Positions 1 to 36,830 of a DNA stretch of 36,830 nucleotides are shown piece after piece. Both the position numbers and the translations under genes were made by a program. Under the pieces are notes generated by a model. That model saw only the letters and a list, made by a program, of their open reading frames with translations, was not told where the DNA came from and searched no databases. Location: positions 1-36,830 of the IMG/VR virus record IMGVR_UViG_3300047564_001210; one strand, written 5' to 3'. Position 1 is the first letter of the stretch. Every line of letters starts with the position of its first letter. The stretch comes from a virus.

Positions 1-183
1 CTGTTTTTCAGTGTCAGGGCTCATAAAAATTTAGGATCGATAGTTCATTTTATTAAACATGATATTTGGTATTTTGATTGCGCTTCGCCGGAAGCCCAAA
101 AATTAAACATTTTTTATGTTGATAGTATTGATGCACACACTATCAAAAATGCCATTAACATTGAAACTATAGAAAATATTTGA
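1..183 (+). CDS. C-terminal end of an unrecognised protein (partial)
   Basis: The frame is open from the first base and gives 60 residues ending at a TGA, so the start lies outside the window. The visible piece is rich in Ile, Phe and His and contains WYFDC. I do not recognise a family. Its stop overlaps the -35 box of the next gene's promoter. It could be a chance open frame, but its AT-rich codon use resembles the following genes. Confidence 0.45.
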   Translation: MFFSVRAHKNLGSIVHFIKHDIWYFDCASPEAQKLNIFYVDSIDAHTIKNAINIETIENI

Positions 184-208
184 CTTTCTTCAATTATTCG
201 TTTACAAT
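180..208 (+). promoter_or_regulatory. sigma70-type promoter of the gene at 215, apparently leaderless
   Basis: TTGACT (180-185), 17 bp, TACAAT (203-208). The ATG at 215 is seven bases after the -10 box, which is where transcription should start, and there is no Shine-Dalgarno sequence between them. Confidence 0.6.
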
Positions 209-214
209 ATTAAA

Positions 215-1387
215 ATGAATATTGAAGATTATTTGATGTTATTTTCTGCTCATATAAAACCGAGCAGCCACGATCATAATATTTGTTATAGCTTAGGTTA
301 TCAAGTTATGATGGGTAAGGCTTTGACTGAAAAACAATCAATCATTGCAGTCAGACTTGTCAAGAAATATCAAAATCAATTTTTAAAATTAGGGTATTCA
401 GATGTTCTTTCGGATATTGAATCTCCCAAATTCAAATATCCTTTTAGATATGTGGACAATCAAAAGTCCGTTTCAATTTCTAAAGAATCTATTGTTGTTA
501 AATTTCCGTTTGACCAAGACATTGTAAATCAAATTAGAGAATTAACTGTAAAATCTAGTTTTATAAAACCACAGTGGAACGCCGAAGAAAAATATTGGGG
601 GTTAGATCTCAATGAAGAAAGTTTGAAGTTTGTTAGATTAGAATTAGTAAAAAAAGGATTTCAAATATCCGACGAAGTGAATGATCTCTTGTCTCAATTT
701 GATGAGATAGAAAATAATTTAGAAAATCATATTCCTATGATAGTTAAAGAAAGTAATTATTATAAGGTTATAAATTGCAACAATACGATTGAAGATCAAA
801 ATCTGGAAACTGTTCTGATGCATTCTTTAAAATGCGGTGTTAATACTTACGATGAAGAAGTCCTAACTGATATTAAGAATCTAGTAACAATAGATCCTAT
901 GATGGCTGTTTTCCAAAATACTGATTGTAACAACTTTCATGTTAACAGTCGAAAATTTTCTAAAGAAGATATTATAACTTTTTTAATAAAAACAGAATTA
1001 AATGTTGCATTCTTTTTTGATGATTCCTGTGACGAAGAGCATTTCTATTCTTGGGTCTCAGAATTTAAAAAGATAGATGATTTATCTAATAAAATTGGCG
1101 CATATTTTAGAAAAAATAATTCATTAGATGATTCAGCGAAGACATTTAATAGTATTATTAAAGAAAACAAATTAAACAAAGAAGCCAATGATCCCAATGT
1201 TGAATGGTTCCTTTTAAGTTCTAAATTTCCAAAAAGTCTAGTTAAACACAATAAAAAGCCAGACATATGTGTTTTTATTAATAAATTGATATCAACCCAT
1301 TATACAGTTATGTCTTGCTTCAAAAATTGTACTATAAACTTTGTTTATACTGATCAATCTTTCGGAGAAAAAATTGTCGAATTGTAA
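215..1387 (+). CDS. Uncharacterised protein with a HARP-like segment, upstream of UvsW
   Basis: This 390-residue acidic, Lys-rich protein is read just before and overlapping uvsW. Around residues 30-60 it has the pattern GKALTEKQ, and residues 88-150 read like the HARP module of SNF2-type annealing helicases (a strand ending in VVKFPF, then a WNAEEKYW turn and a helix). No helicase motor motifs are present. A role alongside the UvsW helicase is inference from position and this weak resemblance. The start is the ATG right after a sigma70-like promoter; no ribosome site is seen. Confidence 0.8.
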   Translation: MNIEDYLMLFSAHIKPSSHDHNICYSLGYQVMMGKALTEKQSIIAVRLVKKYQNQFLKLGYSDVLSDIESPKFKYPFRYVDNQKSVSISKESIVVKFPFDQDIVNQIRELTVKSSFIKPQWNAEEKYWGLDLNEESLKFVRLELVKKGFQISDEVNDLLSQFDEIENNLENHIPMIVKESNYYKVINCNNTIEDQNLETVLMHSLKCGVNTYDEEVLTDIKNLVTIDPMMAVFQNTDCNNFHVNSRKFSKEDIITFLIKTELNVAFFFDDSCDEEHFYSWVSEFKKIDDLSNKIGAYFRKNNSLDDSAKTFNSIIKENKLNKEANDPNVEWFLLSSKFPKSLVKHNKKPDICVFINKLISTHYTVMSCFKNCTINFVYTDQSFGEKIVEL

Positions 1388-2831
1388 AATAATTTTGAAA
1401 GACGAAGTCAATGTTAAAATAGAGAATCTTGATTTAGATACTAGAAAAAAACTAGTTTCTAAATTCAAATATGAATTGCCCTATGCAAGACATATGCCTG
1501 CATTTAAATTAGGTAGGTGGGATGGAACTGTTAGTTTTTTTGGTCTCGGTGGCACCACATACCTTAGTATGCTAGATAGAGTGCTACCTATTTTAGAGAG
1601 TGAAGGCTATGATATTCAGTTAGAAGATTTACGAATACATAATGCTTTAGAGTTTGATAAGGTAGATGAAAATTACTGGGCAGATCAAGGAAAAACATGG
1701 CCAAAAGGCCATCCTAAAGAAGGTCAACCAATTATACTCAGGGATTATCAACCAGACGCAATCAATAGATTTTTAGAAAATCCACAGAGTATACAAGAAC
1801 TTGCTACAGGTGCAGGTAAGACTATTATGACAGCTACATTAAGTCATCTCTGTGAAAAATATGGAAGAACTATGGTCATAGTTCCAAATAAAAGTCTTGT
1901 AGAACAAACCGAAGAAGATTATGTTAATGTAGGCCTAGACGTTGGTGTTTATTACGGTGACAGAAAAGATTTGAATAAGACGCACACTATTTGTACTTGG
2001 CAAAGTTTGAATATTTTAGAAAAAACAGGCAAGTCTAATGATGATGCTATGAAACTAATAGAATTTATTGACGGAGTCAGTTGTATTATAGTAGATGAAG
2101 TACACATGGCTAAGGCAGATGTTTTAAAGAATTTGTTAACAGGTGCATTTGCACATTGCCCTATACGTTGGGGATTGACTGGAACTATACCAAAAGCTGA
2201 TTATGAATTTGAGGGCATAAAAGCAAGTTTGGGTCCAGTAGTCGGACAACTGGCAGCACATGAACTGCAAGAAGCAGGGCATTTAGCAAATTGTCATGTT
2301 AATATTATACAGACACAAGAATGGAAAGAATTTGGAAATTATGCTGAAGAATTAAAATATCTTGTAACTGATTCTGATAGAATGACCTATATTACTAGTA
2401 TTGTGAAGACAATTTCTGAATCTGGGAACACATTAGTTCTAGTAGATAGAATTGAATCAGGAAACTTTTTAAATTCTAAAATTGATGACTGCGTGTTCAT
2501 CAATGGAAGCGTAAAAACCAAAGACAGGAAAGAAGAATATGACGAAGTTAAAACGAGTGATAACAAGATTATTGTGGCGACTTATGGTGTGGCCGCTGTG
2601 GGTATTAATATCCCTAGGATTTTTAATCTGGTTCTTTTGGAACCCGGAAAGAGCTTTGTTAGGGTTATACAAAGTATTGGACGAGGCATTAGGAAAGCAG
2701 AAGACAAAGACTTCGTACAAATCTGGGACTTAACAGCCAGCACGAAATATGCTAAGAGACATTTGACCGAACGTAAAAAGTTTTATAAAGAGGCCAAATA
2801 TCCATTTACAATTGACAAGGTGAAATATTAA
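1374..2831 (+). CDS. uvsW: UvsW-like superfamily 2 DNA helicase
   Basis: UvsW unwinds branched DNA and R-loops and anneals strands during T4 recombination-dependent replication. The 485-residue product has the N-terminal substrate-binding domain ending in GRWDG (T4: GNWDG), the Walker A motif GAGKT near residue 147, a DEVH box, the motif LTGTIP, and a C-terminal helicase half with QSIGRGIRK. I start it at TTG 1374: GGAG lies six bases upstream and the length to GRWDG then matches T4 UvsW. An upstream TTG at 1341 has no ribosome site. It overlaps the preceding gene by 14 bases. Confidence 0.93.
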   Translation: MSNCKIILKDEVNVKIENLDLDTRKKLVSKFKYELPYARHMPAFKLGRWDGTVSFFGLGGTTYLSMLDRVLPILESEGYDIQLEDLRIHNALEFDKVDENYWADQGKTWPKGHPKEGQPIILRDYQPDAINRFLENPQSIQELATGAGKTIMTATLSHLCEKYGRTMVIVPNKSLVEQTEEDYVNVGLDVGVYYGDRKDLNKTHTICTWQSLNILEKTGKSNDDAMKLIEFIDGVSCIIVDEVHMAKADVLKNLLTGAFAHCPIRWGLTGTIPKADYEFEGIKASLGPVVGQLAAHELQEAGHLANCHVNIIQTQEWKEFGNYAEELKYLVTDSDRMTYITSIVKTISESGNTLVLVDRIESGNFLNSKIDDCVFINGSVKTKDRKEEYDEVKTSDNKIIVATYGVAAVGINIPRIFNLVLLEPGKSFVRVIQSIGRGIRKAEDKDFVQIWDLTASTKYAKRHLTERKKFYKEAKYPFTIDKVKY

Positions 2832-2832
2832 G

Positions 2833-3339
2833 ATGCAAATATTAACATTAAGAGATGAAGCGTTTAGTCTAAATGACTTACCCGAAGAAGTTGATGAGGA
2901 TTGTAGGTTCGCTGTTTTAGATAACAGCGATCCTCAAAATCCAGACTATTTCTTTCAACCATTGATATTTTTAGAAAGTTTTACAAGCCCAGCCGCAGTC
3001 CTACAGATTGGTCCTTGGCAAATACAAATGCCATTAGATTGGTGTATGATTGTAGGGGATCCTGAATGTTCTGGAGAGTTAGAGGTACTGCCTATCACTA
3101 GTTTAAATGACAGAGGATTTAGTGCTTATACATTTAACCCTTTGAGTAGTTTTAAACCAGAGTTCCATCCAGTAGATATTGTAAATGTATATCAGGATGT
3201 GAAGTGGTATTTTCCAAAGATGAGATTAGGACAATTACTAGCGACTCCATTATATCAAGGTAAAAAACCAGATTGTGCTTATTTTGTAAAAGAAGTGAGC
3301 AGACAAAGTGAAATTTTAGATTTTTCTAAATGTTGGTGA
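2833..3339 (+). CDS. Conserved phage hypothetical protein downstream of uvsW
   Basis: 168 residues, acidic, no membrane segment and no motif with a known function. It resembles, from memory, a conserved hypothetical protein of T4-like cyanophages that contains a MPLDW motif followed by LTSLNDRGF; here these read MPLDWCMIV and ITSLNDRGF. It begins one base after the uvsW stop and is followed closely by the next gene, so it belongs to the replication operon. Function unknown. Confidence 0.85.
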   Translation: MQILTLRDEAFSLNDLPEEVDEDCRFAVLDNSDPQNPDYFFQPLIFLESFTSPAAVLQIGPWQIQMPLDWCMIVGDPECSGELEVLPITSLNDRGFSAYTFNPLSSFKPEFHPVDIVNVYQDVKWYFPKMRLGQLLATPLYQGKKPDCAYFVKEVSRQSEILDFSKCW

Positions 3340-3345
3340 GGACAT

Positions 3346-3612
3346 ATGGGAACTTTAAAACCTGGAGCAACATATATCTATGAAAAGGCTGACGGCATAA
3401 CTTATGCTAGAGAATTTGGTGCAGAGCCGTCCGAAAGAAGAATAATTGGTTGGGATAGTAGAACCAGTGACGGTAGATCACTGCACGATCATATAATGGA
3501 AGATAAGATGTGGGGAGAAATGCGTCGTATGGCTAAAACCAATCCTGCTTTACAACATGCCCTAGATCAGTGTATAATAATTTATAATTTGAGTAAAGAC
3601 CATGGCACTTGA
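3346..3612 (+). CDS. Conserved small phage protein
   Basis: 88 residues beginning MGTLKPGATYIYE, with GITYAREFGA and a C-terminal helix. A GAGG ribosome site sits five bases before the ATG. The end overlaps the next gene by 11 bases, suggesting translational coupling. Similar short proteins occur in environmental T4-like phages; I know of no assigned function. Confidence 0.8.
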   Translation: MGTLKPGATYIYEKADGITYAREFGAEPSERRIIGWDSRTSDGRSLHDHIMEDKMWGEMRRMAKTNPALQHALDQCIIIYNLSKDHGT

Positions 3613-4057
3613 TATTAAACGAGAATTGTCAGCAGTAGATCTTCGGGATAAAAATTTTTATAGCAATCTTACTGAGGAAGAACAAAAAGAATTTAATCCT
3701 TATATATTAATGAGATTTGTCAGCAATGTAGATGGCAACGCTGATTTGCAAGAATGGTTCGTGCTAATGACTAATGAACTAATCAATAAAAATCATTGGC
3801 AGTTTAGTAAAAATCATAAAGGCTTACTTTGGAAATTATATTCAGGAGTTGGTGCAGGATTTAAAGTATACCACTCTTATCTTGCAGCCGGTAAAGCTGA
3901 AAAAGCAAATAAAATTGAAAAATTGATAGCAGAACTCAATCCTACAATGAAAATGAGTGATGTAAAACTATTAACAAGCCTAATGGATAAAAATGACATC
4001 GAAGATCTTTTTAACAAGCTGGGGTACGACAAAAAGCAAAGAAAAGCGTATGAGTAA
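3602..4057 (+). CDS. gp62-like clamp-loader small subunit
   Basis: In T4, gp62 with gp44 loads the gp45 sliding clamp onto DNA. This 151-residue protein has the family's layout: a short acidic N terminus, a FNPYILMRFVS block (cyanophage gp62 has a similar PFIINRSLS block) followed by NE, a middle helical region and a Lys-rich end. The match is by pattern only and sequence identity is low. Its stop overlaps the next start in ATGAGTAA. gp44 and gp45 are not in this window. Confidence 0.6.
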   Translation: MALDIKRELSAVDLRDKNFYSNLTEEEQKEFNPYILMRFVSNVDGNADLQEWFVLMTNELINKNHWQFSKNHKGLLWKLYSGVGAGFKVYHSYLAAGKAEKANKIEKLIAELNPTMKMSDVKLLTSLMDKNDIEDLFNKLGYDKKQRKAYE

Positions 4058-4730
4058 CTATGAGTGCGTACATTGTGGCAGAACATATTCTAAAGAAAGT
4101 ACTTTAGTTGCCCATATGTGCGAACAAAAAAGACGTGCTCTACAAAAAGATGAAAAAAGAGTGCAAGCAGGATACATGGCATATAATAGGTTCTACAGAC
4201 TTACACAAAATGCTAAAAAAGACAAAACATATGATGAATTTTGTAAAAGCCCATACTACAACGCATTTGTAAAATTTGGTAGCTTTATTAATAATATCAA
4301 TCCATTATATCCAGATAAGTTTATCGACTTTGTCATTAAATCTGGGGTGAAGTTGGATCATTGGTGTCGAGATGAATTATATGACACATATCTTTCAGAA
4401 ATGATTAAAGTCGAACCAGCAGATGCCGCCATACAAAGAACTCTCAATACTATGATGGAATGGGCAGAAGAGCAAAGTGCAAATTTTGCTCATTACTTCG
4501 ATTATGTAAATTTAAACCGAGCAGTATATCATATTTCGAATGGAATGATAAGTCCTTGGATATTGCTTAATACTGATTCTGGTAAGTCATTATTATCAAA
4601 ATTAAATGATGAACAATTAACAATAATTGGCGACAAAGTTGATCCTCTATATTGGGTTAAGAGATTTAAAACTTATCCTAGTGAAATTGTGTTAGTTAAA
4701 GAAATATGTAAAGAAATTGGATTAAAATAA
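4050..4730 (+). CDS. Zinc-finger protein of unknown function
   Basis: 226 residues from the ATG at 4050, chosen because MSNYECVHCG begins a clean zinc finger and the start overlaps the gp62-like stop by eight bases. Cys6 and Cys9, then His22 and Cys24 form a C2HC-type finger. The rest is helical, with acidic and aromatic residues and no recognised domain. Its place between clamp-loader-like and polymerase-like genes suggests a role in replication or transcription, which is inference. Confidence 0.8.
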   Translation: MSNYECVHCGRTYSKESTLVAHMCEQKRRALQKDEKRVQAGYMAYNRFYRLTQNAKKDKTYDEFCKSPYYNAFVKFGSFINNINPLYPDKFIDFVIKSGVKLDHWCRDELYDTYLSEMIKVEPADAAIQRTLNTMMEWAEEQSANFAHYFDYVNLNRAVYHISNGMISPWILLNTDSGKSLLSKLNDEQLTIIGDKVDPLYWVKRFKTYPSEIVLVKEICKEIGLK

Positions 4731-5308
4731 TGCCTGACATAGACATTGATTTTTATGACAGAGAATCTGCTTTAAAAATTATAAAGCATATTCCTGCTTC
4801 TAGATATGAAAATAATGAATTAAAGAAGCATAATACTGGCATATATCTTCATCAAATTCCTGTAGATAAAATTAATAATATGTCAAGTATTGATTATGAC
4901 GTTGCAGAAGATCGTGGATATTTTAAAATAGATTTTTTAAATGTAAGTCTTTATAAAGATATAAAGAATGAAGAACACTTGCAACAACTAATGAATCAGG
5001 AGCCGTTATGGGATCTATTGGAACAAGAAGAATTCAGCAAAATGTTGTTTCACGTCGGAGGTCACGGGTCTATCTTAAAAATGATGAAGCCCCAGAATGT
5101 AGAACAGTTAGCAGCAGTATTGGCTATGATACGCCCTGCGAAGAGGAATTTGATTGGACTACCATGGGATACGGTGATGACACAAGTGTGGATACGCCCT
5201 GAAAACGACGATTACTTTTTTAAGAAAAGTCATGCAATAGCATACGCAGTCGCAGTAGTAGTTCAAATGAATTTAATATGTGAAAAAATTAGTTACGGAT
5301 TTTCTTAA
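4730..5308 (+). CDS. Miniature DNA polymerase III alpha (DnaE)-like palm protein
   Basis: 192 residues that line up in order with core pieces of bacterial DnaE. PDIDIDF at residues 2-8 matches the PDFDVDF signature carrying two catalytic aspartates. HNTGIYL (34-40) matches KHAGGVVI. KIDFL (66-70) matches KFDFLGL, which carries the third aspartate. IRPAKRN (134-140) matches FRPGPLQ, and KKSHAIAYA (165-173) matches NKSHSAAYA. The PHP exonuclease, fingers and clamp-binding parts are missing; full DnaE has over 1100 residues. The start overlaps the previous stop as TAATG. Whether it polymerises DNA is unknown; it could be an accessory or decoy protein. Confidence 0.75.
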   Translation: MPDIDIDFYDRESALKIIKHIPASRYENNELKKHNTGIYLHQIPVDKINNMSSIDYDVAEDRGYFKIDFLNVSLYKDIKNEEHLQQLMNQEPLWDLLEQEEFSKMLFHVGGHGSILKMMKPQNVEQLAAVLAMIRPAKRNLIGLPWDTVMTQVWIRPENDDYFFKKSHAIAYAVAVVVQMNLICEKISYGFS

Positions 5309-5678
5309 CAGCTCTTACTAACTGAATACTTTTTCTTTTAACCCGTTTCTCGGCTATCTCATTTAGATTTACTATAGGGCCAAAAACATGCTCAACATCT
5401 TTACTATTCAAAGTTTTTATGTACTTTTTGTAGTCTATGAGCTCGCCTTTGAGGAATATGTTGATTGGGATTTTTCTGTTACTTTCCCACCACCATTGTT
5501 CCCCTAAATCTAGGAAATTTTGACGAAGAGCGTTGTCCACTATGGCTGCAAGGTCATAGATGCTTGTAACGCTTTCATTTTGATTGATTATGATCCCTAC
5601 GATTTCAATATCATTGCATCGTATGCAGGTCAGAAACGGAAATGTTGTTTTTAATAATTCGTTGACTTGTTTCACCAT
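5289..5678 (-). CDS. Uncharacterised protein on the opposite strand of the replication block
   Basis: 129 residues with IPINIFLKGE and a basic C terminus (about one third Lys/Arg in the last 25 residues). It is the only minus-strand gene among the replication genes. It is convergent with the DnaE-like gene (20-base overlap) and divergent from the gene at 5700, with only 21 bases between the two starts. I do not recognise it. Confidence 0.7.
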   Translation of the reverse strand: MVKQVNELLKTTFPFLTCIRCNDIEIVGIIINQNESVTSIYDLAAIVDNALRQNFLDLGEQWWWESNRKIPINIFLKGELIDYKKYIKTLNSKDVEHVFGPIVNLNEIAEKRVKRKSIQLVRAVKKIRN

Positions 5679-5686
5679 TGTTTATC

Positions 5687-5694
5687 GATAAATA
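5687..5694 (+). promoter_or_regulatory. T4-late-type promoter box of the gene at 5700
   Basis: GATAAATA five bases before the ATG at 5700. By the T4 rule transcription would start at the A of that ATG. The box overlaps the 12-bp palindrome TTTATCGATAAA (5681-5692). Confidence 0.6.
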
Positions 5695-5699
5695 TTAGT

Positions 5700-6476
5700 A
5701 TGTTGAATTTACCAGTCTATTTATATACACCAGCCATCCGAGTTTTCGTAGATTTGGAAAATTCTACCAGGAGAGGGGTAGAGCAAATGTACCATGGATA
5801 TGCAACCATAGCAAAGGGGTTGAAAAATACCTTAAAATTTGTATTTTTAAACGGAGATCAAAGGCCTATAGATGTTAGTTCTAAAACCTTTGTTTTTAAA
5901 GTATTTGATAGATATACAAATAATGAAGTTTTAGAAGAGAGTTTAACCATTATTGATGACGGCACTAACTATAATGTTCGTGGCCTAGCGTCTGTGACTT
6001 TGAGCGGCATAGATACAAGGAACTTAACTACTGGGTTATATAATTACTCAATTTTAGAAGTAGACGGCGCTCAACTAACCGCATCATATATTGACGGCTC
6101 ATATTCTATGAGTGGTAATTTGGAAATCACTGATGGTGTTGTGCCAAAACGTATTCCCAGTGAACAATTAACATTTACTGAAACTCAAAATCAACTGTTT
6201 ACTGCTGGCCCCATAGCTGCCAACAGAGATGGAAAAGGCAATAATCTTTTACATACATTTCAAATTTATTTTACCAATTTTACCGGATCCTTAGTAATCA
6301 AAGGAACTATGGAGAACGATCCGACATTATCATATGTAAACATACAGACACTTAACTATACCAATCAAAATGGTACGCTATCAATAAACTTAACTGATAT
6401 GCGTAATATCAATTACTTCAAATTTGAATATACTAGAACCTCTGGTTCAATTGACAAAATACTCTTTAGAAGTTAA
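5700..6476 (+). CDS. Putative virion protein with a BppU-like N-terminal domain
   Basis: 258 residues starting MLNLPVYLYTP. The segment from about residue 38 (LKFVFLNGDQRPIDVSSKTF, then FKVFDRYTN, LTIIDDG and GLYNYSI) follows the pattern of the phage baseplate upper protein N-terminal immunoglobulin-like domain. The C-terminal half is beta-rich and ends in a second beta domain. A late-type promoter box directly precedes the ATG, which supports a structural role. The ATG at 5700 is preferred over an upstream TTG at 5667, which would lie inside the divergent gene. Confidence 0.75.
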   Translation: MLNLPVYLYTPAIRVFVDLENSTRRGVEQMYHGYATIAKGLKNTLKFVFLNGDQRPIDVSSKTFVFKVFDRYTNNEVLEESLTIIDDGTNYNVRGLASVTLSGIDTRNLTTGLYNYSILEVDGAQLTASYIDGSYSMSGNLEITDGVVPKRIPSEQLTFTETQNQLFTAGPIAANRDGKGNNLLHTFQIYFTNFTGSLVIKGTMENDPTLSYVNIQTLNYTNQNGTLSINLTDMRNINYFKFEYTRTSGSIDKILFRS

Positions 6477-6479
6477 AAT
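6451..6479 (+). promoter_or_regulatory. sigma70-type promoter of the primase gene, apparently leaderless
   Basis: TTGACA (6451-6456), 17 bp, TAAAAT (6474-6479), then seven bases to the ATG at 6487. It lies at the end of the preceding coding region. No Shine-Dalgarno is visible. Confidence 0.55.
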
Positions 6480-6486
6480 ATAATGT

Positions 6487-7470
6487 ATGAGTCAACTGCA
6501 AATAGAACTGCTTTCCTACCTACCTTTTAAAAGAAAGCAGACTCTTTCTGGATGGTTGAGTTTTGATGCACCTTGCTGTGTACATAATGGTGAAAGCGCA
6601 GATACTAGACAGCGTGGCGGATTTATCAATCATGCCGTAGAAGGATTTAGCTACCATTGTTTCAATTGCGGATTTAAAACTAGTTGGCAATCTGGAAGAC
6701 AGCTATCAATAAAAAATAAAAAATTTTTTAATTGGTTAGGAGTTCCAGATCATAAAATTAATGAGTGGAGCATCGAGGCACTAAAGCTATTAGATAACTC
6801 AGATTCAAAAAAGAAAGAATATAAAGAGTTCTTAGAAAAAGCATTGCCCATAGACAGCATACCATTAAAAGATGCTATATTAGAATATCAAGAAGCTATA
6901 GAATGTTTAGAATATGTACTAAACAGAGGTTTAGATTTAGAAACTATAGACTGGCATTATTGTCCTTTACCAGGATACAAAGATAGAATCATTATACCAT
7001 TTAACCATTCTAAAAAATTAGTAGGGTATACTGCTAGGAAAATAAAATCAGGTTCTCCGAAATATCTAAGTGAGAGTCAAAGTGGGTATGTCTTTAATGT
7101 AGATAATCAGAGCTATAAAAGCAAAGTAGTATTTGTAACTGAAGGACCCTTTGATGCACTGGCAGTAAATGGAGTTGGTATTCTTACTAACATTCCAAAT
7201 GAACAACAAACTGCTATTATCAATAGTTTAGGTAAGACTGTAATAGTAATTCCAGATAGAGACTACCCAGGTATGAGTTTAGTTGAATACGCTATGGAAA
7301 ATGATTGGCTAGTTTCTATACCAAATTGGGAAGAGAGTATTAAAGATGTCAGTGAAGCTGTGGAAAAATATGGTAAGTTATTTGTAATCAAAAATGCCTT
7401 AGACACTGCTACAGATAACAAAATAAAAATAGAATTGTTTATGAAAAAACATCCAAAGGAGGCAGCATGA
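6487..7470 (+). CDS. gp61-like DNA primase
   Basis: T4 gp61 makes RNA primers for lagging-strand synthesis together with gp41 helicase. The 327 residues (T4 gp61: 342) show an N-terminal zinc-binding part (Cys30, Cys31, His33; Cys58 and Cys61 in YHCFNCG), then a TOPRIM domain with VTEGPFDA near residue 217 and DRD near 256. It is followed by the matching helicase gene at 7660. The stop overlaps the next start as ATGA. Confidence 0.92.
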   Translation: MSQLQIELLSYLPFKRKQTLSGWLSFDAPCCVHNGESADTRQRGGFINHAVEGFSYHCFNCGFKTSWQSGRQLSIKNKKFFNWLGVPDHKINEWSIEALKLLDNSDSKKKEYKEFLEKALPIDSIPLKDAILEYQEAIECLEYVLNRGLDLETIDWHYCPLPGYKDRIIIPFNHSKKLVGYTARKIKSGSPKYLSESQSGYVFNVDNQSYKSKVVFVTEGPFDALAVNGVGILTNIPNEQQTAIINSLGKTVIVIPDRDYPGMSLVEYAMENDWLVSIPNWEESIKDVSEAVEKYGKLFVIKNALDTATDNKIKIELFMKKHPKEAA

Positions 7471-7655
7471 AAGAAGTAAGACCTTATACTAGATGGATTG
7501 ATAATCAAGGTAAAAAAATTTTAGTAATTGCGGTAGTAGAATTGGATAAACGTAGATGGGTTTATTTTAGAACGATGATTACTGATGATGAAAGTCATGG
7601 AGAAGAAAGTTGCTATCTAGAAACTTTTATAGAAAGATTTAAAGAAGATATATAA
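7467..7655 (+). CDS. Small hypothetical protein between primase and helicase
   Basis: 62 residues, beta-rich at first (ILVIAVVELDKRRWVYFRT), acidic at the end. It is translationally coupled to the primase (ATGA) and lies four bases before the helicase gene. GGAGG lies eight bases before its ATG. Function unknown; a role at the primosome is only suggested by position. Confidence 0.75.
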   Translation: MKEVRPYTRWIDNQGKKILVIAVVELDKRRWVYFRTMITDDESHGEESCYLETFIERFKEDI

Positions 7656-7659
7656 CAAT

Positions 7660-9105
7660 ATGAATAAAACTAATTACGGCTTTGATATACAAAAACTTTA
7701 TCTAGAAATGTTCTTGAGTGATGCAGAAACATTTGTTAGATGTCAGAACATTTTTGATTCAGAAAATTTTGATAAGAAGCTTAGAGATTCGGCAGATTTT
7801 ATTAATACATATGTAGACAAATACAAGATCATGCCTGAACTAGAAATAGTTAACACTAGTTGTAGTTCAGATTTTAAAGATGTATCAGACTTGCCAAAAG
7901 AAAATTATGAATGGTTGTTGGATGAGTTTGAAAGATTCAGTAGACATAAAGCACTAGAAAGAGCAATTATTAAAAGTGCTGATCTTCTGGAAAAAGGGGA
8001 GTTTGGTCCTGTAGAGATTATGATCAAGCAGGCTGTACAGATTAGTCTCAATAAAGACATGGGAACAGACTATTTTGAAGACCCACGTGGTCGTTTGATG
8101 GGTCTTAAAGACAAAAATGGACAAGTGAGCACAGGATGGCCAGTATTCGACAAGAAGTTATTTGGAGGTTTCAACAGGGGAGAACTGAATATCTTTGCCG
8201 GGGGATCGGGGGCAGGGAAGAGCTTATTTTTACAGAATTTAGCCATAAACTTCAGTCAGGCGAACTTAAACGTATTATACGTTACTCTGGAATTGAGCGA
8301 ACAGCTAGTAGCTATGAGATTAGATTCTATGATGACTGGTTTGCCGACACGAGAGATATTTAAAAGTATTGATGATGTTGAATTAAAAGTTAAAATGGCA
8401 GGAAAAAGCCAAGGAGCAATACAAGTAAAATATATGCCTTCTGGAAAGAATATTAATGATCTACGGGCATATATCAAAGAGTATCAAGTGAAGAAAGGGC
8501 ATAAGCCTGATGTTGTATTAATTGACTATTTAGATTTGATGATGCCGATCAGTGTTAAGGTCAGCCCCAGTGACTTGTTTGTTAAAGACAAATATGTATC
8601 AGAAGAAATTCGAAACTTTGCTATGGAACAACAATGTGTATGCGTCACTGCATCTCAATTAAATCGTAGTGCTGTTGAAGAAATTGAATTTGATCACAGT
8701 CATATCAGTGGAGGATTAAGTAAGATCCAAACAGCTGATAACGTCATAGGTATCTTTACCAGTCGTGCTATGCGTGAACGTGGTAGATATCAAATACAGT
8801 TTATGAAAACACGTAGTAGCAGTGCTGTAGGTCAAAAGATAGATTTAGATTTTAATCTTGACAGTTTACGTATCACTGATCCAGGAGAAGATGGTGACGA
8901 GTCTAGCTTTAGCCAAGGCGGAGGAAGACCACAACCTAGTTCCGGAACTGCAAGTATACTTGACAATCTTAAAAAGTCCAGCACAGTAATAGATAAAGAA
9001 GATAGAGAACCTTCTGAAGGAGTTACTGCTGGAAAAATTAAAGGCAAATTAGACGGCAGTCGTATTAGAGAAATGCTGGCAAATATTAACTCAGAAAAAG
9101 ATTAA
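7660..9105 (+). CDS. gp41-like replicative DNA helicase (DnaB family)
   Basis: This hexameric helicase unwinds DNA at the fork in partnership with the gp61-like primase upstream. The 481 residues contain an N-terminal helical domain, Walker A GGSGAGKS near residue 181, Walker B VVLIDYLDLM near 285, and the downstream TASQLNRS motif typical of DnaB-like proteins. The last 80 residues are a low-complexity Ser/Gly/Gln and acidic tail. It is the last gene of the + strand replication block and faces a convergent gene one base beyond its stop. Confidence 0.95.
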   Translation: MNKTNYGFDIQKLYLEMFLSDAETFVRCQNIFDSENFDKKLRDSADFINTYVDKYKIMPELEIVNTSCSSDFKDVSDLPKENYEWLLDEFERFSRHKALERAIIKSADLLEKGEFGPVEIMIKQAVQISLNKDMGTDYFEDPRGRLMGLKDKNGQVSTGWPVFDKKLFGGFNRGELNIFAGGSGAGKSLFLQNLAINFSQANLNVLYVTLELSEQLVAMRLDSMMTGLPTREIFKSIDDVELKVKMAGKSQGAIQVKYMPSGKNINDLRAYIKEYQVKKGHKPDVVLIDYLDLMMPISVKVSPSDLFVKDKYVSEEIRNFAMEQQCVCVTASQLNRSAVEEIEFDHSHISGGLSKIQTADNVIGIFTSRAMRERGRYQIQFMKTRSSSAVGQKIDLDFNLDSLRITDPGEDGDESSFSQGGGRPQPSSGTASILDNLKKSSTVIDKEDREPSEGVTAGKIKGKLDGSRIREMLANINSEKD

Positions 9106-9106
9106 A

Positions 9107-10213
9107 TTACCCAGCAGTCTTTAAGTGACTGAGGAAACTAGTTTTATCTGTTTTCCATTGTTCCGGAGTACCTTGCCAATAAGAGGTCATAGAACCAAGA
9201 CCTTTACCTTTTGGTCCGCCTAAGTACTTACCCAGAGCGGTTGCAAAAATTATTTTCCTGCCAGTAGGATTTCCGTCATCGCCAATCTCATCTGTTTCAC
9301 TGACTTCAAAGTTTCCAACTTTGTATGAATTTGCTAAAGCATATTGCATACCATTTTCAAATTTTGGATCTACTTCGTCATAGGCATGCCACGTATTGGC
9401 ACCAGATTTTGTTTTATAAGCTGACTTAATAGACCTGGCGGCTTCTTTTGGATCTCTGCCACTATCATACATTATACCAAGACCTGTTGCCGCAACATCA
9501 GGATCCATTTGGCGTATGGCGCCGCCGTGTGTAAACGGGCCCATTGGATTTTCATCGTGATCATGTGGACTATCTATTGCTATAGATTTGCCTATATTAT
9601 AACCTGCTCTGTTAAAATCATTGGCAGAATATATATGAGTCTTTACTTGTTGGTCAGTTATGTTAGGAAAGTAATGTCTGAGACTGCGTTCAATACTAGC
9701 ATCGTCGTGGCCTGATCTATGTAAGAAATTAGCCACAGCATTCATATCACCGCCACCGCTTGGCAATTGTTTGATTGGTGGAATTTTTAACACACCTGCT
9801 GGAGCATTTGGATCTTGAAATCCCTGATGATCACTATGTGAGATAGCAGTTCCTTGTGGAGATATAACCATTGTGCCATCACCTTCATAATTCCAAGGAG
9901 CATCCAAACGGTTTGGCAAGTCATCATGTATCCCTGCTTTACGACGAATATCTATTGGCAGTGTTTTCCAATCTTGACCTTTATATTTGCCGTGTTGTAT
10001 TTGACGCCAAGCTTCTTGACCATCCTTAGTCTGCATTTGATCCCAAGCTTCTGGATTGCTAATAATAGCCTTGTGCTTGTAAAAATCTCTTACTTCACCT
10101 TTGCCACTATATCCACCAGGTAGTTCTTTTGCCTTAGTAGGTTCAGCACCTTGAGCTACGGGTCGTTCTGATTCTAATTCTTCAAGAATATTTAAAATGT
10201 CTCGTATATTCAT
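9107..10213 (-). CDS. Putative late, possibly encapsidated protein
   Basis: 368 residues, soluble, rich in Gly, Asp, His and Pro, without a recognised domain. The N terminus (MNIRDILNILEELE) is a short amphipathic helix. It resembles the capsid-targeting peptides of T4 internal proteins, and LEE or ILE fits the L/I-x-E cleavage rule of the gp21 prohead protease. A late-type box (AATAAATA) lies seven bases upstream of the ATG. An internal head protein is therefore a reasonable guess. It is convergent with the helicase gene. Confidence 0.8.
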   Translation of the reverse strand: MNIRDILNILEELESERPVAQGAEPTKAKELPGGYSGKGEVRDFYKHKAIISNPEAWDQMQTKDGQEAWRQIQHGKYKGQDWKTLPIDIRRKAGIHDDLPNRLDAPWNYEGDGTMVISPQGTAISHSDHQGFQDPNAPAGVLKIPPIKQLPSGGGDMNAVANFLHRSGHDDASIERSLRHYFPNITDQQVKTHIYSANDFNRAGYNIGKSIAIDSPHDHDENPMGPFTHGGAIRQMDPDVAATGLGIMYDSGRDPKEAARSIKSAYKTKSGANTWHAYDEVDPKFENGMQYALANSYKVGNFEVSETDEIGDDGNPTGRKIIFATALGKYLGGPKGKGLGSMTSYWQGTPEQWKTDKTSFLSHLKTAG

Positions 10214-10220
10214 AATTTAA

Positions 10221-10228
10221 TATTTATT
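10221..10228 (-). promoter_or_regulatory. T4-late-type promoter box of the gene ending at 10213
   Basis: AATAAATA on the minus strand, seven bases before the ATG. The predicted leader is about two bases. Confidence 0.6.
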
Positions 10229-10783
10229 TTAAGACATCCAGTCTTTGACCATACTTTTGGCACAGTGATGTACACATTCTGTCCAAAGATCCAGTTCGTC
10301 CAATTCAAATACAGTTTCTAAATCTGGTTCACCAATTAGCCAACTGTGTTCTGGTCGCCAAGGTGGCAAACCAGCCATCTCCCCTTCTAACTGACCAGGA
10401 CCCCAAGTGCAGACTCCTATGATAGTTCTTAGATACTTAGGACGTTCCCCATCTATGAGCTTGCCAATAAATTCCATATCATTACTGATACAAATACCAC
10501 TAGGAGACATTATAGTTTCGGAACTGATTACATCGGCACTGTGAAACAACACCAACTTGTGTAATTCCATGGGACCGCCCAAGTGTACAGATCCTCCCAG
10601 TCTAAGATCAATTCCTGCACGTTCCATTATTTTACTGGAAGGTATATTTGATGATCTATTAATAATGACTCCCCAGCTGCCTGCATCATTGTGTTCTGCT
10701 ATATAGATCACAGTGTTGGCAAACCTCCTATCAATGATGTTAGGAGGGCTGACTAATATTTTGCCTGTGTAGTTTTGGTTCAT
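10229..10783 (-). CDS. YqgE/AlgH family protein
   Basis: 184 residues, close to the usual length of bacterial YqgE/AlgH (DUF179) proteins. Family features in order are GKILVSPPNIIDRRF at the start, VIYIAEHN, GVIINR, LGGPM, LVLFH, and WGPGQLEGEM near residue 130. The cellular function of the family is unsettled. This is a bacterial-type gene carried by the phage as an auxiliary gene. A late-type promoter box lies five bases before its ATG, divergent from the next gene. Confidence 0.92.
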   Translation of the reverse strand: MNQNYTGKILVSPPNIIDRRFANTVIYIAEHNDAGSWGVIINRSSNIPSSKIMERAGIDLRLGGSVHLGGPMELHKLVLFHSADVISSETIMSPSGICISNDMEFIGKLIDGERPKYLRTIIGVCTWGPGQLEGEMAGLPPWRPEHSWLIGEPDLETVFELDELDLWTECVHHCAKSMVKDWMS

Positions 10784-10788
10784 ACTAA

Positions 10789-10796
10789 TATTTACC
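10789..10796 (-). promoter_or_regulatory. T4-late-type promoter box of the YqgE/AlgH gene
   Basis: GGTAAATA on the minus strand followed by TTAGT and the ATG. This is the same arrangement as at 5687, with one change in the box. It is back to back with the + strand box at 10801. Confidence 0.5.
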
Positions 10797-10800
10797 CATA

Positions 10801-10808
10801 GATAAATA
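10801..10808 (+). promoter_or_regulatory. T4-late-type promoter box of the nucleotidyltransferase gene
   Basis: GATAAATA, seven bases before the ATG at 10816. It is divergent from the box at 10789. Confidence 0.6.
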
Positions 10809-10815
10809 TCATATC

Positions 10816-11535
10816 ATGAAGATTTTTGAATTTCAATTACCAGTAACTTTTCACAATCAATTAAATCCTAAGTTATGGAAGGACGAGGAATTATTGCCTG
10901 AAGTAAGATTAAAACTATTGGCCTCGGCCAGGGAGTTTATATCTTTCTTAAAGATGGAGAACTTGCCGCTCCGGGACATAGTCATAACTGGCAGTAATAC
11001 CAATCTCACGTACACTGATAAAAGCGACCTTGATCTACACATCATCGTAGACATGGATAAAATATACGACGGCAATGACCTAGTGAGACAGTTCTTTGAC
11101 AGTAAGAGACGTCTGTGGAACAAGACCTATGATGTCACAGTTAGATCCATACCTGTGGAAGTCTATGTAGAGGACAACGACGAAACTGTACAGGGCAATG
11201 CCTTCAGTTTGATGTCAGCGCAGTGGCTGAAACGTCTTCCCTTGGACCGAGTAGATATCAATGAACGCAGTGTTAAAGCCAAATATCTACAGATGGTGCG
11301 TGATATCAAACGTGCTCTAGAACGTGCAGACAGCACAGATGATTTCACTAGATTGATGAAAAAGATCAAGGACTATAGGCAGTCGGGCTTGGATCGATAC
11401 GGTGAATTCAGTACCGAGAACCTAGTGTTCAAAAGTCTCAGGAACAATGGCTGGTTAGAGACCATAGATCAACAGCGCACAGAGTTAGTTAACAAGATGT
11501 TGAGCCTTAAAGAAAAACAAGACATTTTCGTCTGA
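10816..11535 (+). CDS. Nucleotidyltransferase-superfamily protein
   Basis: 239 residues. ITGSNTNLTYTDKSDLDLH near residues 57-75 is the G-S...D-x-D signature of the DNA polymerase beta-like nucleotidyltransferase fold, where the two aspartates bind metal. The substrate is unknown: the family includes nucleic-acid, protein and small-molecule nucleotidyl transferases. The helical C terminus is basic. The N terminus MKIFEFQLP resembles other short N-terminal peptides of phage late proteins. A late promoter box precedes it. Confidence 0.82.
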   Translation: MKIFEFQLPVTFHNQLNPKLWKDEELLPEVRLKLLASAREFISFLKMENLPLRDIVITGSNTNLTYTDKSDLDLHIIVDMDKIYDGNDLVRQFFDSKRRLWNKTYDVTVRSIPVEVYVEDNDETVQGNAFSLMSAQWLKRLPLDRVDINERSVKAKYLQMVRDIKRALERADSTDDFTRLMKKIKDYRQSGLDRYGEFSTENLVFKSLRNNGWLETIDQQRTELVNKMLSLKEKQDIFV

Positions 11536-11631
11536 TTCTTTAAAGAAACAGTTAAAAATACAGCCAGAATTTTAAAGTTTTTAAAGAAAAATAGACGAAA
11601 TTAACACCGTTTTAAAAAGAACACATACTAC

Positions 11632-11877
11632 ATGCAGAACAATAATAAAAAGCGCAATATCACAGAAAGAATCACCAATTTGAATCAAGAGATCAATAGT
11701 ATCAGTCAACAGTTGATACAACAGCAGGATCTAGATCAAAAACTGGCGCTACAGCAGACCATAGACAGCCGAAGAGCTCAGATCACCGAACTGCACGTGA
11801 CACTGGCCGGTTTGGATCAACAAGAGATAGCTGCCGTACAAGAGAAAATACAGGGCACCACTAGATTCAGGATTTAA
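11632..11877 (+). CDS. Small coiled-coil protein
   Basis: 81 residues, Gln-rich, with heptad-like Leu/Ile spacing along most of its length (LNQEINSISQQLIQQQ). No membrane segment or known domain. No Shine-Dalgarno is clear, and the 96 bases upstream are AT-rich with the palindrome TTCTTTAAAGAA at 11538-11549. Function unknown. Confidence 0.7.
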   Translation: MQNNNKKRNITERITNLNQEINSISQQLIQQQDLDQKLALQQTIDSRRAQITELHVTLAGLDQQEIAAVQEKIQGTTRFRI

Positions 11878-11897
11878 CTGTGCTGAATACCCTTGCT

Positions 11898-11905
11898 GTT
11901 AAATA
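11898..11905 (+). promoter_or_regulatory. Late-type promoter box of the IscA-like gene
   Basis: GTTAAATA followed by TCCGT and the ATG at 11911. It has the same spacing as the box at 5687, with one base changed from NATAAATA. Confidence 0.45.
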
Positions 11906-11910
11906 TCCGT

Positions 11911-12246
11911 ATGAAATTACAGCAAGTAGACAAATTACCACAAGGCTCGCGCAGTTTCCTCACAGTCACAGCACAGGCCCAGCAGAAGATACGGGATCTA
12001 GTTAGGATCTCCCCACCGGGCTGCTTTCGCATACGTGCAGACATAGGATCTAAGACCACTGATTGGACCTTTGCTTGGGACGATCAGTTCAAAGATGAGG
12101 ATTTTGTAGTGGACATTGACGACATAGAAATAGTCATGGATGCCACTACCATAGCCTACATCTTGGACGAGTACACCCTGGACTTTGAGCTGGATCAGTT
12201 CAGCATATTCAAGAATCCCCTGGGTGCCCTAAGGCATCAGCAGTGA
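11911..12246 (+). CDS. IscA/HesB-like protein lacking the cluster-binding cysteines
   Basis: 111 residues. LTVTAQAQQKIRDLV, then CFRIRADIG, then VVDIDDIEIVMDATTIAYI, LDFELDQ and FKNPLG follow the A-type iron-sulfur carrier fold through to its end. Canonical IscA uses one cysteine in the middle and a C-x-C near the end. Here only Cys38 is present and the protein stops after the NP motif. It may bind iron differently, pair with a host protein, or have lost the carrier role. The start is set by the late box. The stop overlaps the next start (GTGA). Confidence 0.8.
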   Translation: MKLQQVDKLPQGSRSFLTVTAQAQQKIRDLVRISPPGCFRIRADIGSKTTDWTFAWDDQFKDEDFVVDIDDIEIVMDATTIAYILDEYTLDFELDQFSIFKNPLGALRHQQ

Positions 12247-12800
12247 TCACTGACTTATTCCCCCAGCCCATATGGATCAGGGATTCGGAACACGCTTGGG
12301 ACTATAGATCCATGATATCGGCTGCAGAGCCCTGGGCCCAGCCACATGCGCTGACAGTTCAAGGACAGAGTACCTACGCACAGCGACGTCAGATATTGGA
12401 ACTACCTGAGTTCCACAAGCTGCACACATGGTTGGATTCCGAAGTCAGCACTTATCTAGACCTAGTGGGTTCAGTGAACAAGGTCACAGTGATCAACAGC
12501 TGGGTCAACTGGAATCCACCGGAGAGCAGCACAGACAGGCACTCACATCAGCTCAGTCGTGTCAGTGGTGTGTTTTATCTAGAAGCCGAACCCTGGTGCA
12601 GTCCCCTAAGACTGTACAGTAATCAAAGGCAGTTCCAAGGTTATGATTTCATCAGCAGGGAAACAGACTACAATCAGCAGTACAGGGACATAGGCATATG
12701 CAGAGGCAGACTGATATTGTTCCCGGGCTGGATGGAGCACTCAGTGCCCAAGACCGCTGGCCCACGCACTGTACTGAGTTTCAACACTGTGTTCGTTTAA
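12243..12800 (+). CDS. Putative 2OG-Fe(II) oxygenase (TIGR02466-like), first copy
   Basis: 185 residues, GTG start overlapping the IscA-like stop. It opens LFPQPIW like this phage/bacterial family. His100 and His102 precede SGVFYL, and LILFPGWMEHSVP (His166) with Arg175 and SFN forms the second half of the double-stranded beta-helix. These are likely iron and 2-oxoglutarate ligands. The substrate is unknown. Coupling with an iron-sulfur-type protein upstream is suggestive of iron handling. It is convergent with a paralogue. Confidence 0.85.
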   Translation: MITDLFPQPIWIRDSEHAWDYRSMISAAEPWAQPHALTVQGQSTYAQRRQILELPEFHKLHTWLDSEVSTYLDLVGSVNKVTVINSWVNWNPPESSTDRHSHQLSRVSGVFYLEAEPWCSPLRLYSNQRQFQGYDFISRETDYNQQYRDIGICRGRLILFPGWMEHSVPKTAGPRTVLSFNTVFV

Positions 12801-13381
12801 ATTTCCACCAAGGTCAGTTCAGATTCACGACCCATGGTTCCCCGGAACTGTGTGTTAAAGCTCAGAGTGATGCGTCTCCGATCCGTGTCATTCACAGGCA
12901 CAGCATGCGGTATCCAGCTGGGAAATAAGATCAACTCGCCACGATTTACAGTGATCACTTCTACATCTCTAAGCTGACTGCGTTCTCCCAATTGATAGTT
13001 GCCCGAAACATTGCTGTGGAACTCTATATAGTTAGGTCCCTCAGTGAGATAGTATACTCCGCTGACTGCACTGTTTAAATGTCTATGCTGATGATGACTG
13101 CTGCCCGGTTCATTGAAATTCAACCAACTCTGCGTGATAGCTAGTTCAGCAGTGGTCACATCCAATACCTGTTCACAGTACTGCTGTAGACTGCTGTTTA
13201 TATGATCTCGTAGCTGATGGAAGTTATCATAACAGTTCAAAATCCTCGACTCTTCACTGGTACGATTATAGGTATTGGTTCTACTGCGCTGAAAACAGTA
13301 GCTTAACACTGAATCTATATTGGGGAAATGCCTAGCCGGAAATCTAGCCATGGGCACTGAGAGTAATGACTGTATATGCAT
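12797..13381 (-). CDS. Putative 2OG-Fe(II) oxygenase (TIGR02466-like), second copy
   Basis: 194 residues with the same layout as the neighbour: LLSVPMARF at the start, His99 and His101 before SGVYYL, LILFPSWIPHAVP (His159), Arg170 and SFN. The two genes are convergent and their stop codons share the palindrome TTTAAA (12797-12802). Sequence identity between them is modest, so the duplication is old or they were acquired separately. No clear ribosome site precedes the ATG at 13381. Confidence 0.83.
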   Translation of the reverse strand: MHIQSLLSVPMARFPARHFPNIDSVLSYCFQRSRTNTYNRTSEESRILNCYDNFHQLRDHINSSLQQYCEQVLDVTTAELAITQSWLNFNEPGSSHHQHRHLNSAVSGVYYLTEGPNYIEFHSNVSGNYQLGERSQLRDVEVITVNRGELILFPSWIPHAVPVNDTDRRRITLSFNTQFRGTMGRESELTLVEI

Positions 13382-13537
13382 AATACACTAATTAGCAGTG
13401 AACCGCCATGGCCCAGAGTGGTTTTGATAGCCCCGCAGGGGCCAGCGACACTGGCGGCGCAGCCGCTGCGAAGCAGAGCAGCGCGATAGTCGCAGTTGGC
13501 ACCTTTTGGCAGGGAAGGATACTGCACAGTGATTCTA

Positions 13538-13574
13538 CAGTACGCATACAGTACGCATACAGTACGCATACAGT
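13538..13574. repeat. 11-bp tandem repeat, 3.4 copies
   Basis: CAGTACGCATA is repeated exactly at 13538, 13549 and 13560 and followed by a partial CAGT. The 11-bp period is close to one helical turn, so a protein could bind each copy on the same face. Confidence 0.9.
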
Positions 13575-13575
13575 G

Positions 13576-13590
13576 AGTCACTGAGTGACT
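13576..13590. repeat. 15-bp perfect palindrome
   Basis: AGTCACT, one base, AGTGACT, immediately after the tandem repeat. It could be an operator for a dimeric DNA-binding protein. Confidence 0.8.
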
Positions 13591-13860
13591 GCATGGGCAG
13601 ACCAGCGTAAAAGAAACAATTACTGAACAGTAGAAGTCCTGGGACCGAAAGGGTCTACACAGTGTAAAAATCTGCTGCGCAAAATTTTTAAAAGTCGATT
13701 TTTTCGACCCCCACCACTTCTTAACCAGTGGGTTCGTGATTTTGGGCAATTTGTAAAGTTAGGAAAAAGTTTGAGTAGACTTGCGGGCTGTTGCTTTTTT
13801 ACAACAGTTGTGTATATAAGCCACCACCCACCTACCTGCTGACATCAGCCACCACCACCA

Positions 13861-14178
13861 TTAATATCCACAGCCCCTGACGTCACTGTTCAATGATGGC
13901 TTCAACTGGGCTATCAACTCTCGCTCACGAGCGTGTGCCGCAGCCTTGCCACGCACGATCTCTAAAGGGCGTATGTCTATAAGCTCCTTGCTGGCTAGTG
14001 TGCGCAGAGCTTGGCATAGTAGCCAACCCTTCTGCTCCACTGTGGCTCTGTAGTAGTGCTTATGGGCACGGCGTTGTAGACTGTGCAACACTGTCTTGTC
14101 TTTGTATGTGATACCAATGTAGCTCTGCTCATCTACACGGATCTCGTATATGATATGATTGCGTAGTTTAACGGACAT
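13861..14178 (-). CDS. GIY-YIG-like nuclease
   Basis: 105 residues from ATG 14178. YEI at 11-13 and YIG at 20-22 form the two strands of the GIY-YIG core. Arg36/Arg37 in QRRAH, Glu85 or Glu87 in HARERELI, and the closing P-S-L-N (94-97) match the usual catalytic arginine, glutamate and asparagine positions. Such small proteins cut DNA or act as homing enzymes. The start follows GGAGCACACT. A longer frame from 14238 is rejected because it would read through the promoter. Confidence 0.75.
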   Translation of the reverse strand: MSVKLRNHIIYEIRVDEQSYIGITYKDKTVLHSLQRRAHKHYYRATVEQKGWLLCQALRTLASKELIDIRPLEIVRGKAAAHARERELIAQLKPSLNSDVRGCGY

Positions 14179-14209
14179 AGTGTGCTCCAGTGCTTTAGTG
14201 TATGTGTGT

Positions 14210-14238
14210 AGTATAGCATCAAAGGTATTACCTGTCAA
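14210..14238 (-). promoter_or_regulatory. Early sigma70 promoter for the GIY-YIG-like gene
   Basis: On the minus strand TTGACA (14238-14233), 17 bp, TATACT (14215-14210). Confidence 0.75.
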
Positions 14239-14261
14239 CTCATATTGTGAATACCCATAAA

Positions 14262-14336
14262 GGGTGGCGGGGGATCTTATCGTAGGCCACTACCCCACGA
14301 ACCCCCCGCCGTTTTGCTGGGACACTACTCCCAGCG
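14262..14336 (-). ncRNA. Structured 3' region or small RNA, nested hairpins
   Basis: On the minus strand GCTGGGA/TCCCAGC (14335-14316) is followed by AAAA. A second 8-bp stem GGCGGGGG/CCCCCGCC (14310-14266) encloses a GTAG/CTAC stem. It lies after the gene at 14369-14710 and before the next promoter. It could be a tandem terminator or a processed RNA. Confidence 0.4.
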
Positions 14337-14368
14337 GGTGTGACCCATTGCGGGCCACGGAGCAATCT

Positions 14369-14710
14369 TTAGTCTAGTCTACTGCCAGCATAGGCTTTCA
14401 CGCCCAATGTCTGTGTGAGGTATTCAGCGGCTGCTTCTGCACCTGCTTCCAGTGTGTCCACATTCTGTACACACATCTCGCTGGGATTCCACAGTTGCAG
14501 TCCACCTGAGTAGCTCTTACGGAAGCCTGCCTCGATCAATGCACGGCCCAACTTGGTTGAACCTTTCTCATATACAGTGACCCAAGCAAAGCCACAGGCG
14601 TATTGGTCACGCCCACCCAACTTTTCCATATAGAACTTCTTAGCGGCTAGACGTGCTTGTTCTTTAGCGCCTTCTACAAACGAAATAACTTGCTCTTTGG
14701 TGTATGACAT
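14369..14710 (-). CDS. Conserved phage hypothetical protein
   Basis: 113 residues, mixed alpha/beta. The central part (GGRDQYACGFAWV, KLGRALIEAGF, GGLQLWNPS) has the look of a conserved phage family; I recall no function. It has its own sigma70 promoter and AGGAGCTGAA ahead of the ATG. Confidence 0.85.
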   Translation of the reverse strand: MSYTKEQVISFVEGAKEQARLAAKKFYMEKLGGRDQYACGFAWVTVYEKGSTKLGRALIEAGFRKSYSGGLQLWNPSEMCVQNVDTLEAGAEAAAEYLTQTLGVKAYAGSRLD

Positions 14711-14740
14711 TTCAGCTCCTTAGTGTGTTACAGTCTTTAT

Positions 14741-14769
14741 AGTATATGCTCAGTGACTGGTTTTGTCAA
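14741..14769 (-). promoter_or_regulatory. Early sigma70 promoter for 14369-14710
   Basis: TTGACA (14769-14764), 17 bp, TATACT (14746-14741) on the minus strand. Confidence 0.8.
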
Positions 14770-14776
14770 CCGTTTT

Positions 14777-14965
14777 TTAGTCTATCCAGCCACAGAGTTT
14801 AGTGGCCAATACAGTGCAGAACACTCCAGTGCCTAGACACAGTGCGCCCACTGCTAGATTCAGTAGACCTGGAGTGGTCCAGCTCTGGCCGGCTACATAG
14901 AAGTTGATGAAGGCTATGAAGAATTGCAGTGCGCCCATGAGTTTGAAAAATTTAGTGTCAGTCAT
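14777..14965 (-). CDS. Small membrane protein, two segments
   Basis: 62 residues with two hydrophobic stretches (about 10-27 and 33-56) separated by QSWTTPG, so probably a helical hairpin in the inner membrane. It has its own promoter and an AAGGAACTGAA ribosome site. Function unknown. Confidence 0.75.
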   Translation of the reverse strand: MTDTKFFKLMGALQFFIAFINFYVAGQSWTTPGLLNLAVGALCLGTGVFCTVLATKLCGWID

Positions 14966-14995
14966 TTCAGTTCCTTAGTGTGTTAGTGTATGTGC

Positions 14996-15024
14996 ATAAT
15001 AGCACAGGGTTTAGGTTTTGTCAA
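14996..15024 (-). promoter_or_regulatory. Early sigma70 promoter for 14777-14965
   Basis: TTGACA (15024-15019), 17 bp, TATTAT (15001-14996) on the minus strand. Confidence 0.75.
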
Positions 15025-15240
15025 CCGAATTCTTGTCTAAGGCCACGCTGTTCCACGGTCGCCCCTTAGCGGAGTTGTTGCCCTGTCCCGACACTAATCA
15101 GCATCTGCTACGTAGTGTCCACGCCGCTGGGTTGTCTGAGGTTCTTAGGCCTCGCTGTCGGTGCCCCAGCCACCGGGATTCTATCGTTTACCACACGCTA
15201 CTTTCAGGAAAGTAGTAACCGGAATCTCTTATAACTATGA
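15025..15240 (-). ncRNA. Candidate structured non-coding RNA with its own promoter
   Basis: A near-consensus promoter reads into about 215 bases that contain no convincing gene. They can fold into five stems: GATTC/GAATC enclosing CTACTTT/AAAGTAG (15177-15226), CGGTG/CACCG (15159-15175), GAGG/CCTC (15138-15153), GACACTA/TAGTGTC with an inner AGC/GCT (15090-15119), and CTAAGG/CCTTAG (15037-15069). It does not match tRNA, tmRNA or RNase P by eye. The next promoter begins right at its end. Confidence 0.5.
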
Positions 15241-15244
15241 CTGT

Positions 15245-15273
15245 ATTGTACAGTCATTTCTCTCAGCTGTCAA
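15245..15273 (-). promoter_or_regulatory. Sigma70 promoter driving the structured RNA
   Basis: TTGACA (15273-15268), 17 bp, TACAAT (15250-15245). Unlike the others it is not followed by an AGGAGC site. Confidence 0.7.
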
Positions 15274-15276
15274 CGG

Positions 15277-15465
15277 TTATCTGTAACCTGCCTGCCTGAT
15301 GATCAGTGTGCCAATCCACATGAACAGGAGACCCAGGCCACTGACCGCAAGACTCTGCACCAGCTCTGTGTCTGTGACACTGTTCTCAACACCGCCCACT
15401 CCCAACATGGTCAAGAGTATGCCCATCACTACAAAAATCATTGCCCGGCTGTCTTGGCTCATCAT
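15277..15465 (-). CDS. Small membrane protein, two segments
   Basis: 62 residues. Hydrophobic stretches at about 8-25 and 37-57 with an acidic loop between. The last of three coupled genes; its ATG overlaps the previous stop. Function unknown. Confidence 0.75.
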   Translation of the reverse strand: MMSQDSRAMIFVVMGILLTMLGVGGVENSVTDTELVQSLAVSGLGLLFMWIGTLIIRQAGYR

Positions 15466-15704
15466 ATATCTGCTTCCTCTGAGTATAGTATATCCACTGC
15501 TTCACTGTAGCCGTCTACACGGTAAACTTCCTTATAGGGTTCACCAGATCCTTGACTGTCCTGTACCACGACCAAGATGTCATCGTATTCGGCCCACTCG
15601 GCACATTCCCGTTTGGCAGCTTCTAGATCTTCTGTACTGTGTACAATCTGATTTAACTCTGTGATCACTAGATAGTGACGAGTGTAAGGACGTTTAGTTT
15701 TCAT
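15462..15704 (-). CDS. Small hypothetical protein
   Basis: 80 residues from ATG 15704, beginning MKTKRPYTRHYLVI. The start is chosen because it sits in a TGATATG junction with the preceding stop, an arrangement that recurs in this region (19088, 27300). The middle is acidic and the end contains YKEVYRVDGYSEAVDI. No family recognised. Confidence 0.72.
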   Translation of the reverse strand: MKTKRPYTRHYLVITELNQIVHSTEDLEAAKRECAEWAEYDDILVVVQDSQGSGEPYKEVYRVDGYSEAVDILYSEEADI

Positions 15705-15705
15705 A

Positions 15706-15960
15706 TCAATCAATGACCACTACACGGCGTACTAGTGTATTAGTCTCGCCAGTGTCCTCATCGTATTCATCATAGTCTTCTTCTATTGTGACCAACTTGT
15801 CCATGCGGTGGTAGTCGCTGAACTCTACAATGCCTTCGCTGACACGGCTAACACGGGGTGCAACCTCAGTCCTCCAATGATCGCCATAGTTGTAGGCAAA
15901 GTGGACTTCTGCGTCCTGGTCCATGTACTGCAATGCTTCGATCAGTTCTGCTACTTTCAT
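15706..15960 (-). CDS. Small acidic hypothetical protein
   Basis: 84 residues starting MKVAELIEALQYMDQDAEVHF, a pattern frequent in phage and bacterial small proteins of unknown function. The C terminus is acidic then hydrophobic (LVRRVVVID). It is the first gene of a three-gene unit; AGGAGCGGAA precedes the ATG. Confidence 0.8.
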   Translation of the reverse strand: MKVAELIEALQYMDQDAEVHFAYNYGDHWRTEVAPRVSRVSEGIVEFSDYHRMDKLVTIEEDYDEYDEDTGETNTLVRRVVVID

Positions 15961-15963
15961 TTC

Positions 15964-16022
15964 CGCTCCTTAGTGTTTAGTGTATGTGTGTATAATAGCA
16001 CAGGTTTTATCTGTTGTCAACC
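15964..16022. repeat. 59-bp promoter and leader, copy 1
   Basis: Identical base for base to 16474-16532. It covers the -35, -10, leader and ribosome site of the unit starting at 15960. This indicates recent duplication or recombination of the control cassette. Confidence 0.9.
15992..16020 (-). promoter_or_regulatory. Early sigma70 promoter for 15277-15960
   Basis: TTGACA (16020-16015), 17 bp, TATTAT (15997-15992). The stop TGA of the upstream gene lies inside the TTGACA. Confidence 0.8.
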
Positions 16023-16235
16023 TTCTATCCAACAATCCCTGGCCAGCTCTGTGGTTATTGTTTGCCCACCAATGTAGTCCCCCGAGAACCCATACTTGCT
16101 TTCCAGTGTAAGGCTAGTGCCCGCATAGGTCTTCTTGATGGCAGTGATAACACCACTCTGCTCTATGTCAGACTTAAAGCAGACTACGTCTCCTACTGTG
16201 ACCTCTTGGCCGTCTACATATGCTATCAAGCTCAT
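16017..16235 (-). CDS. Small hypothetical protein, SH3-like
   Basis: 72 residues, beta-rich (VDGQEVTVGDVVCF, SGVITAIKK, ESKYGFSG). It could be a small SH3/KOW-like barrel; this is a guess from the pattern. It is second in a two-gene unit, with AGGAGCAAGAG before the ATG. The stop TGA is embedded in the next promoter's TTGACA. Confidence 0.78.
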   Translation of the reverse strand: MSLIAYVDGQEVTVGDVVCFKSDIEQSGVITAIKKTYAGTSLTLESKYGFSGDYIGGQTITTELARDCWIEG

Positions 16236-16248
16236 CTCTTGCTCCTAG

Positions 16249-16470
16249 TTAAACTAAATCAAAGTCCATGTCAGCTACCACTGTCTCCAGTTGCTCTGCT
16301 AGAGTCGTTAACTCCGCTTTGCTCAGAGTGTCTAATGTCTCATCGTAGAAGTGTTGCATCAAGTCTGCATCCAGCTCGCAGTGGCGATCCATGTAGTCTA
16401 AGCCGCTGTCACCTTTGCGGTAGATTGCGTTGTATGCTTTGTCGATTCGTTTTGTTAGTGCTTTACTCAT
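16249..16470 (-). CDS. Small helical acidic hypothetical protein
   Basis: 73 residues, mostly helix, with a basic first third and an acidic remainder. No motif recognised. AGGAGCGAAA precedes the ATG; the promoter is an exact copy of the one at 15992. Confidence 0.78.
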   Translation of the reverse strand: MSKALTKRIDKAYNAIYRKGDSGLDYMDRHCELDADLMQHFYDETLDTLSKAELTTLAEQLETVVADMDFDLV

Positions 16471-16473
16471 TTT

Positions 16474-16532
16474 CGCTCCTTAGTGTTTAGTGTATGTGTG
16501 TATAATAGCACAGGTTTTATCTGTTGTCAACC
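16474..16532. repeat. 59-bp promoter and leader, copy 2
   Basis: Identical to 15964-16022. Confidence 0.9.
16502..16530 (-). promoter_or_regulatory. Early sigma70 promoter for 16017-16470
   Basis: TTGACA (16530-16525), 17 bp, TATTAT (16507-16502). It contains the stop TGA of the upstream gene. Confidence 0.8.
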
Positions 16533-16754
16533 AGCTCCAAAGAATAACCCTACACAGTAAATGGTTAATAGAGCTGCATTAATTACGATCAAGTTCCACT
16601 CACGTATACGTACACTCCAAATCAAATACAAAAAGGCACCCGCGTTCAACAAGTAAATGTTCATAGGGTCTATGCGCAAGGCTGTACACAGTGCCCCTGC
16701 TAGGGTGACCACACAGGCCACCCATTTTAATACAAAGTCTACGTTAATCAACAT
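16527..16754 (-). CDS. Small membrane protein, about three segments
   Basis: 75 residues, strongly hydrophobic: about 6-25, 31-47 and 54-73. A charged pair RIRE sits between the second and third segments. It overlaps the gene before it by 11 bases. Its stop TGA lies inside the next promoter's -35. Function unknown. Confidence 0.75.
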   Translation of the reverse strand: MLINVDFVLKWVACVVTLAGALCTALRIDPMNIYLLNAGAFLYLIWSVRIREWNLIVINAALLTIYCVGLFFGAG

Positions 16755-16929
16755 AATATTCTATACTGTCTGTAAGTGTAGTCAGCGCAATGTTTATCTC
16801 AGCCGCCCAGCCCATGTCTGTGGTCAAGTTATCTTCAAACTTCTCACCATCGCATGTAGCTTGTGCTAACAGATCCTGCATCTCTGCTAACAGGTTAAAA
16901 ATTTTCTGTTGTACAATTGTACCTGCCAT
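16744..16929 (-). CDS. Small helical hypothetical protein
   Basis: 61 residues, two likely helices, acidic. First gene of a two-gene unit with the membrane protein; AGGAGCTAAAA precedes the ATG. Confidence 0.75.
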   Translation of the reverse strand: MAGTIVQQKIFNLLAEMQDLLAQATCDGEKFEDNLTTDMGWAAEINIALTTLTDSIEYYVD

Positions 16930-16959
16930 TTTTAGCTCCTTATTGTTTAGTGTGTGCGT

Positions 16960-16988
16960 ACTATAGCACAGGTGGTTTTATCTGTCAA
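16960..16988 (-). promoter_or_regulatory. Early sigma70 promoter for 16527-16929
   Basis: TTGACA (16988-16983), 17 bp, TATAGT (16965-16960). Confidence 0.75.
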
Positions 16989-16999
16989 CCTGTTTTATT

Positions 17000-17023
17000 A
17001 AAAACCCTAGACTGAGTAGGGTC
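17000..17023 (-). terminator. Rho-independent terminator
   Basis: On the minus strand ACCCTA, a seven-base loop, TAGGGT, then a T-run. It follows the gene at 17029-17244. Confidence 0.7.
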
Positions 17024-17028
17024 TTTGC

Positions 17029-17244
17029 TTATGCTACAATTACAAAATCTTCTGCGCTTAGGTCTGCGACTGCTTTAGCAATTAAGCGGGGCAGATCTTC
17101 CTGCAGGCAGTCCCCTGACACATATACTGCATTTTTGCTATTGGGGCGAGATAGTGTATTAAATGCAACATAAAAACGACTGCATTTGACAGCGTATTTG
17201 TTGGGGCTTTTTACTACGCGGACTTGGGCTGTACTTGCTTGCAT
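17029..17244 (-). CDS. Small hypothetical protein
   Basis: 71 residues from ATG 17244, chosen over an upstream frame extension because AAAGGAGCAAAAA immediately precedes it. Beta-strand-rich first half (VRVVKSPNKYAVKC, FYVAFNTLS), acidic helix at the end. No family recognised. Confidence 0.75.
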   Translation of the reverse strand: MQASTAQVRVVKSPNKYAVKCSRFYVAFNTLSRPNSKNAVYVSGDCLQEDLPRLIAKAVADLSAEDFVIVA

Positions 17245-17273
17245 TTTTTGCTCCTTTTGTTTAGTGTGTAAAC

Positions 17274-17302
17274 AGTATAGCAAAGGTTTTTCCAAATGTC
17301 AA
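17274..17302 (-). promoter_or_regulatory. Early sigma70 promoter for 17029-17244
   Basis: TTGACA (17302-17297), 17 bp, TATACT (17279-17274). Confidence 0.75.
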
Positions 17303-17314
17303 GCATTGAATAGA

Positions 17315-17433
17315 ATACCCCTACAATCTGTGTGGGTATCGCCCAGTCAAAGTGACAGGGGAGACCACTAATAATCTCCCCTGTCGGGTTGCCTCTGGGA
17401 GCGAATCAGAGGGCTTTTGCCACTGCTGTGGCA
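17315..17433 (-). ncRNA. Row of four hairpins downstream of 17442, possible RNA
   Basis: On the minus strand, in order: TGCCAC/GTGGCA (17433-17418), CCTCTG/CAGAGG (17412-17392), an 11-bp stem GACAGGGGAGA/TCTCCCCTGTC (17385-17354), and ATACCC/GGGTAT (17339-17315). There is no T-run after the strongest stem. It may be a 3' untranslated structure or a processed small RNA. Confidence 0.45.
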
Positions 17434-17441
17434 TTAAACTA

Positions 17442-17732
17442 TTACAGAGTGATGCCCAAGCTCTGTGCTCGGTATGCAAGAGCTACCATCTTACGACTGG
17501 CTTCACCATACTTATACTCAGTGACCTGTACACCATTGCCGGCCTTACGGCTGTTAGCATAAATGGCATAACCACGCTGACGGATGTCGCTGACTGTGGC
17601 AGTAGGATTCTTAATGCCAAATCGCTTGGTCATCTGTGCAGGGGTTAGGACTTCGCGGTCCAATACCAATGCCTTGAACAGTTTGCCTTGCTTAGTTTCT
17701 AGATCAAATCGCTTTAGTTTAGTTGTCTTCAT
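17442..17732 (-). CDS. Winged-helix-like DNA-binding protein (putative)
   Basis: 96 residues. LFKALVLDREVLTPAQMTKRFG, then NPTATVSDIRQRGYAIYAN, looks like a short helix-turn-helix with a wing (recognition helix around PTATVSDIRQRG). The ends are basic. Such proteins in phages are usually transcription regulators. Its promoter differs from the cassette type, and AAAGGAAAATGAGAT precedes the ATG. Confidence 0.72.
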   Translation of the reverse strand: MKTTKLKRFDLETKQGKLFKALVLDREVLTPAQMTKRFGIKNPTATVSDIRQRGYAIYANSRKAGNGVQVTEYKYGEASRKMVALAYRAQSLGITL

Positions 17733-17783
17733 ATCTCATTTTCCTTTATATAAAGGGCTGTTTTTTATTGCAGCCATAATATT

Positions 17784-17811
17784 ATTATAAAGGATCTACG
17801 TTACAAGTCAA
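17784..17811 (-). promoter_or_regulatory. Sigma70-like promoter for 17442-17732
   Basis: TTGACT (17811-17806), 16 bp, TATAAT (17789-17784). Confidence 0.65.
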
Positions 17812-17819
17812 CAACTAAT

Positions 17820-17900
17820 TTAACCGTTTTTCAAACTGGAGCGGATCCAACCGTTGACTACCTTTTCCAATTCTTTGATTGCATCTTGATCGGGTTTCAT
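17820..17900 (-). CDS. Very small hypothetical protein (26 residues)
   Basis: MKPDQDAIKELEKVVNGW and then IRSSLKNG. GAAGGAA lies six bases upstream, at the end of the preceding gene, whose stop is two bases before this ATG. It may form one amphipathic helix. The size makes it uncertain. Confidence 0.45.
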   Translation of the reverse strand: MKPDQDAIKELEKVVNGWIRSSLKNG

Positions 17901-17902
17901 AT

Positions 17903-18184
17903 TCATTCCTTCATAGAGTTGATAAAATCAATTGTTTCCTGCTCGATGGTATCCACTTCGTCGAAGCAGGCCAACACCATCAGTTCACATACTACTTGTG
18001 CCTGTTTACGGTCACTGGGAGACAATGATTTGATAAAAGTCATAACTTGATCTTTATCATCCATGCTCCACATAAGGTCTGCCATTAGCTTCTGCTTCCT
18101 GCTCAAACCTTGAATCTTAATAGACACTGGACCTTCCATCCTGTCGTCAGCCATCTGTTTCTTGCTACGGTAACCAGCCATCAT
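17903..18184 (-). CDS. Small hypothetical protein
   Basis: 93 residues, helical, with a basic N terminus (YRSKKQMADDR) and an acidic C terminus. The start overlaps the previous stop (ATGATG). Not recognised. Confidence 0.75.
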   Translation of the reverse strand: MMAGYRSKKQMADDRMEGPVSIKIQGLSRKQKLMADLMWSMDDKDQVMTFIKSLSPSDRKQAQVVCELMVLACFDEVDTIEQETIDFINSMKE

Positions 18185-18444
18185 GCTTCCTTGATTAGTT
18201 TAGCCAACTGTTCATTCTTCTGTGTCTGTGCCATACGCAACATACGGCTACGGAAGTCTTCACGACGAGCCCGGGGCAGTTCACCAATAGCCTCTGCTAA
18301 CAGAGTAGAATATAAACCGCAGGCATAAGCATAAGAACCATCGTGATTCTCACGTGAGGCCTTTTCCACTTCGTTGATGGCATCGCGTGTCTCGCGGCAC
18401 TCATCCAAGTATTCGTTAAATTTCTGTTGTGCTGACTTTGGCAT
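18181..18444 (-). CDS. Small helical hypothetical protein
   Basis: 87 residues, highly charged and helical, with FNEYLDECRETRDAINEVE and an Arg-rich middle. First gene of a unit of three. AGGAGCGAGT precedes the ATG. Confidence 0.75.
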   Translation of the reverse strand: MPKSAQQKFNEYLDECRETRDAINEVEKASRENHDGSYAYACGLYSTLLAEAIGELPRARREDFRSRMLRMAQTQKNEQLAKLIKEA

Positions 18445-18474
18445 ACTCGCTCCTTAATTTGTTAGTGTACCTAC

Positions 18475-18503
18475 AGTATACACTCACTCTACGAGATTGT
18501 CAA
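18475..18503 (-). promoter_or_regulatory. Early sigma70 promoter for 17820-18444
   Basis: TTGACA (18503-18498), 17 bp, TATACT (18480-18475). The -35 lies inside the last codons of the upstream gene. Confidence 0.75.
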
Positions 18504-18816
18504 CCAAATCCCTGTAGTCTAGTGTGGGTTCTTTGAACTGGATCTCACCCTCCCACTCCAGCTGGCTCTTCTCGAACTGGCTGAGGTAGTTGTCATCCTC
18601 AATGCTCCAATCCACGACGTACTCGCGGCAATAGTCATTGTCCCGCTCTACGCCAGCAGCCGCTACCACTTCGGCGTGGTCGATGTTCAGCGGAACACCA
18701 AGGACCTTGTACTCGCTGCCACCCTTCATCTTCCAGTACTGTGGGCAAGCACCCTTGCCGTCCCAGTCGTGGGCACCATAGTTTTCCATGTATTGTGTGC
18801 GGATGACTAGCATCAT
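18484..18816 (-). CDS. Conserved phage hypothetical protein
   Basis: 110 residues beginning MMLVIRTQYMENYGAHDWDG, followed by ACPQYWKMKGGSEYKV. It reads like a conserved phage family of unknown function. The coding end runs through the next promoter, encoding the -35 as part of VDNLVE. Confidence 0.82.
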   Translation of the reverse strand: MMLVIRTQYMENYGAHDWDGKGACPQYWKMKGGSEYKVLGVPLNIDHAEVVAAAGVERDNDYCREYVVDWSIEDDNYLSQFEKSQLEWEGEIQFKEPTLDYRDLVDNLVE

Positions 18817-18847
18817 ATTCAGCTCCTTAGTGTGTTAGTGTTCTTAC

Positions 18848-18876
18848 AGTATAGCGCCACTTGGTGGTTTTGTCAA
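18848..18876 (-). promoter_or_regulatory. Early sigma70 promoter for 18484-18816
   Basis: TTGACA (18876-18871), 17 bp, TATACT (18853-18848). It contains the stop TGA of the upstream gene. Confidence 0.8.
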
Positions 18877-19088
18877 GCTCTTTCAAACATCCTGATCAGT
18901 TCGTTGTGTAAAAACGACACCTCATCACGCTCCACATAGAAGTCTGTGCGTGGGTCGTAGTAAGAACCTTCCTTTGGATCGTAGTACAAGATCCTGCCGT
19001 TAGCAAAGACATAAGGACCTTCCAATCCCTTTCTAGGACCGTAACCTTTAAGTAGGTCTTCTGTCTTACCTAGAACCTTGTAGCCCAT
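18873..19088 (-). CDS. Small hypothetical protein
   Basis: 71 residues from ATG 19088, chosen because GGAG lies six bases upstream and the previous stop joins it as TGATATG. Middle rich in Gly and Tyr (ILYYDPKEGSYYDPRTDFY). The stop TGA is inside the next promoter's -35. Confidence 0.75.
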   Translation of the reverse strand: MGYKVLGKTEDLLKGYGPRKGLEGPYVFANGRILYYDPKEGSYYDPRTDFYVERDEVSFLHNELIRMFERA

Positions 19089-19089
19089 A

Positions 19090-19380
19090 TCAGTCTCCTG
19101 AATCAATTTGAAAACGATCTCCACACTCACTGCAGGTGTATTCTGTGAGACATCGACCTGCTGACCGTCCGGAGTATGAATGCTTGCAGGGCTCTCCTGC
19201 TCTGTTCAATCGGACTTGACCTTTTGGTTTTCCGAACATATACTGACCACCGCAATTGGTGCAGGGCACGGTGTCTGTGCCCTTGTCATAGCCAGCGATA
19301 ACATTCTTGTATCGCTCCATACTGATCGGCACTGCGACTCTGCCGCTGCCGTTGCAAACTGGACAAGTTCCGTATTCCAT
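19090..19380 (-). CDS. DnaJ-type zinc-finger protein
   Basis: 96 residues. CPVCNGSG at 6-13 is the DnaJ zinc-repeat motif, followed by CTNCGG and a C-terminal CSECGD with further Cys/His (CKHSYS), enough for two zinc sites. It is likely a zinc ribbon that binds nucleic acid or protein. It is part of a four-gene unit. Confidence 0.8.
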   Translation of the reverse strand: MEYGTCPVCNGSGRVAVPISMERYKNVIAGYDKGTDTVPCTNCGGQYMFGKPKGQVRLNRAGEPCKHSYSGRSAGRCLTEYTCSECGDRFQIDSGD

Positions 19381-19383
19381 AAT

Positions 19384-19488
19384 TTAATCTATAAAAATCC
19401 AGTATGTGCCCAACAGCACGGCATAGATCGCCGCTGCCTGTACCACATACTTGAGTTCAAACCATTCAACCAATTCTTTTATTGTCAT
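19384..19488 (-). CDS. Small single-segment membrane protein (34 residues)
   Basis: MTIKELVEWFELKY then a hydrophobic stretch VVQAAAIYAVLLGTYWIFI and a final Asp. GAGG seven bases before the ATG lies in the end of the preceding gene. Probably an inner-membrane peptide. Confidence 0.6.
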   Translation of the reverse strand: MTIKELVEWFELKYVVQAAAIYAVLLGTYWIFID

Positions 19489-19490
19489 GA

Positions 19491-19745
19491 TTAAGCCTCG
19501 ACAAAGTTAATGCTGGGGTCGAGAGCCTTAAGCTCATTGGCCACAGCAGTGAGTTCACGGTAACGACTACGCACCTGTGAGGCAGACAGCTCGCCATCAC
19601 AAGTCAAGTTCTCTGGACTTAAGGCACTGTCGATGATCTCTGCGATGCGCTGACGATCTGCAGCCACGGTCAAGTCCAAAGCCTTGATACCGAACACCGA
19701 ATTGAATTGATTGCGTTGCTTGACGAATTGAAGTAGTGCTTTCAT
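19491..19745 (-). CDS. Small hypothetical protein
   Basis: 84 residues, helical, with a basic N terminus and SASQVRSRYRELTAVANELK. First gene of a four-gene unit; AAGGAGCAGAA precedes the ATG. Not recognised. Confidence 0.75.
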   Translation of the reverse strand: MKALLQFVKQRNQFNSVFGIKALDLTVAADRQRIAEIIDSALSPENLTCDGELSASQVRSRYRELTAVANELKALDPSINFVEA

Positions 19746-19774
19746 TTCTGCTCCTTGTTTAACAATGTTCCACT

Positions 19775-19803
19775 AGTATACTGCCAGTGGTTTTATCTGT
19801 CAA
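19775..19803 (-). promoter_or_regulatory. Early sigma70 promoter for 18873-19745
   Basis: TTGACA (19803-19798), 17 bp, TATACT (19780-19775). Confidence 0.75.
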
Positions 19804-19822
19804 GAGTTTTCTAAGATTATTC

Positions 19823-19840
19823 TGTTGTATTTTTACAACA
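19823..19840 (-). terminator. Recurrent GTTGTA/TACAAC hairpin after 19882-20277
   Basis: TGTTGTA, a short T/A loop, TACAACA. It is one of five such hairpins at the ends of transcription units, without a clear T-run. Confidence 0.45.
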
Positions 19841-19881
19841 ACCAGGCACTGTCAATCAGCTTACAGCGGGAAACACTGGTC

Positions 19882-20277
19882 CTACTCCACCATGCTTAGA
19901 TGCTTGCAGGACCTTCTGAATTGGAACCCTGGGCAGCTACAATGGTACCGGCTTGACTCTTTGGTGACGACGTAGACGCTGCCTTTGCTTCCCGGGATTT
20001 CCCACCTTGCTCTACTTGAAACTTCTGCTTCTCCAGCAAGGACATCAGTTCCATCCAAGGATGTGATACTGTGGACATGATCAATTGGTATGATGCTGTC
20101 TGGGTGTTGCGGATTGCCTGTATGTAATTTGAATGTGCCTGGAGCATCCCATTTGTTGCTTGGAACCACTGTTCCAGTGTATTCGTGGTAATCATACTGA
20201 TCCTTTGCGAAATAAAAATGTGTCTTCCATTTAGTCACCACCCGTAGGTGTTGACCTACGAGCGGCAACTTATACAT
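19882..20277 (-). CDS. SWIM zinc-finger protein
   Basis: 131 residues. Near the C terminus Cys113-x-Cys115, then Cys124-x-His126 (YHCSCPGFQFRRSCKHL) is the SWIM finger, which binds DNA or protein. The N-terminal part is beta-rich with a WKTHFYFAKDQYDY segment. The start overlaps the preceding stop by one base (TAATG). Confidence 0.85.
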   Translation of the reverse strand: MYKLPLVGQHLRVVTKWKTHFYFAKDQYDYHEYTGTVVPSNKWDAPGTFKLHTGNPQHPDSIIPIDHVHSITSLDGTDVLAGEAEVSSRARWEIPGSKGSVYVVTKESSRYHCSCPGFQFRRSCKHLSMVE

Positions 20278-20621
20278 TAGAAGGATGCGTCTTCGAGATC
20301 AGCTTCTACTTTATCTGCCTTAGCCTTAGGGGCCTTGGCACTCTTAGTAGGCTTGGCGGGCTGTAGCTCCACCTTACGTTTAGCAGCTTCTGCTTGAATG
20401 GCAGCAGCTTTATCGAGATCACCATCGGAGAAGTCGATGCTGATCAAGTAACTAACGATCTGTTCCTTGGTCATGGCATGCGGCAACTCGATAAGATCGA
20501 TGTTGGTATGACCACCCTTGAGCAAGACCTTAACACGTGTCATGTCGTTGGCGAAACGAACCTTAGTAGAACCATTGGGCAAAGTACTAGTACCTGCAAC
20601 TGCGTAAGTCGATTGAGACAT
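20277..20621 (-). CDS. Hypothetical protein with a Lys/Ala-rich tail
   Basis: 114 residues. The first 75 are folded-looking; from about 84 the sequence is a Lys-Ala-Pro repeat (KPTKSAKAPKAKADK), probably disordered, with an acidic end. It is driven by the only fully consensus promoter in the window and coupled to the SWIM-finger gene. Confidence 0.78.
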   Translation of the reverse strand: MSQSTYAVAGTSTLPNGSTKVRFANDMTRVKVLLKGGHTNIDLIELPHAMTKEQIVSYLISIDFSDGDLDKAAAIQAEAAKRKVELQPAKPTKSAKAPKAKADKVEADLEDASF

Positions 20622-20668
20622 TACATTTCCTTTCTATGTGTGTGTATACTGGACCATCCAGTATTAAT

Positions 20669-20697
20669 ATTATACAGTGTTTCGAAAAATTTGTCAA
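20669..20697 (-). promoter_or_regulatory. Perfect-consensus sigma70 promoter for 19882-20621
   Basis: TTGACA (20697-20692), 17 bp, TATAAT (20674-20669). An ACTGG/CCAGT hairpin lies in the leader (20648-20662). Confidence 0.85.
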
Positions 20698-20700
20698 CCA

Positions 20701-20826
20701 TTATTTGACTGCTTCTTTCGAAACTGACTGCACCTTCTGGACACCATTGTCCAAAACTTTGGCCAATCCGGTGAACCCGATATTGGCAACTACGATCCCA
20801 ATTACAATACCAATCAATAACTGCAT
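20701..20826 (-). CDS. Small single-segment membrane protein (41 residues)
   Basis: MQLLIGIVIGIVVANIGF followed by a soluble, charged tail ending SKEAVK. AGAAGGAG lies eight bases before the ATG. It follows the tRNA gene in the same unit. Confidence 0.65.
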   Translation of the reverse strand: MQLLIGIVIGIVVANIGFTGLAKVLDNGVQKVQSVSKEAVK

Positions 20827-20845
20827 GACTGACTCCTTCTGTGTG

Positions 20846-20923
<78 letters not shown>

Positions 20924-20930
20924 GTTAAAT

Positions 20931-21359
20931 TTAATCAGCTTCGAAACAAAAATCTTCAAACATGGCCACTGGACCATCAAAAATACATTCGTTCTTATCA
21001 CTCATCGTAAGACCAAACATATTACTACCTCTATCTTTGACCATTACGCAGAGCTCACTATCCTTTTCGTAGACGTGGTACTCATAGTCCTGACCGCAGT
21101 CCGTAGCTTCAACGCTGTGGATGTAAAAGCCACCCACGCTCTGCTTGAAGTGTGAGATCAACTGCGCAGCCAAGCAACCCATGCCGTTGGCAGTCTTGCG
21201 TGTCTCTCCTACTGCAATGCCATTAGTGATGGCAGCGAACTGCTGAAGAAACTCATAAAGCTCTGCACCATGACCTGTAGGATAGCCATCGTATTGACGA
21301 TAAAGATTGACTATTGGCTTACCGTGATCGTAAACAATAGTGAGGCAACGTGTTCCCAT
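20931..21359 (-). CDS. Conserved hypothetical protein
   Basis: 142 residues. The N-terminal MGTRCLTIVYDHGKPIVNL, then YRQYDGYPTGHG, is a well-conserved opening in proteins of many phages and bacteria; I know no function. It heads a unit that continues with the tRNA and a small membrane protein. Confidence 0.85.
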   Translation of the reverse strand: MGTRCLTIVYDHGKPIVNLYRQYDGYPTGHGAELYEFLQQFAAITNGIAVGETRKTANGMGCLAAQLISHFKQSVGGFYIHSVEATDCGQDYEYHVYEKDSELCVMVKDRGSNMFGLTMSDKNECIFDGPVAMFEDFCFEAD

Positions 21360-21389
21360 TTTTCGCTCCTTAGTTAACAGTATGTCTAA

Positions 21390-21418
21390 AGTATACTACC
21401 AAAATGGCCCTTTGTCAA
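21390..21418 (-). promoter_or_regulatory. Early sigma70 promoter for 20701-21359 and the tRNA
   Basis: TTGACA (21418-21413), 17 bp, TATACT (21395-21390). It contains the stop TGA of the upstream gene. Confidence 0.8.
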
Positions 21419-21894
21419 GAGCCAGTGCCCATATGAAGTTCATTTCCGTTCTTCAGTCGGAAGCCTTCGACGAAGATGTGATGATCGTCACCACTTTCCC
21501 GAATAGCAAGATCTGCGGCACTCCACAAGTCGATCCAGTTCGGACCCATCACTGGGTAGTGCTTACGACCATCACCCCAGTGCTGATCGTAGACTACGAA
21601 GCTGTCGCTGGGGAATGGGTGTGGTGTATAGAAGTCATCAATCTCGAACATGCTCCAAATGCTGCGGAACTTCATCTCTTGACGGACACTGGTATAGTAG
21701 TCGTGCTTGTGATCAAAAGCCTCAGAGTCTTGACGGTAAGCATCAGCCAAACCCTGCTCAAAACTTTGGATCACTGCCTCAAGACGCTCTACCTTAACCA
21801 TGCTCTGCTGCATGTCGCCTACGATGCTGCGCAACTCGCAGAGGGTGTTGTGAACAGTCTTGAAGTCTTCACTGTGTAGAGTAACTGTCTGCAT
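21415..21894 (-). CDS. Hypothetical protein
   Basis: 159 residues. The first 75 form a likely coiled coil (RSIVGDMQQSMVKVERLEAV), then an aromatic, acidic domain with DFYTPHPFPSDSFVVYD. AAGGAGCTTAAT overlaps the previous gene's end. The stop is inside the next -35 box. Confidence 0.78.
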   Translation of the reverse strand: MQTVTLHSEDFKTVHNTLCELRSIVGDMQQSMVKVERLEAVIQSFEQGLADAYRQDSEAFDHKHDYYTSVRQEMKFRSIWSMFEIDDFYTPHPFPSDSFVVYDQHWGDGRKHYPVMGPNWIDLWSAADLAIRESGDDHHIFVEGFRLKNGNELHMGTGS

Positions 21895-21895
21895 A

Positions 21896-22156
21896 TTAAG
21901 CTCCTTGAAAATAGACTGCTTGAATTTTATTTGCTACACGATCTTCGACATAAGCAATAGCACCCTCAAAAACTACATTGGGGTGATTAAGCACACGGTT
22001 GGCGATAATGCGCACACCGCGCTCGGAGACATTGACTGGGTAGCCTGGGTTGTTGGTCTCGGCACCCTGAGCTGTGTAATTGTACTTGCCCCGGCACCCG
22101 CACATACAACCTATACGTCCGGAATAAGTTTTGATGATGTTTTGATTGCTAAACAT
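21896..22156 (-). CDS. Small hypothetical protein with a Cys-rich turn
   Basis: 86 residues. GRIGCMCGCRGKYNY near 13-27 has three closely spaced cysteines that could bind a metal. The rest is alpha/beta (ERGVRIIANRVLNHPNVVFEG). First gene of a two-gene unit. Confidence 0.78.
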   Translation of the reverse strand: MFSNQNIIKTYSGRIGCMCGCRGKYNYTAQGAETNNPGYPVNVSERGVRIIANRVLNHPNVVFEGAIAYVEDRVANKIQAVYFQGA

Positions 22157-22184
22157 TTTCGCTCCTTTGTTTTACTATGCCTAC

Positions 22185-22213
22185 AGTATAGCACCGATAT
22201 TACCGGCTGTCAA
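22185..22213 (-). promoter_or_regulatory. Early sigma70 promoter for 21415-22156
   Basis: TTGACA (22213-22208), 17 bp, TATACT (22190-22185). Confidence 0.8.
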
Positions 22214-22228
22214 CCGTTTTGTTGAATA

Positions 22229-22247
22229 CCCATACAGGTTGTATGGG
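22229..22247 (-). terminator. Hairpin after 22249-22494
   Basis: CCCATAC, five bases, GTATGGG, just after the stop codon. No strong T-run. Confidence 0.5.
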
Positions 22248-22248
22248 A

Positions 22249-22494
22249 TTAAAAGTCTGCTGTAAGCTCTCCAGTGGATTGATCTAAACTTACAAATACC
22301 TTACCCACTTCATGGTCTCCAGTGCCTGCTTCGTCAAAGTAGGTTACCTTGTAGCAGAACTGCCCACCATTGGTAATGCCTAGGAACTTGGCAGTCTCAA
22401 AGGCACACATGGTATAGCCCGATGTGTCAAGGACCCTAGCTAGGTCTTTGGGAGTGAAGTTTATAAGTTCTATGAGAGTGTCTGCTGTAATCAT
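22249..22494 (-). CDS. Small hypothetical protein
   Basis: 81 residues, alpha/beta, with GGQFCYKVTYFDEAGTGDHE then VGKVFVSLDQSTGELTADF, a likely small beta sheet. Own promoter; AAAGGAGCAGAC before the ATG. Confidence 0.75.
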   Translation of the reverse strand: MITADTLIELINFTPKDLARVLDTSGYTMCAFETAKFLGITNGGQFCYKVTYFDEAGTGDHEVGKVFVSLDQSTGELTADF

Positions 22495-22518
22495 TGTCTG
22501 CTCCTTTAGTATGTCATT

Positions 22519-22547
22519 AGTATAGCATCGGTTTTACCAAATGTCAA
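22519..22547 (-). promoter_or_regulatory. Early sigma70 promoter for 22249-22494
   Basis: TTGACA (22547-22542), 17 bp, TATACT (22524-22519). Confidence 0.8.
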
Positions 22548-22560
22548 CCGAAAAAAAGAG

Positions 22561-22580
22561 GTGTTGTAAAAATACAACAC
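22561..22580 (-). terminator. Recurrent GTTGTA/TACAAC hairpin after 22615-23304
   Basis: GTGTTGT, six-base A/T loop, ACAACAC. The loop is in the opposite orientation to the other copies, so here the transcript carries the T-rich loop. Confidence 0.45.
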
Positions 22581-22614
22581 CCCATATAAAGCCCCCATTG
22601 CAGGGGCGGAGCAA

Positions 22615-23304
22615 TTAATCAAACTTGATAGGCTGGGGCTTGTTCAAGCCCTTCTTCTCTGCGCCGTCCTCTAGAAACTCTTCCAGCTCGTCGGCTTCCT
22701 CTTCGTTCTCTGCTTCCCACTCGGCCATGCCGCAGGAAATATTCCACAGGTCATCCATTTCGTCTCCAATAAGGTCGCGAACATCCTTGCTGGTGTAGCC
22801 GTTGAGCTCAAAGCAATCATCATACAGCATCTCACCACTATCGAACTCTGCACGACCAACGAAGCACATGCCACTCTCGTAATAGTCTAGCGTCATGCTC
22901 ACATCTGGATTCTGCTCTGCATAGAAAGCAAATGCTGTCACAGGTGGTGACCAGGCACTGTCGAACCATCCAGTGATACGAGCATGAGGACCTTTGCCAC
23001 CATTGTCATAGTTGCCATCCTCGTCTTGCTCGAACTCTAGACCTTCAGGACTGACTTCCCATTTGGTTCCCCAGTTCTGGACACGCCAGTCCCACCAGCT
23101 CTGTCCTTTAGCCACAGGCTCGTTGTTGCCTACAATACCTGGGAATGTGGGTAGCACATCCACTTCATCATAGTTAGGTTCGGAACGCATGCCACGAAGC
23201 AACCCACCACCTTGGTCTTCATCCTTGACAGCCTGCTCCCACAGAGCCTTGATCTTATCACGGGGACCTACAATCTGAATTGAGTTATTACACCAGTTAG
23301 GCAT
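22615..23304 (-). CDS. Api92-like (DUF1281) ferredoxin-fold protein
   Basis: 229 residues. The opening MPNWCNNSIQIVGP is the hallmark of Api92-like phage and plasmid proteins, which have a ferredoxin-like fold and unknown function. Further family-like segments are WWDWRVQNWGTKWE and the aromatic FDSAWSPPV. The C terminus is very acidic. The start is ATG 23304, because AAAGGAG is upstream and the two residues before it in a longer frame would use TTG. Confidence 0.88.
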   Translation of the reverse strand: MPNWCNNSIQIVGPRDKIKALWEQAVKDEDQGGGLLRGMRSEPNYDEVDVLPTFPGIVGNNEPVAKGQSWWDWRVQNWGTKWEVSPEGLEFEQDEDGNYDNGGKGPHARITGWFDSAWSPPVTAFAFYAEQNPDVSMTLDYYESGMCFVGRAEFDSGEMLYDDCFELNGYTSKDVRDLIGDEMDDLWNISCGMAEWEAENEEEADELEEFLEDGAEKKGLNKPQPIKFD

Positions 23305-23464
23305 TGTCAATCTCCTTTAGTTGTTTAGCAATTTCAATTTCTTCAGCCAGTTTATTAGCAGTGGATCCTAAGATCCTTAAGATCTTAATCAGTTCTTCAT
23401 CTGGAAGGTCCTGGGCCTGCACTTCACCCAAGCACCTTTCCATTAATTCAAACTTACCTTTCAT
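23297..23464 (-). CDS. Small helical hypothetical protein (55 residues)
   Basis: MKGKFELMERCLGEVQAQDL and then a charged helical remainder with an Ile/Leu heptad-like pattern. Its ATG overlaps the previous stop (ATGA) and its end overlaps the next start by eight bases, so it is well embedded in a three-gene operon. Confidence 0.7.
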   Translation of the reverse strand: MKGKFELMERCLGEVQAQDLPDEELIKILRILGSTANKLAEEIEIAKQLKEIDNA

Positions 23465-23733
23465 GCGGCACTCAGCATGTTAGCAGGCACACGCCACATA
23501 CCTTGCTGGGTAGCCACTGTCACATACTTACGACCCACCTTACTCACCGTGCCCTTGTAGGTCATGCCATTCTTGCTAGAAGTGAATTGAACATTGGCAC
23601 CAGTTCGCATGGTAAAGATGTTCTTCTGTGTGATACGGCTACGAGCAAACTTGACTGCATCCATGATGCTGTTCAGCTCATCGTTAGTGAAGTTACCTTG
23701 CAGGATCTCTGCATTGACAGTTTGAATTGACAT
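23461..23733 (-). CDS. KOW/SH3-like small protein (putative)
   Basis: 90 residues. After an N-terminal helix, residues 44-85 (GANVQFTSSKNGMTYKGTV, then KYVTVATQQGMWRVPANML) look like a small SH3-type barrel as in KOW domains. It could bind RNA or protein; function unknown. First gene of the operon, AAGGAGCGTGAA before the ATG. Confidence 0.78.
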   Translation of the reverse strand: MSIQTVNAEILQGNFTNDELNSIMDAVKFARSRITQKNIFTMRTGANVQFTSSKNGMTYKGTVSKVGRKYVTVATQQGMWRVPANMLSAA

Positions 23734-23763
23734 TTCACGCTCCTTGTTTAACAGTATGCCTAA

Positions 23764-23792
23764 AGTATAGCACCGGTTTTACCAGTTGTCAA
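23764..23792 (-). promoter_or_regulatory. Early sigma70 promoter for 22615-23733
   Basis: TTGACA (23792-23787), 17 bp, TATACT (23769-23764). Confidence 0.8.
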
Positions 23793-23801
23793 GTCTTTTG
23801 A

Positions 23802-23819
23802 TGTTGTATTTTTACAACA
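23802..23819 (-). terminator. Recurrent GTTGTA/TACAAC hairpin at the end of 23812-24084
   Basis: TGTTGTA, loop, TACAACA; overlaps the stop codon of the gene it would end. Confidence 0.45.
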
Positions 23820-24084
23820 CCCCTTCTTCTTCCAACTCCTTGACCACTTCGTTGAATAGGTCATCTAGTTCTTCCGGAGTCATCCTGTTGTTTTTTCGCA
23901 ACTGCCCGGCACTCCTACCTTTGGTAAGAGCTGACCCTACGACATAGACTCGGGGGTAATGTTCTGCACAATAGCTCTTACCTGGGAGGCTAGGGTGACC
24001 ACAAGGAGTGGTAGGACCATCCCTTGGGTCTTGATCAGAGCCTAACCATTCGCAAGGTACTACACGAGTGGACTTTAAGATCAT
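23812..24084 (-). CDS. Zinc-binding small protein, GcrA-tail-like
   Basis: 90 residues. Cys11, Cys28, His30, Cys39 and His42 sit in PCEWL..., TPCGHPSLPGKSYCAEHY, a pattern resembling the C-terminal zinc knuckle of GcrA-like regulators. The C-terminal half is helical and acidic. Second gene after the AAA+ ATPase. Confidence 0.75.
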   Translation of the reverse strand: MILKSTRVVPCEWLGSDQDPRDGPTTPCGHPSLPGKSYCAEHYPRVYVVGSALTKGRSAGQLRKNNRMTPEELDDLFNEVVKELEEEGVL

Positions 24085-24085
24085 A

Positions 24086-24940
24086 TTAAGCTCGCTTCAT
24101 ACAAGTAAGAGCAGCCACAGACTTCCACTTCTCAGGCATAGCTGCACGGAGGTCTGCAACCTTAATCACCATACGCAGACTCAGCTCGCGCATCTTGTCC
24201 TTGTTGCTTTCAATAAACTGTACCACCTCAGCCTTAGCTTCGTCAGTGAGTTCGTATACATCCAACATACCATCATTGACAATCTGCTTGATACGCAAAA
24301 TCTTCTCGCGAGTAGTGTCAATGGTAAGATCCAGATAGTGACAGCGCGACTCTAGTGCATCCAAGTGATCACGCAGCTTCTTAGAGCGCACATGCTCGAA
24401 CTTGATGTTAGTAATGAAGATGGCACTGCCGCAGAACTCAAAGCTGTTGGGGATACCTTCTGAGCGCAGGATGCGTGAGTCAGTGTTCCAGCTAATGGTA
24501 CGCTTCTTAGAACTATCTAGGGCAGCTTTCAAAATATTAAGGCTCAACTCGTCCAACAGTACTGAGTCACAGTCGTCGAACACTAGTACATTACCTTTCT
24601 TGCTAAACTCATAGAGCTTGCTGTACAAGCCAATGGCACTCATCGCACCCTTGACAATCTCGTAACGCGGCTTGCGTTCACCCATCTTGTCAAAGAGATC
24701 GTCCTTTGTAAGTACTGCCTCAACGCCAAAGGATTTACCAACGCCGGGAGGGCCGCTGACGATCATAGCACGGACATCACCTTTGCGTACACCTTTGGTC
24801 ATATCTTCGAGGATAGTGAATCGTTCTTTGATACGATCCATAATCTGCTGATCAGTTTCTTTAGCCACCTCACGCTCGCGCTTCTTGATAGCCTCAGTGT
24901 CGAAGTCCAAAAGTTTCGTTGCGTTTGCACTCTTTGCCAT
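24086..24940 (-). CDS. AAA+ ATPase
   Basis: 284 residues. Walker A GPPGVGKS at 63-70, Walker B LVFDDCD at about 119-125, a sensor-like IFITN near 175, and an arginine in LESRCH that could be the finger. The C-terminal part is a helical lid. It is related to helicase-loader or clamp-loader-like ATPases of phages; the exact partner is unknown. It is not gp44, as the motifs and length differ. Confidence 0.88.
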   Translation of the reverse strand: MAKSANATKLLDFDTEAIKKREREVAKETDQQIMDRIKERFTILEDMTKGVRKGDVRAMIVSGPPGVGKSFGVEAVLTKDDLFDKMGERKPRYEIVKGAMSAIGLYSKLYEFSKKGNVLVFDDCDSVLLDELSLNILKAALDSSKKRTISWNTDSRILRSEGIPNSFEFCGSAIFITNIKFEHVRSKKLRDHLDALESRCHYLDLTIDTTREKILRIKQIVNDGMLDVYELTDEAKAEVVQFIESNKDKMRELSLRMVIKVADLRAAMPEKWKSVAALTCMKRA

Positions 24941-24971
24941 TACATGCTCCTGTGTGTTATTTAAAGTCTGT

Positions 24972-24999
24972 ATTATACACGAAAAAAAGGTTTTGTCAA
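24972..24999 (-). promoter_or_regulatory. Early sigma70 promoter for 23812-24940
   Basis: TTGACA (24999-24994), 16 bp, TATAAT (24977-24972). It contains the stop TGA of the upstream gene. Confidence 0.8.
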
Positions 25000-25691
25000 G
25001 CCTGTTTCATAAAGACCACAAAACCCGTACGGTCTTTCTTAGCACGGCCCTTAGCCTTCAAGCCCAAGATCACACCCTTGGGATCCAAGAAGCGAAGGTC
25101 TGTTTCATCCGCATTGAACACGGGACGACCCATATAAGTCTCTGGGATTTCATCAAAGACCACAGTCACGTTCATGCCTTGTGCAAGAGCTTTCTGTACA
25201 TCAGCATCGTTACCATCTGCGGCACTGAAGGTCAAGTGGTAGTTGGGCAAGTGACTAGTCTTGCGACCTAGGACCTTAGTATAGTCATAGAACTGAACTT
25301 GTGGAAACTTCTCGATGATAAAGTACTTCTCCCAGCTAAGGTCACTAGTACCATTCAAACGGAACACGGGAGTCAAACCCTGACGTTCTGCATAGCGAAC
25401 GGCACGAGCAATGTCTTGCTCCAAGTCCTGCAGGAAACTATTACGATGTTCGTAGAAGTAACGAGTCTTGCGCTTACGGGCTTCCTGTATCATGTTAGTA
25501 CTGGCACCCTTCTTGAACATACCACCACGTCCGGCAGTGTTCAAGCATGCCGCCTTACAGCCTGCTGTGGCCTTGGGGCAAGTATTGTAGCCGCTCACAT
25601 CTGCAGGAGCAAGGTGAAGGATGAAGCTGAGGTAACCCAGCTTAGTACCTTTTTGGATTTTGGGGTTGGCAGTGGAAAGTAATTTAAACAT
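24996..25691 (-). CDS. Gp88-like phage protein
   Basis: 231 residues. CPKATAGCKAACLNTAGRG at 37-55 and the following basic helix with FYEHRN are the signature of the phage gp88 family (known in mycobacteriophages and many environmental phages). The function is not established; the cysteines suggest a metal or cluster site. Own promoter. The stop TGA lies inside the next TTGACA. Confidence 0.88.
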   Translation of the reverse strand: MFKLLSTANPKIQKGTKLGYLSFILHLAPADVSGYNTCPKATAGCKAACLNTAGRGGMFKKGASTNMIQEARKRKTRYFYEHRNSFLQDLEQDIARAVRYAERQGLTPVFRLNGTSDLSWEKYFIIEKFPQVQFYDYTKVLGRKTSHLPNYHLTFSAADGNDADVQKALAQGMNVTVVFDEIPETYMGRPVFNADETDLRFLDPKGVILGLKAKGRAKKDRTGFVVFMKQA

Positions 25692-25719
25692 CGTCGCTCC
25701 TTTGTTTTAGTATGTCCAC

Positions 25720-25748
25720 AGTATAGCACCGGTTTTACCAGTTGTCAA
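25720..25748 (-). promoter_or_regulatory. Early sigma70 promoter for 24996-25691
   Basis: TTGACA (25748-25743), 17 bp, TATACT (25725-25720). Confidence 0.8.
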
Positions 25749-25756
25749 CCGAAATA

Positions 25757-25861
25757 TCAAAAGACCATGCCAGCAATGTGGTTACCTAATAGGACTAACC
25801 CTGCGCCCAAGAACATGGTCACCCATATGAGTACAGCCAGTATCACGGCACTCTTACTCAT
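25757..25861 (-). CDS. Small single-segment membrane protein (34 residues)
   Basis: MSKSAVILAVLIWVTMFLGA continues hydrophobic to the end, probably one long or two short membrane helices. The start overlaps the previous stop in ATGAGTAA. It ends just before the next -35. Confidence 0.65.
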   Translation of the reverse strand: MSKSAVILAVLIWVTMFLGAGLVLLGNHIAGMVF

Positions 25862-26087
25862 ACCAATCATCCTTAATGGACTTGTCCATGTATTCGATTT
25901 CGTCATCAATCACAGTAGTGGCCACCACTCGGGGGTAGTCGTCTGACTCTGTAAAATTACCAAAGTCTGTGAGATAAGCATAGTCCTGTAGGAACTTGGA
26001 CTGATCCAAGTAGGGTTCTAAACTTCTGATGGTGATGCGAACAGTGGTAACTACCTCATGCTCATAGATTTTATTGTCCAGTTCCAT
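25854..26087 (-). CDS. Small acidic hypothetical protein
   Basis: 77 residues, acidic, with EVVTTVRITIRSLEP then VVATTVIDDEIEYMD. AAGGAG six bases before the ATG overlaps the preceding stop. Middle gene of a three-gene unit. Confidence 0.77.
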   Translation of the reverse strand: MELDNKIYEHEVVTTVRITIRSLEPYLDQSKFLQDYAYLTDFGNFTESDDYPRVVATTVIDDEIEYMDKSIKDDWYE

Positions 26088-26097
26088 GGTCTACTCC

Positions 26098-26325
26098 TTA
26101 GTCCAATAGGGTCATATATGCTTCGGGATTCTTACGGCTGAACCAGTCCAATGCACGACGCAGACTAGTATAGTCACCCATGAGCTCGCAGCCCTTGAGG
26201 TAGTCGTATACAGCCACCTCTTCAGGAGTCAACTCCGCAGTCTCGCCACTGAATGGATTCTGTACAGTCACAGGCTGCTCATCATATACTTGGATGCCGG
26301 GAAAAAGTTCTTGGATAGTCTTCAT
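26098..26325 (-). CDS. Small conserved hypothetical protein
   Basis: 75 residues. NPFSGETAELTPEEVAVYDY is a motif I associate with conserved small proteins in environmental phages. The C terminus is helical (LRRALDWFSRKNPEAYMTLL). First gene of its unit. Confidence 0.8.
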   Translation of the reverse strand: MKTIQELFPGIQVYDEQPVTVQNPFSGETAELTPEEVAVYDYLKGCELMGDYTSLRRALDWFSRKNPEAYMTLLD

Positions 26326-26354
26326 ATCATGCTCCTTTTTGTTAGTGTGCCTAC

Positions 26355-26383
26355 AGTATACAGTCGGTTTTATCTTTTGTCAA
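26355..26383 (-). promoter_or_regulatory. Early sigma70 promoter for 25757-26325
   Basis: TTGACA (26383-26378), 17 bp, TATACT (26360-26355). Confidence 0.8.
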
Positions 26384-26391
26384 GCCCCGCC

Positions 26392-26413
26392 GGTGTTGTA
26401 TTTTCACAACACC
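26392..26413 (-). terminator. Recurrent GTTGTA-type hairpin after 26413-26694
   Basis: GGTGTTGT, six-base loop, ACAACACC, touching the stop codon of the gene it would end. Confidence 0.5.
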
Positions 26414-26694
26414 TAGGCACTCCAATAAGACTCGCTGCTGGGGCTGCAATAGTAAGGAGTATCATACCTCTCCTTGAACTCAGCGCCGCCCATCAAGTTC
26501 CTACGGGTCACCCAAGTCTCATGAAGCTCCATTCGATACCGGGGCTGTGGATATAGTCGTGATGCCAAGTCCCGCATCTCCTCCTGCATCCATTTTGTTT
26601 CCACATCCTTGTATTCATACTTGCCTTGGAGCCGCTGACCCGCTTTGGTACGGCGATCCCGTACATAGACTTCTAAGGTATAGTCTGTGCGCAT
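26413..26694 (-). CDS. Small basic hypothetical protein
   Basis: 93 residues, many Arg and Tyr (VYVRDRRTKAGQRLQGKYEY). Start overlaps the preceding stop as TAATG. Not recognised. Confidence 0.75.
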   Translation of the reverse strand: MRTDYTLEVYVRDRRTKAGQRLQGKYEYKDVETKWMQEEMRDLASRLYPQPRYRMELHETWVTRRNLMGGAEFKERYDTPYYCSPSSESYWSA

Positions 26695-26936
26695 TAGAAC
26701 TCCTCCCCATAATAGCCATAGTCTTCGTCCGTGCCCCAGCCGGCACTGGCCAGAGCATCACCGTCATCCTCGTAGTCAGGTTCATACTGATCCTGCTCCA
26801 TGTCCATCATGTAGTCGAAGACCTCGTTGACCGTCTCTATGTCGCAGTCAAACCGTTCTGCGATCTGGGCAAAGCTCAACTCGCCTGTACGGATCTCATC
26901 CGCGATATCAAATACGAAGTTCTTGGTTGCGATCAT
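26694..26936 (-). CDS. Small protein with a helix-turn-helix-like segment and an acidic tail
   Basis: 80 residues. SFAQIAERFDCDIETVNEVF (about 20-39) has helix-turn-helix spacing. The tail is very acidic (EPDYEDDGDALAS), as in DNA-mimic or regulator proteins. First of a two-gene unit. Confidence 0.75.
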   Translation of the reverse strand: MIATKNFVFDIADEIRTGELSFAQIAERFDCDIETVNEVFDYMMDMEQDQYEPDYEDDGDALASAGWGTDEDYGYYGEEF

Positions 26937-26963
26937 GTCAGCTCCTTCTGTTAGTGTGCCTAC

Positions 26964-26992
26964 AGTATACTACCGGAAATTCCTTTTGTCAA
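26964..26992 (-). promoter_or_regulatory. Early sigma70 promoter for 26413-26936
   Basis: TTGACA (26992-26987), 17 bp, TATACT (26969-26964). It contains the stop TGA of the upstream gene. Confidence 0.8.
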
Positions 26993-27300
26993 CTCAATTT
27001 TTGCATAACCCTAGCCAGTACAGGGTTATTCTTTAAGGCCTGATCCCAAGCCTCCTCCATGACCTGATCCGCTGCATTGGCCACGATATGCCGCTGCTGG
27101 TGCTCTACTAGGAAGTCGTGCTTGAACCTAGCTTCTTCCTCAGTGTCATATCTAGCCACCACATGACTCAGTCCATGGTCAGGGAATATGCAGGTCTCGA
27201 ACTTGATGTCATCACCAGGGAGTCTAGGCAACTCTACGGTGCTGATCTCCTGATCCCCCACGCGGGTCACTGCTATTTGTCGTCCAGGAAATATCTGCAT
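26989..27300 (-). CDS. Hypothetical protein
   Basis: 103 residues from ATG 27300, chosen from the recurrent TGATATG junction. Mixed alpha/beta (MQIFPGRQIAVTRVGDQE). An 8-bp inverted repeat ATAACCCT/AGGGTTAT (27005-27029) lies in the last codons. Not recognised. Confidence 0.72.
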   Translation of the reverse strand: MQIFPGRQIAVTRVGDQEISTVELPRLPGDDIKFETCIFPDHGLSHVVARYDTEEEARFKHDFLVEHQQRHIVANAADQVMEEAWDQALKNNPVLARVMQKLS

Positions 27301-27301
27301 A

Positions 27302-27532
27302 TCAATACCAATTCTTCTTGTCACCATACTGCTCATTATAGTCATAGCCTGCATGGTAGGATTGGATCTGCTGTCTAGTCATGAATCGTTCTTCGATCTC
27401 CATGCTCTGATGCGTGGCATCTGTGAACATATGTGGACGGCGTGGTCGCCCATAGTACGAGTCTGCACTACCACGATCAAAGGCCCCACCATGGCGTTGA
27501 TCATACTGTTCACGCATATTTTCTGCAATCAT
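27302..27532 (-). CDS. Small hypothetical protein
   Basis: 76 residues from ATG 27532, with AAGGAGCTGAT upstream. Rich in Tyr, Arg, Asp (YYGRPRRPHMF). The last gene of the array before the non-coding region. Confidence 0.72.
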   Translation of the reverse strand: MIAENMREQYDQRHGGAFDRGSADSYYGRPRRPHMFTDATHQSMEIEERFMTRQQIQSYHAGYDYNEQYGDKKNWY

Positions 27533-27559
27533 ATCAGCTCCTTCTGTTAGTGTGCCTAC

Positions 27560-27588
27560 AGTATAAGACAAAATCCCGGTTTTGTCAA
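27560..27588 (-). promoter_or_regulatory. Early sigma70 promoter for 26989-27532
   Basis: TTGACA (27588-27583), 17 bp, TATACT (27565-27560). Confidence 0.8.
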
Positions 27589-27596
27589 GACATTTA

Positions 27597-27618
27597 GATG
27601 TTGCGTTTCCACAACATC
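27597..27618. terminator. GTTGTA-type hairpin at the edge of the origin region
   Basis: GATGTTG, eight-base loop, CAACATC. It resembles the other hairpins and would stop transcripts coming from the right. Confidence 0.4.
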
Positions 27619-27667
27619 ACCGGCACTGCTATGACCCTACTGGCGTCATGGGTATCAGACATTTTGG

Positions 27668-27696
27668 TTGACAATAGGCAAAACCGATGTTATACT
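27668..27696 (+). promoter_or_regulatory. + strand sigma70 promoter into the origin-like region
   Basis: TTGACA (27668-27673), 17 bp, TATACT (27691-27696). It is the only cassette-type promoter pointing right. Confidence 0.8.
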
Positions 27697-27702
27697 GTAG
27701 AC

Positions 27703-27815
27703 ATAATAAAAAAGCAGGTAGACTGTTGATAGATTCGAAGAGCTATACTCGGGATGGACGTGGAGGGTACCTGCCGTTTCTATAAGGTGGAAAAATAAAA
27801 AAATTCCTCACCTTT
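27703..27815 (+). ncRNA. Candidate small RNA leading toward the DnaA boxes
   Basis: Transcription from 27668 would begin near 27703. A 7-bp stem GCAGGTA/TACCTGC (27714-27774) closes a 47-base folded loop. A second stem AAGGTG/CACCTT (27784-27814) encloses an almost pure A/T loop. The only frame inside is 14 codons (ATG 27754), so this is probably an RNA gene, for example an antisense, regulatory or primer RNA. Confidence 0.5.
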
Positions 27816-27848
27816 CGTCACCAAACTGCCAAAATCCTCCAGGCCCAG

Positions 27849-27944
27849 TTATCCACAGCTTGTCCACAGCTTGTCCACAACCGCCTGTGGATATCTCTGA
27901 ACTTATCCACAGCTTGTCCACAATCAGTTCACAGGTTATCCACA
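27849..27944. other. DnaA-box array, possible replication origin
   Basis: Exact TTATCCACA at 27849, 27903 and 27936. TTGTCCACA at 27860, 27871 and 27914. An inverted ATATCCACA occupies 27886-27894. A weak CAGTTCACA at 27925 fills the gap. Starts in each half are 11 bp apart, about one helical turn. An AT-rich hairpin loop at 27790-27805 precedes the array and could be the unwinding element. Confidence 0.8.
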
Positions 27945-27949
27945 GCCCA

Positions 27950-28240
27950 TCAATACTTCAAAGGTTGGCAAGGTCCGCCGCAATGCTGGTGTCTCGCCCG
28001 GATCAATCGCTCCAAATCAGACAATTCCGACTCTTTTGGTCTGCGCTGTATCTGTCCATATTGACTCTGAGGTTCTCCACGACTAGTACACTGAGGATCT
28101 CCAGGTCTATATCTACTATTAGCTGTAGCACAGTTAGTGATATACCAGTTGTCATACTCAGTAGTGCGTACTATGAGCTCAGTGCCAGCACAGCCCGTGA
28201 GCATAGCTGCCAACACTGTGTATAAGATTAGGTTTTTCAC
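27950..28240 (-). CDS. Lipoprotein
   Basis: 96 residues from GTG 28240 (AAGGAG upstream). Residues 1-17 form a lipoprotein signal with lipobox LTGC, the cysteine being residue 17. The mature part is short, polar, Gln/Arg-rich and contains several cysteines. It would be lipid-anchored, most likely in the outer membrane since no retention signal is obvious. An o-spanin-type lysis role is possible but unproven; no partner i-spanin is certain. Confidence 0.8.
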   Translation of the reverse strand: MKNLILYTVLAAMLTGCAGTELIVRTTEYDNWYITNCATANSRYRPGDPQCTSRGEPQSQYGQIQRRPKESELSDLERLIRARHQHCGGPCQPLKY

Positions 28241-28276
28241 AGCCCGAGTCTCCTTACTGTATATAGTATAGTGTAC

Positions 28277-28305
28277 AGTATACAGGATCCTGGTGGTTTT
28301 GTCAA
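28277..28305 (-). promoter_or_regulatory. Sigma70 promoter for the lipoprotein gene
   Basis: TTGACA (28305-28300), 17 bp, TATACT (28282-28277). Confidence 0.8.
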
Positions 28306-28619
28306 TGTCAGGAGGCATTTTCCGACCTAGAAAACGGTGGAAAACCCAGGATTTTCACATCATTCAAGGCAGGATTTAAGGATTTCCAGGCAGAATTCTG
28401 TAGATTTTTTCTGGTAGAGTCGTGGTCCTTTCGGGTAATGTTCAAATACTCTAACCCTAATCTACTCTGATCTACTCTGATCTACTCTAGCCCATTCTAT
28501 GTCTATCGTGTATTCGCTACAGCGGGAATATTTGCTGCCAGTGATTTCGATCTGTATATAGTCTTATACTACAGCGGGAATATACTGCGTTCAGCTCTGT
28601 GCTGGATTGCGCTCCGCCA

Positions 28620-28649
28620 TTGACTATTTCACTACAGCGGGAATATACT
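28620..28649 (+). promoter_or_regulatory. Sigma70-like promoter formed by the third repeat
   Basis: TTGACT (28620-28625), 18 bp, TATACT (28644-28649). The -10 is the end of the direct repeat. The ATG at 28659 follows with almost no leader. Confidence 0.5.
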
Positions 28650-28658
28650 AGTGTACAT

Positions 28659-28862
28659 ATGCTATACTTCCGTTGTTATCGCAGTTCTCATATTACCAAT
28701 GCTCTAGCTGATCAGCTGGCTCAGCAGGTACAACGTGTGGGTGGATGGTTCACTGTTAATCCCGGGGGTTTATATCTGTATATACCTGAGCCCAGTGTAT
28801 TTTGGTTTCAGCTTATTGATTCAGACATGGACAGAGTTCACAGTTTGGACTACGTCATGTAG
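28659..28862 (+). CDS. Small hypothetical protein
   Basis: 67 residues from ATG 28659 (MLYFRCYRSSHITNALADQL). A helix, then a strand pair WFTVNPGGLYLYIPEPS. The stop abuts the convergent gene's stop. Not recognised; no ribosome site. Confidence 0.55.
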   Translation: MLYFRCYRSSHITNALADQLAQQVQRVGGWFTVNPGGLYLYIPEPSVFWFQLIDSDMDRVHSLDYVM

Positions 28863-29003
28863 TCAGTGCTCTTCCAGTTGTTCACTCCAAGTATACACTA
28901 ATAGGAACAAGGGCAGTATAAACATCCAAGTCCATAATTGATCTCGTTGCATACCCAAGACTAGGAACAACCAAAATATCATTATTACTATGAATTTTAA
29001 CAT
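28863..29003 (-). CDS. Small membrane protein, two segments (46 residues)
   Basis: Hydrophobic MLKFIVIMIFWLFLVLG, the turn MQRDQ, then a second segment MFILPLFLLVY and a charged end. The hairpin topology is like small holins. Function unproven. It lies three bases after the next upstream gene. Confidence 0.6.
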   Translation of the reverse strand: MLKFIVIMIFWLFLVLGMQRDQLWTWMFILPLFLLVYTWSEQLEEH

Positions 29004-29006
29004 CTG

Positions 29007-29168
29007 TTAACCTCGTGGTCTACATTCAGCTACTAGTTTACTCTGCACCCGATCCAAACGCTGCTGCCATCTCTGGGCTTCAGCTCTGCACTCCTGTTCC
29101 TTTTGGTACTCAGTGTAGGCTGTATAGTTAGTGGGTTCAGATAACCAAAATACCAATATCCATATCAT
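29007..29168 (-). CDS. Small membrane-anchored protein (53 residues)
   Basis: A short hydrophobic start MIWILVFWL, then a charged helical, Gln/Glu/Arg-rich region with two cysteines. An N-in anchor with a soluble coiled part resembles a tiny i-spanin, but this is weak. Confidence 0.5.
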   Translation of the reverse strand: MIWILVFWLSEPTNYTAYTEYQKEQECRAEAQRWQQRLDRVQSKLVAECRPRG

Positions 29169-29189
29169 GGCTGTATTTACTTTTTGTCT

Positions 29190-29378
29190 TTAGCTCCTGC
29201 GGGCTCTTCGAGCACCAAAGGCTCTTGTGTATAAACTTTCGCTCCAGTCCCATTCTATTTTTCCGTTCTTTACCCATCCCCAAGTGCCATTGCTGTACAC
29301 ACGATCGCCTTCTCTGAGATCCTGCACTCTTTGCTCCTGGACCTGCCATTCTTTGAACTGGGGTTTAGGTCTGTGCAT
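29190..29378 (-). CDS. Small hypothetical protein, SH3-like
   Basis: 62 residues. LREGDRVYSNGTWGWVKNGK looks like a short SH3-type strand set. Basic C terminus. It overlaps the preceding gene by 14 bases. An alternative frame at 29137-29349 was rejected. Confidence 0.65.
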   Translation of the reverse strand: MHRPKPQFKEWQVQEQRVQDLREGDRVYSNGTWGWVKNGKIEWDWSESLYTRAFGARRARRS

Positions 29379-29838
29379 TTCTCTTCCTATTGAACTGTAT
29401 TATCACTGACTGAGTTCGGGCCGGTACTCGCTGGCCCAATTGTAACTCAAAACTGCCTGAGTGTTGCTCTAATTCACCTTGGGCTAGATAAAATATACCT
29501 GGACCCACTAGGTCTTGATCCGGGGGTATGATCTGCATCCTGACCTCGGGCAAGGGTTCACGGTTGTATCTCTGATCTAGACACAGCCAAATCACTGGCA
29601 CGCCGGGATCTACCTGCACCTGCCACTGACCTGCCTGCACTGGTGCTAGGTCTTGGCTGCAGGTGCCTGGTTGCCATCTAACTCCGCTGTCTTCCCTGCC
29701 CGAGCCCTGTACTATCATGGTGATCTGATCCAGCTGGCGTCTGCTGCCCGTGTAATTACAGTCTATTGTGATCTGGGCACCCGCGGGTATCTCTGTTTTA
29801 AACAGCAACCATCCATGACTTCGAATCCACTGCTTCAT
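29365..29838 (-). CDS. Hypothetical beta-rich protein
   Basis: 157 residues, beta-rich, Gln- and Pro-rich (GQWQVQVDPGVPVIWLCLDQ). No signal peptide. The ATG overlaps the previous stop (ATGA). Since it sits directly after the tail genes it may be a virion protein; this is inference. Confidence 0.75.
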   Translation of the reverse strand: MKQWIRSHGWLLFKTEIPAGAQITIDCNYTGSRRQLDQITMIVQGSGREDSGVRWQPGTCSQDLAPVQAGQWQVQVDPGVPVIWLCLDQRYNREPLPEVRMQIIPPDQDLVGPGIFYLAQGELEQHSGSFELQLGQRVPARTQSVIIQFNRKRNAQT

Positions 29839-30014
29839 CGTCTAGGTCCTGTGAGTTCTACTAGGAATGTGCTGTCCCGGGCCAACTCCACTGGCTGCAG
29901 GTCTGTGATGGTGTAGTCCTCCACCCCGGTGTCCAATACTGCCAGTAAACTCGCCAAGTCTAACTCTGATTGTTCACTGGGTCTCTGATCTGGGTAATCC
30001 ACTCTAAAGGTCAT
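29835..30014 (-). CDS. Small acidic hypothetical protein (59 residues)
   Basis: MTFRVDYPDQRPSEQSELDL followed by LASLLAVLDTGVEDYTITDL and a short end. The gap to the tail-protein stop is five bases and GAGGAG lies upstream of the ATG. Part of the tail operon. Confidence 0.65.
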   Translation of the reverse strand: MTFRVDYPDQRPSEQSELDLASLLAVLDTGVEDYTITDLQPVELARDSTFLVELTGPRR

Positions 30015-30019
30015 GTTCT

Positions 30020-33000
30020 TTAACTCCTCAAATAATAGTGCTTGAACGCTTGATTAAAATGCGTGTTAATACTGTTGGATTCTGGTGCATATATAGCCAG
30101 TCCTCCGATCTGTACTGACATAGAAGAATTAGAGTTCAATGTGGTATAGGTCTGAGTACCCCATGTGTATATAGTACTGGCATCCTGATCCAAGGCATGA
30201 TATGCTTCACCATCGCTCCATATGTCCATGCAACGGAACAAACCAGCACGGGCCGTGACTCGGAGGGGATCCACTGAGCCTAGACTAAATGTCACTGCAA
30301 GGGCTCCAAGACCTCCTCGCTGGGTACTGACCCTGAAGGTGCCACCAATGGTAGTGGGTACCCAATACGTGATATAGTAAACTTGATCCACTGTGACTGC
30401 TCCATTGAATCTATCCGAGAACACTATGGGTGCGCCCACGGCCACTGTGATGCGCTGACTGACTCCGGTGATCCAGTTGAAACTAAACAGTCCTGCACTG
30501 GCCGAGGTCACACTGACATCTGCCCAAAGGGGCAGGGGAGTGAAACGTCTAGTGTTGGCAGCGTCCTGAGTGTTGTCAGTGGCATTGTTGCTGCCACTGC
30601 TCTGGGTACTGCCCCATGTGTATACGCCGCCGTCCACACTCAAGCCCACGCCCACTCTACGACGGTTCAGGGCTTTGACAAATTTAACTGTGCTGAGACT
30701 GGCCACATTTTCTGACATGATATCGTTCAAGTTAGCTGTCTCGCCTCGGGCCAATGCACCAAATCTATAAGGTTGTATTGTGGTAGTGGTACTGGGTCCT
30801 TTGAATCCGCCACTGGTGTAACTGTAGCCTCGAGCTAATTCGTTGCCCCAACTGTGCAGCTGACCCGAAGTTTTCAGCGCAGTCCATACACCATCGCAGC
30901 CGTCTATATAGTCCCAATCCGCACTGCCCCCACCCCGAACTGTGGGCGCCGAATCCACGCTCAAAGAATTCATGAGGCTGTTGCTGTTGTTCAACACAGT
31001 GCTGGCGCCACTGTTGGTATTAGTGATAGTGGTGCTGGTGGCATATCTAAAATCGCCGGCAGCATACAGATTATTGTCCAAACCTATGCCATAGAAAGCA
31101 TGACCTATGAACCCATAACCATATGAACTGGCCCTGTCAAAAAAGAATCCTGTGGTTGTTTGATAGTTGGGATATTTGCTTTCAGCAGTGAAGCTGATGT
31201 CTTTGAATCCTACACTGAATCCACTGAACAATCTAGTCACTGTGGGGAAATGTATCTGTCTATCTATTCCTGAATATACATCTACTATAGCGGACTTATT
31301 GATTCTAAAGGCAGTGTTATTATCCAGTCGACCAGCAGTGTCAGTGGATCTAGTGGGTGAGTACACAATATTCCACCAAAGAGCGTTGACATCTGTGCTA
31401 GAGTAAGGATCCGCTGTTTGAGTAGTGGGAGTAGTCTCCATGTCAGCTAAAAATCTACCAAATCTAACCTGGTGATCACCAAAGTAGTCTCTGGTATTTC
31501 TGCCCATGGTAATCACATGAAAATCTAATGACGGGGAACCAGCCTCGCTGAACCGTAATTGAACACAGCCGTTCAACCAACTATCAAGGTACTGTCCAGT
31601 ACTGTTATAAGGGTCGAAGGTTTCGTTGGTAGTGATATTGAATGCTGTGCCTCCAGGATTAGTGCTAAGAGTACAGGTAACGTTGTAATAAACACTATTA
31701 TTAGGGTCTAAGACCGGAGCTGACACTGATCTAACAAAATATCTTGTGCCCACTGCCAAACCACCCACAGAAGTAGTGACTTTAAATGAATCTCCTACAT
31801 TGATAGTCTGAGAAAGAGAATAGGTTGCAATAGTTATAGTATCATTGGTTGCATTGGTGTTGACAATACCTGCCCAAGGTCCATACGTCCCAGATAAAAG
31901 TAACGTCAATGTTACAACTCTACTTGGAGGTGAACCACTGAGAACAGCGTAAACTTCAACGGGAGAATAATTTGTTATCTCTATAACTTCATCATTGATC
32001 AAAATATACGTGTTGGAACTGGTATTATCAGTTCCTAGGATAGAGCATATTCTGATCAAATTAGTGGGCACTGCATTACCATAAGTTATATTAAAATCTA
32101 GGTAGAATTTCCAGAATGACTGACCGTCATTGCTGACTGTTATATTTTTTGATGTTGTAATAGATGTAGCTACAAAAGTGGTCGAGGCCAGGGTATAATC
32201 TTTGAAAAGAGGACTGGTCTGTCTATATGCAGTGTTTACGCCTATACCTCTAGGTCCCGTAAAACTACTGCCACCTAACAGTCTACTGTCATTGATATGA
32301 CCCAATACATATAATGTGCCATCGTTTTTTAGAATCATGAATCCACCGGCACGTGACCCTGCGGGTATAACTTTCTTCCAATCACTATCAGTACCAATTC
32401 GTGTGGGTGATAATTTATAATATTGTAGGTAATCAGTGTCTTCACTGAATACTTTATAGTCTTCTAATATGATATAATGGGAAGTACTGCCATTAGAAAG
32501 ATCTATGCTAGGATCCATGCCCCAATAGTATAATCCACCGTCGCTGCCCACTGCCAATACTGATGCGCAGGAACTGGCAATGGATTTATAATTTTCTGGT
32601 AAGGTATATCCTAAACCATACTCGATACGTGGTTCTGGAATATATCTAGTTCCGTTGGCTGCAACGGATGTTAATGCCCTTCCAGTGCCAGCGGCAGTAT
32701 AAACAAACCCTGTCTCACTGGTACCTCCTAACACTTGAGTAGTGAGGTTATAATGTGTTAAGTTACCCACAGCATTGGCTGTTGGCCCATTGGGAACATT
32801 TTTACCTAGTTCGTCAAAAGTTAATAATTTGTAGTTATAGAAACCAGGTAGCTTTACGCTACTAGACGAAAAATGAATATCTATTTTGGCGGCGGCATTT
32901 TCAAAGAATCTGGCTTCCCAAGTTAAGTTTGGAGTTCCTGGTATCCCAAGGGTACTGGGTTCAGTATTATATGTAGAAGATTGAACAGTACCTTCAAAAC

Positions 33001-34420
33001 GTATACGATATGTTCGATTTGGTGCAGTACCGCTGACGCCGGCCCAAACCCTCTCGCAGCTCATCACATAATTGTTAGTGTCAGGGGTCAGAGGTCTTGC
33101 GCTCTCAAACGCCCTATTATCGAATGGTATGATACCTATACCAAATTTTGGCATTTGACTTTGAAACAACGATTTAGTATTCAACGCTGGACCTTTAGAG
33201 CCGATACCACTATAACCAGTAGGGCCGGTGCCTAATTTATAGTCCCAATAGTCTGAACTAGGAATACTATTTCTAAATTCCATAAAACTCTTACTATGTA
33301 CATATATCGTATCCATGGATCTACCCATGAATTCCACAGACCACGGCGGAGTTAGTTGCCATGTACCATATCTGTTAGTACCAGTATAGTTAGGCAGATC
33401 ATTAACGATACCCCTAGAATTGACCCCTACTAATAACCTAGCTATAGCACCAGTGTGGGTAGCCCCGGTGTTTTCATAAAGTTGTAGTTCCCATTTTATA
33501 TTAGGTGACCCCACTGTGCCTGTTTGGGTGTTGGTTCCTTCCCAAATTATTTTATATATCCTGTTAGGAGCTGTGCCAGTAGTGCCATAATATATCCTTT
33601 GACAAGAATTGTCAGCTCCAGAAACCACTATACCTTCATAGCTGAACCCATAAACCATAGGGTCATATAATATTCCAGTGGTTCCCTGAGTAGTTGTAGT
33701 AAGTGCTACAAGACTGTTAGTAGATATATTAACATATGCATAATCAACAGACCCCAATCTATATGTCCAAGGTAATGTAATGTTCCAAGTGCCATCATTA
33801 TTATCACCTGTGCCTAACAGTGAAGGATCTGTACTAACAGCCAAACCAGTGGTAGTTGAGAAGGTAGTAGTACCTAAGGTAGAACTAGTTATAGATGTTG
33901 TGCCAGTACTTGCACTGTGACCAAATGTAAATTGACTATTAGGTCTTGCAAAAAATGTTGGTGCAGCACCAGCACCGACAAAGTAACTGGAACTTTGATT
34001 TTGATCAATTTCTTGAATGCCTAAAACTTGTGTTAGACCTGTGGTGCCTCCATTAGCAAATGCTATAGAAGAATTAACACATCTATTTCTTGGATTGCCT
34101 AAATTTCTATGTAAACCTAATATAAACCCTGGAAATCTATCAATAATATCTCCGTCAGTAGACACGTTGTTTTCAAAATTTGAACTCATGCCCCACGGCA
34201 CTATTAAGTAACTATCTTTTTTTCTAACAGCATTAGTCAAGTCGCTGACACGTATGGCTCCACTGACAGGTACTAAACTATTATCTGTGATATTAGGCAC
34301 CCTAGCACCGTTTCTATAATAATTAGATAATGTAATACCTGATGAAGTACTACTTTTTCCAAATCTAGCAGCAATGGCACTAAACTTTATGCTGCCATCA
34401 GATTGACTAATATTAGGCAT
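30020..34420 (-). CDS. Large tail/fibre protein with RCC1-like repeats
   Basis: 1466 residues. The N terminus contains ITLSNYYRNGARVPN and the phrase SGAIRVSDL, a repeat typical of phage tail proteins. The first third has repeated WNITLPW or WQLTPPW segments with APNRIYKIIWEG-type strands. From about residue 620 RCC1-like strands recur, each ending in a G-x-LY-x-WG phrase: near 630, 703, 1117, 1188, 1267 and 1416. That pattern suggests a beta-propeller. It probably binds the host surface. The start overlaps the shifted end of the upstream gene as TAATG. Confidence 0.85.
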   Translation of the reverse strand: MPNISQSDGSIKFSAIAARFGKSSTSSGITLSNYYRNGARVPNITDNSLVPVSGAIRVSDLTNAVRKKDSYLIVPWGMSSNFENNVSTDGDIIDRFPGFILGLHRNLGNPRNRCVNSSIAFANGGTTGLTQVLGIQEIDQNQSSSYFVGAGAAPTFFARPNSQFTFGHSASTGTTSITSSTLGTTTFSTTTGLAVSTDPSLLGTGDNNDGTWNITLPWTYRLGSVDYAYVNISTNSLVALTTTTQGTTGILYDPMVYGFSYEGIVVSGADNSCQRIYYGTTGTAPNRIYKIIWEGTNTQTGTVGSPNIKWELQLYENTGATHTGAIARLLVGVNSRGIVNDLPNYTGTNRYGTWQLTPPWSVEFMGRSMDTIYVHSKSFMEFRNSIPSSDYWDYKLGTGPTGYSGIGSKGPALNTKSLFQSQMPKFGIGIIPFDNRAFESARPLTPDTNNYVMSCERVWAGVSGTAPNRTYRIRFEGTVQSSTYNTEPSTLGIPGTPNLTWEARFFENAAAKIDIHFSSSSVKLPGFYNYKLLTFDELGKNVPNGPTANAVGNLTHYNLTTQVLGGTSETGFVYTAAGTGRALTSVAANGTRYIPEPRIEYGLGYTLPENYKSIASSCASVLAVGSDGGLYYWGMDPSIDLSNGSTSHYIILEDYKVFSEDTDYLQYYKLSPTRIGTDSDWKKVIPAGSRAGGFMILKNDGTLYVLGHINDSRLLGGSSFTGPRGIGVNTAYRQTSPLFKDYTLASTTFVATSITTSKNITVSNDGQSFWKFYLDFNITYGNAVPTNLIRICSILGTDNTSSNTYILINDEVIEITNYSPVEVYAVLSGSPPSRVVTLTLLLSGTYGPWAGIVNTNATNDTITIATYSLSQTINVGDSFKVTTSVGGLAVGTRYFVRSVSAPVLDPNNSVYYNVTCTLSTNPGGTAFNITTNETFDPYNSTGQYLDSWLNGCVQLRFSEAGSPSLDFHVITMGRNTRDYFGDHQVRFGRFLADMETTPTTQTADPYSSTDVNALWWNIVYSPTRSTDTAGRLDNNTAFRINKSAIVDVYSGIDRQIHFPTVTRLFSGFSVGFKDISFTAESKYPNYQTTTGFFFDRASSYGYGFIGHAFYGIGLDNNLYAAGDFRYATSTTITNTNSGASTVLNNSNSLMNSLSVDSAPTVRGGGSADWDYIDGCDGVWTALKTSGQLHSWGNELARGYSYTSGGFKGPSTTTTIQPYRFGALARGETANLNDIMSENVASLSTVKFVKALNRRRVGVGLSVDGGVYTWGSTQSSGSNNATDNTQDAANTRRFTPLPLWADVSVTSASAGLFSFNWITGVSQRITVAVGAPIVFSDRFNGAVTVDQVYYITYWVPTTIGGTFRVSTQRGGLGALAVTFSLGSVDPLRVTARAGLFRCMDIWSDGEAYHALDQDASTIYTWGTQTYTTLNSNSSMSVQIGGLAIYAPESNSINTHFNQAFKHYYLRS

Positions 34421-34450
34421 TAAATCATTCCTAGATGTTTTTTGATATTA

Positions 34451-35275
34451 TCAACTTCTTTTTTTAATTCTTTGATGGACGATCAGTCCTTGCAGCTTTT
34501 CGTATTTCAATCCTTTATAACCATCTTCTCTAATTGCAACAATTTCAGGAAGTATTAATTCCACTTCGTCTGCAATTAATCCAGTATCCTTTTTTCTAAC
34601 AAAAAATCCATCTTCTCCACCTCTTGAAGCAATATATTCATCAGTCCAATCAAACATTACTCCATTAATAGATGAAATCTTTTCTAATGCATTTTCAATT
34701 TTTACTACATTAGTTTTTAACCTTTTATCAGAACTATAAAATGCAGTGATCTCATTAGTAGCTCTTATTTCTCCAGCAGTACCGCTGGCATTGGTTCCTA
34801 TACCTAGACTGTTTACTCTAGTATTGCCGCTGATTAATGCTGTGCCTCTGACATCTAATGTGGCCGCAGGCGCAGTTCCTGTTCCTACTACTAATCCTGT
34901 TTCTGCAGCATGAAGAACTTGCACAGTGTCTTTTACGTTTAATGACAGTGTTCCTGACGTTCCAGATGTGGCAGTTATTTTACAAGGTGTTGCGCCATCA
35001 CCAAATGTCAAACTTGAACCGCTACCAATGTTTACGCCTGTAGATGCGTGTATCTTTTCAGCTCCTATTGTGTAGTCTGTGGTAGGAGCTGTTATTGTAT
35101 TGGTAAAAAAACTTCCTGCAGTTATTCTTTTACTGACACCAACTCCTCCTGAAATTATTAATGCTCCAGTAGTTTTGGTAGTCGAGTCTGTGGTTCCTGA
35201 TATAGTTAAAGAATTTGATATGGATATATTTTCAAATTGTTCTAGTACATCTAATGATACTTTAGTTAATGACAT
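34451..35275 (-). CDS. Tail protein with S74 intramolecular chaperone, frameshifted end
   Basis: 274 residues. The N-terminal two thirds are beta-rich, repetitive (TTGALIISGGVGVSKR) as in tail spikes. At 182-187 SDKRLK has the Ser and Lys of the self-cleaving S74 dyad, followed by GVMFDW, TGLIADEVE and YEKLQGL, all family landmarks. The reading frame ends at IVHQRIKKRS. The expected C-terminal coiled coil (IKELKKEVDNIKKHLGMI) is intact in the +1 frame down to 34420, so there is a one-base shift near 34477. Confidence 0.88.
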   Translation of the reverse strand: MSLTKVSLDVLEQFENISISNSLTISGTTDSTTKTTGALIISGGVGVSKRITAGSFFTNTITAPTTDYTIGAEKIHASTGVNIGSGSSLTFGDGATPCKITATSGTSGTLSLNVKDTVQVLHAAETGLVVGTGTAPAATLDVRGTALISGNTRVNSLGIGTNASGTAGEIRATNEITAFYSSDKRLKTNVVKIENALEKISSINGVMFDWTDEYIASRGGEDGFFVRKKDTGLIADEVELILPEIVAIREDGYKGLKYEKLQGLIVHQRIKKRS

Positions 35276-35297
35276 TGTTTTTCCTTAATTTTCTTTA

Positions 35298-36830
35298 TTA
35301 TAACCATTTAATTGTTCCTGAACCGCTTAGGAGTTTGAGTATTTTAAAGGATCCAGATGTTGTTTGACTAGAAGTCAATGTACCAGTTAATGTGGGATCA
35401 TTGACAGTTATTGGATATTTAATTAATATGATTCCGCTACCGCCTTTTCTGCCCGCAGAAGGACCAGTCCACGCTCTTCCGCCATTGCCGCCATTTCCTG
35501 TATTAACAGCAGCATCAGATGCTGTTCCTCCTGCTGTTCCTCCGGAGCCTCTGGTTGTTCCATCAATAGCAGATACTAAACCAATACCACCACTGCTGTT
35601 ACTATAATTTGACCCAGCACCGCCAATACCGCCACCGCCACCACCACCACCGGAGTTTGGAGTTGCACCGGACCAAGCGCCATTGCCACCATTATTACCT
35701 TGTCCAGGGGTTCCTGCGCCGCCCGTCTCTCTTCCAAAACCGCCGCCAGATCCGCCACCGCAGCCTCCACTAGAACCAAATCCATAACTTCCTCCGCCAC
35801 CACCCAATGCGACCCATGTGCCAAAAATACTGTTACCACCGTTAACGCCAACTCCCCCTGTGGTACCATCTGAAGTTACTCCGTTTAAAGCACCTCCATC
35901 ACCGCCTTCCCCAATAGTGACAACATATTCTTGATCTAAGGTTATAGATGCAGAAGGAATACTTAGTAACCCACCAGCACCACCAGCACCAACTGTTCTT
36001 TCATACATACCAGTTGCGCCTCCACCACCTCCACCACCCCCGGCTAGTATTTCAAGTTGGGCAGTAAACGCTGTATCAAAAGTTCCTGGTAGCCACCCTA
36101 TGGCCCAATCACCATTTGGACTTGATACATATGAATTAGCAAAAAATTTATAGAGATGATAACCAGGTTTTTGTGTGGTGCTATATATGTAATGTGTACC
36201 AGATGCAGCATTGTCAAATCTATTAAGCGCAGGATAATGGGTGGGATATGCTATAATGATAACCCCTTTGTATCCTGAGCCCCCAGTGGAATTACCCCCT
36301 GCACCTGACCCTCCACCACCGCCTCCATAACTAGCAGTCCAGGATGTATCTGGTCCACCAGTAGCATTGCCACCAGGAGCATTAGTATATCCAGTCCCAC
36401 CCCCACTGTTATAGTAGACGCTTTACCAGGGCCACCTGTTCCTGGTTGTAACCAGCTTGTTTGCCCAGCAGGAATAGAAGCATTACCACCAATCCCGCCA
36501 GCACCTCCACCACCTCCAGCAGCAGCTTTGCCGCCACCCGCACCACCATTACCATTGCCGCCATCATAACCTTGACGTATATCATTAACATATGTAGAGC
36601 CAGGGTATGTACCATCGGCGCCCTCAGTATTATTTGCACCAGCACCACCGCCACCAGAGCCACCTCCGGTGGCATTAAATCCTCCGCTAGGTCCCCCATC
36701 GGCTCTACCACCAAGACCGCCCCTTTGAGCAGTTAATCTTCTATATTCAATTTGAAGTCCATCATTTCTACTGTAGATATAAGAAGTTTGACCTTCTGAA
36801 TTACTGCCACCACCTTGTCCTACTCTAATT
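35298..36830 (-). CDS. Glycine-rich tail/adhesin protein, partial and frameshifted
   Basis: The frame is open from the right edge (residues like IRVGQGGGSNSEGQTSY) and reads long Gly/Asn/Ser-rich stretches (GGNGNGGAGGGKAAAGG), as in glycine-rich phage receptor-binding proteins. At a G5 run (36404-36400) the frame must shift by one base to continue as GGGTGYTNAPGG and on to PNGDWAIGWLPGTF, QLEILAGGGG and the end at 35298. With six Gs the whole would be one protein. The C terminus is SGSGTIKWL. The start is outside the window. Confidence 0.8.

Follow-up and report, generated by a model that had tools for sequence, protein, structure and literature searches.

A conserved promoter-RNA unit followed by phased DnaA boxes marks a candidate replication origin of a T4-type jumbo phage

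How genome replication starts in large T4-type phages is, to our knowledge, largely unknown. T4 itself needs no DnaA for its replication, and we know of no T4-type phage that uses host DnaA to start replication, so what is a phased array of DnaA boxes doing behind a promoter in such a genome? A search of the literature found no direct report of phage DnaA-box origins or of phage DnaA titration. The stretch of DNA analyzed here (the window, G000) is an IMG/VR virus record of 36,830 bases that encodes T4-type UvsW, gp61, and gp41. Its gp41 has its closest named match, at 53% identity across 84% of the protein, among Pseudomonas jumbo phages of the PA5oct group, and related contigs from metagenomes are as long as 354 kb; the window therefore most likely represents part of a jumbo phage genome. 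The region itself has no nucleotide match to named phages. The relatives compared are all metagenomic contigs, and G051, G052, and G053 among them were retrieved by searches with the downstream repeat and the neighboring nrdC.10-like gene. The G+C content of the window goes from about 33% over the replication genes (1–12000) to about 47% over the small-gene region (12000–31000), and a tRNA-Met (CAT) gene on the minus strand (20846–20923) resembles the tRNA-Met of Acinetobacter phages.

An earlier note on this DNA had described seven good DnaA boxes and a weak one, spaced by 11 bp in two halves, and this description proved accurate: seven boxes with at most one mismatch lie within 97 bp (27849–27944), plus one weak box. 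The left half (27849–27879, plus strand) is made of TTATCCACA at 27849 and TTGTCCACA at 27860 and 27871, in 11-bp steps, and the right half (27903–27944, plus strand) of TTATCCACA at 27903 and 27936, TTGTCCACA at 27914, and the weak box CAGTTCACA at 27925, so that offsets run 0/11/22 and 54/65/76/87 in 11-bp steps. The window also has an inverted box, ATATCCACA (27886–27894, minus strand), and all four phages compared (the window, G051, G052, and G053) keep an inverted box here. At this mismatch level 0.16 box per 130 bp would be expected against the seven observed, and in 300 dinucleotide-model shuffles the densest 100 bp held at most four boxes (0/300 exceeded four). A DnaA-dependent origin would be expected to show a box cluster well above chance and to keep the array and its spacing in relatives, and both were found. 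In G051, G052, and G053 the lattice has offsets 0, 11, 23 (minus strand), 40, 51, 62, 73, 84, and 95; the positions in the window match once the insertion of one 11-bp box and 3 bp is allowed for. The lattice positions that hold a good box differ among the phages, boxes coming and going; since box turnover on a fixed lattice is what selection for phased protein binding would leave, the lattice appears to be under such selection. The search for a DnaA C-terminal domain came up empty in 13 related records, so the reader of the boxes would be host DnaA, and for the same reason the recruitment of host DnaA that had been proposed fits. Phased DnaA triples occur in at least 120 IMG/VR contigs, most of them without similarity to the window phage over the stretch compared, and therefore arrays alone are not special. 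What stands out is the combination of an array with a constant RNA.

The plus-strand promoter announced in the earlier note before the array is indeed there, as a near-perfect sigma-70 type TTGACA-N17-TATACT (27668–27696, plus strand) that reads toward the array, and a minus-strand gene starting at 27571 borders the promoter-array region on one side. The ends of the predicted non-coding transcript (27703–27830, plus strand) are deduced from this promoter and from an A/T-rich hairpin, AAGGTGGAA..TTCCTCACCTT (27784–27814, plus strand). The claim of a folded RNA with an A/T-rich hairpin stood in part: the hairpin is present, but the whole transcript, folded as a single sequence, does no better than shuffles (z −0.55). 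The A-rich stretch at the hairpin is kept in four sequences with loose pairing only; the hairpin is a possible easily melted segment, and we infer that its loop could act as a primer. The conserved part of the RNA lies upstream of it, as a core, ATTCGAAGAGCTATACTCGGGATGGACGTGGAGGG (27729–27778, plus strand; nhmmer E 6e-11), predicted to form a hairpin and a pseudoknot. This core is G-rich (59% G), which would be compatible with R-loop formation.

The earlier note had missed that the RNA between promoter and array is a member of a conserved family, with 50 distinct copies at E <= 1e-3, carried by jumbo T4-type phages that are distant relatives of PA5oct, in one or two copies per genome, the second copy of some phages lying about 2–3 kb from the first. 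The family is previously undescribed, and Rfam 15 gave no match above gathering score and none with a credible E-value. Among 80 loci fetched solely for their gp88-like gene, the core profile matches 49 at E < 0.5 and 40 at E < 1e-4, and it matches 0 of 80 gp41-centered loci. The gp88-like gene (Pfam PF17338; 24996–25691, minus strand, in the window) is the usual divergent neighbor of the RNA. By profile search the core occurs once each in the window, G051, G052, G053, G054, and G071; it is absent from the whole of PA5oct, the whole of G027, and the checked regions of XacN1 and RAS14. A match in the L583 genome was discarded as a chance one, lying in a dnaN-like coding sequence (identity judged by eye). 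The family can be searched for by the core TTCGAACAGN5CTGGGGRTGGACGNNGAGG.

The predicted structure, a 3-bp hairpin and a 4-bp pseudoknot made by the hairpin loop, is supported by covariation, with 84% of cells paired vs 65% in shuffles; two-sided changes affect 48 cells, where shuffles give 13.7 and slid controls never more than 20. A promoter (sigma-70, at least 10 of 12 matches, within 125 nt upstream of the RNA) is present in all 42 testable family members vs 1.8% of shuffled controls. In 42 of 48 cases the gene that precedes the RNA, often gp88, is divergent from it, and the first ORF of at least 100 aa to follow on the RNA strand is about 1.5 kb away, hence the RNA is not a plain leader. 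A tiny ORF starting from its RTGGAC was also considered and rejected, neither its length nor its codons past the first few being kept.

RNA and array travel together. Absence of the array from close relatives had been named in the earlier note as grounds against its reading, and the comparison did not refute it: G051, G052, and G053, the three closest relatives, keep the RNA and array along with the elements downstream of them, and the promoter is seen in G052 and G053, G051 being cut there by a contig edge. More divergent phages keep RNA and array as well, as in G071 (gp41 65% identical), where the same core is followed by seven perfect boxes, and this recurrence of the unit in divergent phages supports the origin reading. 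The density of perfect TTATNCACA is 3.46 per kb in the 450 bp that follow the RNA vs 0.047 per kb in the rest of these loci, in a set that includes one locus, L062, found solely through its array. These perfect boxes point in the direction of the RNA by 62:12, with spacing peaks at 11–12 and 22. In the gp88-anchored set, chosen regardless of arrays, phased DnaA pairs were found in 15 of 43 loci with the RNA vs 1 of 37 without it, mostly 26–170 bp from the RNA; as the 15/43 count contains the near-duplicates L511/L526 and already described relatives, and given common descent, it overstates independent events.

This geometry weighs on the main rival to the origin reading, namely that the array titrates or inactivates host DnaA, binding it or promoting ATP hydrolysis in a datA-like manner, whereupon host initiation stops and the phage replicates from elsewhere. 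The many consensus boxes, often perfect, together with the absence of a detected phage DnaA among the 13 related records, are in keeping with it; plasmid-borne DnaA boxes titrate DnaA in Escherichia coli, and datA works via DnaA-ATP hydrolysis (PMC5835720). A sponge, however, needs neither 11-bp phasing nor the RNA-matched orientation (62:12), nor a placement 26–170 bp after one promoter and its RNA, and seven to nine boxes per genome copy would titrate only weakly until the phage had multiplied, which makes this rival unlikely in our eyes. That the RNA would act alone, e.g., as a cis antiterminator or as a small RNA against the host, the repeats being unrelated neighbors in a gene-poor region, seems very improbable. 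It is true that the RNA always lies directly at its promoter, as do the put RNAs of phage HK022, and that in most phages it comes without phased DnaA pairs; yet in those large genomes that were scanned the core occurs at the promoter-RNA locus only, no same-strand ORF follows for about 1.5 kb, and the statistical linkage to phased repeats is strong.

About two thirds of the RNA-bearing loci have no phased DnaA pair, and DnaA therefore cannot be essential to the role of the RNA in all these phages. Among loci without two forward boxes, tandem repeats of 10–12 or 21–23 bp were found nearby in 8 of 37 vs 1 of 134 control stretches, the single positive control being a DnaA pair and two of the eight being reverse-strand DnaA boxes. 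In contig CAINIH010000104.1 of a Methylophilaceae bin (L582:2708-2838), the RNA is followed by an 11-bp array of 7.9 copies of CTCTGAGGTAG, a repeat that is not a DnaA box; this suggests that another protein may bind the array and points to a possible group of hosts, at a guess freshwater Betaproteobacteria. Such repeats also touch on a further explanation, in which array-bound DnaA would be a roadblock or switch that ties an early non-coding RNA to the DnaA state of the host, replication being uninvolved. The array does lie on a transcribed stretch downstream of a strong promoter, and DnaA represses promoters such as mioC (PMC5835720); a roadblock would nonetheless need one or two boxes and not a phased lattice of seven to nine, and the non-DnaA phased repeats at the locus in other phages suit initiator arrays better, so we consider this explanation distinctly improbable. 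Four loci without forward DnaA boxes (L508, L512, L546, and L555) carry 10-bp tandem repeats, e.g., GAAAAGTGTT, about 400–500 bp after the RNA. In G027 and L514, arrays are present and the RNA is not detectable, and L455, L481, L090, L023, L068, and L126, otherwise unlike the window phage, have phased DnaA arrays and gp88-like genes.

Beyond the array, a small lipoprotein-like gene (27950–28240, minus strand) with a lipobox-like LTGC lies between array and repeats, antisense to any RNA read-through; its Pfam LPAM_1 match (E 0.009) is below cut-off. It is followed by a block, AGNGTCGTGGTCCNNTCGGG...CAAATACT (28416–28451, plus strand), found in the clade of the window only, and by the two families of direct repeats that the earlier note had reported. 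Both are real, but only one is conserved: TCTACTCTGA, three copies with a 10-bp period at 28461, 28471, and 28481 (to 28490, plus strand), is restricted to the window, whereas the iteron-like CTACAGCGGGAAT (CTACAGCGGGAATAT three times), at 28517, 28569, and 28632 (to 28644, plus strand), is conserved, with further copies on the same strand in relatives. A conserved small ORF of 67 aa with no Pfam family comes after the repeats (28659–28862, plus strand). The lipoprotein-like gene, the 28416–28451 block, the same-strand repeats, and the small plus-strand ORF are all kept in G051, G052, and G053. A motif that resembles CTACAGCGGGAAT of the window, CAGCGGGG, forms a one-strand cluster just before a strand switch in G027 (250437-257591) and G054 (230033-231074), even inside opposite-strand genes.

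Does base composition point to the same place? The origin-like reading of the earlier note, which gains support from the conservation of array and RNA, finds no such echo in the window, whose GC skew has no sign change and which has no strand switch at the array, another feature that had been overlooked. In large-locus tests the skew minimum was at the RNA or within about 3.6 kb of it in 11 of 16; it was elsewhere in the window, L513, L539, and L507, where most genes past the RNA lie on the minus strand. The local minimum of G053 coincides with a repeat situated 0.8 kb after the RNA, and G051 also has a minimum at the site (contig edge). The G027 array, an independent phased one (TTATCCACAGC, CTATCCACAGC, and CTATCCACA at 257478), is within 200 bp of the most prominent local GC-skew minimum of its contig. 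Because skew tracks gene strand, it is weak evidence for an origin; as an independent proof it was rejected, following gene strand and failing in the window. In PA5oct, a 1.3-kb intergenic stretch near nrdC.10 (NC_071039.1:245979-247298) with a local GC-skew minimum carries the RNA-seq annotated lncRNA ncRNA004; it is possibly the counterpart locus, and the core RNA and the boxes have no match there.

Taken as a whole, the locus probably serves a jumbo T4-type phage as an early origin of replication or as a site where an initiator is loaded. Host RNA polymerase would start at 27668–27696, and its product would be a short non-coding RNA, structured and rich in G; by passing through the A/T-rich segment (27784–27814) into the array, the polymerase would open the DNA and possibly leave an R-loop from which the leading strand is primed, as happens at T4 oriF. 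Host DnaA, set head to tail on one helix face by the 11-bp phased boxes, would stabilize the opening and help load the helicase, while a second factor would bind the downstream direct repeats. The promoter sequence, the conserved covarying RNA, the array lattice, the tight RNA-array linkage, the occurrence of one locus per genome, and the failure to find a DnaA gene in the phages are observed; DnaA binding, opening, R-loop, priming, initiation, and helicase loading are the steps that we infer. A search for the T4 gp59 loader gave no match, but it gave none in control genomes either and so carries no information, and matches to IstB/DnaC-like ATPases were weak and far from the locus. Tentatively, and with less confidence than in the origin itself, we suggest that this jumbo T4-type lineage might have a modular RNA-primed origin, in which a constant new pseudoknot RNA is combined with an exchangeable phased initiator array, host DnaA having been recruited more than once; the exchangeable part would be host DnaA boxes in about one third of the sampled loci and other 10–11 bp repeats elsewhere. 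With its defined promoter, RNA, and DnaA array, this one conserved locus offers a specific place for testing how replication starts.

Among known systems, T4 provides the parts of such a scheme: R-loops prime replication at oriF, oriE combines iterons with an early promoter, origins lie close to strand switches, and UvsW removes R-loops (PMC3016281). Of what a T4-type R-loop origin calls for, the window encodes gp41, gp61, and UvsW and has a promoter and an A/T-rich hairpin, at which an R-loop may form. The window resembles oriE (12-nt iterons, early promoter, RepEB) in its early-type promoter, direct repeats, small nearby genes, and T4-type replisome genes, but the cited review makes no mention of DnaA and describes no covarying RNA for oriE (PMC3016281). 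As at oriF and oriG, a promoter transcript is predicted to run into a possibly easily melted segment, and UvsW, which unwinds such R-loops, is encoded in the window; oriF, however, depends on a MotA middle promoter and works without any specific RNA sequence, whereas the window has a sigma-70 type promoter, a conserved structured RNA, and DnaA boxes. DnaA boxes and direct repeats near an A/T-rich segment are also found at iteron plasmid origins (RK2, P1, pSC101), where it can make a difference how the boxes beside the iterons are placed and oriented (PMC4980987). Unlike these plasmids, the window has no identified Rep initiator gene, the 67-aa ORF adjoining the repeats having no Pfam match, its array and repeats are separated by about 570 bp that include a gene, and a conserved RNA is added. 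Finally, clusters of DnaA boxes are shared with oriC, datA, and DARS of E. coli, but at oriC the strong boxes stand far apart and weak arrays fill the intervals, and datA combines two consensus boxes with four that have one misfit each and needs an IHF site between two of its boxes, whereas the window array is regularly phased and most of its boxes match the consensus or miss it by one.
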